A model generated the notes under the pieces. The model had not been told where the DNA came from and did not search any database. It saw only the letters and a program-made list of their open reading frames with translations. From Actinomycetota bacterium (lineage in GTDB: Bacteria; Actinomycetota; Coriobacteriia; Anaerosomatales; Anaerosomataceae): a stretch of DNA of 64,000 bases. The stretch is from the NCBI GenBank assembly GCA_004348925.1, contig RCMX01000002.1, positions 44,046 to 108,045 on the forward strand, written 5' to 3'. The position numbers and the translations under genes are program-made. Below are positions 1 through 64,000 of the stretch, in pieces (the first letter of the stretch is position 1; each line of letters starts with the position of its first letter).

Positions 1-274
1 GTGGTACGCTGATGCTGCAGCGGCAGCAGAGGCCGAGCTCGTCTTAGCTCCCCGCCACACTCCGAAGTGGTACGCTTCTCGCCGACGTACTACCTCGGCC
101 CGTTCGGTCTTAGCTCCCCGCCACACTCCGAAGTGGTACGCTTTTTGTCGCACGTTCCATCACACTGCATCAGTCTTAGCTCCCCGCCACACTCCGAAGT
201 GGTACGCTGAGGAAAGAGGGACACGATGACACGGATACGTCTTAGCTCCCCGCCACACTCCGAAGTGGTACGCT
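1..274 (+). CRISPR. Type II CRISPR array, right-hand end (four full repeats, one partial)
   Basis: Four identical 36-base repeats lie at 41-76, 107-142, 173-208 and 239-274, and the last 10 bases of another open the window at 1-10, so the array continues to the left. Spacers at 11-40, 77-106, 143-172 and 209-238 are all exactly 30 bases. Each repeat starts GTCTTAGCTCCCC and ends GAAGTGGTACGCT, which resembles the Neisseria meningitidis II-C repeat in both its start and its -10-like end. The anti-repeat near 4864-4903 is complementary to the + strand repeat, so crRNAs should read rightwards, toward the cas genes. Spacer targets cannot be told from here. Confidence 0.98.
266..274 (+). promoter_or_regulatory. 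Extended -10 promoter inside each CRISPR repeat
   Basis: The last nine bases of every repeat read TGGTACGCT, matching the extended -10 form TGNTANNNT; copies end at 10, 76, 142, 208 and 274. In N. meningitidis II-C arrays the repeat end (TGCTACAAT) is a demonstrated crRNA promoter. Initiation about 7 bases after the box would leave roughly 24 bases of each 30-base spacer in the RNA. Function here is inferred from position and from similar boxes upstream of ordinary genes in this window. Confidence 0.6.
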
Positions 275-280
275 CGAGAA

Positions 281-315
281 CCATGAAAGGCGCTGCTGAG
301 CAGCGCCTTTCATGG
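281..315. terminator. Perfect 35-base palindrome between array and cas2
   Basis: Bases 281-297 and 299-315 are exact inverted complements around one central base, giving a very stable hairpin on either strand. It sits 6 bases after the last CRISPR repeat and 24 bases beyond the cas2 stop, between two convergent transcription units. A bidirectional terminator is the simplest reading. Neither side carries a real T-run. Confidence 0.65.
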
Positions 316-339
316 TCTCTATCGGACAAAATCGTTGCT

Positions 340-648
340 TCATAGCCAAATCTGCATTTGAGATGCCACGGTTTTCTCCTGGATCGTCGGTTTTCCGACG
401 AGGAACAACATCGACTCGTACTGCTTCTCGGTCACCGTCATTGCTCGCACGCTGCCCCTCGGCGGGAGGTTCGCCTTCAGACGCGCAAGATGCTTCTGAA
501 CCCCATCGAGTCCGTTCGTGACTCGACTATACACCGAGAGCTGCATCATCGCGTAGCCGTCAGAGATCAGGAACTTGTGAAACTGCTGGTAGGCGCGTTT
601 GTTCGGCTTCGTCTTGACCGGTAGGTCGAACAGCACGATGAGTCGCAT
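340..648 (-). CDS. cas2: CRISPR-associated endonuclease Cas2
   Basis: This 102-residue protein is the structural partner of Cas1 in the spacer-integration complex. The start is taken at the ATG opening MRLIVLFDLPV, which puts the conserved Asp at residue 8 at the end of the first ferredoxin-fold strand; the frame is open further upstream but that part overlaps cas1 and looks unlike the family. Length is usual for Cas2. It lies 14 bases after the cas1 stop and is the last gene of a cas9-cas1-cas2 operon. No csn2 or cas4 follows, which fits subtype II-C. Confidence 0.96.
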   Translation of the reverse strand: MRLIVLFDLPVKTKPNKRAYQQFHKFLISDGYAMMQLSVYSRVTNGLDGVQKHLARLKANLPPRGSVRAMTVTEKQYESMLFLVGKPTIQEKTVASQMQIWL

Positions 649-662
649 GGCTTTCACCTGTG

Positions 663-1562
663 TTACTCCGGCAGCAGTTCCGCCACGAGACACGGCGCCG
701 ACAGACGCGGAACGGCGAGAAGCGCGGCGTCCTTCTCGCTCATGGCCTTGGCAAGACTCGAGGCCGTTGCCTCGATGGCCGTCAAGATCGAGTGGAGCCT
801 GTCCTGCAGACTGCATGAGAGCTGAAGTACGGAGACCAAGGTCTGTCTGCCAGTGCGTACCTTGACATCGACACTGCGGCTGACGGCCAGATAGTCGGCG
901 AATGGACGGTACGGTTCGAGTATGTCGTCCGCCAGATTGAACGCATTCAGTTGACTGTCATGGTGGACGCCGATCGCGGGGTAGAAGCCGTGCCCGACAA
1001 GTGCGCGTGCAACAGCGGCCCGGAGAATCGCGTACCCGTAATTCAGTGATGCGCCAGGACCCTCTGGTGATCTTCTCGTGGCGTCAGGAATCAGTCGACG
1101 AAAATAGAGACGCGCCGCCGCTGCCTCCATGCCTGATGCATCGCCTGACTGCACAGCGGCGGCGTACTCGCGCAGCTTCGCAGCGCCCCCGAGGTCGAGA
1201 AGCTCCAGACAGGCGGCCTGATTCTCGATCTTGGAGCGGACGATCCGCTGCCACAGACGCTTTCGTTGGGGCAGAGTCTGGCCAAGCTGCTGCCGCGTGA
1301 CCGCGAGTTGCCTGCTGTGCCGACAGTGAGGAAGCAGCAGACCGGTCGGCATATGCTTGCCGTCGCACACGGCAACGGCGACGCCCTGCTCCGCGAGAAG
1401 CGACAGCGCCGCCGCCGAAATGTTCGTGCGCGGGTGTTCCAGGACCAGAACAGCTATGTCTTCGAGTGGAATCCAGACCGTTTGCGCCTGAACGGCGACA
1501 AGCTGTCCGGACTGCACGTGCAGTTCGGCCTCATTGCTTATCACCACCGTTCGAAAAGCCAC
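663..1562 (-). CDS. cas1: CRISPR-associated endonuclease Cas1
   Basis: Cas1 is the metal-dependent integrase that inserts new spacers with Cas2. The 299-residue protein has the N-terminal beta domain and a helical catalytic domain. Likely metal ligands are Glu146 (GMEAAAARLYF), His200 (GVHHDSQ) and Asp212/213 (LADDILEPYRP), the usual E-H-D set. The start overlaps the end of cas9 by 32 bases, so translation is probably coupled. The gene looks intact, so the adaptation module should work. Confidence 0.96.
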   Translation of the reverse strand: MAFRTVVISNEAELHVQSGQLVAVQAQTVWIPLEDIAVLVLEHPRTNISAAALSLLAEQGVAVAVCDGKHMPTGLLLPHCRHSRQLAVTRQQLGQTLPQRKRLWQRIVRSKIENQAACLELLDLGGAAKLREYAAAVQSGDASGMEAAAARLYFRRLIPDATRRSPEGPGASLNYGYAILRAAVARALVGHGFYPAIGVHHDSQLNAFNLADDILEPYRPFADYLAVSRSVDVKVRTGRQTLVSVLQLSCSLQDRLHSILTAIEATASSLAKAMSEKDAALLAVPRLSAPCLVAELLPE

Positions 1563-4500
1563 AGCGCTTCTCCTGCTTCACGCGGTGAGCCGCTCTTCCA
1601 AGGACGTCAACACCCCACTTCTCGAAGGTCACGACGTTCTGGGCGACACCCTGGCCGCGCTTCAGCCAAGATGAGTCTGCGGCCTCAATATGAATGGCAC
1701 CAGTCGAGCGATCCGAGCCGCGGAAGTAGCCAGAAACAGCAACCGTTTGATCCCCCGTCCTCCGCACAAGCCTTATCGGGTCGTTCAAACAAAGACTAAA
1801 GGCGAATCTGTATGATTCGTCCATCAAGCGCCATTCGCTCTCTGGCTTTCCGCCGACGATCGCCCTGCTCGGCAGTTCTTTTGTCACAGTGTCCTTGAGG
1901 TAGACCGGCACGAGGTAGTACTTGCCATCGCGTTCGAAGACGTCGGTTCTGACCATCTCGCCGTTGTCAGCGAAACCGCCGCGCACTACTGTGCCGCCAC
2001 TCGATGGTTCGTCATACACGCGGATCGACTTGACGCGCGGCGCGGCGCGTCCGGCACGGGTGGGCTTGTAGAACGGCTCAGCAAACGCCTTCGTGGCGTC
2101 CCCTCCGAATTGTGCAAGCCGAGACCCCAGTGCCTCGTAGAGCGCGCGGTCTTGTTCACGCCCCACCATCTTCTCCAACAGCTTCGGCGTGAGATCTGTG
2201 AGACGCACGTTCTTGCTCGTGACGATTCGACCTTTCGCGTCCTGGCCCTCGACGCGCTTCACGGTCTCCTTATGCACCTCGCCTCGGACGGTTCGGTTCG
2301 GCATCCGGCTGACGAGGATGGGCACGGGTTCACGCATTCCATCCGTGAGTTCGCCGAACGGATCGTCGCTGAAGCGCGCCGAGAGGCGATCCTTAAGGTC
2401 CGCCGCGAAGCCCACCCAAGGTTCAGGAACGTGTTTCGCTGCGATGATCTCGCCTGTGGTGGCGTCCACATAGACGCCGTCTGGGTTGCGGAGTGGGCGC
2501 ACGGAGAAGAAGCGGCTAACCTTCTGGACCATGCTTCTGGTGGTGGCAGCGATTACGGCTGCATCAAGAGCATGGTGCAGGTCGCCATCGGCGCGCACCT
2601 TCTGTAGCTGCCACGCCGTGCGTAGGTATGCAGTGGCGCGCCCGTTCACGGTGACCACCGGCGCCTTGCCCTCACCTGCGAAGCGCAGGTTCTCCTCCAC
2701 GAAGTTCTTGAAGAAGCGCGCGATGTACTGCGTGTCTATGAGGTTCCGTTCGCGGAACTCATTGGAGGCGCGCTCGTCAAAGTCCCTGCGCAGCAGACGC
2801 TCCAGTTTCGGACGCCGCAGATGCATCGCGAGAACGCGCTCCTCGAACTCGTGCCATCGTTGGTCGTCGCCGCCCAAGTACTCGAACGGAGTCCGCTCGC
2901 GCTTCTTCCGGTTCTCGGATGCTGTGACGAGCACCTTGTTCATGTAGCCGTCATCAAATGAGCGTGAATGCGGCAGGATGTGGTCAACCTCAGCCACGCC
3001 GGGCTCGCCATTCAGCATGCGCTTTGGATCGATGTAGTCGCCACTATAGGCGCATCGACCACCCTGCTCCTTCCAGAGCTTGAACTTCACGATATCCAGC
3101 GGGCGAGGGTTCTCGATCCCGTATTCAGATGCCAGGTCCTCGAGGACTCCGTCGTTTCTGGCACGGTTGTCCTTCTGCATCTTCTCAATCTGCCGACGGT
3201 CTTCGTACGAGCGCGCGACATCGCGCGCCAGCTCCACGTGCAACTCCTCTATTGATCCAAACTCATCGATAATCGCGTTCAGGACCTTCCGGGTCTGCGT
3301 CAACGCGCGGAGGACGACTGGATTCCTGAGATCGTCAGTTGGAATTGGCGGCAACTTCGCGTGGCGCTCGCCACCAGTGCGCTTGGAGTGATGGAGACCA
3401 GCGGCTTCGCATGCCTCGGAGTAAGAAAGACCAGCCTCCATGTGGGGGAGAATCGCGCGCAGCGTGCTGCGTGAAAGATGGGCGTTGCCGGAGAAGCGCA
3501 GCTGCGTGAGGGCTGCAACGGCTGCTTCGGGCAGTCCAAGACCCGACAGCTCCCTGGCAATCGAGGTCTCGTACTTGTAGTAGGTTAGGACCTCTGCGAC
3601 TGAGTCGAGCAGATCGATGTCGCTTGAGAGCGTTGCCCACAACTCTGGCGGGAGACTGGCCAGGGCCTTTCGCATCTCGTGCCATGCCCTGGGGAGGGGA
3701 ATCGTCTCCTTCTTCTCGGCCGCGAGATCACCCTCTTCACGACCGTAGCGCACTCCGACAAACCGGGCATTATCAGGCAGCGAGCAGAGCGTTCGGATGT
3801 CGGCATACGTGAGTCTCGCGGTCTTCCCGAACGCCTTCTCGATGACAGCATCGCGCTGAGGGACACTGAGGTTCACTCTGCTCCCCGAAGGGCTCACTGT
3901 GTACCGTACGTTATGCAGCTTGTCGACCATGCGAAACCGCTCGAACGTGGGACACGCGATCGGAATTCGGCGGTTGACATGATCGATTGAACAAAGGCCC
4001 ACCCTGGCGCGCAGTTCGTCGCCTTCCAGAATCGTCGCCTGGCGCTGCAGTATCTCAAGGTAGGCGGCCTCGATGGCTGGTGTCGCGTGTGAGTTCCCGT
4101 GGATGCGCTGTGCCTCGAATAGGTGGGCGACTTCGTCCAACACGAGTTCACGAGATAGCACCGCCTTGTAGTCCCCCTTGTTCCGGCGGGATTCCTGGAA
4201 GCGCTCGTCAAGCCACAGCATCTCACCCGCAGTCCTGTAGTGATGCTCAATCATGTGTGCTTCGTTGAGAGCGATCGCGGCCTTTACGACGCCGTCTTCG
4301 TCTTTCGATGAGGCGGATTCTGCCGCCATCTTCATCGAGCGATAGCCGCGACGTTTGCAGATCTGGCTAAGAACGCGCGCCCACTCAACCTCGGTCAGCT
4401 TACGGTCCAACCCCTCCGCCCGCAGCTGGTACGGCGTCGGATCACCGGCTGTGGGAGTGAACGCGGCATCCATGTCGTCGGCCGAGATCATGCCAGTGGA

Positions 4501-4725
4501 CACAAGTAGCCCCCGGAAGTCTTGCATACGATTGCGGCGTCTGCGCAGCCGCCGTCGACTCGAACGCGCCAGACGTCGAGGCAGCGCGAGCGAGGCGCCA
4601 TTCTTCGGGTTCTCGGCTCTAGGAAACGTACGGACACCAAGACCCTCGATGCGCTCGGCTTCAGGGTCAAGAACCGCCCAACCCACGGAAGCGATGCCAA
4701 TGTCCAGACCGACGTGAATCCCCAT
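1531..4725 (-). CDS. cas9: CRISPR-associated endonuclease Cas9, type II-C
   Basis: Cas9 is the RNA-guided DNA endonuclease that uses crRNA and tracrRNA. The start at 4725 gives MGIHVGLDIG after a GGGGGG-rich ribosome-binding site; the open frame upstream runs through the tracrRNA and is not coding. The 1064 residues match the compact II-C class. All nuclease motifs are present: RuvC-I Asp8, an arginine-rich bridge helix at about 47-70, RuvC-II Glu498 (HVELARD), HNH Asp581-His582 with Asn605, and RuvC-III His718 and Asp721 (HHALDAAV). A PAM-interacting C-terminal region fills the rest. No frameshift or missing catalytic residue was seen. Confidence 0.97.
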   Translation of the reverse strand: MGIHVGLDIGIASVGWAVLDPEAERIEGLGVRTFPRAENPKNGASLALPRRLARSSRRRLRRRRNRMQDFRGLLVSTGMISADDMDAAFTPTAGDPTPYQLRAEGLDRKLTEVEWARVLSQICKRRGYRSMKMAAESASSKDEDGVVKAAIALNEAHMIEHHYRTAGEMLWLDERFQESRRNKGDYKAVLSRELVLDEVAHLFEAQRIHGNSHATPAIEAAYLEILQRQATILEGDELRARVGLCSIDHVNRRIPIACPTFERFRMVDKLHNVRYTVSPSGSRVNLSVPQRDAVIEKAFGKTARLTYADIRTLCSLPDNARFVGVRYGREEGDLAAEKKETIPLPRAWHEMRKALASLPPELWATLSSDIDLLDSVAEVLTYYKYETSIARELSGLGLPEAAVAALTQLRFSGNAHLSRSTLRAILPHMEAGLSYSEACEAAGLHHSKRTGGERHAKLPPIPTDDLRNPVVLRALTQTRKVLNAIIDEFGSIEELHVELARDVARSYEDRRQIEKMQKDNRARNDGVLEDLASEYGIENPRPLDIVKFKLWKEQGGRCAYSGDYIDPKRMLNGEPGVAEVDHILPHSRSFDDGYMNKVLVTASENRKKRERTPFEYLGGDDQRWHEFEERVLAMHLRRPKLERLLRRDFDERASNEFRERNLIDTQYIARFFKNFVEENLRFAGEGKAPVVTVNGRATAYLRTAWQLQKVRADGDLHHALDAAVIAATTRSMVQKVSRFFSVRPLRNPDGVYVDATTGEIIAAKHVPEPWVGFAADLKDRLSARFSDDPFGELTDGMREPVPILVSRMPNRTVRGEVHKETVKRVEGQDAKGRIVTSKNVRLTDLTPKLLEKMVGREQDRALYEALGSRLAQFGGDATKAFAEPFYKPTRAGRAAPRVKSIRVYDEPSSGGTVVRGGFADNGEMVRTDVFERDGKYYLVPVYLKDTVTKELPSRAIVGGKPESEWRLMDESYRFAFSLCLNDPIRLVRRTGDQTVAVSGYFRGSDRSTGAIHIEAADSSWLKRGQGVAQNVVTFEKWGVDVLGRAAHRVKQEKRCGFSNGGDKQ

Positions 4726-4760
4726 GAGACCCCCCGAACCAAGGCGACATGCCGCTTTAC

Positions 4761-4789
4761 AGATTGCCGGAACGGTCTGACATAGACAA
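4761..4789 (-). promoter_or_regulatory. Possible cas9 promoter
   Basis: On the minus strand TTGTCT (4789-4784) and CAATCT (4766-4761) are 17 bases apart, about 35 bases before the cas9 start. The tracrRNA terminator lies just upstream, so cas9 needs a promoter of its own. The boxes are weak matches and the assignment is tentative. Confidence 0.3.
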
Positions 4790-4809
4790 ATGCCATGCTT
4801 TCGGTGGGC

Positions 4810-4845
4810 AAGAAGGACGCCCCGCTGACCGAGGTCAACGGGGCG
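4810..4845 (-). terminator. Rho-independent terminator of tracrRNA
   Basis: Arms 4845-4834 and 4829-4818 pair over about 12 positions with one G-U pair and a 4-base loop. On the minus strand the hairpin is followed by TCCTTCTT. This is the only hairpin in the window with a clear T-rich tail, as expected for a tracrRNA 3' end that also contacts Cas9. Confidence 0.75.
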
Positions 4846-4920
4846 GCGCCTTACGCTTTCGCTTATCCTAGCAAGCCCGCCACACTCCGAAATGGTACGA
4901 GACACTGGATTTGCGAGCGC
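4810..4920 (-). ncRNA. tracrRNA
   Basis: Bases 4864-4903 on the minus strand are complementary to the CRISPR repeat, with a short bulge near the repeat 5' end as in known repeat:anti-repeat duplexes. The RNA would run from about 4920 down through the anti-repeat and a short linker to a 12-base-pair hairpin at 4818-4845, then TCCTTCTT at 4817-4810. It lies upstream of cas9 and is read in the same direction. Its size, roughly 110 bases, and its layout match II-C tracrRNAs. The exact ends are inferred. Confidence 0.85.
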
Positions 4921-4926
4921 AGGACG

Positions 4927-4956
4927 AGGGTACCACCGTCCTCTGACACGGTGCAA
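4927..4956 (-). promoter_or_regulatory. Promoter of tracrRNA
   Basis: On the minus strand TTGCAC (4956-4951) precedes TACCCT (4932-4927) by 18 bases, and the -10 is extended (TGGTACCCT, 4935-4927). Initiation near 4920 would start the RNA about 17 bases before the anti-repeat. The same TGGTACCCT box precedes the UDP-glucose dehydrogenase gene at 43788-43780. Confidence 0.65.
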
Positions 4957-4989
4957 CAACGACCGGTGCGCCTCTCACCGGATTGCTTC

Positions 4990-5062
4990 GACTGCTATCG
5001 GGAGGCGGTATGAGCAGTCGATGAGAGTCCGGTGAGGCTTCTCTCATAGGCTCCGGTACAAT
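4990..5062 (+). promoter_or_regulatory. hom-thrB promoter region with two inverted repeats
   Basis: A good -10, TACAAT, lies at 5057-5062, 52 bases before the hom start; no clear -35 is seen. Upstream are two inverted repeats: GACTGCT (4990-4996) with AGCAGTC (5013-5019), and ATGAGAG (5021-5027) with CTCTCAT (5041-5047). The second covers the -35 position and could be an operator. No known threonine or methionine leader was recognised. Confidence 0.45.
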
Positions 5063-5114
5063 GTGAGAACCGCAGCGCCGAGAAGCGTGCGGATCGAGCT
5101 TCCAGGAGGATGTC

Positions 5115-6401
5115 ATGCGTACAGTTCGGGTCGGCCTCATCGGACTTGGCACCGTCGGCAGCGGCGTCGTCGAGATACTTCGCCGTCATCGCGCTGACTT
5201 CGCCACACGCGCCGGCGTCGACATCGAGCTCTCGCGTTTCGCCGACCGCAACGCCGACCGCTTCGCCGAGCTCGGTCTGCCCGCCGAAGCGTGCACCACT
5301 GACGCGGCGGACATTCTCGGCGATCCCGGGGTGGATGTGGTGATCGAACTTATCGGTGGGACGGGCGTCGCTCGCGACATCGTGCTCGGCGCGCTCTCCG
5401 CTGGCAAGAGCGTCGTCACTGCGAACAAGGCGCTCATGGCGAGCAATGGTCGCGAAGTCATGGATGCGGCCGACACGCGCGGCGTCGACATCATGTTCGA
5501 GGCGGCCGTCGGTGGCGGCATCCCGATCATCGGGCCGCTCAAGCACTCGCTCGTGAGCAACGAGATCACGGCCGTCTACGGCATCGTCAACGGCACCACC
5601 AACTACATGCTCACCCGCATGGCCGAGGACGGCCTCGACTACGATGCGGCGTTGCTTGAGGCCCAGGAGCGCGGGTTCGCCGAGGCGGATCCGACCGCCG
5701 ACGTCGACGGGCTCGACGCCGCCGCGAAGATCGCCATCCTCGCCTCGATAGCATTCAACTCCCGGGTCACCTCCGCGCAAGTGCCCGCCGAGGGCATCCG
5801 CTCGCTTGCGCCCGAAGATATCGCGTACGCCGCCGAGATGGGATACACGATCAAGCTCATCGCCATCGCCCGGCGTGCGGACGGGAGCATCGACGTTCGC
5901 GTGCATCCGACGATGATCCGCTCGGGCCATCCGCTCGCGAAGGTCTCGGGTGTGTACAACGCCATCTACGTCGTAGGCGACTCGGTAGGCGAGACGATGT
6001 TCTTCGGCGAGGGCGCGGGCTCCCTGCCTGCCGCCTCGGCGGTCGTCGGCGATGTGATCGAGGTTGCGCGGCACATCCAGAGTGGCTGCCTCGCGCTTGT
6101 GGGCTGCACCTGCCACGAGGAGCTCCCTGTGCGAGATATCGGGGACCTTGAGACGGGCTACTACGTGCGGCTTCTCGTTGCCGATGAGCCCGGGGTGCTC
6201 GCTGCGGTGGCGAGCGTCTTCGGCGATCACGGCGTCTCGATCGCCTCGGTCATCCAGAAGCGGACCACCGAGAAGGGCGCCGAGATCGTCTACGTCACGC
6301 ATCGCGGCTCCGAGCGGGCGGTGCGTGCGGCGCTCGGGGAGATCGACGCGCTCGACGTCGTCGATTCGATCAACGCGATCATCCGGGTCGAGGAGCTGTG
6401 A
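5115..6401 (+). CDS. hom: Homoserine dehydrogenase
   Basis: Hom reduces aspartate semialdehyde to homoserine with NAD(P)H, the branch point to threonine and methionine. The 428-residue protein has the nucleotide-binding GLGTVGSG motif near residues 10-18, the catalytic homoserine dehydrogenase domain in the middle, and a C-terminal ACT domain from about residue 350 that in this family mediates threonine feedback. An AGGAGG-like site lies just before the ATG. It is a stand-alone enzyme, not fused to aspartokinase, and heads an operon with thrB 7 bases downstream. Confidence 0.96.
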   Translation: MRTVRVGLIGLGTVGSGVVEILRRHRADFATRAGVDIELSRFADRNADRFAELGLPAEACTTDAADILGDPGVDVVIELIGGTGVARDIVLGALSAGKSVVTANKALMASNGREVMDAADTRGVDIMFEAAVGGGIPIIGPLKHSLVSNEITAVYGIVNGTTNYMLTRMAEDGLDYDAALLEAQERGFAEADPTADVDGLDAAAKIAILASIAFNSRVTSAQVPAEGIRSLAPEDIAYAAEMGYTIKLIAIARRADGSIDVRVHPTMIRSGHPLAKVSGVYNAIYVVGDSVGETMFFGEGAGSLPAASAVVGDVIEVARHIQSGCLALVGCTCHEELPVRDIGDLETGYYVRLLVADEPGVLAAVASVFGDHGVSIASVIQKRTTEKGAEIVYVTHRGSERAVRAALGEIDALDVVDSINAIIRVEEL

Positions 6402-6408
6402 GGGCATC

Positions 6409-7305
6409 GTGACGCACCGCGTCCGCGTCCCCGCGACATCCGCGAACCTCGGTCCCGGCTACGACGCGTTCGGGCTGGCGCTTGCCCTCTACGACGTCTT
6501 CGAAGCCGAGCCTGCCGAGGAGTGGACGGTGGAAGTCGTCGGCGAAGGAGAAGGCGTCCTTCGCACAGACGAGGGCAACGAAGTCGTCAGGTCGATGCGC
6601 CATCTCTTCGCCACCGTCGGCTACTCCGGCGCGGCGGCCGTGCGATGCGAGAATGGTATTCCGATCGGACGCGGCCTGGGTTCCTCGGCAGCGGCGATCG
6701 TCGGCGGACTGCTCCTCGGCGATCTGATCGCGGGTTCGGAGCTTGGCCGGGAGCGCATCTTCGAGCTCGCGTCCGAGTTGGAGGGCCACCCCGACAACGT
6801 CGCCGCCGCGGTCTTCGGCGGGTTCACGCTGTGCTGGCGCGATGACGCGTGGCATGCGGCCAGAGTCGAGCCGGGAGCCGGAGTTGCCGCCGTGGTCGCG
6901 CTGAGCGACGTCGCGTTCTTGACCACCGAAGCCAGGGATGCGCTGCCCGAGACGGTTCTTCACGTCGACGCGGCCTTCACTGCGGGACGCGCGGGCCTGC
7001 TCGCCGCGGGCATCACGCTGGGGCGCAGCGACCTGATCGCGGCCGGGCTCGCCGACCGGCTGCATGAACCGTACCGCGAACGGCTGATGCCCGACATCGC
7101 CGAGACGCGCGACGCGCTCGTCTCGGCCGGCGCCGTGGGCGCGGTGCTCTCCGGTGCCGGACCCACCGTCCTGGGAGTCGCGGTGGCCGAGGGCGACGAC
7201 CTCGCGCTTGAAGAAGCCCGCGCCGTGGCGACCCGCGTGGGAGGGCTTGGCGGACGGCATGTGTTCGCACTGAGCATCGACCGCGAGGGCGCTACAGTGC
7301 ACTGA
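6409..7305 (+). CDS. thrB: Homoserine kinase
   Basis: ThrB phosphorylates homoserine for threonine synthesis. It belongs to the GHMP kinase family: the N-terminal VPATSANLGPGYDAFG motif and the phosphate-binding GRGLGSSAAAIVGG near residues 86-99 are clear. The GTG at 6409, six bases after GTGAGGG, gives a 298-residue protein of normal length; the frame is open upstream but overlaps hom. No threonine synthase gene follows here, unlike the hom-thrC-thrB order of mycobacteria. Confidence 0.95.
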   Translation: MTHRVRVPATSANLGPGYDAFGLALALYDVFEAEPAEEWTVEVVGEGEGVLRTDEGNEVVRSMRHLFATVGYSGAAAVRCENGIPIGRGLGSSAAAIVGGLLLGDLIAGSELGRERIFELASELEGHPDNVAAAVFGGFTLCWRDDAWHAARVEPGAGVAAVVALSDVAFLTTEARDALPETVLHVDAAFTAGRAGLLAAGITLGRSDLIAAGLADRLHEPYRERLMPDIAETRDALVSAGAVGAVLSGAGPTVLGVAVAEGDDLALEEARAVATRVGGLGGRHVFALSIDREGATVH

Positions 7306-7323
7306 TGCCCGGAGGGGAGTGAC

Positions 7324-8730
7324 GTGTCGCACGCGATCGCCCATGAAGCACGGCCCACGGGCCGGCGCGCGTGGCGGTATCTCGCGCTCGCAGGGGCAAT
7401 CGTCCTCGCCTCGGCGCTTGCGGCGTTCCTCTCATTCGCGGGGGTGCAGTGGCCGACCGCGGGCGTGCTCTTGTCGGGCACGATAGCGGTCACACTCGCG
7501 GCTGTGGCGCTGGCGAGTCCGCGCAGCGGTCTCGTGCTCCTGCTCATGGCGATCCCGCTTTTCGACTTCGCGACGCTCGGTCCGCCGAGCGCACCGTTCA
7601 CTGCCGCACACGTGTTGCTCGGCGGAACGATCCTCGGCTGGCTCGCCAGGGTGGTTCGGGACCGCTCCACGGCGCTTCCGGCTTTCACGCCGCTTCTCGG
7701 TGGGCTCGGACTGCTGGTGGTCGCCGGCCTCGGTTCGCTCATCGCATCGCTTGCACCCGCGACGACGGCCTTCAACACGTTCCGGCTTCTCGCGCTCTTC
7801 CTCCTCGCGATGGTGGTGATGTGGCGTGCATCTACCCCCGAAGGGGCGTTCTCGCTCGTGCGTCTGCTGGTGTGGGTCGCGGTCGCGCTCGTGGGCGTCG
7901 AGGCGGTGCAGTACCTACTGCCCGGTCTCGGCGTCGGAAGGATCGCTACGCAGGGCCTCGAATCGACTGCGTTGCTCGTTCGGCCGGCGGCGTTCTTCCT
8001 CGACCCCAACTTCCTCGCCGGCTACCTCTCGGCCGCAGCGCTTGCGTGTGGAGCGATGCTCGTGCGTGCGCGTTCGTGGCATGAAGGGCTCGTGTGGGCC
8101 GTGCCGGGTGCCATCACGGCTGCCGGCATGCTCGTGACGTTCTCCCGAACCGCCTGGGTCGGTTTCGCGGTCGGCGCGGTGCTCGTGCTTCTCACAGCTC
8201 CTGCCGAGAGGCGCAAGAAGCTCATCATCGTCGCTGTCGTCATCGCTGTCGCGGCGGTGCCGTTCCTGCCGTCGTCGATCACCGCGAGAGTCGCCACGAT
8301 CTTCGAGCCCCAAGCGAGCGGCTCGCTCTCCACCCGCTATCTCATGGTGGTCTCGAGCGTTCAGATGCTCGGCCAGTACTGGCTCGGGGGCACCGGTCTC
8401 GGCGGGTTCGAGCTGGCGTATCCGCCGTATCGGCAACCGGGTTCGCTCGCTCGGATCCTCCACCCGCACCAGCTGTTCCTGGCACTGTGGGTCGAGATGG
8501 GGCTGCTCGGCTTGCTTGCGGAGCTCGTCATTGTGGCGGGCATCGCGATCGCGTGGCGTCGGGTGCACCTGCGCGGGTATCCGGGCGTGAGCGCAGCGGT
8601 GCTCGCCGGCTCCGTCGCTTTGGTCGTCGAGTCGTTCTTCCAGTACTATCTGTACTTCGAGTACCTCTGGCTGTTCCTGGCGCTTCTGGCAGCCGTATCG
8701 GTCCATCGCAGGGAGGTCCCCGGTGCCTGA
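7324..8730 (+). CDS. O-antigen ligase / Wzy-like membrane protein (copy A)
   Basis: This 468-residue integral membrane protein has about 11-12 hydrophobic segments. In the large loop it has a SFSRTAWVG-type stretch and the GGTGLGGFE...HPHQLFLALWVEMGLLG signature of the O-antigen ligase/polymerase family (Wzy_C). Such proteins join or polymerise lipid-linked glycans on the outer face of the membrane. The GTG start is used. It overlaps the next gene by 8 bases. A close paralogue is encoded at 53172-54554, also followed by a Wzz-like gene. The glycan it handles is unknown. Confidence 0.8.
   Translation: MSHAIAHEARPTGRRAWRYLALAGAIVLASALAAFLSFAGVQWPTAGVLLSGTIAVTLAAVALASPRSGLVLLLMAIPLFDFATLGPPSAPFTAAHVLLGGTILGWLARVVRDRSTALPAFTPLLGGLGLLVVAGLGSLIASLAPATTAFNTFRLLALFLLAMVVMWRASTPEGAFSLVRLLVWVAVALVGVEAVQYLLPGLGVGRIATQGLESTALLVRPAAFFLDPNFLAGYLSAAALACGAMLVRARSWHEGLVWAVPGAITAAGMLVTFSRTAWVGFAVGAVLVLLTAPAERRKKLIIVAVVIAVAAVPFLPSSITARVATIFEPQASGSLSTRYLMVVSSVQMLGQYWLGGTGLGGFELAYPPYRQPGSLARILHPHQLFLALWVEMGLLGLLAELVIVAGIAIAWRRVHLRGYPGVSAAVLAGSVALVVESFFQYYLYFEYLWLFLALLAAVSVHRREVPGA
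8633..8676 (+). repeat. 44-base exact match to 54451-54494 (copy 1)
   Basis: The segment encoding FFQYYLYFEYLWLF near the C-terminus of ligase copy A is identical base for base with 54451-54494 in copy B. Other parts of the two genes have diverged to moderate protein similarity. Gene conversion or strong constraint could explain the match. Confidence 0.9.
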
Positions 8731-9493
8731 CAATGCCCATCCCACGTTTCTGGAAGCGGTCCGCCGCGAGTGGTGGATCCCCGTCGTTGTGATGGTGCTT
8801 GCCGGCGGGATCGCGCTCGGCATCGCATCGGCGAATCCTGAGCCGCTGTACGAAGGGCGCGCCGTGATCGTCATCGACGCGCCGACGCTCTCGAAGTTCC
8901 CCGACCTTCCCAAGCCGGATGCCATGATCCGGGAGGTCACGAGCGCAGAATTCTCATCCGAGGTGGCAAGCCGCGCGGTCGTGCCGAGCGAGACGGTGGC
9001 CGCCGGGCTTCGGGCGTCGACTCGAGATGACCCGCAGAGCCAGCTTATCGTTACATTCGAATCGCCGGACGAAACCTTGGCTTCACGAGTCGCCACGATC
9101 GCGGCCGGCTATGCGGCCGAGCGTGCCGGTGTTATCGGCGGCAAAGAGATCTGGGAGTTGCAGCGTCGTGTGAGCGAGACCCAGCGAGCGCTCAAAGAGG
9201 TGCTGAAGATCAGCTCCGAGGCCGGTCGCAACGCGGACGAGGCGTTCAAGCTGGCGGCAGCGGGCACGCAGTGGGAGATGCGCATGCGCCTTTACGAAGA
9301 CACGCTCGCACTTCGCACGCTCCGCAACGCCTACTACTACAATGGAAACGTGAAGGCACCCGATATCTCGCCGGTGCGTCGGCGGGGCGCTACCATCGCC
9401 GGGGCGCTCGTCTTCGGTCTCGTGCTCGGGCTCGTGATCGCGGTCTTCCGCGAGGCGTTGCTGTTGCGACCGCCCAGGTCGCATGCCGTGTGA
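8723..9493 (+). CDS. Wzz-like chain-length determinant (copy A)
   Basis: The 256-residue protein has one transmembrane helix near residues 19-36, a long extracytoplasmic part with a helical stretch at about 140-190, and a second helix near the C-terminus (about 225-243). This is the two-helix topology of Wzz / polysaccharide co-polymerase proteins. It overlaps the ligase gene upstream, and the same pair recurs at 53172-55290. It probably controls chain length or assembly of the polymer made by its partner. It has no attached tyrosine-kinase domain. Confidence 0.7.
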   Translation: MPDNAHPTFLEAVRREWWIPVVVMVLAGGIALGIASANPEPLYEGRAVIVIDAPTLSKFPDLPKPDAMIREVTSAEFSSEVASRAVVPSETVAAGLRASTRDDPQSQLIVTFESPDETLASRVATIAAGYAAERAGVIGGKEIWELQRRVSETQRALKEVLKISSEAGRNADEAFKLAAAGTQWEMRMRLYEDTLALRTLRNAYYYNGNVKAPDISPVRRRGATIAGALVFGLVLGLVIAVFREALLLRPPRSHAV

Positions 9494-9512
9494 GGAAGCG
9501 GCGTCGCTGCCC

Positions 9513-9543
9513 TTGACGTGAACGTCCGTTATCTGGGAACAAT
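9513..9543 (+). promoter_or_regulatory. Weak candidate promoter for the phosphoesterase-cpgS operon
   Basis: TTGACG at 9513-9518 is a good -35, but the best -10 (AACAAT, 9538-9543) is 19 bases away and poor. The 109-base gap after the Wzz-like gene makes a new transcription start plausible. Confidence 0.3.
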
Positions 9544-9602
9544 AGGGATGTCCCCGATTCCCACCGCTTGTTCCACGGTTGTCTCTGCGACCGGAGGATT
9601 CC

Positions 9603-10394
9603 ATGAGCGACGTCAAGCCACTCGTAATCGCGCAGGTCTCCGATCTGCACTGCGGCTCGCGGTACCACATACCGAGTCTCGCCACCCGCGTCGTCGATGA
9701 GGTGAACGACCTCGATCCTGACGTGCTTGTGGTGACAGGCGACCTCACCGACATGGGCTTCCGGCAGGAGTTCAAGGCGGCGCGTAGCCTGATCTCGCGC
9801 ATGGCCGTCGAACAGGCGATGGTGCTGCTCGGCAATCATGACGCACGCAACGTCGGCGACATGCACTTCGAGGAGCTCTTCGGCGCGCGTTCGACGGAAC
9901 TGCGATTGCCCGGGGTGCGGATTCTCGGGCTCGACTCCTCGGAGCCGGACCTCGATGGCGGTCGCGTCGGCCGCGAGCGGTATCGCTGGATCGAGGAGCG
10001 CTTCTCGGATCCAGACGAGTTCAAGATCGTCTGCCTGCATCACCACCTCCTTCCCGTGCCGGGTACCGGCCGCGAGCGCAACATCGTTTTTGACGCAGGC
10101 GACCTGCTGCGGGTGCTCACCTCAAGCGGGTGCGACATGGTTCTGTGCGGGCACAAGCACGTGCCGCATGTGTGGCGCCTGGAGAGCATGGTCGTCGTGA
10201 ATGCAGGCACCGCATGCACGCATCGGCTTCGTGGCAACACCCAGGCCTCGTACAACATCATCGAGATCTACCCGGACCGCGTGCGCGTCGTGCTCAAGCA
10301 CCCGTTCGGCGACCCGGAGCCGGTCGCGGATTTCGAGCGATCACCGCGGCGTGAGTGCGTCTGGCATCCCGCATCGGGAGGTGACCCGAGATGA
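9603..10394 (+). CDS. Calcineurin-like metallophosphoesterase
   Basis: The 263-residue protein has the full metal-binding set of the family: SDLHCG, TGDLTD, LGNHDA, a histidine-rich CLHHHLL, and CGHKHVPH near the end. It therefore hydrolyses a phosphomono- or diester. A GGAGG lies 6 bases before the chosen ATG. Its last codons overlap the start of the cyclic-2,3-diphosphoglycerate synthetase gene (ATGA), so the two are translationally coupled. That context suggests a role in turnover of a phosphoglycerate compound, but related proteins also act on cyclic nucleotides or lipids, so the substrate is unproven. Confidence 0.85.
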   Translation: MSDVKPLVIAQVSDLHCGSRYHIPSLATRVVDEVNDLDPDVLVVTGDLTDMGFRQEFKAARSLISRMAVEQAMVLLGNHDARNVGDMHFEELFGARSTELRLPGVRILGLDSSEPDLDGGRVGRERYRWIEERFSDPDEFKIVCLHHHLLPVPGTGRERNIVFDAGDLLRVLTSSGCDMVLCGHKHVPHVWRLESMVVVNAGTACTHRLRGNTQASYNIIEIYPDRVRVVLKHPFGDPEPVADFERSPRRECVWHPASGGDPR

Positions 10395-11731
10395 GCACGG
10401 TGGTCGCTCTCATCGACGGCGAGCACTATCCGCCTGTCGTTCGGGCCGCGCTCAGTGCGCTCGCCGCTGAATTCGACATCGTCACCGCCGCTTTTATCGG
10501 TGGTACCGAGAAGGTGGACGCATCGGATCCCGACATCTACGGGGTCCCGGTGGTCTTCGCATCCACAGCCGAGGAGGCCCTGCGCACCGCGATAGCGCGG
10601 TACAGCCCGCACGCGGTCGTCGACCTCTCGGACGAGCCGGTCGTGAGCGCGGCCGAGCGGTTCCGCCTCGCGTCGATAGCGCTCGGGGCGGGCGTCTCAT
10701 ACCGCGGCGCCGACTTCCTCTTCACACCACCATGCCCGAAGCTCGACTTGCGCACGCCGACGCTTGCAGTCGTCGGGACCGGGAAGCGAGTGGGGAAGAC
10801 GGGGTTCTCGGCATACGTGGCGAGGTATCTGAAAGCCAAAGGACAGCGCGTCGTCGTGCTGGCGATGGGCCGGGGCGGCCCTGCCGAGCCCGAGCTGATC
10901 CGCGGCGACGAGATAGAGCTCTCCACCGAGGACCTTCTGGCGCTTGCGGCGCAGGGCAAACACGCGTCCTCGGACAACTACGAGGACGCCGTGATGAGTC
11001 GCGTTGCAACGGTCGGTTGCCGACGCTGCGGCGGCGGCATGGCGGGCGACACCTTCTTCAGCAACGTGCCCGAGGGCGCACGGCTGGCTGACGGTCTGGG
11101 CATGGATCTTGTGATGCTCGAGGGGTCGGGCGCCGCGATTCCGCCGGTTGCCGCCGACGCGACGATCCTGGTGATCGGCGCTGGCCAGGGTCCCGGCTAC
11201 GTGCGGGATTACTTCGGTCCCTTCCGGCTCGAGCGCGCCGATGCCGTCGTGCTCACCGGTGCCGAGGAACCCGTTGCTTCCGCCGCCCAGGTCGAGGCGA
11301 TGCTCGCCGCTATCGCCATTCAGCGCCCTGACCTTCCGGTGGCGACGGTCGGGTTCCGGCCGGCGCCGCTGCACTCTGTTGCCGGGAAGCGCGTGTTCTT
11401 CGCGACGACGGCCCCGGCAGCGCTTCTGCCCAGACTCGTCCGTCACCTGGAGGCCGAGCATGGCTGCATCGTGATCGCGGCGAGTCCGCATCTCTCGAAC
11501 CGCGCGTTGCTACGCGCAGATCTTGACGCTGCTGCAGGCACCTTCGATGTCTTGCTGAGCGAGCTGAAGGCCGCCGCGATCGACGTGGTCGCGGCTGCCG
11601 GCGTGCAGGCGGGAGTGCCCACGGTGCTGTGCGACAACGTTCCGGTGGCGCTCGGGGGACTGCCCGTTGACGACCTTATCGACATGTCAGCAGATCTCGC
11701 GCTCCGGCGCGGGAGTCCGAGGAGTGATTGA
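10391..11731 (+). CDS. cpgS: Cyclic 2,3-diphosphoglycerate synthetase homologue
   Basis: The 446-residue protein matches the archaeal enzyme that closes 2,3-diphosphoglycerate to the cyclic anhydride (cDPG) with ATP. Visible features are an N-terminal domain (about 1-115), then a P-loop GTGKRVGKT at 129-137 opening a nucleotide-binding domain, a CRRCGGG motif near residue 215, and a conserved GAGQGPGYVRDYFGP stretch. Known members are from methanogens such as Methanothermus fervidus. The assignment is strengthened by the next gene, 2-phosphoglycerate kinase, which makes the substrate; the two overlap by one base (TGATG). Activity in this organism is inferred. Confidence 0.82.
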   Translation: MSTVVALIDGEHYPPVVRAALSALAAEFDIVTAAFIGGTEKVDASDPDIYGVPVVFASTAEEALRTAIARYSPHAVVDLSDEPVVSAAERFRLASIALGAGVSYRGADFLFTPPCPKLDLRTPTLAVVGTGKRVGKTGFSAYVARYLKAKGQRVVVLAMGRGGPAEPELIRGDEIELSTEDLLALAAQGKHASSDNYEDAVMSRVATVGCRRCGGGMAGDTFFSNVPEGARLADGLGMDLVMLEGSGAAIPPVAADATILVIGAGQGPGYVRDYFGPFRLERADAVVLTGAEEPVASAAQVEAMLAAIAIQRPDLPVATVGFRPAPLHSVAGKRVFFATTAPAALLPRLVRHLEAEHGCIVIAASPHLSNRALLRADLDAAAGTFDVLLSELKAAAIDVVAAAGVQAGVPTVLCDNVPVALGGLPVDDLIDMSADLALRRGSPRSD

Positions 11732-12681
11732 TGCCGACGGCGAACCCCCCGATCCTCATCAAGGATGAGAAGCACGGGCTTCCGTACAGCAAGGGTCTGA
11801 TGGCGCAGTCGTTCACCGCAACCGGTCTGTCGCCAGCCCGTGCATACCTCGCGGCACAGCGCATCCAGGATGAGATGCGCGAACGTGACCTTCGAGAGGT
11901 ATCGCTTGAAGAGATCCAATCGATGGCGGTGGCGGTCCTTGAGGAGCAGGCTGGCCCCGAGTTCGCCCGCCGCTACATGAAGCTACGGGAGCTCGCGAGC
12001 CTGGATCGGCCGCTTGTGATTCTCATCGGCGGCACCACCGGAGTCGGCAAGTCCACGATTGCTACGGAGATCGCCCATCGCCTCGGTATCACCCGGATTG
12101 TCTCTACCGATTCCATTCGAGAGGTGATGCGTGGTATCTTTACGCGGGACCTCATGCCAGCGATCTACGAAAGCTCGTTCAACGCGTGGCGCGGACTGAG
12201 GGTACCCGTCCCCCACGGTGCGAATCCCGTCATCGTCGGCTTCCGCGAGCAGACCGCCGCCGTTATCACCGGCATCAGGTCGCTCATCGAGCGGGCATCG
12301 GTCGAAGGCGAGAGTCTCGTCATCGAGGGCGTTCACATGGTTCCGGGCTACATCGAGCCTTCCCAGTTCAAGAACGCGTCCGTCGTTCAGATGCTGGTGA
12401 CGGTCGATGACGAAGAGGCCCACCGGAGCCACTTCTACATCAGGGAAGTCCAAACGGACGGCACACGTCCGTTTGAAAAGTACCGGGCGAACTTCGGGAA
12501 CATCCGGCTCCTTGGAAGGTACATCGAGGATCTGGCCGTGGAGCATGGAGTCCCGATCGTCCACAGTCACCAACTCGACCGAACGGTCGCCGAGGTGCTC
12601 GAGCTCGTCGTCAACGCGGCTATCCGCGGAGAGGACCGGACAGCGTCGTCGCAGATGGATCCTGCGACGGAAGGAGAGTAG
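11731..12681 (+). CDS. pgk2: 2-phosphoglycerate kinase
   Basis: The enzyme phosphorylates 2-phosphoglycerate to 2,3-diphosphoglycerate. The 316-residue protein has an N-terminal ATP-cone-like domain (about 8-85) followed by a P-loop kinase domain with GGTTGVGKST at 100-109, the architecture of the methanogen enzyme. The ATG overlapping the cpgS stop was chosen over a TTG one codon earlier; GAGGAG lies 7 bases before it. With cpgS it supplies both steps from 2-phosphoglycerate to cyclic 2,3-diphosphoglycerate. The ATP cone suggests nucleotide control. Confidence 0.85.
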   Translation: MPTANPPILIKDEKHGLPYSKGLMAQSFTATGLSPARAYLAAQRIQDEMRERDLREVSLEEIQSMAVAVLEEQAGPEFARRYMKLRELASLDRPLVILIGGTTGVGKSTIATEIAHRLGITRIVSTDSIREVMRGIFTRDLMPAIYESSFNAWRGLRVPVPHGANPVIVGFREQTAAVITGIRSLIERASVEGESLVIEGVHMVPGYIEPSQFKNASVVQMLVTVDDEEAHRSHFYIREVQTDGTRPFEKYRANFGNIRLLGRYIEDLAVEHGVPIVHSHQLDRTVAEVLELVVNAAIRGEDRTASSQMDPATEGE

Positions 12682-12687
12682 TCGTAC

Positions 12688-13350
12688 ATGAAGTTCTTCC
12701 TGGACACTGCGAACATCGCCGAGATCGAAGAGGCCGCAAGCTGGGGTGTGCTTGCAGGTGTGACCACCAACCCCACGCTCTACGCCCGCGAGGGCGGCAA
12801 GCTCGCCGACTTCCACGGTCACCTGAAGCGCATCTGCGACATCGTGGACGGCCCGGTGAGCGGCGAGACCGTGGGCCTCAAGCGCGATGAGATCGTGCGA
12901 GAGGGCCTTGAGCTCGCCGAGATCGCTCCGAATCTCGTCGTGAAAGTCCCGACGATGCCCGAGGGGTTGGCTGCCACCAAGGCGCTCTTCGACAAGGGCA
13001 TCAAGGTGAACATGACACTCTGCTTCACGGTCCCGCAGGCGATTCTTGCTGCTCGGTCCGGTGCGGCGTACGTGTCTCCGTTCGTGGGCCGGTTCGATGA
13101 CATCTCCGAGGACGGCATCGATCAGCTCGAGCAGGTCGTCGCCGCCCTGAGCAACTACGACTTCGGCCACCAGGTCGAGGTCATCGCCGCTTCGATCCGC
13201 AGCGCGAACCACGTGACGAAGGCAGCCCTCATGGGCGCCGACATCGCCACCGTGCCGTTCAACGTGCTGGAGAAGCTGGTGAAGCATCCTTTGACCGATA
13301 GGGGCCTGGATTCCTTCCTGGCCGACTGGGAGAAAGTGAAGAACGCATGA
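12688..13350 (+). CDS. tal: Transaldolase, TalC/MipB type
   Basis: This 220-residue single-domain aldolase forms a Schiff base through Lys86 (LVVKVPTM). Glu60 and the Phe in VSPFVGRFD are the residues of true transaldolases; fructose-6-phosphate aldolase has Gln and Tyr there, so pentose-phosphate transaldolase is favoured. It sits 6 bases after the kinase gene and its stop overlaps the rho start (ATGA). The order tal-rho-rpmE is also found in Bacillus subtilis, which supports the call. Confidence 0.92.
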   Translation: MKFFLDTANIAEIEEAASWGVLAGVTTNPTLYAREGGKLADFHGHLKRICDIVDGPVSGETVGLKRDEIVREGLELAEIAPNLVVKVPTMPEGLAATKALFDKGIKVNMTLCFTVPQAILAARSGAAYVSPFVGRFDDISEDGIDQLEQVVAALSNYDFGHQVEVIAASIRSANHVTKAALMGADIATVPFNVLEKLVKHPLTDRGLDSFLADWEKVKNA

Positions 13351-14696
13351 GTGCTCGTCCACGCAAGCGCGGCCGCCGCGGCGGTGCCCCGCAGTCCGAG
13401 GTAGCACCCTCGATCACCAAAGAAGAGCTCGCTGCCAAGACCGTGCCGGAATTGCGGCAGATGGCCGCGGAGATCGACCTCGACGTCAAGGCACTCAAGA
13501 AGAAGGACGAGATCGTCGAGGCCGTCTACGAGGCGAAGGTCAAAGCCGAGGGATTCATCGATATCGTCGGCATCCTCGACGTCCTGCCCGAGGGGTACGG
13601 ATTCATCCGTACGTCCGGCTACCTGCCAGGCGACCACGACGTGTACTGCTCGATGTCGCAGGTTCGCCGCTTCGAGCTACGGCGTGGCGACCTGATCAAA
13701 GGTCAGGTGCGCCCACCCAAGGAGTCCGAGAAGTATCCGGCGCTCCTCAAGGTGAGCGCGATAAACGGTCTTGAGCCCGAGGCCGCCAAGCATCGCAAGA
13801 ACTTCAAGGACCTCACACCGGTCTACCCTGACGATCGTCTCCGTCTGGAGCACGGCCCGCAGTTCATGACGGTCCGCGTCATCGACCTCGTGGCGCCGAT
13901 CGGCAAGGGCCAGCGCGGTCTCATCGTGTCGCCGCCGAAGGCCGGCAAGACGACGGTCCTCAAGGATATCGCCGCTGCCATCAGTGCGAACAACCCCGAG
14001 GTCTACCTCATGTGCCTCCTCGTGGACGAGCGTCCCGAGGAAGTCACCGATATGGAGCGCTCCATCCACGGCGAGGTCGTTTCCTCCACCTTCGACATGC
14101 CTTCCGAGAACCACATCGCCGTCGCCGAGCTCGTCATGGAGCGCGCGAAGCGCCTCGTCGAGAGCGGCTACGACGTCGTGATCCTGCTCGATTCGATCAC
14201 GCGACTCGCGCGTGCGTACAACCTCGCCACTCCCGCCTCGGGACGCATCCTGTCAGGTGGTGTCGACTCGACGGCGCTGTACCCGCCGAAGAAGTTCTTC
14301 GGCGCGGCGCGCAATATCGAGCACGGAGGCTCGCTCACGATCCTCGCCACCGCGCTCGTCGATACCGGCTCCAAGATGGACGAGGTCATCTTCGAGGAGT
14401 TCAAGGGCACCGGCAACATGGAGCTGCGTCTCGACCGCGGTATGGCCGATCGCCGGATCTTCCCGGCGATCGACGTCGTCACCTCGGGTACCCGCAAGGA
14501 GGAGCTCATCCTCGATCCGATGGAGGCGCCGTTCGTCTGGGGCCTGCGCAGGATCCTTCACGGTGTCGATTCCTCGGAGCGTGCGCTCGATATGCTCATC
14601 AAGGGCCTCAAGCAGACGCAGTCTAACACGGAGTTCCTCACCAAGATGGCACGCAAGGCCGAGGACAAGCGCAATACCAACGGGATCGACCTGTAA
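13347..14696 (+). CDS. rho: Transcription termination factor Rho
   Basis: Rho is the hexameric RNA helicase that ends transcripts lacking intrinsic terminators. The 449-residue protein has a basic N-terminus (RPRKRGRRGG), a Rho N-terminal helical domain at about 24-66, an RNA-binding cold-shock-like domain with GYGFIRTSGYLPG, and an ATPase domain with Walker A PPKAGKTT and Walker B VVILLDSITRL. It lacks the long arginine- and asparagine-rich insert of many actinobacterial Rho proteins. Many genes in this window end without a T-run hairpin, so Rho is probably heavily used. Confidence 0.97.
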   Translation: MSARPRKRGRRGGAPQSEVAPSITKEELAAKTVPELRQMAAEIDLDVKALKKKDEIVEAVYEAKVKAEGFIDIVGILDVLPEGYGFIRTSGYLPGDHDVYCSMSQVRRFELRRGDLIKGQVRPPKESEKYPALLKVSAINGLEPEAAKHRKNFKDLTPVYPDDRLRLEHGPQFMTVRVIDLVAPIGKGQRGLIVSPPKAGKTTVLKDIAAAISANNPEVYLMCLLVDERPEEVTDMERSIHGEVVSSTFDMPSENHIAVAELVMERAKRLVESGYDVVILLDSITRLARAYNLATPASGRILSGGVDSTALYPPKKFFGAARNIEHGGSLTILATALVDTGSKMDEVIFEEFKGTGNMELRLDRGMADRRIFPAIDVVTSGTRKEELILDPMEAPFVWGLRRILHGVDSSERALDMLIKGLKQTQSNTEFLTKMARKAEDKRNTNGIDL

Positions 14697-14711
14697 AGCA
14701 CGTGACGTAGA

Positions 14712-14740
14712 TTGCCCGCGGGACACCGAGGTGTTATCCT
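14712..14740 (+). promoter_or_regulatory. rpmE promoter
   Basis: TTGCCC (14712-14717) and TATCCT (14735-14740) are separated by exactly 17 bases, and the -10 is extended by TGT. Initiation near 14747 gives a leader of about 53 bases. Confidence 0.65.
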
Positions 14741-14755
14741 AGCCCGGCTGTCCCG

Positions 14756-14778
14756 GCGCCTGGTCGGAAACCAGGCGC
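14756..14778 (+). promoter_or_regulatory. Hairpin in the rpmE leader
   Basis: GCGCCTGG (14756-14763) and CCAGGCGC (14771-14778) form an 8-base-pair stem with a 7-base loop, ending 6 bases before the GGAGGTG ribosome-binding site. It lies after the predicted start of transcription, so it may tune L31 translation rather than terminate rho transcripts. Confidence 0.5.
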
Positions 14779-14799
14779 ATATTCGGAGGTGAACCGGAA

Positions 14800-15207
14800 G
14801 TGCGTAACGATATCCACCCGGAGTACGTCGACTCCAAGGTGACGTGTTCTTGCGGGAACACGTTCATGACCAAGTCGACCAAGCCGGAGCTGCACGTCGA
14901 ACTCTGCAACATGTGCCACCCGTTCTACACCGGCCAGCAGAAGTTCGTCGATACCGGTGGCCGCGTCCAGCGGTTCTCGGATAAGTTCGGCAACGCTGCC
15001 GCGGCCGTCATGGAGCGGGAAGCTGCGGACAAGGAAGCGCGCCGCAAGGCCGCCGAGGAAGCAGCTGCAAAGCTCAAGGCCGAGCGCGACGCACGTGCCG
15101 CCGACAAGGCGTCCAAAGCTGCGAAGTTCGAGGTCACCGAGGCCGTCAAGAGCGGCGATGCCTCTGCGGATGCCACCGAGGCTCCCGCCGAGGAGTCGGC
15201 TGAGTAG
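14800..15207 (+). CDS. rpmE: Ribosomal protein L31 with a C-terminal extension
   Basis: The first 66 or so residues are a zinc-type L31: Cys16, Cys18, Cys36 and Cys39 are present, with HPEYV and the [18 protein letters not shown] core. Typical L31 is about 70 residues, but this one has 135. The extra 65 or so are an Ala/Lys/Glu-rich, highly charged and probably helical tail ending EAPAEESAE. The GTG start follows GGAGGTG closely. The gene lies between rho and prfA as in other actinobacteria. Confidence 0.95.
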
Positions 15208-15223
15208 TCGCGGCACCAACCAC

Positions 15224-15257
15224 TGTTATGATGAGGAGGCGAGCTTGCTCGCCTCCT
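15224..15257 (+). promoter_or_regulatory. Extended -10 for thyX followed at once by a hairpin
   Basis: TGTTATGAT (15224-15232) is an extended -10 box. Directly after it, 15234-15244 and 15247-15257 form a perfect 11-base-pair stem with a TT centre. The hairpin can end rpmE transcripts, and RNA started at this promoter (near 15239) would begin inside it. There is no T-run. Confidence 0.5.
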
Positions 15258-15306
15258 TCGTCGTAGAGACGGGACTCCCGTTCCGTCAGGCACCTGGAAG
15301 GGCACC

Positions 15307-15990
15307 ATGGACGTCAAGCTGCTCTACCATACCCCCGATCCGGAGCGCGCCGTGGCCGCCGCGGCCCGGCTGTGCTACGCGCCCGTGGGCGCTGCCGAGC
15401 TGGTCGAGTCGATGAGTGACGAGGCCGTTCGCAAGGTCCTCAGGACGGTCATCTCATCGGGGCATCTCTCCACCCTCGAGCACGCGAGCTACACCTTCGC
15501 TATCGACGGCGTCTCGCGGGCACTCACGCACCAACTCGTCCGCCATCGTCTCGCGAGTTTCAACCAGCAGTCGCAGCGCTACGTCCGCTACGACGCCGCG
15601 CCTGTCATGATCGAGCCGCCTTCGGTAGCCGGTGATACTACGGCGCACGAGATCTTCGCCGAGGCCAGCGCCGCGGCATTCGAGGCGTACGGCAGATTGC
15701 TCGATGCCGGCGTGCCTGCCGAGGACGCGCGGTACCTGCTGCCCAACGCCATGGAGACGAAGATCGTCGTTACCATGAACATCCGGGAGCTGTTCCACTT
15801 CTTCGAGCTGCGCTGCTGCAAGCGTGCTCAGTGGGAGATCCGCGACCTTGCGCTGCGTATGCTGGCGCTAGCCGAACCGACCGCGCCGTACATCTTCCTC
15901 GACGCAGGAGCCGCATGCCGTCGCGGTCCGTGCTCCGAGGGGAAGATGACCTGCGGCGACCCCTACCCGAAGGCGCCGAAACGTGACTGA
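15307..15990 (+). CDS. thyX: Flavin-dependent thymidylate synthase ThyX
   Basis: ThyX makes dTMP from dUMP with methylene-tetrahydrofolate and reduced FAD. The signature RHRLASFNQQSQRY is at residues 79-92. The 227-residue length is normal, though the C-terminal region is cysteine-rich (CCKRAQW, then three more cysteines), as in several anaerobe ThyX proteins. The stop overlaps the next gene by 8 bases. GlyA, Upp and dCMP deaminase further down complete a local pyrimidine/folate group. Confidence 0.96.
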   Translation: MDVKLLYHTPDPERAVAAAARLCYAPVGAAELVESMSDEAVRKVLRTVISSGHLSTLEHASYTFAIDGVSRALTHQLVRHRLASFNQQSQRYVRYDAAPVMIEPPSVAGDTTAHEIFAEASAAAFEAYGRLLDAGVPAEDARYLLPNAMETKIVVTMNIRELFHFFELRCCKRAQWEIRDLALRMLALAEPTAPYIFLDAGAACRRGPCSEGKMTCGDPYPKAPKRD

Positions 15991-16966
15991 TCACACACCC
16001 GAAGCACCCATTCGCTACACGCACATCGGCGGGCAGGCCGTGCTCGAGGGCATCATGATGCGCGGTAAGTACAACTGGGCCATCGCCGTGCGCGAGCCTG
16101 ACGGGTCGATCTACACCGAAGAGCACGATCTTGTCTCGGCATCGTCGCGTCATGCGTGGCTGAAGTGGCCGATCATCCGCGGGATGTGGGGCTTCTACGA
16201 GACCATGCTGCTTGCGATCAAGGCGTTCACCGTCTCCGCGGAGCACGCGGGGGAGACCGAAGAAGAGCAGCTTTCGGCGAAGGAGATCACCTTCACGATG
16301 GTGCTCGGCCTTGGCCTCGCCATCGGGCTCTTCATCGTGCTGCCGGCCGTTGTCACGAACTTCATCATCAAAGACGCCACGCAAACGCCGCTCGCGTGGA
16401 ACATCGTGGACGGTATCCTTCGGCTCGTCGCGTTCTTCGCCTACATCTGGGCGGTCAGTCGGGTGCCTGACATCCACCGTGTCTTCCAGTATCACGGTGC
16501 CGAGCACAAGACGATCCACGCCTACGAGCACGGTCTTCCGCTTGAAGCCGAGTACATCCAGAAGTACGAGACGCTGCACATCCGGTGCGGCACCTCGTTC
16601 CTCTTCATGGTCATGGTGATCGCGATCCTCGTCTTCTCGCTCGTCCCGGGTAAGGCGATCCTGCTTGCGTGGGGCGTTTCCGCGAAGATCTACGTGCTGC
16701 TCTTCAATATCGCGGTGCGCATCCTGCTGCTGCCGCTCATCGCGGGCCTTGCGTACGAGGTCTCCGTGAAGTGGGCGGGTCAGCATCCCGACAATCCCGT
16801 CGTGAAGGTCCTGACGTGGCCCGGCATGCAACTCCAGCGCATGACGACCGCCGCACCCGATGACTCTATGGTGGAGATCGCGGTCGCCGCGATGGAGCTC
16901 GTCATAGCGCGCGAAGAGGCCGAGACCCCCGGTGCCGCACCCATCGCCGAACCGACCATCGACTAG
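15983..16966 (+). CDS. DUF1385 membrane protein
   Basis: The 327-residue protein starts with the family motif GGQAVLEGIMMRG at about 12-24. It has around four membrane helices (about 103-125, 133-155, 210-230 and 235-258) and the conserved GAEHKTIHAYE and RCGTSFLF stretches. This family (YqhQ in Bacillus) is widespread next to rpmE and prfA in Gram-positive bacteria, as here, but has no proven biochemical role. The GTG start overlaps thyX, suggesting co-translation. Confidence 0.9.
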   Translation: MTDHTPEAPIRYTHIGGQAVLEGIMMRGKYNWAIAVREPDGSIYTEEHDLVSASSRHAWLKWPIIRGMWGFYETMLLAIKAFTVSAEHAGETEEEQLSAKEITFTMVLGLGLAIGLFIVLPAVVTNFIIKDATQTPLAWNIVDGILRLVAFFAYIWAVSRVPDIHRVFQYHGAEHKTIHAYEHGLPLEAEYIQKYETLHIRCGTSFLFMVMVIAILVFSLVPGKAILLAWGVSAKIYVLLFNIAVRILLLPLIAGLAYEVSVKWAGQHPDNPVVKVLTWPGMQLQRMTTAAPDDSMVEIAVAAMELVIAREEAETPGAAPIAEPTID

Positions 16967-16994
16967 CACCGCGATTGGCGTAGGGATTGCTTCG

Positions 16995-17435
16995 ATGACG
17001 GTCATGAAGTCAGAGACTGCACAGCAGAACACCCGGCTCGTCCGGGTTCAGTTCCTTCTCGCCGCGCTCATGTGGACGGCGGCCTCGGTCATGCTGGGGT
17101 CGCGCTCCATCGGATGGCTCGCGCATCTGCACTTTGGCGCGCTGCTTGCCGGTGTCGCCGTCGTTCTGGGTTGGGTGAAGCAGCACTACATCATGCGACG
17201 GGTGGCGGGGGACGCCATCGTCAGGATCGCCGAGCGAGGCCCCGACGCGAACGTCCTCGGGTTCTTCGCGCTCAAGCAGTGGCTCCTGGTCGGGGCGATG
17301 ATGGGCGTGGGCATCGCGCTCAGGGTCTCGGGTCTCGTGCCGACTCCCGTGCTCGGTACGTTGTACGCGACCGTTGCGGTGGGTCTGCTGCTTGGCAGCG
17401 GCCGTTTCTGGCAGGCGCTCGCCCTCGGAGCGTAG
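16995..17435 (+). CDS. Small membrane protein of unknown function
   Basis: The 146-residue product has four likely membrane segments. The first two are near residues 16-33 and 43-60, a loop containing KQHYIMRR follows, and two more come near 90-110 and 113-130. No family was recognised. The start is one of two nearby ATGs (16995 or 17004); AGGGA lies upstream. It lies between the DUF1385 gene and prfA on the same strand, so it may belong to that operon. Confidence 0.65.
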   Translation: MTVMKSETAQQNTRLVRVQFLLAALMWTAASVMLGSRSIGWLAHLHFGALLAGVAVVLGWVKQHYIMRRVAGDAIVRIAERGPDANVLGFFALKQWLLVGAMMGVGIALRVSGLVPTPVLGTLYATVAVGLLLGSGRFWQALALGA

Positions 17436-17457
17436 CGTCCCGCTCGGCCGCCCGGAA

Positions 17458-17466
17458 TGGTACAGT
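17458..17466 (+). promoter_or_regulatory. Extended -10 upstream of prfA
   Basis: TGGTACAGT matches TGNTANNNT and lies 66 bases before the prfA start. No -35 is visible. It would drive the prfA-prmC-tsaC unit. Confidence 0.45.
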
Positions 17467-17532
17467 ACAGGTCAGGCGACGCGCCCTCATCGGCGCTCCC
17501 GGATGTAGTCGACACGGAGGATTCCGCACCCA

Positions 17533-18600
<1,068 letters not shown>

Positions 18601-19482
18601 GTGGCCGAGCGCGCCTGGACCAGCAAGGACGCGCTCGACTGGACGGCCGACTACCTCGCGCGCAAGGGGGATGATCACCCGCGCCGCTCCGGGGAGTGGC
18701 TGCTCTCGGCAGCGACCGGACTCTCTCGCGTCGAGCTCTACGCCTTCCACGACCGTCCGCTCTCGCCGGAGGAGCGTGCCGTCTTTCGCGCGTCGATCGA
18801 ACGGCGTGCGGCGGGGGAGCCGCTCCAGTATGTGACGGGCGAGATGCCCTTCCGCCATCTTGTGCTTCGAGTGGAGCGGGGCGTGTTCATCCCGCGTCCG
18901 GAAACCGAGATGCTGGTCGACGTCGCGATCGACGCGATCAAGGCGCTCGATGCGCCGCTGGTGATCGACGTGTGCACCGGTTCGGGGGCGGTCGCCGTCA
19001 GTGTCGCGTACGAGGTTCCCTCGGCACGCGTCACGGCTACCGATGTCAGCGGACCGGCAGTCGAGGCCGCTCGTCGGAACACGCTATACGCAGGGGTCGA
19101 CGACAGGGTACAAGTGTTACAGGGATCTCTCTTCGAGCCGGTATCCCGCGAACTTCTCGGAACGGTGGACACGGTGGTCTCCAATCCGCCGTACATCCCG
19201 ACCGAAGCCGTGCGAGCCCTGCCCGAGGAGATCCTCGCGTTCGAGCCGATGGCCGCGCTCGACGGTGGCGTCGACGGGCTCGATGTGGCACGGGTGATCG
19301 CCACCGGAGCCTGTCAGTGGCTCAAGCCGGGTGGCACGCTTGCGATGGAGGTCGATGAGACCCGGGCGCAGGCGATGGCCGTCGAGATGGCGGCCGACTA
19401 TGAGTGCATTGAGGTCCGCAAGGACCTGACAGGCAGGGACCGGATCGTGGTGGGCAAGAAACGGGAGGCGAGGCAACCATGA
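18601..19482 (+). CDS. prmC: Release factor glutamine methyltransferase
   Basis: PrmC methylates the GGQ glutamine of release factors. The 293-residue protein has an N-terminal helical domain and a Rossmann methyltransferase domain with [14 protein letters not shown] for S-adenosyl-methionine and the NPPY motif (VVSNPPYIP) that holds the target glutamine. The GTG start directly abuts the prfA stop. Its end overlaps the tsaC start by 4 bases. Confidence 0.96.
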
Positions 19483-20123
19483 GCAAGGTGATTCACATCG
19501 ACCCCGACAACCCCTCGGCGGAAGCGATCAATCTCGCGGCGACGGTACTTCGGGACGGCGGCATCGTGGTCTTCCCGACAGAGACCGTCTACGGGATCGG
19601 CGCTTCCGCCAACTCGTGCATCGGGCCGCAGGAGATCATCGACATCAAGATGCGCCCCAAGAACAAGCCGCTTCCGTGGCTTGTCGAGAGCGAAGAAGCA
19701 CTCGACGTGTATGGCGTCGACGTTCCTGAGTACGCACATCGACTTGCGCGGGCGTTTTGGCCCGGCGCGCTTACGATCGTCGTCAAGGCTGCGCCCGTCG
19801 TCGCACCCGAGTTCCGCGACGACCGCGGTACCGTAGCCCTGCGATGCCCCGACCACGAGGTCGTCCAGGAGCTCATCCGGGCCTCGGGCAATGCGATCAT
19901 CACCACTTCGGCGAACACGTCAGGCCTGCCTCCGGCCGGTTCGTTCGCCGAACTCGAAGAGAGGATCATCGCCTCGGCCGACCTTACGCTCGACGGCGGC
20001 GAGACGTTGCACGGTACCGCGTCGACGGTCGTCGATTGCATCGGCGCCGAGCCGGTGATCACGCGTGACGGTGCGATTCCCGCTGCACAGGTCATCGCGG
20101 CCGCCATGGCTCTGGACGCCTAG
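19479..20123 (+). CDS. tsaC: L-threonylcarbamoyladenylate synthase
   Basis: TsaC makes threonylcarbamoyl-AMP from threonine, bicarbonate and ATP, the first step of t6A modification of tRNAs reading ANN codons. The 214-residue protein shows the YrdC fold signatures FPTETVYGIGA, KMRPKNKPL and TTSANTSGLPP. It has no C-terminal Sua5 domain. It is last in the prfA-prmC-tsaC group, which is the standard actinobacterial order. Confidence 0.95.
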   Translation: MSKVIHIDPDNPSAEAINLAATVLRDGGIVVFPTETVYGIGASANSCIGPQEIIDIKMRPKNKPLPWLVESEEALDVYGVDVPEYAHRLARAFWPGALTIVVKAAPVVAPEFRDDRGTVALRCPDHEVVQELIRASGNAIITTSANTSGLPPAGSFAELEERIIASADLTLDGGETLHGTASTVVDCIGAEPVITRDGAIPAAQVIAAAMALDA

Positions 20124-20135
20124 TCGCCCGTGTCT

Positions 20136-20178
20136 TGCTACAATGCGGGAGGCGACCCGAAAGGGCGCCTCCCGCATT
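20136..20178 (+). promoter_or_regulatory. Extended -10 for rpiB overlapping a GAAA-capped hairpin
   Basis: TGCTACAAT (20136-20144) is a strong extended -10. The hairpin arms 20142-20154 and 20166-20178 are 13 perfect base pairs; an inner CCC/GGG stem is capped by a GAAA tetraloop at 20159-20162. The left arm overlaps the -10 box. The hairpin can terminate tsaC transcripts, and the rpiB RNA would start within it. Confidence 0.6.
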
Positions 20179-20197
20179 CGCATCTGAAGGAGTCACC

Positions 20198-20641
20198 ATG
20201 CGTCTGTACGTTGGCAGCGACCATGCAGGATTCGCCCTCAAGGAGCATGTGCGCGAGCACCTGGAGCACGAAGGGTACGAGGTCGTCGACGTCGGCACGC
20301 ACACCGAGGAATCGGTCGACTACCCGGATTTCGCGCGCCAGGTAGGCGAGGCCGTCGCTGCGGGCGATGCTGACTACGGCGTCCTCGTCTGCGGGTCCGG
20401 GCTCGGCATGGCGATCGCGGCGAACAAAGTCGACGGCGTCCGTGCCGTGCAGGTGATGGACACCGAGATGGCCAAGATGTCCCGCATGCACAATGATGCG
20501 AACATCGTCACGCTTGCGGGCCGCTACACCGAGCCCGAGATCGCCGATGCCATCGTAGATACGTTCCTTGCGACCGCATTCGAAGGCGGTCGTCACCAGA
20601 ACAGGGTCGACAAGATCGCCGCGATCGAACACGAGGGCTAG
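20198..20641 (+). CDS. rpiB: Ribose-5-phosphate isomerase B
   Basis: RpiB interconverts ribose-5-phosphate and ribulose-5-phosphate. The 147-residue protein begins [15 protein letters not shown] and holds [14 protein letters not shown] with the catalytic cysteine, both hallmarks of RpiB/LacAB. GAAGGAG lies 7 bases before the ATG. LacA/B-type galactose-6-phosphate isomerases are similar, but no lac genes are near, so RpiB is favoured. Confidence 0.94.
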
Positions 20642-20676
20642 ATTCGGCCGTTCTCCGAGAGAGAGGTAACACCGGC

Positions 20677-21924
20677 ATGGCATTGCGCTACATCCCCCGA
20701 CAGGACCCCGAGCTTGCCGCCGCGATCGACTCGGAGCTCGAGCGTCAGCGCGGCACCATCGAGCTCATCGCAAGCGAGAACTTCGTCTCCATGGCAGTGC
20801 TTGAGGCCGCCGGGACGGTGCTCACCAACAAGTACGCCGAGGGGCTTCCCGGCAAGCGCTACTACGGCGGATGCGAGGTCGTGGACGTCGTGGAGGATCT
20901 TGCGCGCGAACGCGCGAAGACGCTCTTCGGTGCCGATCACGCCAACGTCCAGCCGCACGCCGGAGCACAGGCCAACCTCGCGGTCTACTATGCGGTGCTG
21001 AACCCGGGCGACACCGTTCTCGGCATGAACCTCGCAATGGGTGGGCACCTCACCCACGGTTCGCCGGTGAACTTCTCGGGCAAGTGGTTCCACGTCGTTC
21101 CCTATGGCCTCGATATGACCACCGAGACGATCGACTACGACGAAGTCGAGCGCCTTGCCAACGAGCACAAACCGAAGATGATCATCGCCGGCGCCTCGGC
21201 GTATCCGCGTGTCATCGACTTCGAGCGTTTCGCAGCGATCGCGAAGAGCGTCGACGCGGTGCTCATGGTCGACATGGCGCATATCGCCGGCCTCGTCGCC
21301 ACGGGCGCGCATCCCAGCCCGGTGCCTCACGCGGATTTCGTCACCTCCACGTCGCACAAGACGCTTCGCGGTCCGCGCTCGGGCTTCGTGCTGTGCAAGG
21401 AGCAGTGGAAGACCGCGCTCGACAAGGCCGTTTTCCCTGGTCTACAGGGCGGACCGCTCGAGCACGTCATCGCTGCAAAGGCGGTCGCCTTCCATGAAGC
21501 GATGCAGCCGGAATTCAAGACGTACATCGATCAGGTCGTCGTGAACGCCAAAGCCATGGGCGCCGCGATGGTCGAATCGGGTCTTCGTCTGGTGTCCGGA
21601 GGCACGGACAACCACCTCATGCTCGTCGATCTGCGTCCTGCCGGCATCACCGGCAAGGACGCCGAGAAGCTCGTCGAAGAAGTGGGCTTCACCGTCAACA
21701 AGAACGCGATCCCGAACGATCCGGAGAGCCCGTTCGTGACGAGCGGCATCCGGGTCGGTTCTGCGGCCATGACCACGCGTGGCTTCTCGGAAGAGGACGC
21801 GTACGCGGTCGGCACCATGCTGGCCGACGCGATCTTCCACCGCGACGACGCCACGCGCCTGGCCGCGATCTCGGCGCAGGTCAAGTCGCTGCTCGACAAG
21901 CACCCGCTCTACCCGGAACTGTAG
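20677..21924 (+). CDS. glyA: Serine hydroxymethyltransferase
   Basis: GlyA converts serine and tetrahydrofolate to glycine and methylene-tetrahydrofolate, the cofactor used by ThyX. The 415-residue protein has IELIASENF, the [15 protein letters not shown] region and the pyridoxal-phosphate lysine in [14 protein letters not shown] near residue 228. Length is typical. It sits 35 bases after rpiB and 27 bases before upp. Confidence 0.97.
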
Positions 21925-22596
<672 letters not shown>

Positions 22597-22600
22597 CGGC

Positions 22601-23053
22601 ATGCCCCGGCCATCCTGGGACGAGTACTTCATGTCGATCGCCATGCAGGTGGCGGGCCGATCGACCTGCTTGCGACGTGCCACTGGTGCCGTGCTGGTGA
22701 AGGAGAAGCGGATCCTCGCTACCGGGTACAACGGCGTGCCCTCCGGCCTTGCGCACTGCGAGGTCGTGGGGTGCCTTCGCGAGCAGCGCGGCATCGCTTC
22801 TGGCTCGCATCACGAGCTCTGCCGCGGCATCCATGCCGAGCAGAACGCGGTCATCCAGGCCGCGCGCCACGGCATCGCCATCGATGGGGCCACCGTGTAC
22901 TGCACGCATCAGCCATGCGTGCTCTGCGCGAAGATCCTGCTGAACGCAGGCGTCGTCGACATCGTCTTCCGTGAGTCCTATCCCGACCCGCTCTCGGCCG
23001 AACTCCTCGCCGAGGCAGGCATCGTACCCCGGTGTATGGGTGGCGACGTCTGA
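22601..23053 (+). CDS. comEB: dCMP deaminase family protein (ComEB-like)
   Basis: The 150-residue protein is a zinc-dependent cytidylate deaminase. The zinc and catalytic residues are in [13 protein letters not shown] and in [15 protein letters not shown]; the start [11 protein letters not shown] is the family's usual opening. It deaminates dCMP to dUMP, the substrate of ThyX. The stop shares a base with the start of the next gene (TGATG). Grouping with glyA, upp and thyX suggests a pyrimidine operon. Confidence 0.92.
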
Positions 23054-24126
23054 TGGGTTTCGTGCAATACGCCGTTGTGGCGCTGGTCGCCGCGCTTACC
23101 ACGCTCGCGCTCACACCGGTCGTGCGCATCGTCGGCATTCGCTGGGGCATCGTCTCGCACCCCGGTGGGCGTCACGTGCACAAGGGCGTCATCCCGCGCA
23201 TCGGCGGCGTCGCGATGTTCCTCGGATTCACCGCTGCGGTGCTCACAGAGTATCTTGGCGAGCGTTTGTGGGATTGGACGCCCGTGCTGACGCGCCTGGG
23301 GCGGCCCGTCATCGGCGTCCTCATCGGCATCGTCGCAGTGTTCGTCATCGGCATGCTCGACGACATCTTCGATCTGCGGCCCGGGCAGAAACTCCTCGGC
23401 CAGATCGCTGCTGCCGGCATCGTCATCGCATTCGGCGTCAAGATCAGCTTCATCAGCAACCCGTTCGGCGGGGGCATCATCCTGCTCGGCGTGCTGGCAT
23501 ATCCGATCACGCTGTTCTGGATCGTTGGCTTCGCGAACGTCATCAACCTCATCGACGGTCTCGACGGCCTCGCGGCAGGCGTGACAGCAATCGCTTCGCT
23601 GAGTTTCCTGTTGCTTGCGGTTCAGAGCAACGTTCTCGTTGCGGGTGCGCTTGCGGCCGCGCTGTTCGGCTCGTGTCTCGGCTTCCTGCGGTACAACTTC
23701 AATCCCGCGTCGGTCTTCATGGGTGATTCGGGGGCGCTCTTCCTCGGTTTCACGCTGGCGTGCATATCGCTCCTGGGCGTCATCAAGTCCGTCGCGGCGA
23801 TCACGCTCGTTATCCCGCTGCTCATCATCGGCGTCCCGATCTTCGACACGCTCTCGGCGATCATCCGTCGCAGCAGGCACGGTCAACCGATCCAGATGGC
23901 CGACAAGGGACATATCCACCATCGCCTTCTCGGCCGCGGATTCAACCAGCGGCAGACGGTCCTGATCATCTACGTGTGGTCGATCGCGCTTGCGTTCGGA
24001 GGCTACGCGACGCGTTGGGCGCCGCCGGTGTTACGCCTGCTTACCCTCGTCGCGCTCGCGTCGCTCTCGGGCTTGATGGCGCACTGGTTGGGCCTGTTCG
24101 AGGCCGCGCATCATGACGACGAATAG
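23053..24126 (+). CDS. wecA: Polyprenyl-phosphate N-acetylhexosamine-1-phosphate transferase (WecA/TagO family)
   Basis: The enzyme moves a GlcNAc-1-phosphate from UDP-GlcNAc to undecaprenyl phosphate, the first step for wall polymers and surface glycans. The 357-residue membrane protein has about 10-11 helices and the motifs GMLDDIFDLRP, NLIDGLDGLAAG, FMGDSGALFLGF and HIHHRLLGRGFNQRQ. The ATG overlapping the dCMP deaminase stop was chosen. Its place just before the atp operon matches rfe/wecA in mycobacteria. It can prime the polysaccharide made by the 33-57 kb genes. Confidence 0.94.
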   Translation: MGFVQYAVVALVAALTTLALTPVVRIVGIRWGIVSHPGGRHVHKGVIPRIGGVAMFLGFTAAVLTEYLGERLWDWTPVLTRLGRPVIGVLIGIVAVFVIGMLDDIFDLRPGQKLLGQIAAAGIVIAFGVKISFISNPFGGGIILLGVLAYPITLFWIVGFANVINLIDGLDGLAAGVTAIASLSFLLLAVQSNVLVAGALAAALFGSCLGFLRYNFNPASVFMGDSGALFLGFTLACISLLGVIKSVAAITLVIPLLIIGVPIFDTLSAIIRRSRHGQPIQMADKGHIHHRLLGRGFNQRQTVLIIYVWSIALAFGGYATRWAPPVLRLLTLVALASLSGLMAHWLGLFEAAHHDDE

Positions 24127-24152
24127 GGGTTTTCAGGCGCATTCAGGCGTGC

Positions 24153-24216
24153 TTGTGATGCTCTAGACCTTGTTGTATAGTGAGCACGCTTTCCGAGGAC
24201 CCCCCGGTCGGGAAGC
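24153..24216 (+). promoter_or_regulatory. atp operon promoter with a 5'-terminal hairpin
   Basis: TTGTGA (24153-24158) and TATAGT (24176-24181) are 17 bases apart. The predicted start, about 24188, coincides with the first base of a hairpin: GCTTTCC (24188-24194) pairs with GGGAAGC (24210-24216), with an inner GACC/GGTC stem. The rest of the leader to 24341 shows nothing recognised. Confidence 0.6.
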
Positions 24217-24341
24217 GAATCCAATGCGACATCAGTGCCCAGTGGCCGTGTTACGACACGTGCCGCGTCGGACATTTACCCGGGGGAGAGGCGCGACAGC
24301 GCTTCGGGTACGGTCCGTTCGTGGAGTAAGGGGCACCGACA

Positions 24342-24665
24342 CTGTCTGGGAACCTCGGCGATAGCGCGATTGGGTTCGGTTCGTATCCTCTCGTTTTCGC
24401 ACTTGCCGGCGCCGGTCTTGGCGTTGTGCTTCTGGTTCTCGCGCGCTCGGCCTCCCGTCTTGTCACGCCTTCCGACCCGGTCCTGGGAATGATGAAGGCG
24501 ATCGCCCTCAACGGCGCCGGTATGTTCGCAGCGATCGCTGCGCTCACCGGCGTCTTTGTCTTTGCAAGGGAATCGCTCGTCCCGTTCGGCACCGGTCTCG
24601 TGGCGGGCTTTCTGCTCGCGGCGGCCGGCATGATGGTCAGACTGTCTGTCCCCGACAAGGCCTGA
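24342..24665 (+). CDS. atpI: AtpI-like small membrane protein, start uncertain
   Basis: A hydrophobic protein of about 107 residues precedes atpB, the position of AtpI, which helps assemble the c-ring. From 24342 it has three likely membrane helices (about 15-35, 58-78 and 83-103). The only conventional start, GTG at 24426, would cut off the first helix. The frame is open back to 24330, AAGGGG at 24328-24333 sits 8 bases before a CTG at 24342, and that start is used here. If GTG is the real start, the protein has 79 residues. No sequence motif proves the name; it rests on size and position. Confidence 0.55.
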   Translation: MSGNLGDSAIGFGSYPLVFALAGAGLGVVLLVLARSASRLVTPSDPVLGMMKAIALNGAGMFAAIAALTGVFVFARESLVPFGTGLVAGFLLAAAGMMVRLSVPDKA

Positions 24666-24687
24666 GCAGAAGGAGGTCGGTCAGCCC

Positions 24688-25464
24688 GTGGAAAACATGG
24701 GTCATATGGTCGAGGAGCTCTTGCATGAGCTCTCGGTATTGCCGCTGTTCTCGGAGCACATCGGCACGTTCACGCTCACGAACTACACGTTCTTCCTGCT
24801 CATCGCGCTCGCGCTTACCGTCACGTTCTTCATGGTCTCGACGCGGCGTCTGAGCCTGGTGCCGAAGGGCATCGGCAACGTGGTCGAGGCGGGCGTCTCG
24901 TTCGTCCGCGACGGTCTGTGTGTCGACATCCTCGGTTCCGAGAATGGCCGGAAGTACTTCCCGTTCATCGGGACGATCTTCTTCTTCGTGCTCTTCAACA
25001 ACCTGCTCGGTCTGATCCCGGGTTCGCTGCCCGGAACAGGCACCATCGGTGTCACCGTGACCTGGGGCCTCATCGTGTTCCTGGTGTACAACAGCATCGG
25101 CATCAGGAAGAACGGCTTCGTCACCTACATCAAGAGCTTCGTGCCGAGCGGCACCCCGCTTCTGCTGATGCCGCTCATCTTCTTGCTCGAGATCGTCAGC
25201 CACTTCCTGCGCCCGATCACGCTGGGCATTCGTCTCTACGCCAACATGTATGCGGGTCACATCATGCTCGGCATCTTTACCATCCTGGTGACCATCTCTA
25301 TCGAGCACCTGACGCCCGGCAGCGCCGTCACCGGCGTCCTCGCGTTCGCGATGCGGATCATCATGCACGGCTTCGAGGTGTTCGTCGCGGTGCTGCAAGC
25401 GTACATCTTCAGCATCCTGACGACGGTCTACATCAACGGCGCGCTGCACGCGTCAGAGCACTAG
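24688..25464 (+). CDS. atpB: ATP synthase subunit a
   Basis: Subunit a forms the two half-channels for protons in the membrane part of ATP synthase. The 258-residue protein has about six helices and the family core LRPITLGIRLYANMYAGH, which carries the essential arginine, plus a conserved C-terminal helix region with AYIFSILTTVYI. The GTG start follows AAGGAGGT. It is the first structural gene of the atpBEFHAGDC operon. Confidence 0.96.
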   Translation: MENMGHMVEELLHELSVLPLFSEHIGTFTLTNYTFFLLIALALTVTFFMVSTRRLSLVPKGIGNVVEAGVSFVRDGLCVDILGSENGRKYFPFIGTIFFFVLFNNLLGLIPGSLPGTGTIGVTVTWGLIVFLVYNSIGIRKNGFVTYIKSFVPSGTPLLLMPLIFLLEIVSHFLRPITLGIRLYANMYAGHIMLGIFTILVTISIEHLTPGSAVTGVLAFAMRIIMHGFEVFVAVLQAYIFSILTTVYINGALHASEH

Positions 25465-25533
25465 GGGACAACCGCCGGAATCCGGCGTGAAACCTGTACG
25501 TACGAGAATGTTTGGACTCATAGAGGAGGAACA

Positions 25534-25758
25534 GTGGAAGGTTCTCTGAGCGTTCTGGGCGCCGGACTCGCGTTCGGTATCGGTGCGATCGGGCCGGCCA
25601 TCGGCATCGGCATGATCGGCGCGAAGACCATCGAGTCGATGGCACGTCAGCCCGAGATGGCCGGCAAGCTGCAGGCCACCATGTTCATCGCACTTGGCAT
25701 GACCGAAGCCATCGCACTGCTCGGCTTCGTGCTCGCATTCGTCCTCATGGGTGCGTAA
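25534..25758 (+). CDS. atpE: ATP synthase subunit c
   Basis: The 74-residue protein forms the rotating c-ring. It is a two-helix hairpin with a polar RQP loop at 38-40 and the ion-binding Glu58 in the second helix (GMTEAIALLG). The residues of sodium-binding rings, Gln in helix one and Ser/Thr after the Glu, are replaced by Pro and Ala, so protons are the expected coupling ion. AGGAGG precedes the GTG start. Confidence 0.97.
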   Translation: MEGSLSVLGAGLAFGIGAIGPAIGIGMIGAKTIESMARQPEMAGKLQATMFIALGMTEAIALLGFVLAFVLMGA

Positions 25759-25791
25759 GCCCACGATTCGATAGCCGAGGAGGAAGCGCGC

Positions 25792-26292
25792 GTGGAAGCA
25801 ATCATCCCAAAGGTACCTGAAGTGCTCGTCGCGCTTGCGTCGTTCGTCGTTCTGTTCGTTCTGCTCTCGAAGGTCGCGTTCCCGCCGGTCACCAAGATGC
25901 TCGACGAGCGTGCGGACAAGATCCGTGACTCTCTCGAGAAGGCCGAAGAGACGCGCGTCGAGGCAGAGCGTCTGCTCGAGGAATACCGGGTGCAGATGGC
26001 CGAGGCCCGTACCGAGGCCGCGAAGGTCATCGAGCAGGGCCGTACCGTGGCCGAGAACATGAAGAACGAGATCGTCGCGAAGGCGCGCGAGGAGGCCGAC
26101 GCCGAGAAGGCGAAGGCCATCGAAGCGATCCAGGCCGAGAAGGCCGCAGCGATGTCCGAGCTTCAGGCGTCGGTGGCCGACCTGTCGGTCGCCGTGGCCG
26201 GCAAGATCATCGGCCAGAAGCTCACCGCTTCTGACCATGCGGCGCTCATCGAGCGTTCCATCGCAGAGGTGGGTAGCCTGAATGAGAAGTAG
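25792..26292 (+). CDS. atpF: ATP synthase subunit b
   Basis: Subunit b is the peripheral stalk. It has one N-terminal membrane helix at about 9-28, followed by a long charged coiled coil (about 35-145) rich in Ala, Glu and Lys. The 166-residue length is normal for the unfused form; mycobacteria instead fuse b with delta. The GTG start follows GAGGAGG. The stop overlaps atpH by 11 bases. Confidence 0.95.
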   Translation: MEAIIPKVPEVLVALASFVVLFVLLSKVAFPPVTKMLDERADKIRDSLEKAEETRVEAERLLEEYRVQMAEARTEAAKVIEQGRTVAENMKNEIVAKAREEADAEKAKAIEAIQAEKAAAMSELQASVADLSVAVAGKIIGQKLTASDHAALIERSIAEVGSLNEK

Positions 26293-26839
26293 CGAGCTCG
26301 TAGACACCTACGCACGCGTACTGTTCGACCTCGCCGCGCTGGCGGAGTCGGTCGACGCGGCCGACGAGGGTCTGCAGAGCGTCGTGAAGGCCGTGCGGGG
26401 CAACATCGATCTCCGTGAGGCGCTCACCGGGACGTCCGTTCCCTCCGAGAAGAAGCGCGACATCCTGCGCGACATCTTCGGCGGCGAGGTGGCTCCCGAG
26501 GTGCTCGCGGTGGTCACGCTCCTGGTCGACCGCGGTATGGTCGACAAGCTCGGCGTCCTCGCGGACGCGTTCACCGCGATCGCCGAGAAGGAGCGCGGCA
26601 TCGTCGTCGCCGAGGTCACGACCGCTGTGCCCCTCACCGATGACCTGCGCTTGAAGTTGACCGACAAACTGAGTGCCGCGTTGGGCCGCGCCGTTTCGCT
26701 CCGTGAGAGCGTCGACGAGTCGCTGCTCGGTGGCATCGTCATCCGTGTGGCCGGGCGTGTTCTCGATGGCAGCGTGACCTCGCAGCTTCGCGACCTTCGC
26801 CAGGCCCTTCTGACCGCACGCCAGGGAGGTGAGGCATAA
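26282..26839 (+). CDS. atpH: ATP synthase subunit delta
   Basis: Delta links the peripheral stalk to the top of F1. The 185-residue protein has the N-terminal helical bundle beginning ELVDTYARVLFDLA and the C-terminal domain with VDESLLGGIVIRVAGRVLDGSV, both typical. The start lies inside the end of atpF, and its stop directly precedes the GTG of atpA, so expression is tightly coupled. Confidence 0.95.
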   Translation: MRSSELVDTYARVLFDLAALAESVDAADEGLQSVVKAVRGNIDLREALTGTSVPSEKKRDILRDIFGGEVAPEVLAVVTLLVDRGMVDKLGVLADAFTAIAEKERGIVVAEVTTAVPLTDDLRLKLTDKLSAALGRAVSLRESVDESLLGGIVIRVAGRVLDGSVTSQLRDLRQALLTARQGGEA

Positions 26840-28408
26840 GTGGCTGAGATCACCGCAAGCACGATCGACGCGGTCCTCAAAGCGCAGCTCGAGGAGTTCA
26901 AGTCCTCCGTTGACGTGAGAGAGGTCGGTACCGTCACCGCACTGGGCGATGGTATCGCCCATGTGGACGGCTTGAAGGGCGCAATGGCAGGCGAGCTCCT
27001 GGAGTTCGTCGCCGAGTCCGGCGAGATCGTCATGGGTATGGCTCTCAACCTCGATCGCGACGCAGTCGGCGCCGTTTTGCTGGGCGAGACCTCGCTCATC
27101 AAGGAGAACGACACCGTTCGCACGACCGGTCGCATCGTAGAAGTCCCGTCCGGCCGTGGGTTCCTCGGCCGTATCGTCAACCCGCTTGGCGAGCCGATCG
27201 ACGGCCGTGGCCCGATCGAGGCCGAGGGCGTTCGTCCGGTCGAGTTCCGTGCGCCGGGCGTTATCGAGCGTCAGCACGTGCATGAGCCGATGCAGACGGG
27301 CATCATGGCCATCGACGCCATGATCCCGATCGGCCGAGGCCAGCGCGAGCTCATCATCGGCGACCGCCAGACCGGTAAGACCGCCGTTGCTGTCGACGCG
27401 ATCATCAACCAGAAGGGCAAGGACGTCGTCTGCATCTACGTGGCGATCGGCCAGAAGGCCTCCACGGTTGCAGGCGTCGTTCAGACGCTCGAGGAGCACG
27501 GCGCCATGGGCTACACGATCGTCGTGGCAGCCAGCGCGTCCGATCCCGCTCCGCGGCAGTACATGGCTCCGCTCTCCGGCTGTGCCATGGGCGAGTACTT
27601 CATGTACAACGGCGAGGATGGTCAGCCGGCCAGCAAGTCGAATCCGGGACGCGCTGTCCTGTGTGTGTACGACGACCTCTCCAAGCAGGCCGTCGCATAC
27701 CGGCAGATGTCGCTCACGCTGCGCCGCCCGCCGGGCCGCGAAGCGTATCCCGGTGACGTCTTCTACCTGCACAGCCGCCTGCTGGAGCGTGCCTGCAAGG
27801 TGAACGAGGAGCTGGGCGCAGGTTCGCTTACAGCCCTTCCTGTCATCGAGACCCAGGCCAACGACGTCTCGGCGTACATCCCGACCAACGTCATCTCCAT
27901 CACCGACGGCCAGATCTTCCTTCAGACGGACCTCTTCTTCCAGGGTGTCCGCCCGGCCATCAACGTCGGCATCTCGGTCTCGCGAGTGGGCGGTGACGCG
28001 CAGATCAAGGCCATGAAGCAGGTCGCAGGTTCGCTGCGTCTCGACCTCGCACAGTACCGTGAGCTCCAGGCGTTCGCGCAGTTCGGCTCCGACCTCGACA
28101 AGTCCACGCAGGACACGCTCTCTCGTGGTGCGCGTTTGGTCGAGCTCCTGAAGCAGGGTCGCTACGTGCCGTTCGCGGTCGAGGACCAGGTCATGTCGAT
28201 CTTCGCCGGAACCAAGGGCTTCCTCGACGGCATCGAGGTCGAAGACGTCTTGCGGTACCGCTCCGAGATGCTCGACTTCATGCACAGCGTGCATCCCGAG
28301 GTCGGGAACGTCATCGCGAGCGAGAAGAAGCTCTCCGACGAGACCATCGCCTCGCTTACCGCGGCGCTCGGTGAGTTCGCCGAGCAGTTCTCTGCAGGCC
28401 GGGAGTAG
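26840..28408 (+). CDS. atpA: ATP synthase subunit alpha
   Basis: Alpha is the regulatory nucleotide-binding subunit of F1. The 522-residue protein has the Walker A GDRQTGKT near 174-181, the [16 protein letters not shown] signature near 276-291, and the [19 protein letters not shown] region. Compared with the common sequence there is an insert of about 12 residues (roughly 261-272, [12 protein letters not shown]) just before the VYDD strand. The GTG start at 26840 abuts atpH and follows GGGAGGTG. Confidence 0.97.
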
Positions 28409-28410
28409 GA

Positions 28411-30731
<2,321 letters not shown>

Positions 30732-30744
30732 GAGGCCTGTCCAC

Positions 30745-31170
30745 ATGGCACGCACCCTACTGTGTGAGATCGTGACGCCGGAACGCATCGTCTACACCAA
30801 CGAGGTGGAGATGGTCATAGCTCCGACGGTCGAGGGCGAGGTCGGCATCCTGCCGCTCCACGTCCCGCTCGTCACCGTGCTCAAAGCGGGCGAACTCCGC
30901 GTGCGGTTCAACGATGGCAAGGACGTCGAGTGGTTCGCGGTTTCCGGCGGCTACATGCAGGTGCACGAAGACAAGGTCATCATCCTTGCCGAGAACGCCG
31001 CGATCGCGTCGCAGATCGACGTCGAGCGGGCGCGACAGGCACGTGACCTGCACGCGCAGCGCATGACAGAGCTCAAGGAGCAGTCGGCCGCTCAGGCCGA
31101 GTGCGATGCATGCGAGATCGATCTGATGTGGTTCGAGGCCCAGGTCAAGGTTGCCGAGAACCGCGGCTGA
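30745..31170 (+). CDS. atpC: ATP synthase subunit epsilon
   Basis: Epsilon forms part of the central stalk and can inhibit ATP hydrolysis. The 141-residue protein has the N-terminal beta sandwich (CEIVTPERIVY, GEVGILPLHVPLVTVLKAG) and a C-terminal two-helix domain from about residue 88. It closes the operon; a strong hairpin follows 20 bases after the stop. Confidence 0.95.
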   Translation: MARTLLCEIVTPERIVYTNEVEMVIAPTVEGEVGILPLHVPLVTVLKAGELRVRFNDGKDVEWFAVSGGYMQVHEDKVIILAENAAIASQIDVERARQARDLHAQRMTELKEQSAAQAECDACEIDLMWFEAQVKVAENRG

Positions 31171-31189
31171 TCCGCAACGCGCTTGTACG

Positions 31190-31221
31190 GAACGGGGCGG
31201 CCCGAAAGGGCTGCCCCGTTC
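31190..31221 (+). terminator. Hairpin terminator after the atp operon
   Basis: GAACGGGGC (31190-31198) pairs with GCCCCGTTC (31213-31221), and an inner GCCC/GGGC stem is capped by a GAAA tetraloop at 31204-31207, about 14 base pairs in all. It is followed by GTGCTTCC rather than a T-run, so it may be an actinobacterial I-shaped terminator or may work with Rho. Confidence 0.7.
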
Positions 31222-31261
31222 GTGCTTCCGGTCACGTTCCGGTGACGGAGCACCGCTCGCG

Positions 31262-31290
31262 TTGCCGCTCGGTGTATCCTCGGCTACGCT
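31262..31290 (+). promoter_or_regulatory. Candidate murA promoter
   Basis: TTGCCG (31262-31267) and TACGCT (31285-31290) are 17 bases apart, 41 bases before the murA ATG. The -10 is the same hexamer as in the CRISPR repeat. Confidence 0.5.
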
Positions 31291-31331
31291 ATCTGCGATC
31301 CGAAACCGCTCGTAAGGGGAACTCCTACTTC

Positions 31332-32597
31332 ATGCAATCGATTCGCGTGACAGGCGGCAGACCGCTGACCGGTTCGGTCACGGTGGTCGGCGCCAAGAAC
31401 TCCGGACTCAAGCTCATGGCCGCGGCGCTGCTCGCGCCGGGGGTCACGACCATTCGCAATATGCCCGACATCGCCGACGTGGACATCATGTCGGAGGTCA
31501 TCGGTGGTCTTGGCGCTGTCGTTCGCCGAGACGACCACGCGCTCATCATCGACGCCACCCACATCGATTCGTACGAGGCGCCCTACGAGATGGTCTCGAA
31601 GATGCGCGCGTCGATCATCGTGCTCGGCCCGCTGCTTGGCCGGCTGGGACGCGCTCGCGTCGCCATGCCCGGCGGCTGCAACATCGGGTCGCGCAAGATT
31701 GACCTGCACCTGCGGGGTCTGGCCCAGCTCGGCGTGGAGATCACGAGCGGTCACGGCTACATCGAGGCGTCCGCGCCCTACGGCATGCGCGGCGCGACGA
31801 TCGTGCTCGACTTCCCGAGCGTCGGCGCCACCGAGAACCTGCTTATGGCCGGGGCTGCCGCCCAGGGTACGACCATCATCGAGAACGCCGCCCGTGAGCC
31901 GGAGATACAGGATCTCATCGCGTTTCTGATCGGCATGGGAGCGCGCATCGAGGGTGCCGGCACCTCGACCGTCATCGTCGAGGGCGTGAGTTCGTTCAGG
32001 CCCGTCGACCACGCGGTCGTCGGTGACCGCATTGAAGCCGGCACCTTCCTCGCCGCAGCCGCGCTGTGCGGCGGCCCGGTCACGGTTCACGGCGTCGAGC
32101 CGGAGCACCTCGAGCTCGTGCTTGCGAAGATTGCGGCAGCCGGTGCCGAAGTCACCACCGCGCCCAACTCGGTGACCGTTCGCAGAACCGGCCCGATTCG
32201 CCCGGTGGACGTTGCGACGCTCCCGTACCCGGGATTCCCAACCGACATGCAGCCGCAGTTCATGGCGCTCATGGCCATCGCCGACGGTACGAGCGTGATC
32301 ACCGAGAACGTCTTCGAGAGCCGTTTCATGTTCGCAGATGAGCTCGGCCGCATGGGCGCAGACGTCACCATCGAGGGTCACCGTGCGCTCGTGCGCGGCG
32401 TCGCCGGTCTCTCGGGCGCGCCCGTGAAGAGCCCCGACCTGCGTGGCGGCGCCGCACTCGTGCTCGCGGGTCTCGCAGCCGACGGAACCACCACCGTCGG
32501 GGATATCCATCACATCCTGCGCGGCTACGAGGCGTTCGTGGATAAGCTCGCGGCACTCGGTGCCGACATCGCACTCATCGACGAAGACGACGAATAG
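31332..32597 (+). CDS. murA: UDP-N-acetylglucosamine 1-carboxyvinyltransferase
   Basis: MurA commits UDP-GlcNAc to peptidoglycan by adding enolpyruvate. The 421-residue protein has the substrate-binding GAKNSGLKL motif and the active-site Cys116 in PGGCNIGSRKIDLH, the fosfomycin target residue; an Asp there would mean resistance. The ATG was chosen because the protein then starts with the normal SIRVTGGRPLTG. It follows the atp operon as in mycobacteria. Confidence 0.96.
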   Translation: MQSIRVTGGRPLTGSVTVVGAKNSGLKLMAAALLAPGVTTIRNMPDIADVDIMSEVIGGLGAVVRRDDHALIIDATHIDSYEAPYEMVSKMRASIIVLGPLLGRLGRARVAMPGGCNIGSRKIDLHLRGLAQLGVEITSGHGYIEASAPYGMRGATIVLDFPSVGATENLLMAGAAAQGTTIIENAAREPEIQDLIAFLIGMGARIEGAGTSTVIVEGVSSFRPVDHAVVGDRIEAGTFLAAAALCGGPVTVHGVEPEHLELVLAKIAAAGAEVTTAPNSVTVRRTGPIRPVDVATLPYPGFPTDMQPQFMALMAIADGTSVITENVFESRFMFADELGRMGADVTIEGHRALVRGVAGLSGAPVKSPDLRGGAALVLAGLAADGTTTVGDIHHILRGYEAFVDKLAALGADIALIDEDDE

Positions 32598-32609
32598 GGG
32601 ATTCTCGCC

Positions 32610-33032
32610 ATGCTGCATTCCGAGGAGATCAAAGCGATCATCCCGCATCGCGAACCGTTCTTGCTGGTCGATCGCGTGGACGAGCTTGTCTCGGGCGAAA
32701 GCGCCGTTGGCTACCTGGATGTCCGTGACGACGCGTTCTGGGTTCCCGGTCACTTTCCGGAATACGCCGTGATGCCGGGTGTTCTCATCGTTGAGGCGCT
32801 CGCCCAGGTCGGCGCGGTCGCGCTGCTCTCGCTCCCTGCGAACCAGGGGCGCATCGCGCTGTTCGCTGGTATCGACAAGGTGCGCTTCAAGCGTCAGGTG
32901 CGCCCCGGTGACACGCTGCGCCTCGAGTGCGCTATCACCAGGACGCGCGGGCCGATCGGCTTCGGCACGGCGCGCGCGACCGTCGACGGCGAGCTGGCCT
33001 GCACCGGCGAGCTCATGTTCGCGATCCAGTAG
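32610..33032 (+). CDS. fabZ: 3-hydroxyacyl-ACP dehydratase FabZ
   Basis: FabZ dehydrates 3-hydroxyacyl-ACP in fatty-acid elongation. The 140-residue hot-dog protein has the catalytic His and Glu in [20 protein letters not shown] and opens with [14 protein letters not shown]. It starts 12 bases after murA, so it probably shares its transcript. It is the last housekeeping gene before the glycan region. Confidence 0.95.
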
Positions 33033-33044
33033 GCGCGCCCGAGA

Positions 33045-34274
33045 ATGCCGTCAGCCGCCATCGCAGCTCACGAACACGCACGTCTCGGCGGCGTGATCTT
33101 CGCCAAGCTGTTCCCCAACGACGACGAGCCGTTCCGCGGTATCTTCGTGGCCGAGCAGCTCCGCGCAACCGCGGACCGCGTCGACTGGTCGGTCGTCGCT
33201 CCGGTGCCCTGGGTGCCGAAGCGGGTGGCGCGGGCGCTCCGCAAGCCCTACGCCAGTGGCGAGCGCGTGATCGACGGGTCGCTCGTCATGTGGCCACGCT
33301 ATCCCGTGCTGCCGAAGCGCTGGCTGTACGCGACGGTGGCGCCACTCATCGCGCTTACGGCGCGCGGAGCGTTCAGACGGGCGTGTGCCCGGACGGATGC
33401 CGCATTCGTGCACGTACACGACCTGTATCCGAGCGGGGCGGCCGGTCGACGCCTGTGCGACGCCGCCGGTCTGCCGTACGTGCTCACCGTCCACGGCCTC
33501 GACCTGTACTCGAACCTGGAGAATCCCCGTTGGAAGCGCGAGATCCTCGCCGCCGGTCGCGGCGCCCGCGCGGTCATCTGCGTCGGCGAGCGCCTTGCGA
33601 CTGACGTCATCGACGAGCTTGGCGTCGACCCGGCGGTCGTGACGGTCATCCCGAACACCTACGACGATCGTCGCTACACGCACGTTGAGCGCACTCGTGG
33701 ACCGGTGCTGCGCATCCTCAGCGTGGGTCGTCTGTCGCACGAAAAGGGCCATGACGTCCTGCTCCGAGCGTTCGCCCAGGCGCGTGCCGCAGGTGTCTCG
33801 GCGACGCTCACGATGGTGGGCGATGGTCCCGAGCGAAGCGCTCTCGAGGCACTCGCGCATGACCTCGGCGTCGATACCGCCGTCGAGTTCAAGGGCGTCT
33901 TGCTCGATGAGCCGCTCGCCGCCGAGATGCGCTCGGCGGACCTGTTCGTGCTGCCGTCCCGCTCCGAGGGGTTCGGCGTGGTGCTCATCGAGGCGCTGGC
34001 CACGGGACTTCCCGTGGTCGCGACGCGTTCGGGAGGCCCCGACGGGATCGTCGCCGAAGGCGACGGCGTGCTCGTGACCGCCGACGATGTCGACGCGCTC
34101 TTCGCCGGGCTGCGTGACGCGATCGAGCGTCTGGATACCTTCGACAGCGCCGCTATCGCCGCCCGGGCGGCCGCGCGGTACTCGCCGCAGGCAGTCGGTG
34201 GGATGCTTGTCTCGGTGTACGAGGCGGTTCTTGCCGGTGCTCCCGTACCGAACTCGATCGGAGCGCGCCGATGA
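33045..34274 (+). CDS. Glycosyltransferase, GT4 family
   Basis: The 409-residue GT-B enzyme retains the sugar configuration. The N-terminal acceptor domain contains VHDLYPSG and TVHGLDLYSN; the C-terminal donor domain has SVGRLSHEKGHDVLLRAF and the GT4 E-X7-E motif in SRSEGFGVVLIEALATG at about 305-321. No membrane helix is clear. It starts 12 bases after fabZ and overlaps the next glycosyltransferase by 4 bases. Donor and acceptor are unknown. Confidence 0.88.
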   Translation: MPSAAIAAHEHARLGGVIFAKLFPNDDEPFRGIFVAEQLRATADRVDWSVVAPVPWVPKRVARALRKPYASGERVIDGSLVMWPRYPVLPKRWLYATVAPLIALTARGAFRRACARTDAAFVHVHDLYPSGAAGRRLCDAAGLPYVLTVHGLDLYSNLENPRWKREILAAGRGARAVICVGERLATDVIDELGVDPAVVTVIPNTYDDRRYTHVERTRGPVLRILSVGRLSHEKGHDVLLRAFAQARAAGVSATLTMVGDGPERSALEALAHDLGVDTAVEFKGVLLDEPLAAEMRSADLFVLPSRSEGFGVVLIEALATGLPVVATRSGGPDGIVAEGDGVLVTADDVDALFAGLRDAIERLDTFDSAAIAARAAARYSPQAVGGMLVSVYEAVLAGAPVPNSIGARR

Positions 34275-35431
34275 GCACGCGACCGCTCGTCGTCATGATC
34301 GTGAGCGCATCCGGCACCGCTGATCCTCGCGTCGCCAAAGAAGCCGAGGCACTCGTCGCCGGTGGCTACAGCGTCGTGGTTCTCGCGTGGGACCGTGAGA
34401 AGCGCGATCCGGCGATCATCGAGCGTACCGGCTGGCGGATCGAGAGCATAGGCCCCGAAGCGCGTCACGGCGCCGGGCTCCGCAACATCGCCGGCTACCG
34501 CGAGTTCTGGCGAGCAGCGCGCGAACGAGCGGCCAAGCTCGAGCCCGACGTGCTTCACTGCGCCAATCTCGACACCGTGCCCGCGGCGTTGCCGCTCCTC
34601 GGCCGTGGCCCGGGTGACCCGAAGCTTGTACTCGACTTCTGGGAGATGTATCGCCACAGCCGGGCACTGCCCCAGCGCGGCGTCAAGGGCGTGGTTGCCC
34701 GCGCCGCCGCACGGTACCTCGAACGTCGCTCCATCCCGCGGGCCGACGTCGTCATCACCGTCGGTGAGGGTCAGGTGGGGTACTACGAGGCGTTCGGCGC
34801 GAAGAAGATCGTCCTCGTCGAGAACGCCCCGGAGCTTGAGCGATACACGCCGGTGGAGCGCAACGAGCCCGACTTCGTGGTCAGCTTCATCGGCCAGAAA
34901 CGCTGGGTGCCGGCGCTGGTGAATCTCATGAAGGCTATCCAGCCGAATCCGGGATTGAAGGCCCTGCTCGTCGGCGGCGGCACTGCCGAGGAAGAGATCG
35001 CGCGCATCGCCTCGACGATGAAGCGGGTCGAGACGCGTGGACGGTTCGAGCCCGCAGACGGTCCGAGTCTTTACCACGAGTGCGATGCCGTCTTCGCATG
35101 CTACGATTCGTCGCTCGAGAACTGGCGTACGGCGTACCCGGTCAAGGCGATGGAAGCGATGGCGTGCGCGCTACCGCTCATCTGTACGCGTGGGACGTTC
35201 AGTGGCGAGTACGTCGAGCGACACGGTCTGGGCTACGCCGTGGATGATCACGACCCGGAAGACATTGCGCGGGCGCTTGTCGCCCTCGCGAGCGACCGTG
35301 AGGCCGCGCATGCGATGGGGCGTCGTGGGCGCGAGATCATAGAGGCCGGGCTCAACTGGTCGGGAGCCTCAGCGAGGCTGCTTGCCGCGTACGATGCGCT
35401 GTTCCGGCCCGAAGGCGTTCCGGTACAATAA
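34271..35431 (+). CDS. Glycosyltransferase, GT4-like
   Basis: The 386-residue protein has GT-B features: an N-terminal SGTADPRVAKEAEAL motif of the kind common in GT4 enzymes acting on lipid-linked sugars, LDFWEMYRH, VGEGQVGYYE, and a donor domain ending in YPVKAMEAMACALPLICT. The E-X7-E motif is degenerate. It overlaps the previous gene (ATGA), so the two are likely to add successive sugars. The minus-strand protein at 46578-47717 shares its LRV/PRVxxEAEAL opening. Confidence 0.82.
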   Translation: MSTRPLVVMIVSASGTADPRVAKEAEALVAGGYSVVVLAWDREKRDPAIIERTGWRIESIGPEARHGAGLRNIAGYREFWRAARERAAKLEPDVLHCANLDTVPAALPLLGRGPGDPKLVLDFWEMYRHSRALPQRGVKGVVARAAARYLERRSIPRADVVITVGEGQVGYYEAFGAKKIVLVENAPELERYTPVERNEPDFVVSFIGQKRWVPALVNLMKAIQPNPGLKALLVGGGTAEEEIARIASTMKRVETRGRFEPADGPSLYHECDAVFACYDSSLENWRTAYPVKAMEAMACALPLICTRGTFSGEYVERHGLGYAVDDHDPEDIARALVALASDREAAHAMGRRGREIIEAGLNWSGASARLLAAYDALFRPEGVPVQ

Positions 35432-35499
35432 GAAGATTCGCGACCAGGCAGGATTGTCTCGGCGTGATGCAGCATGTCGACTCTGGGAGAGAAGAGCAG

Positions 35500-36795
35500 A
35501 TGGGACTCAAAGAACGAATCGAGAGCGGGGAAGCCGTCTTCGGTGTGGTCGGTCTCGGATATGTTGGACTGCCGCTCGCAGTAGAGATGGCGAAGTCCGG
35601 CCACAAGGTCATCGGGCTCGAGGTCTCGGAGGGTAAGACCGTCGAGGTCAACGCGGGCAGAAGCTACATCCCCGACGTGCCCACAGACGAGCTGGCCGAG
35701 CTTGTCGACGCCGGTCTCATCCAGGCGACCACGGATTTCTCCCGCGTTGCCGAGACGGACGTCGTCGTCATCTGCGTGCCGACGCCGCTCAACAAGATGA
35801 AGGAGCCGGACACCTCGTTCATGGAATCCGCTGCTGCGGCGGTTGCGCCGTACCTGCATCCCGACATGCTCGTCACGCTTGAATCGACCACGTACCCCGG
35901 GACCACCGAGGAAGTCGTGCAGCCGATCCTTGAGGCGAACGGCCTGAAGGTCGGAACGAACCTGTACCTCGCGTTCTCCCCCGAGCGAGTCGATCCCGGC
36001 AACCCTGTCTTCCAGACCCGCAACACCCCCAAGGTCGTGGGCGGGGTCACGCACGAATGCACCGAGGTCGCCGTGGCAATGTACGCGCGCTTCATCGACA
36101 CCGTGGTGCCGGTTAGCTCGACGCGTGCCGCCGAGATGACGAAGCTCCTCGAGAACATCTTCCGCTGCGTGAACATCGCGCTCATGAACGAGCTGCTGCA
36201 GGTCTGCGAGCGCATGGGCATCAACATCTGGGAAGTCGTCGACGCGGCGAAGACCAAGCCGTTCGGCTTCATGCCGTTCTACCCCGGCCCGGGTCTTGGC
36301 GGGCATTGCATCCCGATCGACCCGTTCTATCTCTCGTGGAAGGCCCGCGAGTTCGACCTGCACACCGAGTTCATCGAGCTCGCCGGCAAGGTCAACGAGA
36401 ACATGCCCTACTACGTGGTGCAGCGGCTCATGGAGGCGCTCAACACCCAGCGCAAACCGCTTGCGGGCTCACGTATCCTGCTCCTGGGCGTCGCGTACAA
36501 GAACGACATCGACGACATGCGCGAATCCCCGGCCATCAAGATCGCCGAGCTTCTTGCCGAGAAGGAAGCGAATCTCGTCTACCACGACCCGTACGTGCCC
36601 AAGTTCAGCTTCGACGGGCGCACGCTTGAGAGCGTGGCGCTCACCGAGGCCGAGCTTGCCTCGGCAGATGCGGTGCTGGTCGTGACGGATCACCGCAACG
36701 TCGACTACCACCTCGTGGTCCGGGCGTCGCGCCTCATCGTTGACACACGCAACGCGCTTAAGGCGTTCGACGACAACAAGGTGGTGCGCCTGTGA
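35500..36795 (+). CDS. wbpA: UDP-N-acetylglucosamine 6-dehydrogenase, WbpA-like
   Basis: The enzyme oxidises UDP-GlcNAc (or a close relative) to the uronic acid with two NAD. The 431-residue protein has VGLGYVGLPLAVEMAKSG for NAD, a central dimer domain, and the catalytic Cys near residue 270 in GPGLGGHCIPIDPFYL; this form is typical of UDP-N-acetyl-hexosamine rather than UDP-glucose dehydrogenases. The ATG after GGGAGAGAAGAG was chosen. It heads a four-gene set (A, B, D, E) and overlaps the next gene by 4 bases. Confidence 0.88.
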   Translation: MGLKERIESGEAVFGVVGLGYVGLPLAVEMAKSGHKVIGLEVSEGKTVEVNAGRSYIPDVPTDELAELVDAGLIQATTDFSRVAETDVVVICVPTPLNKMKEPDTSFMESAAAAVAPYLHPDMLVTLESTTYPGTTEEVVQPILEANGLKVGTNLYLAFSPERVDPGNPVFQTRNTPKVVGGVTHECTEVAVAMYARFIDTVVPVSSTRAAEMTKLLENIFRCVNIALMNELLQVCERMGINIWEVVDAAKTKPFGFMPFYPGPGLGGHCIPIDPFYLSWKAREFDLHTEFIELAGKVNENMPYYVVQRLMEALNTQRKPLAGSRILLLGVAYKNDIDDMRESPAIKIAELLAEKEANLVYHDPYVPKFSFDGRTLESVALTEAELASADAVLVVTDHRNVDYHLVVRASRLIVDTRNALKAFDDNKVVRL

Positions 36796-37820
36796 CCGGC
36801 AAGCCCGTCCGCGTGGGAGCAGTCGGCTTCGGGTACTGGGGTCCCAACCTCGTCCGCAACGTCGACAAGGCGGGCGACGCGCAGCTCGTCGCTGCGTGCG
36901 ATCTGTCCGAGTCGAACCTCGCCAAGCTCAAGGCGCTCTACCCGCATGTCGAGACGACCACTGACCTTGACGCATTCTTGGCCGACTACGACCTCGATGC
37001 TGTCGTCGTGGCCACGAGCGCGCCAAGCCACTTCGCGATCGCGAGCAAGGTGATTGCGGCAGGGAAGCACTGCTTCGTCGAGAAGCCGCTCACGCTCAAG
37101 AGCGAGGACTCCGCGGCACTCGTGCGCGCGGCAGACGCAGCCGGCGTCGTGCTGATGGTCGGACACCTGATGGAGTACCACTCGGCAATCAACTGGATCA
37201 AGGACTATGTCGCGTCGGGCGAGCTCGGCGACGTGCTCTACCTGTACATGCAGCGCCTCAACCTCGGCAAGGTCCGTACCGAGGAGAACGCGTTCTGGTC
37301 GCTCGCGCCGCACGATGTGTCGATCGCGCTCTACGTTCTCGGCGAGACGCCGGACTATGTGAGCGCGAACGGCGCGGCGTACGTGACGCCCGGCGTGCAC
37401 GATACCGTCTTTGCGAACCTGCATTTCCCGAGCGGCAAGATGGCGAACATCCACGTGAGCTGGCTCGACCCGCACAAGGTTCGCAAGCTCACGATAGTCG
37501 GCACCAAGAAGATGCTCGTGTTCGACGACATGGAAGCCACCGAGAAGCTGTGGATCTACGATCGCGGCGTGGGTGCTCCCGAGAACGCCATGGCGTACGG
37601 CGAGGACCTCACGCTGCGCTTCGGCGACATCACGGTCCCGTGGGTCCCGCTCAAAGAGCCGCTTGCACTCGAGGTCCAGCACTTCCTCGACTGCTGCGCC
37701 ACCGGTTCCACCCCCCGGAGCGATGGCCGGGACGGACTCAACGTGGTCCGCGTTCTTGAGGCCGTCGACGCGTCCATGGCCGCCGGAGGATCACCTGCGG
37801 CAATCGCACAGGAGGTCTGA
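36792..37820 (+). CDS. wbpB: Gfo/Idh/MocA oxidoreductase, WbpB-like
   Basis: In the WbpABED route this enzyme oxidises C3 of UDP-GlcNAcA to a ketone. The 342-residue protein has an N-terminal NAD domain with GAVGFGYWGPNLVRN, the catalytic lysine in CFVEKPLTLK, and a C-terminal alpha/beta substrate domain with LAPHDVSIALYVLGE. The GTG start overlaps the dehydrogenase gene. Gfo/Idh proteins are broad, and the specific role comes from its neighbours. Confidence 0.8.
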   Translation: MTGKPVRVGAVGFGYWGPNLVRNVDKAGDAQLVAACDLSESNLAKLKALYPHVETTTDLDAFLADYDLDAVVVATSAPSHFAIASKVIAAGKHCFVEKPLTLKSEDSAALVRAADAAGVVLMVGHLMEYHSAINWIKDYVASGELGDVLYLYMQRLNLGKVRTEENAFWSLAPHDVSIALYVLGETPDYVSANGAAYVTPGVHDTVFANLHFPSGKMANIHVSWLDPHKVRKLTIVGTKKMLVFDDMEATEKLWIYDRGVGAPENAMAYGEDLTLRFGDITVPWVPLKEPLALEVQHFLDCCATGSTPRSDGRDGLNVVRVLEAVDASMAAGGSPAAIAQEV

Positions 37821-37821
37821 G

Positions 37822-38562
37822 ATGAGCGCATATGTGCACCCGTCGGCGAAGGTCGGCGCGAACTTCGCGCCCGCGCCGTTCTGCATCATCGACGAGGATG
37901 TCGTCATTGGAGACAACGTCACCGTCGGTTCGTTCGTGCGCATCTGCGCCGGCGCGGTCCTCGGCGATGACGTGACCGTTGCCGACGGCGCGATCGTCGG
38001 CAAGCGGCCGAAGCTTGCGAAGGGCTCGACAGCCAAAGGCGGCGAGCTTCCCGGCGTAGTGCTCGGGCGTGGCTGCGCCGTCGGCAGCAATGCCGTGGTG
38101 ATGGCCGGCTCGACCTTCGGCGTGGAGTGCATCATCGCTGACGGCGCCGGCGTTCGTGAGCGCTGCACGATCGGCGACAACGTCGTCGTGGGGCGCAACG
38201 TCACGGTCGAGAACGACACAAGCATCGGTAGTCGCACGCGCATTCAGTCCGGCGCCTACGTCACCGCGTATGTCACGATCGAAGAAGACGTCTTCATCGC
38301 ACCGATGGTGGTCACCACCAACGACAACTACATGGGCCGTACCGAGAAGCGCCTCACCGAGATGCGCGGCTGCACGATCCGCCGCGGCGCGCGTGTTGGC
38401 GGGGGGGCCCACATACTCCCCGGCATCGAGATTGGCGAGGATGCGTTCATCGCGACTGCGTCTGTGGTGACCCGAAACGTCCCGGCGCGCACCCTTGTGA
38501 TGGGCACGCCTGCCAAGGTCGTCAAAGACGTTCCGGAAGAAGAACTGCTCGAGAACCAGTAA
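37822..38562 (+). CDS. wbpD: Left-handed beta-helix N-acetyltransferase, WbpD-like
   Basis: The 246-residue protein is built largely of hexapeptide repeats of the VIGDNVTVGS type from about residue 5 to 225, a trimeric acyl-CoA-dependent acetyltransferase fold. The loop MVVTTNDNYMGR and the C-terminal MGTPAKVVKDV fit sugar N-acetyltransferases. In context it would acetylate the 3-amino group made by the aminotransferase. It is longer than Pseudomonas WbpD (about 190), with extra coils. GGAGG precedes the ATG, right after the wbpB stop. Confidence 0.78.
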   Translation: MSAYVHPSAKVGANFAPAPFCIIDEDVVIGDNVTVGSFVRICAGAVLGDDVTVADGAIVGKRPKLAKGSTAKGGELPGVVLGRGCAVGSNAVVMAGSTFGVECIIADGAGVRERCTIGDNVVVGRNVTVENDTSIGSRTRIQSGAYVTAYVTIEEDVFIAPMVVTTNDNYMGRTEKRLTEMRGCTIRRGARVGGGAHILPGIEIGEDAFIATASVVTRNVPARTLVMGTPAKVVKDVPEEELLENQ

Positions 38563-38572
38563 CGGCAACGTG

Positions 38573-38603
38573 ACGGCAGTCCCATCGTGCGGGACGGGGC
38601 CGT
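38573..38603 (+). terminator. Hairpin between wbpD and wbpE
   Basis: ACGGC (38573-38577) pairs with GCCGT (38599-38603) and GTCCC (38579-38583) with GGGAC (38591-38595), forming a broken stem in the 96-base gap. It has no T-run and may only attenuate or protect the message. Confidence 0.35.
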
Positions 38604-38658
38604 CGCTGGATGCGAAGATGTGTCGAATCAACTACGAGACGATGAGGAGCTGGACTCC

Positions 38659-39765
38659 ATGGGCGTACCTTTGCTTGACCTGAAGGCCCAGTACCGTGAA
38701 CTGCAGGCCGAACTCGATGCGGCCATCAACGACGTCATGTCGAACGCTTCATTCATCGGCGGGCCGAAGGTGGCCGCGCTTGAGCAGGCGATCGCCGACT
38801 ACTGCGGCACCACGTACGCCGTCGCGTGCGGAAACGGCACGGACGCCCTCTTCCTGATACTTGCGGCAATGGGCATCGGCAAGGGTGACGAGGTCATCAC
38901 GACGCCGTTCACGTTCTTCGCGACGGTCGAAGCGATCGTCCACCTTGGCGCCAAGCCTGTGTTCGTCGATATCGAACCCGGCACCTACAACATGGACGTC
39001 ACCGCCCTTGAGGCCGCGATCACCGATCGCACCAAGGCGATCATGCCGGTGCACATCTTCGGTCAGTGCGTCGATATGGATGTCGTCAATGAGATCGCTT
39101 CCCGTCATGGCCTGAAGGTGATCGAGGATGCCTGTCAGGCGATCGGGGCCACCTACAAAGGCCGCATGGCGGGGTCGCTTGCGGACGCCGCCGCTTTCTC
39201 GTTCTTCCCCAGCAAGAATCTTGGTTGTGCCGGTGATGGTGGCATCATCACCACCGACGACAAGGCCATCGCCGACGAGTGCCGCAAGCTCGCGAACCAC
39301 GGCTCAAGCCGCAAGTACTACCACGACGCGTTCGGCGTGAATTCGCGCCTCGACGCGCTGCAGGCTGCCATCCTTCTCGTGAAGCTGCCTCATCTGGACG
39401 CGTGGAACGCACAGCGGCGCGCGGCCGCCGAGGTCTATAGCGAGCTCCTGTCGGGGGTCGAGGGCATCGAGCTTCCCGTCGTCCGCGACTACGGCGTCCC
39501 GGTCTATCACCTCTACATCGTCAAGTCAGAGCGTGCCGAGAAGGTCATGGCCGCGCTGCAGGCGGCCGGTATCGGCACCGCGCTGTATTACCCGCTCGCA
39601 CTCCACGAGCAGGAGTGCTTCGAGTCAGTGGGCGGCTTCGTGAAGCCGTCGCTGCCGGAAGCCGAGTCGTGCGACGCGCGCACGTTCGCTCTGCCATGCT
39701 TCCCCGGCATCACTCGCGCACAACAGGATGAGATCGTCCGGGTCGTCAAGGATGCGCTCGCCTGA
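38659..39765 (+). CDS. wbpE: DegT/DnrJ/EryC1 aminotransferase, WbpE-like
   Basis: This pyridoxal-phosphate enzyme would transaminate the 3-keto sugar nucleotide. The 368-residue protein starts VPLLDLKAQYRELQ, has GNGTDALFLILAAMGIG, the cofactor Asp in VIEDACQAIGATY, and the Schiff-base lysine in FSFFPSKNLGCAGDGG. A GAGGAG lies before the chosen ATG. With the WbpA-, B- and D-like genes it completes a route from UDP-GlcNAc to a 2,3-diacetamido-2,3-dideoxy-glucuronic acid. Confidence 0.88.
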   Translation: MGVPLLDLKAQYRELQAELDAAINDVMSNASFIGGPKVAALEQAIADYCGTTYAVACGNGTDALFLILAAMGIGKGDEVITTPFTFFATVEAIVHLGAKPVFVDIEPGTYNMDVTALEAAITDRTKAIMPVHIFGQCVDMDVVNEIASRHGLKVIEDACQAIGATYKGRMAGSLADAAAFSFFPSKNLGCAGDGGIITTDDKAIADECRKLANHGSSRKYYHDAFGVNSRLDALQAAILLVKLPHLDAWNAQRRAAAEVYSELLSGVEGIELPVVRDYGVPVYHLYIVKSERAEKVMAALQAAGIGTALYYPLALHEQECFESVGGFVKPSLPEAESCDARTFALPCFPGITRAQQDEIVRVVKDALA

Positions 39766-39791
39766 TAGGGCAGCGTCCACGAGGAAGTGAT

Positions 39792-41186
39792 ATGGGAAAG
39801 CACTACGCACCGCGCTCCCGTTCTCGTTCACGGGTAGCTCCGCGGGGCAGAAGATCCAGCGTCGGGCGGATCGTCGAACCGTCGCCACGACTGCGGGCAC
39901 ACAAGCAGAACCGGAACCGCGCGATCAAGCGCGCGGTTCTCGTTGCCGTGACCGTGATCGCACTCCTCGTTGTCGGCGTTGCCGCCTACGCGTTTCTCAC
40001 GATGCGCAGTATCGACAAGACGATCAAGGCCGGCGTCGGCTCCAACAGTCAGACGGTCGCCGCACTCACCAAGCCGGTACCGAAGCAGCCCTTCACGATC
40101 CTGCTGATGGGAAGCGACGCGCGTCCCGAGGAAGAGGCGGCACGCGCTGACACCATCATCGTGGCACGGGTCGACCCGCAGACCAAGCAGGTTTCCATGC
40201 TGTCGATTCCCAGGGACACCAGGGTGGAGATCCCGGGTCATGGAACGAGCAAGATCAACGCCGCCAACTTCTATGGAGGCGCCGAGGGCGGTCCCGCCCT
40301 CATGATCAAGACGGTCGAGGGGTTCCTCGGCATCAAGATCAACCACTACATGGAAGTGAACTTCATCGGCTTTCAGAAGGCCGTCGATGCGCTTGGCGGC
40401 GTGTGGATAGATGTCGACACCACCATCGATGATCCGAAGGCGGCGAGCCACAGCCCGCATCCCGAGGCCCAGCATATCGAGAAGGGGTACCAGCTCCTCT
40501 CGGGCGAGTACGCGCTAACGTACGTGCGCAGCAGGGCGTTCCCCGATGCCGACTTCACCCGGATGAAGCATCAGCAGACGTTCTTCAAGGCGCTTGCCGA
40601 GCAGTCATCGCGGCTCGAGAACCTGCCCAAGCTGCCGGCGATAGCCCGCGAGGTCGCCAAGTACACGGCAACTGACATGAGTGTGGGCGAGATGATCGAC
40701 ATCATCATGGCGATCAAGGGCATCAAAGCCACCGATCTGCAAACGGCCACCATCCCGGGTACGTGGAAGTCGCCCTACGTCTGGACGGACGAGGAGGAGA
40801 AGGCACGCCTGGTCACCGCATTCTCGGCGGGACGCGCCTTCGACGCGACGTCGACGGCCGAGGCGCCGCTCGCTCCCTCCACGATCTCGGTCACCGTGCG
40901 CAACGGAGCGGGTCAGGAGGGCGTGGCATCGTCCGCGTCATCGATCCTCAGGGCTGCCGGCTTCACGATCGGCGAGGTGGGTAACGCGAACCAGTTCGTC
41001 TACGACAAGACGCTTGTCGTCTACAAAGACGAGGCGAACAAGGCTGGTGCCGACCTCGTTGCATCGAAGCTGCCCACGGGAAGCGTGGTGGCGAGCCGGG
41101 GGATGTACGAGTTCACATCAGATGTGCTCGTCGTCGTCGGCAAAGACTGGAAAGCTGCCGTTGCGGGGGGCAGTTCGGCGCAGTGA
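39792..41186 (+). CDS. LytR-CpsA-Psr family glycopolymer ligase
   Basis: LCP proteins transfer lipid-linked polymers to peptidoglycan outside the cell. The 464-residue protein has a basic cytoplasmic start, one membrane helix at about 48-70, the LCP domain with LLMGSDARPEEEAARADTI, SIPRDTRVEIPG and KINAANFYGG, and a C-terminal LytR_C domain at about 365-440. It closes the sugar-synthesis operon. Its stop directly abuts the stop of the convergent gene. Confidence 0.93.
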   Translation: MGKHYAPRSRSRSRVAPRGRRSSVGRIVEPSPRLRAHKQNRNRAIKRAVLVAVTVIALLVVGVAAYAFLTMRSIDKTIKAGVGSNSQTVAALTKPVPKQPFTILLMGSDARPEEEAARADTIIVARVDPQTKQVSMLSIPRDTRVEIPGHGTSKINAANFYGGAEGGPALMIKTVEGFLGIKINHYMEVNFIGFQKAVDALGGVWIDVDTTIDDPKAASHSPHPEAQHIEKGYQLLSGEYALTYVRSRAFPDADFTRMKHQQTFFKALAEQSSRLENLPKLPAIAREVAKYTATDMSVGEMIDIIMAIKGIKATDLQTATIPGTWKSPYVWTDEEEKARLVTAFSAGRAFDATSTAEAPLAPSTISVTVRNGAGQEGVASSASSILRAAGFTIGEVGNANQFVYDKTLVVYKDEANKAGADLVASKLPTGSVVASRGMYEFTSDVLVVVGKDWKAAVAGGSSAQ

Positions 41187-41197
41187 CTACTGCGCCG
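41176..41197. terminator. Bidirectional hairpin spanning two abutting stop codons
   Basis: CGGCGCAGT (41176-41184) and ACTGCGCCG (41189-41197) are perfect inverted complements around GACT. The LCP gene's TGA (41184-41186) and the glycosyltransferase's TAG (41189-41187 on minus) lie within it, so both mRNAs end in the same structure and both proteins end in Ala-Gln. Confidence 0.6.
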
Positions 41198-42407
41198 CAG
41201 CCTGCTTGAGGATGTTGAGCAGGCGCTCGGCCTGGAGCGTGCGATCGAAGCGCTCCTGAGCTAGCTGACGGGCATTGCGCCCCATCTGAGCGAGCGCCCC
41301 CGGATCGGCGGCGAGGCGTTCGATCGTGTCCGCAAGCGCCACGCCGTCTCCGGCGGGCACGTACGCGCCGCACGCCGACTCCTCGACCAGCTCCTTCGTC
41401 CAGCCGGGCGAGTTGACGATCATCGGTCGCCCCGATGCCAGTCCATCGAAAAACTTGTTGGGCGAATTCGTCGCTAGGATCGGGACGTCCGCAAAGAGCG
41501 TCATGAGCACATCCGCCGAGCGCGTGAGCACGGGTACGTCCTTCTTGGGCAGCGAGCCGACGAAACGCACGTTGTCGAGGCCTTCGACGGCGGCCCGGAG
41601 CGTCGGCAGCGACTTGCCGTCGCCGGCTATCACGAAGATGATGTCGTCCCGACCTCGTTCGTGAAGCGTACGAGCGGCTTCCGGCACGATCGCCTCGACG
41701 GCGTTGGATGGGCCGATGGCTCCCGCGTAGCCCACGATGAATGCGTCCGGTCCGATCCCGTGGCTGCCAAGGAACGCCGCATCCTTCTCTCCCGGGTGGA
41801 ACAGATCCAGATCCGAGCAGTTCGGCACGAGATGGACGTGCTCGGGGGCCACTCCCTCGGCCACGACGCCTGCCGCCATGCCCGGAGACAGCGCGATCAC
41901 GTCGGCGGATTGATGGTACAAGAAGCGCTCCAGCGACTTCGCGATGCGAGCGAGCATGCCGGTACGCTTCAGCGCGCCCATCTGGATGGCGGCCTCGGGC
42001 CACAGGTCGCGTACCTCGAAGACGAACGGCGTGCGTCGCAACGTCGCAGCCACCCAGCCGGGAATGCCTACGGTGAGCGGCGTGGAGGTGGCGAACACCA
42101 CGTCGTGCTTGCCGGCGGTCGACGCCAGCCATGTCGCGCCGAGCGTGAACATGATGAAGGACCACATTCGACGGCCGTACCCCATGTAGTTGGAGTAGTG
42201 GACTCTCACGGAGCGGACAGCGATGCCGTCGATCTCGCCGTCGGTGAAGAGCTTCCGGTCGTATTCCTCGGGCAGTCGTGAGGAACTGGTGACGATCGTG
42301 ACCTCATGCCCGTCTGCGACCCACCGCCGGGCGAACTCGTACGAACGGATCAGCCCGAGTGAGGATTCGCGGGTGGCGAAGAATTGATGGACGTACAGGA
42401 TGCGCAC
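41187..42407 (-). CDS. Glycosyltransferase, GT4 family (WbuB-like)
   Basis: The 406-residue GT-B protein starts VRILYVHQFFATRE at a GTG, 4 bases after GGAGG; the open frame upstream runs into the neighbouring gene and was excluded. It shows EVRDLWPEAAIQMG and ALSPGMAAGV in the acceptor half and GYAGAIGPSN, TNSPNKFFDGLASGRP in the donor half, typical of N-acetyl-amino-sugar transferases of the WbuB kind. It lies 10 bases after the UDP-glucose dehydrogenase gene on the same strand. Confidence 0.88.
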   Translation of the reverse strand: MRILYVHQFFATRESSLGLIRSYEFARRWVADGHEVTIVTSSSRLPEEYDRKLFTDGEIDGIAVRSVRVHYSNYMGYGRRMWSFIMFTLGATWLASTAGKHDVVFATSTPLTVGIPGWVAATLRRTPFVFEVRDLWPEAAIQMGALKRTGMLARIAKSLERFLYHQSADVIALSPGMAAGVVAEGVAPEHVHLVPNCSDLDLFHPGEKDAAFLGSHGIGPDAFIVGYAGAIGPSNAVEAIVPEAARTLHERGRDDIIFVIAGDGKSLPTLRAAVEGLDNVRFVGSLPKKDVPVLTRSADVLMTLFADVPILATNSPNKFFDGLASGRPMIVNSPGWTKELVEESACGAYVPAGDGVALADTIERLAADPGALAQMGRNARQLAQERFDRTLQAERLLNILKQAAAQ

Positions 42408-42417
42408 GGGGCCTCCG

Positions 42418-43734
42418 TCAGGCGTTCTCGGCGGCACGGTGCTCGCCATCGCGTCCGACGGCCATGTAGGTGAGACCCGCCGAGCGAACGGCGTTGGCAT
42501 CGAGGCAGTTGCGGCCGTCGAAGATGATGCCGGGACCGGTCATGACCGCACGCACACGCGCCCAGTCGAGCTCCGTGAACTCGTCCCACTCGGTGACGAC
42601 GACCGCCGCCGAGGCACCCTCAAGCGCCTGCCACACGTCGGCCACACGCGCGGCGCCGGGGACGGCAAGCTCGGCCGCCACCGGGTCGTAGATGCGGATC
42701 GCCGCGCCCTGCTCGGCAAGAAGCGGCACGATGTCGAGTGCAGGGGACTCGCGGACGTCGTCGGTATCCGGCTTGAAGGCCAACCCGAGGATCGCGATCG
42801 AGCGCTCGTGCAGGTCGGGGAGTGCGCGCATCACGTGCACGACCGGCAGCAGGCGCTGGCGGTTGTTCACTTCGATGACGGACTTGAGCAGCGTGAACTG
42901 ATAGCCGTTGAGCGTGGCGATGAAGTCGAGCGCCCGTGTGTCTTTCGGAAAGCACGAGCCGCCGTAGCCGATGCCGGCGTTCAGGAATTGCGAGCCGATC
43001 CGCTTGTCCATGCCGATGCCGCGGGAGATCGCATCGATATCTGCGCCGATGCAGTCGCACAGATTGGCGATCTCGTTGACGAAAGAGATCTTCGTCGACA
43101 GGAACGCGTTGCTCGCGTACTTGATCGTCTCGGCGCTGGCGACATCGGTCTCCACGAGCGGAGCATCGATATCGGCGTAGAGCTCGCGCATGAGGGCGAG
43201 GTCGGTCTCCTCGGCAGCGCCGAGCACGATGCGGTCGGTCTTGAACCAGTCTTCGAGCGCCTTCCCTTCGCGGAGGAACTCGGGGTTCGAGACGTAGCCG
43301 ATGCGTACGCTTGCGTCATCGAGGTACCGCTGGCGGAGCGCAGCGCCGGTGCCCATCGGCACCGTCGACTTCATGACGAGGGTGAATGGACGGTCGGCTG
43401 CCTCGGCAAGTGCGGCCACGACCGCTCGAACCGCAGAGAGGTCGGCGGCGCCGTTGGCGGCCATCGGCGTGCCTACAGCCACGACGGTGATGTCGCCGAT
43501 AAGATCGCGCCAGCCGTTCTCGGGAGTCGAGAACGTGAGGTTGCCGCTCTCCATACCGCTCGCGAGCAACTCCTCGATACCGGGTTCGTAGATCGTACTG
43601 GTGCCCGAGGACAGCAGTTCGACCTTGGCCCGGTCGATGTCGACGCACGTGACGGAATGGCCCGAGTGTGCGAGGCAGACGCCGGTGACAAGACCAACAT
43701 AGCCGGTGCCTACGACGGTGACACGAAGGGTCAT
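42418..43734 (-). CDS. ugd: UDP-glucose 6-dehydrogenase
   Basis: The enzyme makes UDP-glucuronic acid for surface glycans. The 438-residue protein has VVGTGYVGLVTGVCLAHSG for NAD, MKSTVPMGTG, and the catalytic Cys in GYGGSCFPKDTRAL, the form typical of UDP-glucose dehydrogenases and unlike the GGHC form of the gene at 35500. The ATG after GGAGGTAG was chosen. It and the next glycosyltransferase form a minus-strand pair. Confidence 0.94.
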   Translation of the reverse strand: MTLRVTVVGTGYVGLVTGVCLAHSGHSVTCVDIDRAKVELLSSGTSTIYEPGIEELLASGMESGNLTFSTPENGWRDLIGDITVVAVGTPMAANGAADLSAVRAVVAALAEAADRPFTLVMKSTVPMGTGAALRQRYLDDASVRIGYVSNPEFLREGKALEDWFKTDRIVLGAAEETDLALMRELYADIDAPLVETDVASAETIKYASNAFLSTKISFVNEIANLCDCIGADIDAISRGIGMDKRIGSQFLNAGIGYGGSCFPKDTRALDFIATLNGYQFTLLKSVIEVNNRQRLLPVVHVMRALPDLHERSIAILGLAFKPDTDDVRESPALDIVPLLAEQGAAIRIYDPVAAELAVPGAARVADVWQALEGASAAVVVTEWDEFTELDWARVRAVMTGPGIIFDGRNCLDANAVRSAGLTYMAVGRDGEHRAAENA

Positions 43735-43779
43735 GACCGCTACCTCCAGAAGTCGGGGAGCGCTTTGAAGCGCAGGCAA

Positions 43780-43788
43780 AGGGTACCA
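43780..43788 (-). promoter_or_regulatory. Extended -10 for ugd
   Basis: The minus strand reads TGGTACCCT from 43788 to 43780, identical to the tracrRNA -10. Initiation near 43773 leaves a leader of about 40 bases with a good ribosome-binding site. No convincing -35 is seen. Confidence 0.5.
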
Positions 43789-43850
43789 TACGACGCCGCT
43801 GTGAACCGGTGTCCGAGGCGTGCGTAACCCCCCGGTTGACTCCGCCATGA

Positions 43851-43880
43851 TTGCACCCCGGGAGCGGCTGCTGCTAAGGT
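43851..43880 (+). promoter_or_regulatory. Promoter of a probably leaderless glycosyltransferase mRNA
   Basis: TTGCAC (43851-43856), an 18-base spacer and TAAGGT (43875-43880) with an upstream TGC make a good promoter. Only six bases separate the -10 from the ATG at 43887, so transcription should begin at or next to the start codon. No ribosome-binding site is present. Confidence 0.6.
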
Positions 43881-43886
43881 CGCTCT

Positions 43887-45110
43887 ATGCGAATCCTCCA
43901 GGTAGCTCCAGTGCCCCGCGATGTCGGCGGCATCAACACCGGCGGCATCCCGACGCACGTCTGGGGGCTCGCCACACACCTTGCGGCCCGGGGTCATGAT
44001 GTCGCGGTCGCCGCAGATAACCGACCCGCGTCCGCGGGCGAGGCAGTCGTCGAAGGTGTACGGCTCTATGGAGTGCACGAGTACCTACTCGGGGCCGGTG
44101 CCGCGCGGCTTGCGTCGCCACGCCTTGCCGCGGCGTTCCTGCGCGCACGACGGGTGCTCGGCCCCGTCTGGTCTGTCGGTTGGATCGCACGCGCGTTGCT
44201 CGGCTATGATGAGGCGATCCGGGAGTTCCGGCCCGAGATGATCCACGTGCATGCGCTCGAGGGAAGATTCTCGCTCCTGCACGAACTTGCCGACGGCATC
44301 CCGCTGGTTGCTACCGCGCACTCGACGCACTACTTCGAGCACGCCGCGCCCGAGCACGCTGCAACACGCCGCGCACTGGTCGAGCGCAACCTCGAGTCTG
44401 CGGCCGACGTCGTCTTCGTGAGCGAGTACCTCAGGCGGCGCTACGAGGAGATCTTTCCTACGCGTATGCCGCACATCCGCTCCTCGGTCATCCCCAACCC
44501 GATCGACGCCTCGCTGTACAGCCCGCTGGATCGCACCGAGGCACGCACGCGGCTTGGTGCTAGCGCAGATCGCGAAGTGCTGCTCTTCGCCGGGAATCTC
44601 ATCCCCCGTAAGGCCCCGCTGGCCTTCGTTGAGGCAGTCGCGGCGCTTCGTGACGCCGGTCGCCCCGTGCTCGGGATCATGGTGGGAGAAGGTGAGGAGC
44701 AGGCAGCGGTTCGCAACGCGATCGCTTCGCATGGCCTGCAGGGCGTAGTGCGCCTGGACGGGTTCCGCGCGCAGGCCGAGATGGCGGCGTACTACAGCGC
44801 CGCGGACGTGTTCGTCTTCCCGAGCCTGATGGAGAGCTTCGGCCTGGTCGCGCTCGAAGCGATGCTCTGCGGGTGCCCGGTCGTCGGCACGCCCGAGGTG
44901 CTGCCCGAGGTCGTTCCGGACGGCTCGGGTATCTGTGTGCCCTCGTTCGAGCTCAGCGACCTTGCTAGCGCACTTGCCGAGGCGCTTGATCGCACGTGGG
45001 ACCGCGCGGCCATCCGCGAGCGTGTGCTCTGCTCGGACTGGGCTCTGCGGATCGCCGATTACGAGCGCCTGTACGCCTCGCTGGCTACGGACGGCGCAGG
45101 CGAAGCTTAG
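43887..45110 (+). CDS. Glycosyltransferase, GT4 family
   Basis: The 407-residue GT-B enzyme starts MRILQVAPVPRDVGGINTGG and contains AHSTHYFEHAAPEH, VIPNPIDASLY, FAGNLIPRKAPLAFVEAV and the E-X7-E motif in SLMESFGLVALEAMLCGCP. It is alone on the + strand between two minus-strand groups, and its end overlaps the convergent flippase gene by 26 bases. The predicted promoter ends so close to the ATG that the message appears leaderless. Confidence 0.87.
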   Translation: MRILQVAPVPRDVGGINTGGIPTHVWGLATHLAARGHDVAVAADNRPASAGEAVVEGVRLYGVHEYLLGAGAARLASPRLAAAFLRARRVLGPVWSVGWIARALLGYDEAIREFRPEMIHVHALEGRFSLLHELADGIPLVATAHSTHYFEHAAPEHAATRRALVERNLESAADVVFVSEYLRRRYEEIFPTRMPHIRSSVIPNPIDASLYSPLDRTEARTRLGASADREVLLFAGNLIPRKAPLAFVEAVAALRDAGRPVLGIMVGEGEEQAAVRNAIASHGLQGVVRLDGFRAQAEMAAYYSAADVFVFPSLMESFGLVALEAMLCGCPVVGTPEVLPEVVPDGSGICVPSFELSDLASALAEALDRTWDRAAIRERVLCSDWALRIADYERLYASLATDGAGEA

Positions 45111-46584
45111 CGGCCGCTCTGCCTGCGAGATCCCTGAAGAAGTCCCGCTCGGCAGGCTCGAGTTCACGAAGGACCACCAGCGCGAGCGCGTAGAGCACGA
45201 TGCCGGCAACGACTTCGGCGATGAGCACCCACACCGTGCCGGTCAGCCGGTGGAATCCGAGCCACACCACGAATCCCATGAGCGCCGATGAGAATGTGAT
45301 TCGAGCGAGGTTCGGCCACGGCAGCTGCCACGCCATGTACGGCTTGCTGCGATACCACGTGAGACCGAGCAGCACGAAGTAGGCGAGCACGGTGTTGAGC
45401 GCTGCGGCGATGTAGCCGAACTTCGGCACGAAGTACAGGTTCGACGCCACGTTGATCGCGGCTGCCGCCACCGTGTTCGTCATGATGATCGTGGAGCGCT
45501 TGTGCAGCGCCACGCCGTTTGCGGCGATCTGCACGAGTCCGTAGCCCATGACGCCGACCATCACGATCGGGAGCACGGCGTACGCTTCCCGGTACGAGGG
45601 GCCCACGAAGACCTGGAAGAACTGGTACGTCACCGCGGACATGCCCGCGATGATGGGGAAGGTGACCATCGCGTAGTAGCGGGTGAACTGCGTCTGTACC
45701 TGCTGCGCGAGCTCCTGTCCGTTCTTCTCGAACGTCATCACCATCACGGGACCCATGGTGATCATGAGCGGCATGATGATGAGGTTCATGATCTTGTCGC
45801 CGAGCGTGTACGCCGTTGAGTACAGGCCGACCTCGCCGGCGCCGCGAAGCGCGCCGATGACGTAGCGGTCCGCAAGCACGAGCGCCCACGAGGACATCGC
45901 GGCGGGCACGAGCGGCAGCCCGTACGACGCGAACTGGGCAAGCACGTCCTTGCGCACGTGCTTCGGCGACAGGCTTCCCTGCTTCGCGGTCATCCACAGG
46001 CCGAACGGCGTCACGATGAGGTTGCCGAGCACCACGCCCGCCAGGATGCCCCAGGCGCCAAGCCGCGGTCCTGCCACGAACCACACCGAGAACGCGGTTC
46101 CCACGAGCGTCTTGGCCACCGAGAGGAGCGCGTACCCCGTCGACTTGTTCGCCGCACGCAGGATCTGCAGCAGCGAGTCGCTCAGGTAGTTCACGGCGAG
46201 CGACGCCAGGCCGATGGGGATGAGGTGCATCAGTCCCGGTGAGATCGACTTCCCGACAAGCATCACCACGGCGCCGCACACGAGCGCGGCAGTGACGAGC
46301 GCGCCGGTCACCGACCAGATGGAGGTGGCGACGTAGTCGTCGGCGCGACCTTCCTTCTCGTACGTCCAGTAGAACCGGACAATGGAGCCGTTGACCCACT
46401 GCGTCACGATGACCGCGACCAGCGATATCGCCGAGGAGATGAGCGAAAAGTTGCCGTAGTCCTCGCGCGCGATCAGGCGTGTGAAGAGCGGTACGGTGAT
46501 GAGTGACGTGAGCGCGGGGACCAGCCGAACCGGGAAGTACTTGAAGGCGTCGGTGCCGGCGCGTTTGAGGATGTTCGTCAGCAC
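45085..46584 (-). CDS. Polysaccharide flippase, Wzx/MATE-like
   Basis: The 499-residue membrane protein has about 14 hydrophobic helices, starting KYFPVRLVPALTSLITVPLFTRL, the N-terminal form of oligosaccharide flippases (Polysacc_synt, MurJ/Wzx group). It would move lipid-linked repeat units across the membrane for polymerisation by one of the Wzy-like proteins. Its start overlaps the upstream glycosyltransferase by 7 bases, so the two are co-translated. Confidence 0.9.
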   Translation of the reverse strand: MLTNILKRAGTDAFKYFPVRLVPALTSLITVPLFTRLIAREDYGNFSLISSAISLVAVIVTQWVNGSIVRFYWTYEKEGRADDYVATSIWSVTGALVTAALVCGAVVMLVGKSISPGLMHLIPIGLASLAVNYLSDSLLQILRAANKSTGYALLSVAKTLVGTAFSVWFVAGPRLGAWGILAGVVLGNLIVTPFGLWMTAKQGSLSPKHVRKDVLAQFASYGLPLVPAAMSSWALVLADRYVIGALRGAGEVGLYSTAYTLGDKIMNLIIMPLMITMGPVMVMTFEKNGQELAQQVQTQFTRYYAMVTFPIIAGMSAVTYQFFQVFVGPSYREAYAVLPIVMVGVMGYGLVQIAANGVALHKRSTIIMTNTVAAAAINVASNLYFVPKFGYIAAALNTVLAYFVLLGLTWYRSKPYMAWQLPWPNLARITFSSALMGFVVWLGFHRLTGTVWVLIAEVVAGIVLYALALVVLRELEPAERDFFRDLAGRAAAKLRLRRP

Positions 46585-47717
46585 CCGGAGGTCTCCTCGG
46601 CGGTCGGCGTGAGCGTCGCGTAGAGGTCTACGAGCTTGACGCGCTCTTGGCCCCAGTTGTAGCGCAGCGCAGCGGCGCGACCGTTCGATCCGTACTCGGC
46701 GGCGTTCTCGTACGCCGCAAGTATCGCCCGGGCGACGTCGGCCGGATCTGAGACCTCGCAGACCTCGCCGACGTTCTCGGCGCGCACGGTCTGGCCGATG
46801 AAGCGCATATCGGATGCTGCGATCGGCGTCCCGGCCATCATCGAGTCGAAGAGCTTGTTGGGCGCAGTGAGGCGGTAGCTCAACGATAGCGGCTCGATGA
46901 GCACGGCCGAGACGTCCGCCGAGGCAAGCCTCGGCACGATGTCGTTCGGCGGAATCGGGCCGACGATGCGTGCGCGGTCGCCGAAGGGCGCCGCGGCTTC
47001 GCGCATCAGGCGCTCGTATTCGGGCTGTGGGATGGGACCCACGAGCTCCACGACGAAGTTCTCGGGCAGGTGTGCGAGCGCTTCGATGAGCGGCACTGCG
47101 CCCCGGCCATGCTGGAAGACGGAGATGGCGGTGACGCGTACAAGGCCGTCTTCGCCACGCTTCGCCCAGTATGGCGCGAGTTCCTCGTCAGTGCGGAAGG
47201 TCGGGACGTTCAGGATCGTGACGGACGGACCCTTGTAGCCGTAGCGCGCGAGGATCTGCTCGGCGTAGGCGGGGGAGGCGGTGATGAGCGCGTCGGACGC
47301 GCGCAGCATCGTGCCTTCGACCTTGATGAGCATGCGTCGCTTGGTGCGGATCTTGTCCTTCGCGTGCCCACTCCAGAGCTCATGCGTGTCGTAGACGACC
47401 TTCGCATGCTTCTTGCCGAGACGCGCTGCCGCCAGACACGGGAAGAGCGAGTCGATGTCGTGCGCGTGATAGACGTCGGCCGCTTCTTCAAGGAGCGGCT
47501 TCACGATACTCCAGTACGGCACGCGGCTCGTCTTGGCGATGCGGCGGATCTTGACGCCGTTCACGGTCTCGCGCTCGGCCAGGCCGAGTCCCGGCTTCAT
47601 GTCCGCCACGACGGTGATGTCGTAGCCCGCCTCGGCAAGCGCTTCGGCCTCACGGCGGACGCGAAGGTCGCTCGTGAAGATGTTGTCGAGGCGCATGCAC
47701 ACACGCACTTCGCTCAT
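46578..47717 (-). CDS. Glycosyltransferase, GT4-like
   Basis: The 379-residue protein opens with RLDNIFTSDLRVRREAEALAEAG, which resembles the start of the gene at 34271. It has VYHAHDIDSLFPCLAAARLG, YDTHELWSGH, SVFQHGRGAVPLIEAL and APNKLFDSMMAGTPIA in the donor domain. It heads a two-gene minus-strand unit with the flippase, divergent from the PIG-L deacetylase gene. Substrates cannot be told. Confidence 0.86.
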   Translation of the reverse strand: MSEVRVCMRLDNIFTSDLRVRREAEALAEAGYDITVVADMKPGLGLAERETVNGVKIRRIAKTSRVPYWSIVKPLLEEAADVYHAHDIDSLFPCLAAARLGKKHAKVVYDTHELWSGHAKDKIRTKRRMLIKVEGTMLRASDALITASPAYAEQILARYGYKGPSVTILNVPTFRTDEELAPYWAKRGEDGLVRVTAISVFQHGRGAVPLIEALAHLPENFVVELVGPIPQPEYERLMREAAAPFGDRARIVGPIPPNDIVPRLASADVSAVLIEPLSLSYRLTAPNKLFDSMMAGTPIAASDMRFIGQTVRAENVGEVCEVSDPADVARAILAAYENAAEYGSNGRAAALRYNWGQERVKLVDLYATLTPTAEETSGC

Positions 47718-47751
47718 TGCCCCATCCCGCGTATGTCCCGCTGCCGTATCG

Positions 47752-47781
47752 TTGCTATGCTTCTTGGAACCTGGCTATGAT
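47752..47781 (+). promoter_or_regulatory. Promoter for the PIG-L/LpxD-like operon
   Basis: TTGCTA (47752-47757) and TATGAT (47776-47781) are 18 bases apart. Initiation near 47788 leaves a leader of about 33 bases before the ATG at 47821, with GAGAGG as the likely ribosome-binding site. Confidence 0.55.
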
Positions 47782-47820
47782 AGCGGAGTTCTGCTCTCGA
47801 CGACATGAGAGGTCGTACGC

Positions 47821-48450
47821 ATGCGCAAGGTCCTCGTGCTCGCTCCACATACCGACGATGCCGAGATCGGCTGCGGTGGCACGCTGGCGCGGTTCGTCGA
47901 AGAAGGCAAGGAGATCTTCGTCGCGGCGTTCTCGACTGCCGAGGACTCCCTGCCTCCCGGGGCGCCTCCCGGGTTGTTGCGCGACGAATTCCACGAAGCT
48001 ATGGATCTTCTCGGCATACCGTCCGAGCGGCGCTTCGTCTACGACTACCGGGTGCGTCAGCTCTCCTATCATCGTCAGGAGGTGCTTGAGGAGCTGGTTC
48101 GGCTGAGGGACCTCATCCATCCCGATACGGTTCTCGTTCCGTCGTCGAACGATGTGCATCAGGACCATCAGGTGATCTCGAATGAAGTCGCGCGCGCATT
48201 CCGAGACTGTACTGTCCTGGGATATGAGCTGCCGTGGAACCACTACACCTTCGCCACACATGCGTTCGTGACTCTGGAGCCGCGCCACCTGGATATGAAG
48301 TGGAAGGCGCTGCAGGTCTACAAGTCGCAGCTTGAACTCGGGCGCCCGTACTTCAGCTGGGAGCTGATCGAGGGGCTTGCACGGGTGAGAGGCGTTCAGG
48401 TCCGCTCTGAATTCGCTGAAGCGTTCGAGGTCATTCGCTACAAGATCTAG
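47821..48450 (+). CDS. PIG-L family (LmbE-like) N-deacetylase
   Basis: PIG-L enzymes are zinc-dependent deacetylases that free the amino group of N-acetylglucosamine derivatives. The 209-residue protein has the metal motif APHTDDAEIGCGGT at residues 8-21 and the second histidine cluster NDVHQDHQ near 116, and is of ordinary length. It lies 9 bases before an LpxD-like N-acyltransferase, the same functional pairing as LpxC/LpxD: one removes acetyl, the next adds another acyl group. The sugar substrate is not known. Confidence 0.88.
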   Translation: MRKVLVLAPHTDDAEIGCGGTLARFVEEGKEIFVAAFSTAEDSLPPGAPPGLLRDEFHEAMDLLGIPSERRFVYDYRVRQLSYHRQEVLEELVRLRDLIHPDTVLVPSSNDVHQDHQVISNEVARAFRDCTVLGYELPWNHYTFATHAFVTLEPRHLDMKWKALQVYKSQLELGRPYFSWELIEGLARVRGVQVRSEFAEAFEVIRYKI

Positions 48451-48459
48451 GGAGAACGT

Positions 48460-49410
48460 ATGCCGACAGCGGGGCAGATCGCTGACTTCCTCGGCGTCGA
48501 TGTCGAGGCATTCGCGGATGACTGGCGCACGTACGAGATCGAAGCACCTTCATCATTGACCGAAGCATCAGCCGGCACCCTCGTTTTCCTCAAGACGCCG
48601 GGTGTTGACATCGCCGAAGCGCTTGGTGCCACGGCGCCGACCATGATCATCGCGCCGATGAGCGCACGGGTGGAGGCCGCCGGAATGCGGTCACACGGCG
48701 TGGCGTGCGTGGCACGCGTCGAGAACCCTCGTCTGGCGTTCGCGACCGTGGTCTCCGCGTTCTTCCTACGGGATGCCGTCCCGGGCATTCACCCCTCCGC
48801 CGCCATCGCTGCTTCGGCGACGATCGGGCAGCGGGTGTCCATCGGCGCACACGCGACGATCGGTGAGGCGACCATCGGTGACGACACGGTGATCGACGCC
48901 GGCGTCCGAGTCTACGATGGTGTCGTCATCGGCAATCGCGTGCGGGTCTTCGCGAATGCCGTCCTGGGCGCGGATGGCTTCGGTTTCGAGCGCGGCGCAG
49001 ACGGCGAGCCGGTGAAGTTCCCCCAGATAGGCGGGGTCGTGATCGAAGACGACGTCGAGATCGGCGCCGGCACCTGTGTCGACAGGGGCGCTCTGTCGAA
49101 CACGCGCGTCTGCAGAAACGCGAAGATCGACAACATGGTGCACGTCGCGCACAACGTCGTCGTCGGGGAGGGCACGCTCATAGCCGCGAACGCGGTGATC
49201 GCCGGGAGCACGGTGCTTGGGCGCGGGGTCTGGGTCGGTCCATCGGCATGCGTATCAAATGGTCTGGTCGTCGGCTCGGGTGCGTCTGTGAGTCTGGGCG
49301 CTGTAGTGACGCGGGATGTGCCGGAGGGGACCAGGGTGACCGGCAACTTCGCGACCGACCACGCGAAGTTCATGGCGAACCTTCGGCGACAGAGCGACCG
49401 AATCGGATAA
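48460..49410 (+). CDS. LpxD-like sugar N-acyltransferase
   Basis: The 316-residue protein has the complete LpxD layout. An N-terminal domain (about 1-100, with SLTEASAGTLVFL and ENPRLAFA) binds the UDP-sugar in LpxD, then GIHPSAAIAASATIG opens the left-handed beta helix. GADGFGFE, PQIGGVVIEDDVEIGAG, DRGALSNT and VHVAHNVVVGEGT follow, the last with the likely catalytic His near 230. In Gram-negatives LpxD adds a 3-hydroxyacyl chain from ACP in lipid A synthesis. This organism shows no other lipid A genes, so it probably modifies a surface-glycan amino sugar. It may use ACP or CoA donors. Confidence 0.85.
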   Translation: MPTAGQIADFLGVDVEAFADDWRTYEIEAPSSLTEASAGTLVFLKTPGVDIAEALGATAPTMIIAPMSARVEAAGMRSHGVACVARVENPRLAFATVVSAFFLRDAVPGIHPSAAIAASATIGQRVSIGAHATIGEATIGDDTVIDAGVRVYDGVVIGNRVRVFANAVLGADGFGFERGADGEPVKFPQIGGVVIEDDVEIGAGTCVDRGALSNTRVCRNAKIDNMVHVAHNVVVGEGTLIAANAVIAGSTVLGRGVWVGPSACVSNGLVVGSGASVSLGAVVTRDVPEGTRVTGNFATDHAKFMANLRRQSDRIG

Positions 49411-49451
49411 CGAAGCGTTGTCATTGCCGGATGCGGGTCGCTGCACGTCGG

Positions 49452-49457
49452 TATACT
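49452..49457 (+). promoter_or_regulatory. -10 box close to a start codon
   Basis: TATACT ends 8 bases before the ATG at 49466 and no ribosome-binding site lies between, so a leaderless transcript is possible. The nearest -35-like hexamer (TTGCCG, 49424-49429) is 22 bases away, too far for a standard promoter. Confidence 0.35.
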
Positions 49458-49465
49458 CTGTAGTC

Positions 49466-50803
49466 ATGCATCCCACTCGATCTGGCCGGCTCCTCTTCAT
49501 TGCGCACGAGTTTCCACCCTCCGCTGGGGGTGGAGTCCAGCGCCTGACCAAGTTCGCCCGCTACCTGGGCGAGATGGGCTGGGACATCCAGGTACTGTCA
49601 GCGACACCCGTTCCCGGTCGACCGCGCGACGAAACCCTGCTCGGCGAGGTGGATGGCATCCGGGTGTTCAGGCGACCGGCTCGTCACATCGCGGGGTACA
49701 TCGCTGGGGTCCTCCGGCCACTGAAGCGCATGAAGGCGGTCGTTCCTGGCGCTGCCGCTGCTGGAGCATCGAGCGGTACACCCGGCGCCGCTGAGGGTCG
49801 GGGCCCGTTGAGCGGACGGATCTCCCGGTGGCTTGCTGTGCCTGACGACGCCGTCCTCTGGGCACGGGACATCCCGGTCGTCGCTGCCCGCATGCACAGG
49901 GAAGCACCGTTCGCCGCTATCGTCGCGTCAGGACCGCCCTACTCGGCGTTGGTCGGAGCCGTGCGTGCGGGTGAGCGGCTACAGGTGCCTGTGATCGCCG
50001 ACTTGCGCGATCCATGGAGCGGCAATCTCCATGCCGTGTGGCCTACCACGTGGCATCAGCGTCGGTTCCATGCGCTTGAGCGCGAAGTCATGGAGCGTGT
50101 CGCGGGCGTCACGGCTGTCTCCGAGGTCATCGCTGCCGAGGCGATCGCATACGGAGCCAAACGGGCTGAGGTCATCCCCAACGGCTTCGATGCGGCAGAC
50201 ATGCCAGCATGGTCACCGGACACGTCGGCACCGTTGAGGATTGCTTTCCTCGGACAATTCAGCCCCGGCGTCGCCGATCCGGCAGGATTCTTCGCCGGTG
50301 TCGCCGCCGCTCGAGGAAGCGAGCCGCTTCTTGCAGATCTCCGCATCGACGTCGTGGGCCCGGCCGCTCCGTGGGCCGTCGAGTCGGCACATCGCGTCGG
50401 CCTCGGCGACGCTGTCGTCTTCCACGGGTTCAAGCCGTACGCCGAAGCCCTGCGCGTGATCGCCGCAGCGGATGCAGGGCTGATCGTGCTCGCAGACTCG
50501 CCCGGGTCCAAGGGAGTCTATTCAGGGAAACTATTCGATTACGTGGGTATCGGAATCCCGATACTGCTGTACGGTCCTCCCGAGGGCGCGGCCGCCGACG
50601 TCGTGCGCGCAACGGGGTGTGGAGCCGTGGTCCGATATGGTGATCTTGCGCAGGTTGAAGCGGCGGTCATCGCACTGGCGCGAGAAAAGGCCTCCGGGGG
50701 TGTCCAATGCCAGTCATCACAAGCCGTCCGGGCCACGTACGATCGACGCGAGCAGGTGCGGGTCCTCTCGCGCATGATCGAGGACGTGATCACGGCCCGC
50801 TAG
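49466..50803 (+). CDS. Glycosyltransferase, GT4-like
   Basis: The 445-residue GT-B protein starts with RLLFIAHEFPPSAGGGVQRLTKFARYL, the nucleotide-sugar family opening. After a low-complexity Ala/Gly-rich linker at about 89-107 it has ADLRDPWSGN, VIPNGFDAADM and GSKGVYSGKLFDYVGIGIP. It follows the LpxD-like gene by 55 bases on the same strand and may use the sugar those enzymes modify. The donor and linkage are unknown. Confidence 0.85.
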   Translation: MHPTRSGRLLFIAHEFPPSAGGGVQRLTKFARYLGEMGWDIQVLSATPVPGRPRDETLLGEVDGIRVFRRPARHIAGYIAGVLRPLKRMKAVVPGAAAAGASSGTPGAAEGRGPLSGRISRWLAVPDDAVLWARDIPVVAARMHREAPFAAIVASGPPYSALVGAVRAGERLQVPVIADLRDPWSGNLHAVWPTTWHQRRFHALEREVMERVAGVTAVSEVIAAEAIAYGAKRAEVIPNGFDAADMPAWSPDTSAPLRIAFLGQFSPGVADPAGFFAGVAAARGSEPLLADLRIDVVGPAAPWAVESAHRVGLGDAVVFHGFKPYAEALRVIAAADAGLIVLADSPGSKGVYSGKLFDYVGIGIPILLYGPPEGAAADVVRATGCGAVVRYGDLAQVEAAVIALAREKASGGVQCQSSQAVRATYDRREQVRVLSRMIEDVITAR

Positions 50804-50832
50804 CCCGGCGCTGACTGGCGCCCTGGCGCACC

Positions 50833-50841
50833 TGCTATACT
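50833..50841 (+). promoter_or_regulatory. Extended -10 upstream of the thiolase gene
   Basis: TGCTATACT is a strong extended -10. The leader to the TTG start at 50890 is about 42 bases and has GAAAGGAG 6 bases before the start. Confidence 0.55.
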
Positions 50842-50889
50842 GCCCGCCGGTCGCGTTACGACGCGTCGGACGTTCGAAAGGAGCGATCG

Positions 50890-52035
50890 TTGCCTCAAGG
50901 ATATGTGGTCGGCGTCGGGAAGACCCGTTTCGGGCCGACGTCCAAGAGCCTCCCCATGCTCGCTCAGGAGGCACTCATCGCTGCACTTGAGGACGCCGGC
51001 CTTACGATCGGTGATATCGACGCGTTCATCGTCGCGAACTACCTCGGCGGCCCGAATGAGGGCCGGCTGCATCTGAACTCGGTCGTTGCAGGTCTGCTCC
51101 CGGGGGTCAATCTGCCGGGTTGGCGCGTGGAGGCCGCATGCGCTTCCGGAGGCGTCGCCGTGCACCAGGCGCTGCTCTCGCTTTCACGGTACGAGAACGT
51201 GCTCGTCCTAGGCGTCGAGCGCATGAGCGGTATCCCCGGGATGCTCCTGACCAAGAACATCGGCATGGCCGGCGACCTCGACCTCGACCAGGGTGCGGGA
51301 CTGAACTTCCCTGCGAGCTACGCGCTCGTCGCACAGCGGCACATGCAGACGTATGGGACTACGACTCGTGACCTCGAGCTCATCAGCCTCAAGAATCATG
51401 AGAACGCGCGCCGCAACCCGCTCGCGCACTTCTATCACAAGTCCGTGGTTCAGGCAGACATCGACGCTGGCGTCACCGTTGCGTCGCCCCTGCGTCTGTT
51501 CGATTGCTGTCCGGTCTCGGACGGTGCTGCTGCGGCGGTCATCTCCCGCGATTCGCGGGACGGGCGCAGCATCCCTGTGCTCGGGAGCGGTTTGTCCACA
51601 GACGCCATATCGCTAACGCAGCGGACCGTGCACACGTCGTTTCAGGCGGCACGTGATGCTGCGGCAACGGCGTACGCGCAAGCCGACATAGTTGCGGCTG
51701 ATGTCGATTTTGCCGAAGTCCACGACTGCTTCACTATCGCGGAGATCGTTGCGATGGAGGACCTGGGCTTTTGCGAGCCCGGCGCTGCCGTTTCGCTCAT
51801 CAGGGGCGGGGTGACGTCACGCGACGGGTCGCTGCCTGTCAATGCAAGCGGTGGCCTGAAAGCGGGTGGCCATGCGATCGGTGCGACCGGTGTGGGGCAG
51901 GTCTACGAGGTCGTCAGGCAGTTGCGAGGCGAAGCGGGCGATCGACAGCTGGCACGAGCGGAGATCGGGCTCACACACAACGTCGGCGGAGTCGGTGGCA
52001 CGTGTGCCATCCATGTCATGGGGAGTGCGTCATGA
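50890..52035 (+). CDS. Thiolase, SCPx/archaeal acetoacetyl-CoA type
   Basis: The 381-residue protein is a thiolase of the SCPx-like class. The nucleophilic Cys is in VEAACASGGVAVHQ (near 82), the active-site His in VHDCFTIAE, a third motif in GGLKAGGHAIGATGVGQ, and the last Cys in GGTCAIHVMG. This class condenses two acetyl-CoA in archaea or cleaves 3-ketoacyl-CoA, and normally works with a DUF35 protein. Here the partner module is fused to the next enzyme, whose gene overlaps by 4 bases (ATGA). The start is TTG. Confidence 0.87.
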   Translation: MPQGYVVGVGKTRFGPTSKSLPMLAQEALIAALEDAGLTIGDIDAFIVANYLGGPNEGRLHLNSVVAGLLPGVNLPGWRVEAACASGGVAVHQALLSLSRYENVLVLGVERMSGIPGMLLTKNIGMAGDLDLDQGAGLNFPASYALVAQRHMQTYGTTTRDLELISLKNHENARRNPLAHFYHKSVVQADIDAGVTVASPLRLFDCCPVSDGAAAAVISRDSRDGRSIPVLGSGLSTDAISLTQRTVHTSFQAARDAAATAYAQADIVAADVDFAEVHDCFTIAEIVAMEDLGFCEPGAAVSLIRGGVTSRDGSLPVNASGGLKAGGHAIGATGVGQVYEVVRQLRGEAGDRQLARAEIGLTHNVGGVGGTCAIHVMGSAS

Positions 52036-53156
52036 GCCGCAGGAACTGTCCTTCATGTGGCGCGCGGTACGGCTACGAACTGGAGCGCTGCACGTTCTGC
52101 GCGGCGCCGCTCGTCGAAACGGAATCGACCTCGGGGACCGCGATGGCGGTGACCGAGGTCTCTGTGCCGTCGGTAGGGCATGAGGACACTCCCTATTGGT
52201 GCGCATTGCTTCAGACCGATGACGGGGGTTCCGCCATCGTGAAGCTCGGGCATCCGGTCGAAGTGGGACAACGGGTCACCATGGGAATCACCGACGACGC
52301 GGAGCGGATCACCGTCGGTGTGCTCGGCACGGGCATCATGGGGAAGGGGCTCGTGGAACTTCTGCTCGGTTCAGGCAACGATGTCGTCTGGATCGCACGG
52401 AGCCAGTCGAGTCTGGACACGGCGCGCATCAAGCTGAGCGAGCGGCTGGCACGGGTGATGGACAGCGACGAACTCGATGAGCGTCTCGGCCATCTTGATG
52501 CTGGAACCGACATGGCCGCGCTTGGCCGGTGCGATCTTGTGATCGAGGCCATCGTCGAGGAGCTGGAGCCGAAGAAGGAGTGGCTGCGAGCTGCCGAGTC
52601 GTCGATGCGGCCAGACGCCGTTCTGGCGACGAACACGTCCGGATTGCCCCTTGACGAGCTGGCAGAGGTCCTTGAGCATCCCGGGCGTTTCGGTTGCCTT
52701 CACTTCTTCAACCCTGCGACCCGGATGAGGCTCGTCGAGGTGTCTGTGCCTGAGCAAACAGACGCTCAGACGCTTGAGACGCTGACCGCCTTCTCGCGAG
52801 CGCTCGGCAAAGTTCCGGTCACGGTGCGGTCGCGACCCGCATTCGTCGTGAATCGCGTTCTGATGCCGCTGATCAACGAGGCCGTGCGATCGCTCGAAGA
52901 GGAGGCCGCTACAGCCGAGCAGATAGACGAGGCTGTCCGTCTGGGCCTGAACCACCCGATGGGCCCGCTTGAGCTTGCCGATCTGATCGGCCTGGACGTC
53001 ATCGTCGACATCATGGACAACCTTGTCGAAAGGACGGCTGACAGCACGTACGCCCCCCGTCCGATGCTGAGAGAACTCGTGGCCCAAGGTCATCTCGGCC
53101 GAAAGACGCACCGCGGATTCTACGATCACAGCGCCCCGCCGGGAGCTGTCACGTGA
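52032..53156 (+). CDS. DUF35-like zinc-ribbon/OB module fused to 3-hydroxyacyl-CoA dehydrogenase
   Basis: Residues 1-91 look like a DUF35 acyl-CoA-associated module: a zinc ribbon with Cys6, Cys9, Cys20 and Cys23, then a small beta-rich OB-like part (about 36-86). From residue 93 a complete 3-hydroxyacyl-CoA dehydrogenase follows: NAD motif GTGIMG at 99-104, VIEAIVEELEPKKE, the catalytic His224 in LHFFNP, and NHPMGPLELADLIGLD at 307-322. The total is 374 residues, against about 280-290 for the dehydrogenase alone. It would reduce acetoacetyl-CoA to 3-hydroxybutyryl-CoA next to the thiolase that makes it. I know this fusion from no described protein. The DUF35 identification rests on pattern, not on a search. 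Confidence 0.82.
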   Translation: MSRRNCPSCGARYGYELERCTFCAAPLVETESTSGTAMAVTEVSVPSVGHEDTPYWCALLQTDDGGSAIVKLGHPVEVGQRVTMGITDDAERITVGVLGTGIMGKGLVELLLGSGNDVVWIARSQSSLDTARIKLSERLARVMDSDELDERLGHLDAGTDMAALGRCDLVIEAIVEELEPKKEWLRAAESSMRPDAVLATNTSGLPLDELAEVLEHPGRFGCLHFFNPATRMRLVEVSVPEQTDAQTLETLTAFSRALGKVPVTVRSRPAFVVNRVLMPLINEAVRSLEEEAATAEQIDEAVRLGLNHPMGPLELADLIGLDVIVDIMDNLVERTADSTYAPRPMLRELVAQGHLGRKTHRGFYDHSAPPGAVT

Positions 53157-53171
53157 ACGGGCGATACACGC

Positions 53172-54554
53172 ATGCCGGCTGAGCTTACACGCCCGCAGCG
53201 CATCTCCGTCGCCTCCTGGCTCGCGATCGCGGTGTTCTTCGGCGTGCTCGGTGGCCTCGCGGCGGCCCGCGACATGCAGACGCTGCTTGTGGCGGGGATC
53301 GCCGGGATCGCGTTCTCCGCAATCGTGATCCGCCGGTTCGAAATCGGGCTGTTCGCCTTGTTGCTGACGCTTCCGCTCGACATCTACGGGCGCATCATCA
53401 CGGACCCGATTCCGCTCACCGCATTCCAGGTCGTTCTGGCCGCCACGCTCGTTGCGTGGGCGGCACGCATTCTCACCGACGCGCACCGGTGGCTCAGGAT
53501 CTCCGCGATGGACATGGGCGTGCTGGCGCTCGTTCTGGCCGCGTTCATCTCTGTCACGTTCTCCGCTGCTCCCGGCGACACGTTGTACGCGGCGGTTCGA
53601 GTCATGTTCCTGTGGATGTTCATGCTGCTGATAGAGAACGGCATTCAGGAGAAGCAGCAGCTCGAGCGGTACTTCGGCGTGCTCATCGCGACGGCGGTGT
53701 TCTTCGGGCTGTTCGGCGTCGCGCAGCAGTACCTGCCGGGCTTCGACTACGGCAACACGCACCAGAACCTGGCGCTCGACGGCAGCGTGAATCTCTCGCG
53801 TGCGGCCGGACTCTTCGAGGATCCCAACATGTTTGCGGGGTATCTCTCGGCGTGCTTCGTTGCCGCGCTCGCGTTCGCGGTTCACGCCCGCTCGCGGCAG
53901 CGGATCGCGATTCTGCTGGGGGCGACAGCCATCATCGGCGCCGGGCTGGTCGTCACGTTCTCCCGCACGGGGTGGGTGGGCGCTCTTGTCGGCGTCATCG
54001 TAGCGGCGCTCACGGCGCCCAAAGGTCGCCGGATCCGCATCATCAGCGGTGGAGTCGCACTTGTCGTGCTGGCGATGCTCCTTGCACCCGGCCAGGTTGC
54101 CGATCGCGCCACCTCGATCTTCGATACCGAGCGCGACCTGTCGAACATCACCCGCTACGGGATGTACCTGTCGACCGTGGAGATGATCAAGGACGACTGG
54201 GTCGGCGGTACCGGACTTGCCGCGTTCGAGCAGGTGTATCCTGACTACCGGCAACCCGGCACGATCTTGAGCGTTCGCAAGCCGCACCAGCTCCCCATAG
54301 CGTTCTGGGCCGAGATGGGTGTGTTCGGCCTTGCGGCGGAGATCCTGCTGGTCGGTGCCCTCGCGGCGCTCTTCTGGCCGAGACGGGGCAGGCCGTGGAC
54401 GGTCTTCGAGGCGGCCTCGCTTGCCGGTCTGCTCACGCTGCTTTCCGAGACGTTCTTCCAGTACTATCTGTACTTCGAGTACCTCTGGCTGTTCGTTGCG
54501 CTGTGTGTCGTTTCATCACGACTCGCGCGCTCGAGTGTGAAAGGTGTTGAGTGA
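53172..54554 (+). CDS. O-antigen ligase / Wzy-like membrane protein (copy B)
   Basis: The 460-residue membrane protein has about 11-12 helices and the same signature as copy A: VTFSRTGWVGAL, then GGTGLAAFEQVYPDYRQPG, then KPHQLPIAFWAEMGVFGLAAE. It would polymerise or ligate lipid-linked glycans outside the membrane. It starts 15 bases after the dehydrogenase fusion and overlaps the Wzz-like gene by 11 bases. Copy A at 7324-8730 is a clear paralogue with the same downstream neighbour. Confidence 0.82.
   Translation: MPAELTRPQRISVASWLAIAVFFGVLGGLAAARDMQTLLVAGIAGIAFSAIVIRRFEIGLFALLLTLPLDIYGRIITDPIPLTAFQVVLAATLVAWAARILTDAHRWLRISAMDMGVLALVLAAFISVTFSAAPGDTLYAAVRVMFLWMFMLLIENGIQEKQQLERYFGVLIATAVFFGLFGVAQQYLPGFDYGNTHQNLALDGSVNLSRAAGLFEDPNMFAGYLSACFVAALAFAVHARSRQRIAILLGATAIIGAGLVVTFSRTGWVGALVGVIVAALTAPKGRRIRIISGGVALVVLAMLLAPGQVADRATSIFDTERDLSNITRYGMYLSTVEMIKDDWVGGTGLAAFEQVYPDYRQPGTILSVRKPHQLPIAFWAEMGVFGLAAEILLVGALAALFWPRRGRPWTVFEAASLAGLLTLLSETFFQYYLYFEYLWLFVALCVVSSRLARSSVKGVE
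54451..54494 (+). repeat. 44-base exact match to 8633-8676 (copy 2)
   Basis: Identical in sequence and reading frame to part of ligase copy A. The surrounding sequence differs. Confidence 0.9.
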
Positions 54555-55290
54555 CGTGACCGAGCCGCTCTCCTTCAATCGGATACTCGCCGTGCTCAAG
54601 CGGCAGTGGTGGATCGTGGTCGCGGTCGTCGCCGTCGCAGGCGTGGCAGGCTTCGTGGCGTCCTCCGGCGTCGCTGATGTCTACACCGGTGTCGCCAAGA
54701 TCGCCATCGACACCGCGCCATCCTCGCGCTATCGCGGGATGCCCGTCGCGGATGATCTGGTGAAGGCGACGTCGGGCTCCGAGATGCGCGCTGCCGTCGC
54801 ACAGGCGCTGGGAACGAGCGAGGCGGACGTCGCGGCGAACCTGCGCGCGACAGCGGCCGGCAACCCGCTCACGACGATTCGCGTGACATACACGGCCGCC
54901 ACAAAGGATGCCGCCCAGGCAGGGGCACGCGCGGGCGCGAATGCGATCATCGACGTCGTGGACGCCTCGATGGCCAAGGAGATCGCCATCCGAGAAGCCC
55001 AGATCGAGGCTTCGAAGAAGGCGCTCGCCGCCATCGACGCCGCCGCCAGGTCCGAAGCGCCGAGCGCTCAGACTGCATACCAGCGGTGGGCGATCGAGAC
55101 GCAGCTCCTCGACTACACAAGTGCGCTTGAGGGAATCGTCGGCGTCTATACCTATGACGGAACGAGTTCATCGTCTGTCAGCCTCGGGTCGGACGCGCGC
55201 AATCGAAACGTCCTTGGCGCCGCCGTGGTGGGAGTTGCGCTCGGCATACTTCTCGCTGGTGTGAGAGAGGCGCTTCGGAAGCGCACGTAG
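54544..55290 (+). CDS. Wzz-like chain-length determinant (copy B)
   Basis: The 248-residue protein shows the two-helix Wzz topology: helix one at about 21-38 after LKRQWWIVVAVV, an extracytoplasmic domain with a helical region at about 130-180, and helix two at about 222-240. The RQWW/REWW sequence before helix one is shared with copy A. It overlaps the ligase gene, so the pair is likely to act together on one polymer. Confidence 0.7.
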   Translation: MLSDVTEPLSFNRILAVLKRQWWIVVAVVAVAGVAGFVASSGVADVYTGVAKIAIDTAPSSRYRGMPVADDLVKATSGSEMRAAVAQALGTSEADVAANLRATAAGNPLTTIRVTYTAATKDAAQAGARAGANAIIDVVDASMAKEIAIREAQIEASKKALAAIDAAARSEAPSAQTAYQRWAIETQLLDYTSALEGIVGVYTYDGTSSSSVSLGSDARNRNVLGAAVVGVALGILLAGVREALRKRT

Positions 55291-55339
55291 CCGTCCAGCT
55301 GCGGGCCCTGCCGTTCGTCGCTGCCTGGCACGGTGCGGG

Positions 55340-55348
55340 TGGTATACT
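55340..55348 (+). promoter_or_regulatory. Extended -10 upstream of the SpoIID-CWB2 gene
   Basis: TGGTATACT matches the extended -10 form, 44 bases before the GTG at 55392. CGGAGG at 55379-55384 is the ribosome-binding site. Confidence 0.55.
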
Positions 55349-55391
55349 CAGACACTGGATGTAGCAGTCGAATCACAACGGAGGTTCTTCC

Positions 55392-57674
55392 GTGCGCCGT
55401 AGCAAATACATCCGGTTCGCCGCTGCCGTGGCGACCATCGCATTGCTCGTCGCCCCGATTGCGACCCCTCCAGCGCGCGCTGACATCATGCCCACGGCGA
55501 TCCCGTATTTCACCTTCAGTGGCAGCGGATACGGGCATGGCATAGGAATGAGCCAGTTCGGGGCGCAAGGCTCCGCTCTCGCCGGAAAATCGTACTCGTG
55601 GATTCTTCAGCACTACTACACCGGTGGCGTGATCGGCAGCATCGGAGCGTTCACGGCGAAGGTGAACGTCGATTCCGCCTACACGTCGAGTTACTCCGCC
55701 TATGCCGGGCGGGTTTCGTGGACGATTCGTTCGATCGACTCACCCCTTGAGATCTATCGTTCAGGTGATACGACACTCACGTTGGCCTCGGACACGTACT
55801 ACGTGCTCACCGTCAGCGGGAGCGTTGTCTCGGTCAAGACGACGAGCGGCACACTCGTGGGGACGTTTGGCGGATCGTGCTGGGCGGCCCCAAAGGGACC
55901 TGCCGGCACCTATCCTCCGCTGATCGAAGTGAAGGACGCCTCTGGCCCGTTCAATACCGGGTGGGTCCGCTACCGAGGCAGGATGTTGGTCGACGTCAAA
56001 CCCGGCAACCGTGTGGCGCTGGTGAACAACCTGGACATGGACCAGTATCTCTATGGAGTCGTGCCGCGGGAGAGTCCGGCGGGATGGGAATCGGAAGCGC
56101 TGAAGGCGCAGGCCGTGGCCGCGCGCTCATATGCGTACGCCGACGTCGCTGGTGGCAATGTGCTGAAATGCACAACGTACAGCCAGGTGTACAACGGGCA
56201 CTCGAGACTTGAGTCCGGCGTAGTGAAGCCACACGAAGCGAGCACCACCAATGCTGCAGTGGATGCGACATCCAGGCAGGTTGTGAAGACCGGCAGCGGT
56301 GCCGTCGTCAAGACGTTCTTCTTCTCGACATCAGGTGGGCACACCGCGAACAATGAGGATGTGTGGGTGGGGGGCACACCCGTGCCGCAACTGCGCGGTG
56401 TCGAGGACACGTACGAGTATCTGGCACGCCCCGCACTTGCGCCATGGCCGGCGATCGCCGCAGATTGGCCGTCCGGTGTGCCTGCGCCCAAGCTGACAGG
56501 CGCCTCCGCTTCATGGTGGCCCAAGATTTCCGGGCTTGAGCTCGCCAATCAGATTCGCACACTGCCGGGCGTGCCCCCAGCTCCGTTGTATGTGACCGGC
56601 GTTTCCATCGAGAAGGCCGCCTCCGGCCATGCCAGGTACGTGAATCTGACCTTCGTCAACGGCACGAAGGTTCGTGTCAGCGGAGACGCGCTTCGCGGTA
56701 AGCTCAAGCTGCCATCATCGAGGTTCACGATCTCGGGCTTCCCCATGAGCCGCATCCAGGGCCCCGATCGCTACGCCACCGCGATAGCTATCTCGCAGAA
56801 GGCGTTCACCGGCACGGCACCGGCCGTGGTTCTTGCGAGCGGCGAAGCGTATCCCGATGCGCTCTGCGGTTCCGCGCTTGCCGGGGCCGAGGATGGCTCG
56901 CTCTTGCTCACGGCAAAGGCGAGTCTGCCGAGCGCGGTCGAGACCGAACTCAAGCGGCTGGCCCCGGCACGCATTTACATCATGGGTAGCACCGCGGCCG
57001 TCTCGGCTGATGTAGAGAATCGCGTACGTGCCGTGCTCCCCTCGGCGGTGACGACGCGTCTTGCAGGCGCCGATCGCTACGGGACATCGCGCAAGGTCGC
57101 CGAGAAGGTCTACGCGCTCAAGGCACCGACCAAGGCGGTTGTGGCCAACGGCCTCGCGTGGCCAGATGCTGCGTCCGTCTCGGCGCTGGCGTACGCGAAG
57201 CACTACCCGATCCTCTTCTCGCGGCAGAGCGAGCTCGGCACGGATACGGCAGGGTATCTCTCGGCTCGCAAACCGACCGGGCTTGTCGTGGGGAGCGAGA
57301 CTGTTGTGCCCGCGAGCGTGTTCGCGGAGGTCCAGACGCTCACCGCGAAGACGCCACAGCGTCTCGCGGGCCCCAACCGCTACGCTACGGCCGCCGCCAT
57401 TGCTCGCTTCAGCCTTGGCGCGCTCGAAGGCTTCTCGTCGAGCGAGGTCTACGTGACGACCGGACTGAACTACCCGGATGCGTTGGCGGGTGGCGTGATC
57501 GCGGGGAAGGGGATGCACCCGCTGGTGCTGACCGGTTTCGATTCGGTTCCGCCAGACACTGCCTCGTTCCTGAAAGAGAAGCAGCCCACAATCGGGTACA
57601 TCTGGATTCTAGGCGGCGCCGGCGCGATCTCGAAGACCGGTGCGGGCGCCATCGACTCAGTGATGATGAACTAG
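55392..57674 (+). CDS. Secreted SpoIID/LytB-domain protein with CWB2 wall-binding repeats
   Basis: The 760-residue protein has a signal peptide (about 1-30, ending PPARA), an N-terminal SGSGYGHGIGMSQFGAQG segment, and a SpoIID/LytB domain (about 200-320) with YLYGVVPRESPAGWESEALKAQAVAARSYA. Three CWB2-type repeats follow from about 455 to the end; each opens like RIQGPDRYATA, RLAGADRYGTS or RLAGPNRYATA. CWB2 repeats anchor proteins to secondary wall polymers, and SpoIID domains cut glycan strands. Catalytic activity is not proved. Confidence 0.92.
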   Translation: MRRSKYIRFAAAVATIALLVAPIATPPARADIMPTAIPYFTFSGSGYGHGIGMSQFGAQGSALAGKSYSWILQHYYTGGVIGSIGAFTAKVNVDSAYTSSYSAYAGRVSWTIRSIDSPLEIYRSGDTTLTLASDTYYVLTVSGSVVSVKTTSGTLVGTFGGSCWAAPKGPAGTYPPLIEVKDASGPFNTGWVRYRGRMLVDVKPGNRVALVNNLDMDQYLYGVVPRESPAGWESEALKAQAVAARSYAYADVAGGNVLKCTTYSQVYNGHSRLESGVVKPHEASTTNAAVDATSRQVVKTGSGAVVKTFFFSTSGGHTANNEDVWVGGTPVPQLRGVEDTYEYLARPALAPWPAIAADWPSGVPAPKLTGASASWWPKISGLELANQIRTLPGVPPAPLYVTGVSIEKAASGHARYVNLTFVNGTKVRVSGDALRGKLKLPSSRFTISGFPMSRIQGPDRYATAIAISQKAFTGTAPAVVLASGEAYPDALCGSALAGAEDGSLLLTAKASLPSAVETELKRLAPARIYIMGSTAAVSADVENRVRAVLPSAVTTRLAGADRYGTSRKVAEKVYALKAPTKAVVANGLAWPDAASVSALAYAKHYPILFSRQSELGTDTAGYLSARKPTGLVVGSETVVPASVFAEVQTLTAKTPQRLAGPNRYATAAAIARFSLGALEGFSSSEVYVTTGLNYPDALAGGVIAGKGMHPLVLTGFDSVPPDTASFLKEKQPTIGYIWILGGAGAISKTGAGAIDSVMMN

Positions 57675-57693
57675 CATCCCGAGAGGAGCACTT

Positions 57694-58509
57694 GTGGCCG
57701 TGTCGCTTTCAGTGCCCGAAGCCGATCTCGCACTCGTTCGCACTGCCTCACCGCTGCGGCCGCGTGTCGCGGTCGTGCTTGGCTCGGGGCTATCCGGCCT
57801 CGCCGATGTCGCGAGCGATGCGGCCGTCGTCCCCTATGGCGAGCTGTCGGGATTCCCTCGCGTCGGGTCGGTCGTGGGTCATGCCGGGAAGCTCGTCGTC
57901 GGGATGCTCGGCGGCGTGCCTGTGCTGCTGTTCCAGGGTCGCGCGCATCAGTATCAGGGTGTGAGCGCGTTTGACGCTGCCTATCCCACGCGTCTTGCGG
58001 CAGGACTCGGCTGTGACACGCTTGTTGTCACGAATGCTGCCGGTGGGGTGGTTCCCCGCCTGGCGGTTGGCGATCTGGTGGTCATCTCGGATCACTTGAA
58101 CCTGATGGGCACCAATCCGCTCACCGGATGGCCCGGGCCGGACGGTGGGTTCCCGTTCATACCGATGCGTGATGCATACGACCCCGTGCTCAGGGCGACG
58201 ATGCTCGACGTCGCCGCCAGGCAGGGTGTGAGGCTCATCGAGGGCGTTTACGCAGGGCTTCTCGGCCCTTCGTATGAGACGCCCGCCGAGGTCGCGATGC
58301 TGGCGGGTATGGGTGCGGACATCGTTGGCATGTCGACGGTTCCCGAGGTCATCGCGGCGCGCGCGCTCGGTCTGCGTGTGCTCGGGATGTCACTCGTGAC
58401 GAATGCGGCCGCAGGCGTCGGTCTCTCGCACGCGGAGGTGCTCGAAGCGGGGGAGAAGGCGGCCGCTCGATTGCAGCGACTCGTGACGGAGTTCGTGACT
58501 CGGCTCTAG
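57694..58509 (+). CDS. punA: Purine nucleoside phosphorylase
   Basis: The trimeric-type enzyme splits purine nucleosides with phosphate. The 271-residue protein has VVLGSGLSGLAD for phosphate binding, FQGRAHQYQG, TNAAGGVVPRL and GMSTVPEVIAARALG. The base-binding residue in SLVTNAAAG is Asn, as in inosine/guanosine phosphorylases; methylthioadenosine phosphorylases have Asp. The neighbours ahcY and mtnA still make a link to recycling of S-adenosyl-methionine products likely. The GTG start follows GAGAGGAG. Confidence 0.92.
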   Translation: MAVSLSVPEADLALVRTASPLRPRVAVVLGSGLSGLADVASDAAVVPYGELSGFPRVGSVVGHAGKLVVGMLGGVPVLLFQGRAHQYQGVSAFDAAYPTRLAAGLGCDTLVVTNAAGGVVPRLAVGDLVVISDHLNLMGTNPLTGWPGPDGGFPFIPMRDAYDPVLRATMLDVAARQGVRLIEGVYAGLLGPSYETPAEVAMLAGMGADIVGMSTVPEVIAARALGLRVLGMSLVTNAAAGVGLSHAEVLEAGEKAAARLQRLVTEFVTRL

Positions 58510-58529
58510 CGACGCGCGTCAGTGCGTCC

Positions 58530-58538
58530 TGCTATACT
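58530..58538 (+). promoter_or_regulatory. Extended -10 upstream of ahcY
   Basis: TGCTATACT, the same box as at 50833, lies 65 bases before the ahcY GTG. The leader includes AAGGAGG. No S-adenosyl-homocysteine riboswitch core was recognised. Confidence 0.55.
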
Positions 58539-58603
58539 TTGTCGGTTCAGGCAGCCCCGAGTCTACGCTCCTGCAAGCTCGGAATCCTTAAGGAGGCACT
58601 CAC

Positions 58604-59863
58604 GTGCAGTACGACGTCAAAGACCTTTCCCTCGCAGCCGCCGGCAAGGCGCGCATCGAGTGGGCCGATAACGACATGCCCGTTCTCGCGAGCATCCGCG
58701 AGCGCTTCGAGGCCGAGAAGCCACTCGCTGGCGTGCGGATCGGCGCGTGCCTGCACGTGACGACGGAGACGGCGAACCTGATGCGCACGCTCAAGGCCGG
58801 CGGCGCTGAGGTCATGCTGTGCGCGAGCAATCCGCTCTCCACGCAAGACGACGTCGCAGCCGCGCTCGTCGAGGAGTACGGGATCGCCACGTTCGCGATC
58901 AAGGGCGAGGATACCGCCACGTACTACGCGCACATCGACGCGGTGGTCGCCGCCAAGCCGCAGATCACGATGGACGACGGCGCCGATGTGGTCGGACGCA
59001 TCCACGCCGAGTTCCCCGAAGCGCTCGAGGGTATCCTCGGCGGCACCGAGGAGACCACGACCGGTGTCATCCGTCTCGCAGCGATGGCCGATGACGGTGC
59101 GCTCAAGTACCCGATCATCGCCGTCAATGAGGCTAACACCAAGCACCTCTTCGACAACCGGTACGGCACCGGGCAGTCCACCATCGACGGCATCATCCGC
59201 GCCACGAACCGCCTCATCGCCGGTCGGACCGTCGTCGTGTCCGGCTACGGCTGGTGCGGCCGCGGCATCGCGAGCCGTGCCGAGGGCCTCGGCGGCAACG
59301 TCATCGTGTGCGAAGTCGATCCGCTCAAGGCGCTCGAGGCCGTCATGGACGGCTACCGCGTCATGCCGTCGGTCGAGGCTGCCGCGCTCGCCGACATCTG
59401 GGTCACGGTGACCGGCGACATCAGCGTCATCGATTCCCCGGCATTCGACGCCATGAAGGACGGCGCGATCATCGCGAACTCCGGTCACTTCAACGTCGAG
59501 ATCAACATCCCGCACCTTCGTGAGATCGCCGTGTCAACGCGCGAAGTCCGTCCGCTGGTCGAGGAGTTCGTGCTCGTTGACGGTCGCAAGATCTTCCTGC
59601 TGGCCGACGGTCGCCTCGTGAACCTCTCGTGCGCCGAGGGCCATCCCGCCTCGGTCATGGACATGAGCTTCGCGAACCAGGCCCTCTGTGCCGAGTTCAT
59701 GGTGCAGAACTGTGCCGAGATGGAAGCCGGCGTCTACGAGGTGCCGACCGAGATCGACGAGGAGATCGCCGCGCTGAAGCTTGCCTCCATGGGCGTCGAG
59801 ATCGATGAACTCACCGAAGAGCAGGAGAAGTACCTGAGCTCCTGGCAGGAAGGCACCGTCTAG
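58604..59863 (+). CDS. ahcY: Adenosylhomocysteinase
   Basis: AhcY splits S-adenosyl-homocysteine to adenosine and homocysteine, relieving inhibition of methyltransferases. The 419-residue protein has [39 protein letters not shown], the NAD motif [20 protein letters not shown] and NSGHFNVEI. It is the shorter form without the roughly 40-residue insert of many bacterial enzymes. It feeds homocysteine back to methionine and adenosine to purine salvage. Confidence 0.96.
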
Positions 59864-59879
59864 ATCGCAGCTGAAACCA

Positions 59880-59907
59880 ACGGGCCGGCGGGAGACCGCC
59901 GGCCCGT
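59880..59907 (+). terminator. GAGA-capped hairpin after ahcY
   Basis: ACGGGCCGGCGG (59880-59891) and CCGCCGGCCCGT (59896-59907) are perfect 12-base arms around a GAGA tetraloop, 16 bases after the ahcY stop. It is followed by GTTCGTATC, not a T-run. Confidence 0.7.
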
Positions 59908-59927
59908 GTTCGTATCGGGAGTGATGT

Positions 59928-61154
59928 ATGGCGATCAACGATATTCCCCGCACGATATGGTGGGAGGACGGCAAGGTCGTCCTCGTCGACCAGTCTCGCT
60001 TGCCGCTTGTGGGCGACCTGCTCGTGTGCAACACCTACGACGGCGTCTGTCACGCCATCCGCGGCATGGCTGTGCGGGGAGCTCCCGCGCTCGGTGTCGC
60101 CGCGGCTCTTGGAGTCGCACTCTGGGCGACGACCGCAGGCGCCCGGATCGATGACGTCGAGAGCTTCCTGGCGGAGCTCGATCGCGTGGCCGATGAGATT
60201 GCCGAGACCCGCCCGACGGCCGTGAATCTCGCGTGGGGCGCCGAGCGCATGAAGCGCTTCGCCCGCGACAATGCCGACGTGAACTTGTCAGAACTCCGTG
60301 ATCTCATCCTGCAGGAAGCTCTCGCGATTCGCGCCGAGGACGAGGACCGCAACCGTGCGATCGGTGCCAACGGCGCGGCCCTTCTGGAGTCCGGCAGCCG
60401 CGTGCTCACCCACTGCAACGCAGGCTCGCTCGCTACCGCGTTCTTCGGCACGGCGCTTGGCGTGATCTTCTCGGCGCACGAGCAGGGAAAGATCGAAGGC
60501 GTGTGGGTCGATGAGACTCGCCCGGTGCTGCAGGGAGCGCGCCTCACCGCGTGGGAGCTCAAGCTCGCCGGTGTCCCGTTCAAGCTCATCACCGACAACA
60601 TGGCCGCAAGCATCATGCGCGCAGGTCTCGTGGACGCCGTCATCGTCGGCGCAGATCGCATCGCTGCGAATGGCGACGTCGCGAACAAGATCGGCACGTA
60701 CGGGCTGGCCGTGCTCTGCAAGGAGCATGGAATCCCGTTCTACGTCGCTGCACCGACGTCCACGGTCGACCTGACGCTCGCGCATGGCGACGACATCGTC
60801 ATCGAGCAACGTGACGAGCGCGAGGTCACAGGCGTGACTGTCTCGGGCGTGATCGCGCCTGACTCATCGGCCGCCTCGCGTGCATTCGACCTGCTGACCG
60901 ATGGGGGACCCTACGAAGTCCCGATCGCAAAGGGCCACCAGATGGTCATCGATCGCAAGGGCGGCGCGTATCGCTTTGACGGCTGGTTCCGTATCGCGCC
61001 TCCGGGTGTCGAGGTCTACAATCCCGCGTTTGATGTGACCCCTGCCGAGTACGTGACGGCTATCATCACGGAGTGCGGCGTGGTGCGTGCCCCGTTCGGT
61101 GAGTCGCTCGCCCTCAACTGTCAGGGTTCCGGCGCGATCCACGAGCTGGGGTAG
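59928..61154 (+). CDS. mtnA: S-methyl-5-thioribose-1-phosphate isomerase with an internal insert
   Basis: MtnA converts methylthioribose-1-phosphate to methylthioribulose-1-phosphate in methionine salvage. Catalytic Cys163 (THCNAGSLAT) and Asp243 (GADRIAANGD) are present, as are RGAPALGVAAA and the C-terminal YNPAFDVTP. The protein has 408 residues, longer than the usual 340-350. The extra 50 or so lie at about 302-353, between the REV and RIAPPGV elements. No other methionine-salvage gene follows. The homologous eIF2B-like and ribose-1,5-bisphosphate isomerases fit the motifs less well. Confidence 0.9.
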   Translation: MAINDIPRTIWWEDGKVVLVDQSRLPLVGDLLVCNTYDGVCHAIRGMAVRGAPALGVAAALGVALWATTAGARIDDVESFLAELDRVADEIAETRPTAVNLAWGAERMKRFARDNADVNLSELRDLILQEALAIRAEDEDRNRAIGANGAALLESGSRVLTHCNAGSLATAFFGTALGVIFSAHEQGKIEGVWVDETRPVLQGARLTAWELKLAGVPFKLITDNMAASIMRAGLVDAVIVGADRIAANGDVANKIGTYGLAVLCKEHGIPFYVAAPTSTVDLTLAHGDDIVIEQRDEREVTGVTVSGVIAPDSSAASRAFDLLTDGGPYEVPIAKGHQMVIDRKGGAYRFDGWFRIAPPGVEVYNPAFDVTPAEYVTAIITECGVVRAPFGESLALNCQGSGAIHELG

Positions 61155-61161
61155 CAGCGCG

Positions 61162-62070
61162 GTGTCGATCCAGGCGCTGGCACCGGTCATTGTCGGTGTC
61201 TTGGGGTACGTGGGAATCGGCGTTGCTCTGCGCTTGAGCGGGCTCATGACCGTCGAGGATTCGAAGCCACTCAACACGCTCCTCATCTGGGTCGCCCTGC
61301 CCGCGCTGGTCTTCAACACCGTCCAGCCTGCTCGCGCGGACGCCGGGATGGCGGTCATCCCGCTGCTGGGATGGGTGATTGCCGTTTTCGGCATCGGTGT
61401 AGCGTGGTTGCTCGCACGTGCGTTCCGGTTGCAGGGGCCCGCCGCCGGGGCGTTCATCCTGGTCGCGGCGTTCGGGAATACCGCCTACATCGGCTATCCT
61501 GTCGCGTCGGCGCTGCTCGGCGATGCCGGACTCGTTCGCGCGATCTTCTGCGACCTGTTCGGCAACACCGCCGCGATCATCACCGTCGGCGCGCTCATCG
61601 CCGGCCATCACGGTGAGCATGACGTCAAGGTGAATCCGCTTCGGGAGCTCGTGACGTTTCCTCCATTCGGCGCGCTCGTGATCGCGCTGTTGTTGCGTTC
61701 AGTCGAGGTTCCGGACGCGGTCAGCTCTTGGTTGGGTGCGCTCGGTAAGCTTGTGATACCGATGATCATGGTGAGCGTAGGCCTGTCGCTCAAGCCGAAG
61801 TCGATGCGCGAGCGTCTCGGCGTGTTGGGGGCCGTGGCGGGCGTGAAGCTGGTTCTCATGCCGCTTGTGGCGCTGGCGCTGGGAAGCCTGTTGCTCAAGG
61901 ACGAAGCATCACTGCGAATCCTCGTGCTGGAGACCGGCGTGCCCACGATGATGCTCACCCTCGTCTTCGGCATGAAGTACCGGCTTGATGTCGACCTCAT
62001 CGCCTCGGCGATCCTGGTCACCGTCATCGGGGCCATCGTGACGATTCCGCTGTTGCAGCTGCTCGTCTAG
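61162..62070 (+). CDS. AEC family permease
   Basis: The 302-residue membrane protein has about ten helices and the auxin-efflux-carrier features: GLMTVEDSKPLNTLLIWVALPALVFNT near the start, AAFGNTAYIGYPV in the middle, and the inverted-repeat second half. Bacterial members carry organic acids or amino acids; the substrate here is not evident. The GTG start lies 7 bases after mtnA, suggesting a shared transcript. Confidence 0.85.
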   Translation: MSIQALAPVIVGVLGYVGIGVALRLSGLMTVEDSKPLNTLLIWVALPALVFNTVQPARADAGMAVIPLLGWVIAVFGIGVAWLLARAFRLQGPAAGAFILVAAFGNTAYIGYPVASALLGDAGLVRAIFCDLFGNTAAIITVGALIAGHHGEHDVKVNPLRELVTFPPFGALVIALLLRSVEVPDAVSSWLGALGKLVIPMIMVSVGLSLKPKSMRERLGVLGAVAGVKLVLMPLVALALGSLLLKDEASLRILVLETGVPTMMLTLVFGMKYRLDVDLIASAILVTVIGAIVTIPLLQLLV

Positions 62071-62092
62071 ACGCCCCAACCTGGGGGTCCGC

Positions 62093-62767
62093 GTGGGCGT
62101 GCTTGCCGTTCTTGCCGAGATCGTGTCGCCGGTTCGTTGCGCCGGCTGCGGCCTACCCGGGTTCGCTTTGTGTCCGGCGTGCCTTGCGTCAGCGCAGCTC
62201 GTCGACGTTCGGCACGCGTGTCCGCGCTGCGGTGCACCGCTCGTGGGCACCCGGTGCTCGGAGTGTGTGGGCAGACGGTTCTCGTTCAGCCGGGCGATAT
62301 GCGCCGGTCGCCTGGAGCCGCCGATCTCACGCGTCGTGACGCTCTACAAGGATGCTGCCGAACGCAGGTATGCCGCGCTGCTGGGCGCCGTCGTGACGGA
62401 TGCGTGCGAGGCCTGGCGTGGATGGCCGGACGCCGTGTGTGCGGTGCCACCCACGCGCGCGGCGCTGCTTCGGAGAGGCTTCGACCACACGGACGCCATC
62501 GCGCGCTGTGTCGCTTCGGGACTCGATGCGCCCTACACGCCGCTCCTGTCGGTCGCTGTCCGAGAGGATCAACGACAGTTAGGGCGCGACGCCCGGTTCG
62601 CCAACATGGCAGGTGCGTTCACCGTCGCGGGTGACGTGTCGGTTCCCGGACGCGTACTCGTCGTCGACGACGTGCTCACCACGGGGGCGACGCTCGACGG
62701 AGCCGCGCGGGCACTACTGGCTGCCGGCGCTTCCGAAGTGCGAGTCGCGGCCGTCGCGCGAGCGTGA
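62093..62767 (+). CDS. comF: ComF family phosphoribosyltransferase-like protein
   Basis: The 224-residue protein has the N-terminal double zinc ribbon (CAGCGLPGFALCPAC, CPRCG, CSEC) and a C-terminal phosphoribosyltransferase domain with VPPTRAALLRRGFDHTD, DQRQLGRDARFANMAGAF and the PRPP loop VLVVDDVLTTGATLD. ComF proteins support DNA uptake in naturally competent bacteria, but are widespread elsewhere. The GTG start is used. It converges on the next gene with a 9-base gap. Confidence 0.92.
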   Translation: MGVLAVLAEIVSPVRCAGCGLPGFALCPACLASAQLVDVRHACPRCGAPLVGTRCSECVGRRFSFSRAICAGRLEPPISRVVTLYKDAAERRYAALLGAVVTDACEAWRGWPDAVCAVPPTRAALLRRGFDHTDAIARCVASGLDAPYTPLLSVAVREDQRQLGRDARFANMAGAFTVAGDVSVPGRVLVVDDVLTTGATLDGAARALLAAGASEVRVAAVARA

Positions 62768-62776
62768 GCTGAACGC

Positions 62777-63190
62777 CTAGCCGGTCCGGCGCCGCAGGTT
62801 GCCGAGAAGGACCGTCGTCACGACCACGGTCGCGAATGCCGCCCATGGGCCTGCACCCGCCGCATCGTTCATGCTGAAGAGCGAGACCACGGCGAGCCCG
62901 AGAACGGCTCCGACGATTGCACCCGCGTATCCCATCCAGACGGAGAACGGTCGGCTGCGATACCGCGCGATGGTGGCAGGGCCGAGCGGCGCGCCCACTA
63001 CCAGGCCGAGCAATCCGCCCATGAGGGCACGTGCGATATCTTGCAGTCCCTGTGTTCCGCTGATGAGGTCCAGAAGCCACCGCGCGCCCGCCCCGAACGC
63101 ATACCCGAAGATCGCGGCCGTCACGGCGGCTGCCAGTGCTTCCAGCGCGTAGTCGATCGGTCCCGGCCGGACAGTCGTGGAACGGGTCAT
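62777..63190 (-). CDS. Small membrane protein of unknown function
   Basis: The 137-residue protein has four likely hydrophobic segments (about 17-36, 50-66, 86-104 and 110-130) and a basic C-terminus LRRRTG. No family was recognised. The start was chosen at the ATG after GAGGAGG; the frame is open for 58 more codons upstream but that part looks non-coding. An inverted repeat lies 38-57 bases upstream. Confidence 0.6.
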   Translation of the reverse strand: MTRSTTVRPGPIDYALEALAAAVTAAIFGYAFGAGARWLLDLISGTQGLQDIARALMGGLLGLVVGAPLGPATIARYRSRPFSVWMGYAGAIVGAVLGLAVVSLFSMNDAAGAGPWAAFATVVVTTVLLGNLRRRTG

Positions 63191-63563
63191 CGGCGCCTCC
63201 TCTTGCATCATCGGGCAGGTAGTCCGAGTATTCCCGTTCAGGAATACGGCTGTCAGGAACGCTTGCACCGTTTCCTGGTACACTTCTGGGTGCTTCCATC
63301 CGGGTCTGTGGTTGCGGGCGCGCAAGCGTCTCAGTCCAAGGTAGATGCGGCCAAAAGGATCCACGTAAGCCGGTGGGCGACCATCGCGCGAGCATGGCGC
63401 GTCTTAGGGGTAAGTCGTACCGTCCGGTCCAACCATCCCGGTTGGCGGGCGAGAGGGCCGGTAGTGAGATAGCATCAAGCGGAAGCCCCGGTACGCGAGT
63501 GTGGGGCCAAAGACCAGGTCAGCCGGATGGAAGCACCGTTCGTACTACGACTGGAGGGATTCG
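63191..63563. other. 373-base intergenic region with an unassigned leader
   Basis: No gene was found here. It holds an inverted repeat, GTATTCC (63228-63234) with GGAATAC (63241-63247), near the divergent minus-strand gene, and an extended -10 TGGTACACT at 63276-63284 reading right. From there a leader of about 270 bases runs to the lipoprotein gene. It has GC-rich complementary segments such as GCCCC (63485-63489) with GGGGC (63503-63507). It matches no riboswitch class that I could recognise. Confidence 0.5.
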
Positions 63564-64000
63564 ATGACCCGCTCCAAGCGAGCGCTTGCGCTGATCCTCT
63601 CGGCGATACTCATCGTCGGGATCGCCGGATGCGGCGGCAAGGACAAACAGGCGTCACTCACGCCGACGATCGTGCCGCCGGTGATTGCGGAAGACGGCGT
63701 TTTGCGCGCGGGAGTCGACCTCTCGTACCCTCCGTTCGCAGGTGAGGACAAAGGTCAGAAGGTCGGGCTGGACGTCGATGTCGCGGCGGCTCTTGCCGAG
63801 AGGTTGGGTCTGTCACTCGAGCTCGTCGACCTGAAGCCCTCGGACATTCCGGGTGCGCTGCAGAACAAGCAGATCGACGTTGCCCTCGGCGCTACCTCCG
63901 TGACCGACGCAGTGCTGGCCGGTCTTACCCCGGCAGGATCGTACATCTCGGACGGAGCGGGCTGCTTCTCGATCGTGACCAGTGGCACTGTGGCTCCAGA
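63564..64000 (+). CDS. Amino-acid ABC transporter substrate-binding lipoprotein (cut by window end)
   Basis: The first 145 codons are visible. A lipoprotein signal peptide (MTRSKRALALILSAILIVG, then IAGC with Cys23) is followed by a short linker and the start of a family 3 solute-binding domain: GVLRAGVDLSYPPFAGED, GLDVDVAAALAERLGL and QIDVALGATSVTDA. Such proteins capture polar amino acids outside the membrane for an ABC importer. CTGGAGGG precedes the ATG. The gene runs off the right edge. Confidence 0.9.
   Translation, partial: MTRSKRALALILSAILIVGIAGCGGKDKQASLTPTIVPPVIAEDGVLRAGVDLSYPPFAGEDKGQKVGLDVDVAAALAERLGLSLELVDLKPSDIPGALQNKQIDVALGATSVTDAVLAGLTPAGSYISDGAGCFSIVTSGTVAP

Follow-up and report, generated by a model that had tools for sequence, protein, structure and literature searches.

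Two linked gene pairs in an actinobacterial polysaccharide locus: a putative module for N-acyl exchange on an amino sugar

What brings a de-N-acetylase, an LpxD-like N-acyltransferase and two putative enzymes of 3-hydroxybutyryl-CoA synthesis together in one polysaccharide locus? The genes lie in the 64,000-nt stretch of DNA analyzed here (the window, whose numbering is used throughout; all listed genes and sites are on the + strand). Five consecutive genes on this strand had been reported in an earlier note, and all five are present where it placed them: a predicted cytosolic de-N-acetylase of the PIG-L/BshB type (209 aa, 47821–48450), a predicted LpxD-like left-handed β-helix N-acyltransferase (316 aa, 48460–49410), a GT4-like glycosyltransferase (49466–50803), a predicted acetoacetyl-CoA thiolase of the archaeal ACAT type in the SCP2-thiolase superfamily (50890–52035), and a predicted fusion of DUF35 (Zn ribbon and OB domain) to a 3-hydroxybutyryl-CoA dehydrogenase (52032–53156). 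We refer to the first two as the transfer pair and to the last two as the supply pair. The glycosyltransferase frame runs from a TTG at 49418, with the ATG at 49466 as the likely start and the stop at 50803, and the ATG of the fusion gene overlaps the thiolase stop by four bases (ATGA).

The five genes probably form two or three transcription units, because conserved promoter-like boxes precede the PIG-L gene and the glycosyltransferase gene, with another before the thiolase gene in two of the three genomes compared. A consensus scan located the first of these (TTGCTA-18-TATGAT, 47752–47781), with one site found versus 0.7 expected by chance, in a region that is conserved in G001 and G002. The TATACT box immediately 5′ of the glycosyltransferase (49452–49457) was recognized by eye, having been missed by the scan, and is conserved in G001, G002 and G004, while the TATACT box 5′ of the thiolase (50836–50841), likewise seen only by eye, is found in G000 and G002 and is absent from G001.

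Further upstream in the same polysaccharide locus (35464–39765) are genes for an NDP-sugar dehydrogenase, a Gfo/Idh oxidoreductase, a hexapeptide acetyltransferase and a DegT aminotransferase, which resemble WbpA/B/D/E. The NDP-sugar dehydrogenase scores above a subfamily cut-off, the other three are similar and below equivalog cut-offs, and the same set is found in G001 and G004; these UDP-amino-sugar genes are a possible source of the acceptor sugar. Downstream (53172–57674), genes for a Wzy/O-antigen-ligase-like protein, a Wzz-like protein and a SpoIID + CWB2 cell-wall-binding protein are syntenic in G001–G004. A PHROGs scan matched only families of unknown function.

Linkage of the two gene pairs in relatives

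Of 69 genomes in the order, 16 have the supply pair; the genomes are related, and the counts are therefore not independent. In 13 of the 16 a candidate sugar-amine acyltransferase lies near it, of one of three unrelated types: PIG-L with the LpxD-like protein near it in four genomes, a membrane transferase of the HGSNAT type beside it in six, five of them with a signal-anchored PIG-L (G037 is without PIG-L), and a NeuD/PglD type with a DegT aminotransferase near it in three. Most relatives with the supply pair have no PIG-L/LpxD. HGSNAT homologues are present in only nine of the 69 genomes, seven of which have the supply pair (Fisher p 3e-4 for the association, relatedness uncorrected), directly adjoining it in six; each of the six strong matches to the signal-anchored PIG-L adjoins HGSNAT in a genome with the supply pair. 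G005 and G041 have HGSNAT and no supply pair, G028 has the supply pair on a 5-kb contig, and the copy in G019 is broken.

Gene order is identical in three species of the genus. G036, from another family, keeps the linkage in a different layout, in which the two pairs adjoin and the glycosyltransferase is not between them. In the congeners G003 and G004 both pairs are missing, at two separate sites, and the glycosyltransferase is retained; within the genus, both pairs are present or absent together. In the thiolase tree, G036 branches separately from the genus of the window (branch support 96/93), and the PIG-L/LpxD link therefore occurs on two backgrounds. With the order kept in three congeneric species and the linkage retained in G036, the association of the pairs appears to be more than chance.

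The earlier note had proposed a cassette of five genes, to be checked by the co-occurrence of their families in relatives. That comparison bears out the linkage of the pairs, but not a unit of five genes in order, and we reject the latter: the module consists of two gene pairs, and the intervening glycosyltransferase is not a member. The underlying idea links an enzyme that exposes an amine with an N-acyltransferase and a dedicated pair leading from acetyl-CoA to 3-hydroxybutyryl-CoA; it is upheld by their recurrence across the order, with acyltransferases of three unrelated types. Donor-synthesis genes and N-acyltransferase are co-located in one glycan locus, and the comparative support for a predicted de-N-acetylation and re-N-acylation with its own 3-hydroxybutyryl-CoA supply is strong. 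We consider it fairly likely that this two-part module exchanges the N-acyl substituent of an amino sugar in a surface or secondary cell-wall polysaccharide.

The supply pair

The best PDB match of the thiolase is 6ESQ chain A (238 bits), and the motifs EAACASG, VHDCF and GGHAIGATG are common to the 6ESQ thiolase, or nearly so. The fusion protein consists of a four-Cys Zn ribbon (C6, C9, C20 and C23, all invariant), an OB domain and complete 3HCDH_N and 3HCDH domains, in which the NAD-binding GTGIMG is present and the catalytic S203, H224, E236 and N274 are invariant in 14 sequences. The DUF35-like module that had previously been noticed on the dehydrogenase is supported by both profile and fold. 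This part is too divergent for Pfam alone (17 bits versus a cut-off of 27.1); the best match of its profile is the DUF35 chain of 6ESQ (E 0.0015). A fold search with the full chain returned dehydrogenases only and the N-terminal domain was therefore modelled separately, whereupon nearly all top matches were DUF35 partners of thiolase-fold enzymes (the AlphaFold models are moderate, pLDDT 73).

All 16 fusion-bearing genomes among the 69 have the thiolase gene directly upstream of the fusion gene. Among the matches listed outside the order in a phylum sample of 397 genomes, none covers the Zn-ribbon part of the fusion, and when GTDB contigs were scanned for a single short peptide pattern of the fusion, seven loci were found, all in actinobacterial MAGs. 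Neither a fusion of DUF35 with a hydroxyacyl-CoA dehydrogenase nor such a module was found in open-access titles and abstracts, including those on viosamine, 3-hydroxybutyryl and related subjects, and the thiolase with its DUF35-dehydrogenase fusion thus represents a type of DUF35 partner not found in the open-access literature searched.

Running in the condensing direction, the thiolase would make acetoacetyl-CoA from two acetyl-CoA. The DUF35 domain would dock the fused dehydrogenase on the thiolase, so that this unfavourable intermediate would be passed straight to the dehydrogenase and reduced with NAD(P)H to 3-hydroxybutyryl-CoA, probably in the (S) form. The acyl group could also be a different one in a module that otherwise acts as proposed, if the thiolase took a propionyl- or isobutyryl-CoA starter and a longer or branched 3-hydroxyacyl group resulted, as in anthrose. 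The varied substrates of SCP2-type thiolases speak for this. Anthrose, which uses 3-hydroxy-3-methylbutyryl-CoA, provides a precedent (PMC8141488). Nevertheless, the nearest thiolase of solved structure is a genuine acetoacetyl-CoA thiolase and the closest solved dehydrogenases are 3-hydroxybutyryl-CoA enzymes, and we regard another acyl group as unlikely.

Thiolases and 3-hydroxybutyryl-CoA dehydrogenases usually work in central or degradative metabolism (the end step of β-oxidation, butyrate, PHB), and the supply pair might do just that and be found in glycan loci by chance, as could be argued from G045, where it adjoins nad genes and no acyltransferase is in the vicinity. The window's genome, however, has no crotonase (control positive in 13/14), no PhaC, no other 3HCDH and no other thiolase of this kind, which disfavours roles in β-oxidation and PHB, and the pair is repeatedly linked to sugar acyltransferases, which are of three unrelated kinds. 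We find an ordinary metabolic role quite improbable.

The transfer pair

The PIG-L protein matches its family profile (PF02585, 68 bits), has metal-binding motifs at residues 9 (PHTDDAE) and 113 (HQDH), and is without a predicted transmembrane segment. Its orthologues (E < 1e-80) are found only in G000, G001, G002 and G036 among the 69 genomes, and the LpxD-like orthologues occupy the same four among 61 genomes searched. The LpxD-like protein had been described as a full-length LpxD; its place in the fold family holds (PRK00892, 239 bits versus a cut-off of 207), but it is not full-length, as the N-terminal domain (PF04613) is below the Pfam cut-off, the β-helix is short of about one coil and there are no C-terminal ACP-binding helices. 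It also scores below the lipid A LpxD equivalog (TIGR01853, 201.7 versus 242.5 bits). When mapped onto lipid A LpxD (residue roles from PMC6286764), it retains equivalents of D232, H239 and G257, and with them the catalytic base, the oxyanion glycine and one β-hydroxyl-binding residue. H231 and G249 correspond to the catalytic His H239 and oxyanion Gly G257 of the E. coli enzyme and are invariant in the four orthologues, and the likewise invariant F43 aligns with the uracil-stacking F41, which in LpxD belongs to an N-terminal UDP-binding domain. The equivalents of N44, Y47, N310 and R314 are absent, and Q236 and H276 are changed, which suggests that acceptor or donor binding differs.

In the proposed exchange, PIG-L would strip the acetyl group from an N-acetylated amino sugar, probably UDP-linked, and the LpxD-like enzyme would add the short hydroxyacyl group from a CoA rather than an ACP donor, whereupon adjoining glycosyltransferases, flippase and polymerase would take up the altered sugar. 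That would mean that bacteria lacking LpxC have put an LpxD relative to another use, apparently with CoA instead of ACP. One point that the earlier note did not raise counts against this mechanism, namely that 3HCDH-family dehydrogenases yield (S)-3-hydroxyacyl-CoA, whereas lipid A LpxD uses, and prefers, the (R) form as 3-hydroxyacyl-ACP.

Since 3-hydroxyacyl-ACP is the donor for the LpxD family, the transfer pair might instead take long-chain acyl-ACP, as lipid A synthesis does, or have a lipid-linked or polymer sugar as its substrate, in either case without a connection to the supply pair; the two pairs could independently serve one polymer. Against this stand the lack of the ACP-binding C-terminus and of N310/R314, and the pairs' joint presence or absence in the genus and adjoining position in G036. 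LpxC is absent from all 69 genomes of the order, the window's included, which also speaks against lipid A synthesis, and we judge this alternative very unlikely. It is scarcely credible that PIG-L and a glycosyltransferase make a low-molecular-weight thiol of the bacillithiol or mycothiol type amid incidental neighbours: PIG-L resembles BshB1 (65 bits) and a nearby glycosyltransferase MshA/BshA, but all scores are far under equivalog cut-offs, no thiol ligase was noticed in the vicinity, and the LpxD linkage would be left unexplained.

The preferred reading, N-acyl exchange by the two pairs, can be extended to the relatives. Where HGSNAT is the neighbour, the supply pair would feed the membrane transferase, with the signal-anchored PIG-L acting outside the membrane; in the NeuD/PglD context it would feed a transferase acting on the amine from the DegT aminotransferase. 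More tentatively, and a little short of calling it probable, we propose an interchangeable, lineage-specific system in which one channelled hydroxybutyryl-CoA generator serves three unrelated N-acyltransferases for amino sugars, some inside and some outside the membrane, with de- and re-N-acylation on the outside by the anchored PIG-L and the HGSNAT-type enzyme. If true, the latter would be the first role for such bacterial membrane transferases. For a poorly known lineage, the predictions are concrete, in that they specify the acyl group, a new channelling enzyme with fused DUF35, and a function for transferases of the HGSNAT/DUF5009 type.

Comparison with known systems

The viosamine island of Pseudomonas syringae (vioA, vioB, vioS, vioR, acp) is likewise a glycan locus with its own 3-hydroxybutyryl-making genes and an amino-sugar N-acyltransferase (PMC3927599), and the NeuD/DegT context of the relatives is its closest match. 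The donor there is proposed to arise via KAS III, oxoacyl-ACP reductase and ACP, whereas here it would come from a CoA-based thiolase and DUF35-fused dehydrogenase, with the amine obtained by deacetylation in two of the three contexts. LpxC and LpxD of lipid A share with the transfer pair the sequence of N-deacetylation and N-(3-hydroxyacyl)ation, the LpxD fold and the core catalytic residues; here, however, PIG-L replaces LpxC, in an order without LpxC, and the LpxD-like protein has no ACP-binding domain. HGSNAT/DUF5009 proteins (TmAT superfamily) are membrane N-acyltransferases that carry cytosolic acyl-CoA groups to amino sugars outside, and in six relatives a homologue lies next to the supply pair. 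The human enzyme differs in acetylating heparan glucosamine, and according to PMC12423673 the function of no DUF5009 protein has been confirmed by experiment.

Enzyme-fused DUF35 domains that dock on thiolase-fold partners are known from Shy-Sal and ChsH2-Ltp2 (PMC12329534), in which Shy (a hydratase-DUF35 protein) and ChsH2 dock on the aldolases Sal and Ltp2. Theirs is a hydratase in steroid side-chain breakdown; here it is a dehydrogenase. The closest solved relatives by sequence of both the thiolase and the DUF35 domain are in the archaeal thiolase/DUF35/HMG-CoA synthase complex (PDB 6ESQ), where DUF35 connects the thiolase with HMG-CoA synthase, without release of acetoacetyl-CoA (PMC12329534). 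By analogy, the thiolase and DUF35 of the supply pair likely dock in the same way, with a DUF35-fused 3-hydroxybutyryl-CoA dehydrogenase in place of HMG-CoA synthase.

Gene content of the locus

The earlier note had placed five consecutive same-strand genes at 47821-53156, and indeed all of them are found there, on the plus strand: a PIG-L de-N-acetylase (47821-48450), an LpxD-like N-acyltransferase (48460-49410), a GT4-like glycosyltransferase with its likely start at 49466, a thiolase (50890-52035), and a gene fusing a Zn-ribbon/OB domain to a 3-hydroxyacyl-CoA dehydrogenase (52032-53156), the start of which overlaps the thiolase stop. We refer to the first two genes as the transfer pair, to the last two as the supply pair, and to the last gene as the fusion. 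The surrounding genes make up a polysaccharide locus (LCP-type protein, flippase, Wzy-like, Wzz-like and SpoIID/CWB2 wall protein), which also includes a WbpA/B/D/E-like set at 35464-39765. Wall or S-layer proteins may be anchored by this polysaccharide, which would then act as a secondary wall polymer.

Several other features were observed along the way. A SpoIID/LytB + CWB2 protein is encoded at 55392-57674, downstream of the polysaccharide genes, and in the relative G036 a CWB2-like fragment adjoins LpxD (locus L055, 3735-4031). Pairs of ligase/polymerase-like and Wzz-like genes occur twice in the window, at 7324-9493 and 53172-55290, which suggests a second polysaccharide system. A type II CRISPR-Cas locus occupies positions 1-4959, with an array starting at 41 (36-nt repeats, 66-nt spacing) and with Cas1 (663-1562) and Cas9 (1531-4959) on the minus strand.

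All five genes had been proposed to form a cassette exchanging acetyl for 3-hydroxyacyl on a UDP-amino sugar. In the congeners G003 and G004, where the gene order is GT46578 - GT49466 - Wzy, neither the supply pair nor the transfer pair is found at its site, yet the glycosyltransferase (GT49466) is kept; the flanking genes of G004 are mostly 85-98% identical to those of the window. The two pairs thus come and go together, and the glycosyltransferase, being retained without either of them, is a core polymer gene and drops out of the cassette.

Distribution of the supply pair across the order

The fusion gene is present in 16 of the 69 genomes surveyed from the order, and in every carrier it directly follows the same thiolase. 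Related sequence records come from MAGs labelled Actinobacteria/Coriobacteriia, and the order is probably OPB41/Anaerosomatales, a lineage that has cultured members (PMC9686372). A sugar-amine acyltransferase is encoded near the supply pair in 13 of the 16 fusion genomes, and in 12 of those 13 an amine-making enzyme is also nearby, the exception being G037. By tblastn synteny we assigned three contexts. Context I (G000, G001, G002 and G036) consists of a cytosolic PIG-L and the LpxD-like protein. In context II (G015, G008, G058, G032, G050 and G037) an HGSNAT-type transferase is convergent to the fusion, and in all of these genomes except G037 a signal-anchored PIG-L adjoins the transferase. 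Context III combines a NeuD/PglD transferase with a DegT aminotransferase, directly at the supply pair in G060 and a few genes away in G021 and G027.

HGSNAT homologues are rare in the order (9/69 genomes); seven are in fusion genomes, six of them adjacent, and each of the six strong matches to the signal-anchored PIG-L lies beside HGSNAT. Fisher tests of co-occurrence, which ignore the relatedness of the genomes, gave 3e-4, 7e-5 and 3e-3. As for the conserved linkage expected of the proposed cassette, the part concerning the transfer pair held, with PIG-L and LpxD orthologues recurring together in the same four genomes, but not that concerning the glycosyltransferase, as the layout in G036 is divergent with no such gene in between. 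In the thiolase tree, many branches of which are weak, G036 stands apart from the window's genus, so the PIG-L/LpxD link is seen on two thiolase backgrounds. Contig C22 of G036 also carries HGSNAT and an anchored PIG-L (L155, 2238-4317), besides the LpxD/PIG-L version elsewhere in the genome; one genome may thus use both systems.

Some carriers deviate from these contexts. G045 has no acyltransferase near the supply pair and no HGSNAT in its genome; the pair (L043, 8081-10329) has a DedA-like gene on one side and nad genes on the other, and the congener G058 carries both HGSNAT and PIG-L. In G028, another exception, the fusion lies on a short contig with a GalU-like gene. In G019 the thiolase is in two frames (L054, 8982-10706) and the fusion match ends at about residue 195, making this supply pair either a broken copy or an assembly error.

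Predicted activities of the two pairs

Among solved structures the thiolase comes closest to the 6ESQ acetoacetyl-CoA thiolase (238 bits), with which it has its catalytic motifs in common. The dehydrogenase part of the fusion matches 3-hydroxybutyryl-CoA dehydrogenases in both sequence and fold, and its catalytic residues are invariant. The N-terminal 90 residues score below the Pfam cut-off; with E 0.0015, the DUF35 chain in 6ESQ is the best match to their profile, and when the domain was folded separately (AlphaFold, pLDDT 72.5) the top 21 fold matches were all DUF35 proteins, the majority of which pair with enzymes of the thiolase fold. Together, the profile and fold matches bear out the DUF35-like module previously claimed for the fusion. 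Arguing against a catabolic role, we found no second 3HCDH, no second thiolase of the same kind, no crotonase and no PhaC in the window's genome, which is 99% complete; 3-hydroxybutyryl-CoA made in this organism has no other visible use.

3HCDH enzymes give (S) products, whereas lipid A LpxD takes (R), and we infer the stereochemistry of the module, as we do its acceptor and product. In an alignment with E. coli LpxD, the LpxD-like protein keeps D232, H239 and G257, which in LpxD bind the beta-hydroxyl, act as base and form the oxyanion site, respectively (PMC6286764); Q236 is replaced by His and H276 is absent. An invariant Phe (F43) aligns with F41, the uracil-binding residue of LpxD (PMC6286764), but the equivalents of N44 and Y47 are lost and the N-terminal domain scores below the PF04613 cut-off. 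Also absent are N310/R314 and the C-terminal helices, the elements of ACP binding in LpxD (PMC6286764). The ruler position M290 is Ala, so the length of the acyl pocket is not readable from the alignment. The protein scores above the broad PRK00892 cut-off and below the lipid A equivalog cut-off, and LpxC was found in none of the 69 genomes. It is predicted from its sequence to work like LpxD, yet is not classed as a lipid A LpxD.

Comparison with known systems

The functions of bacterial DUF5009/HGSNAT proteins are unconfirmed (PMC12423673). In an archaeal complex, DUF35 links the thiolase to HMG-CoA synthase, and acetoacetyl-CoA is thereby kept from being released; hydratase-fused DUF35 domains dock onto thiolase-fold aldolases (PMC12329534). 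By analogy, the intermediate may be channelled between the thiolase and the fusion. Both the thiolase and the DUF35 domain described here have their nearest solved matches in that archaeal complex (6ESQ), whereas the fused dehydrogenase takes the place of the archaeal HMG-CoA synthase. N-3-hydroxybutyryl amino sugars are, as the earlier note had stated, known parts of bacterial glycans: the viosamine island of P. syringae makes one with dedicated donor genes, the proposed route to the donor using KAS III, a reductase and an ACP (PMC3927599). In contrast to that island, the module described here would use CoA chemistry, and its contexts I and II involve deacetylation.
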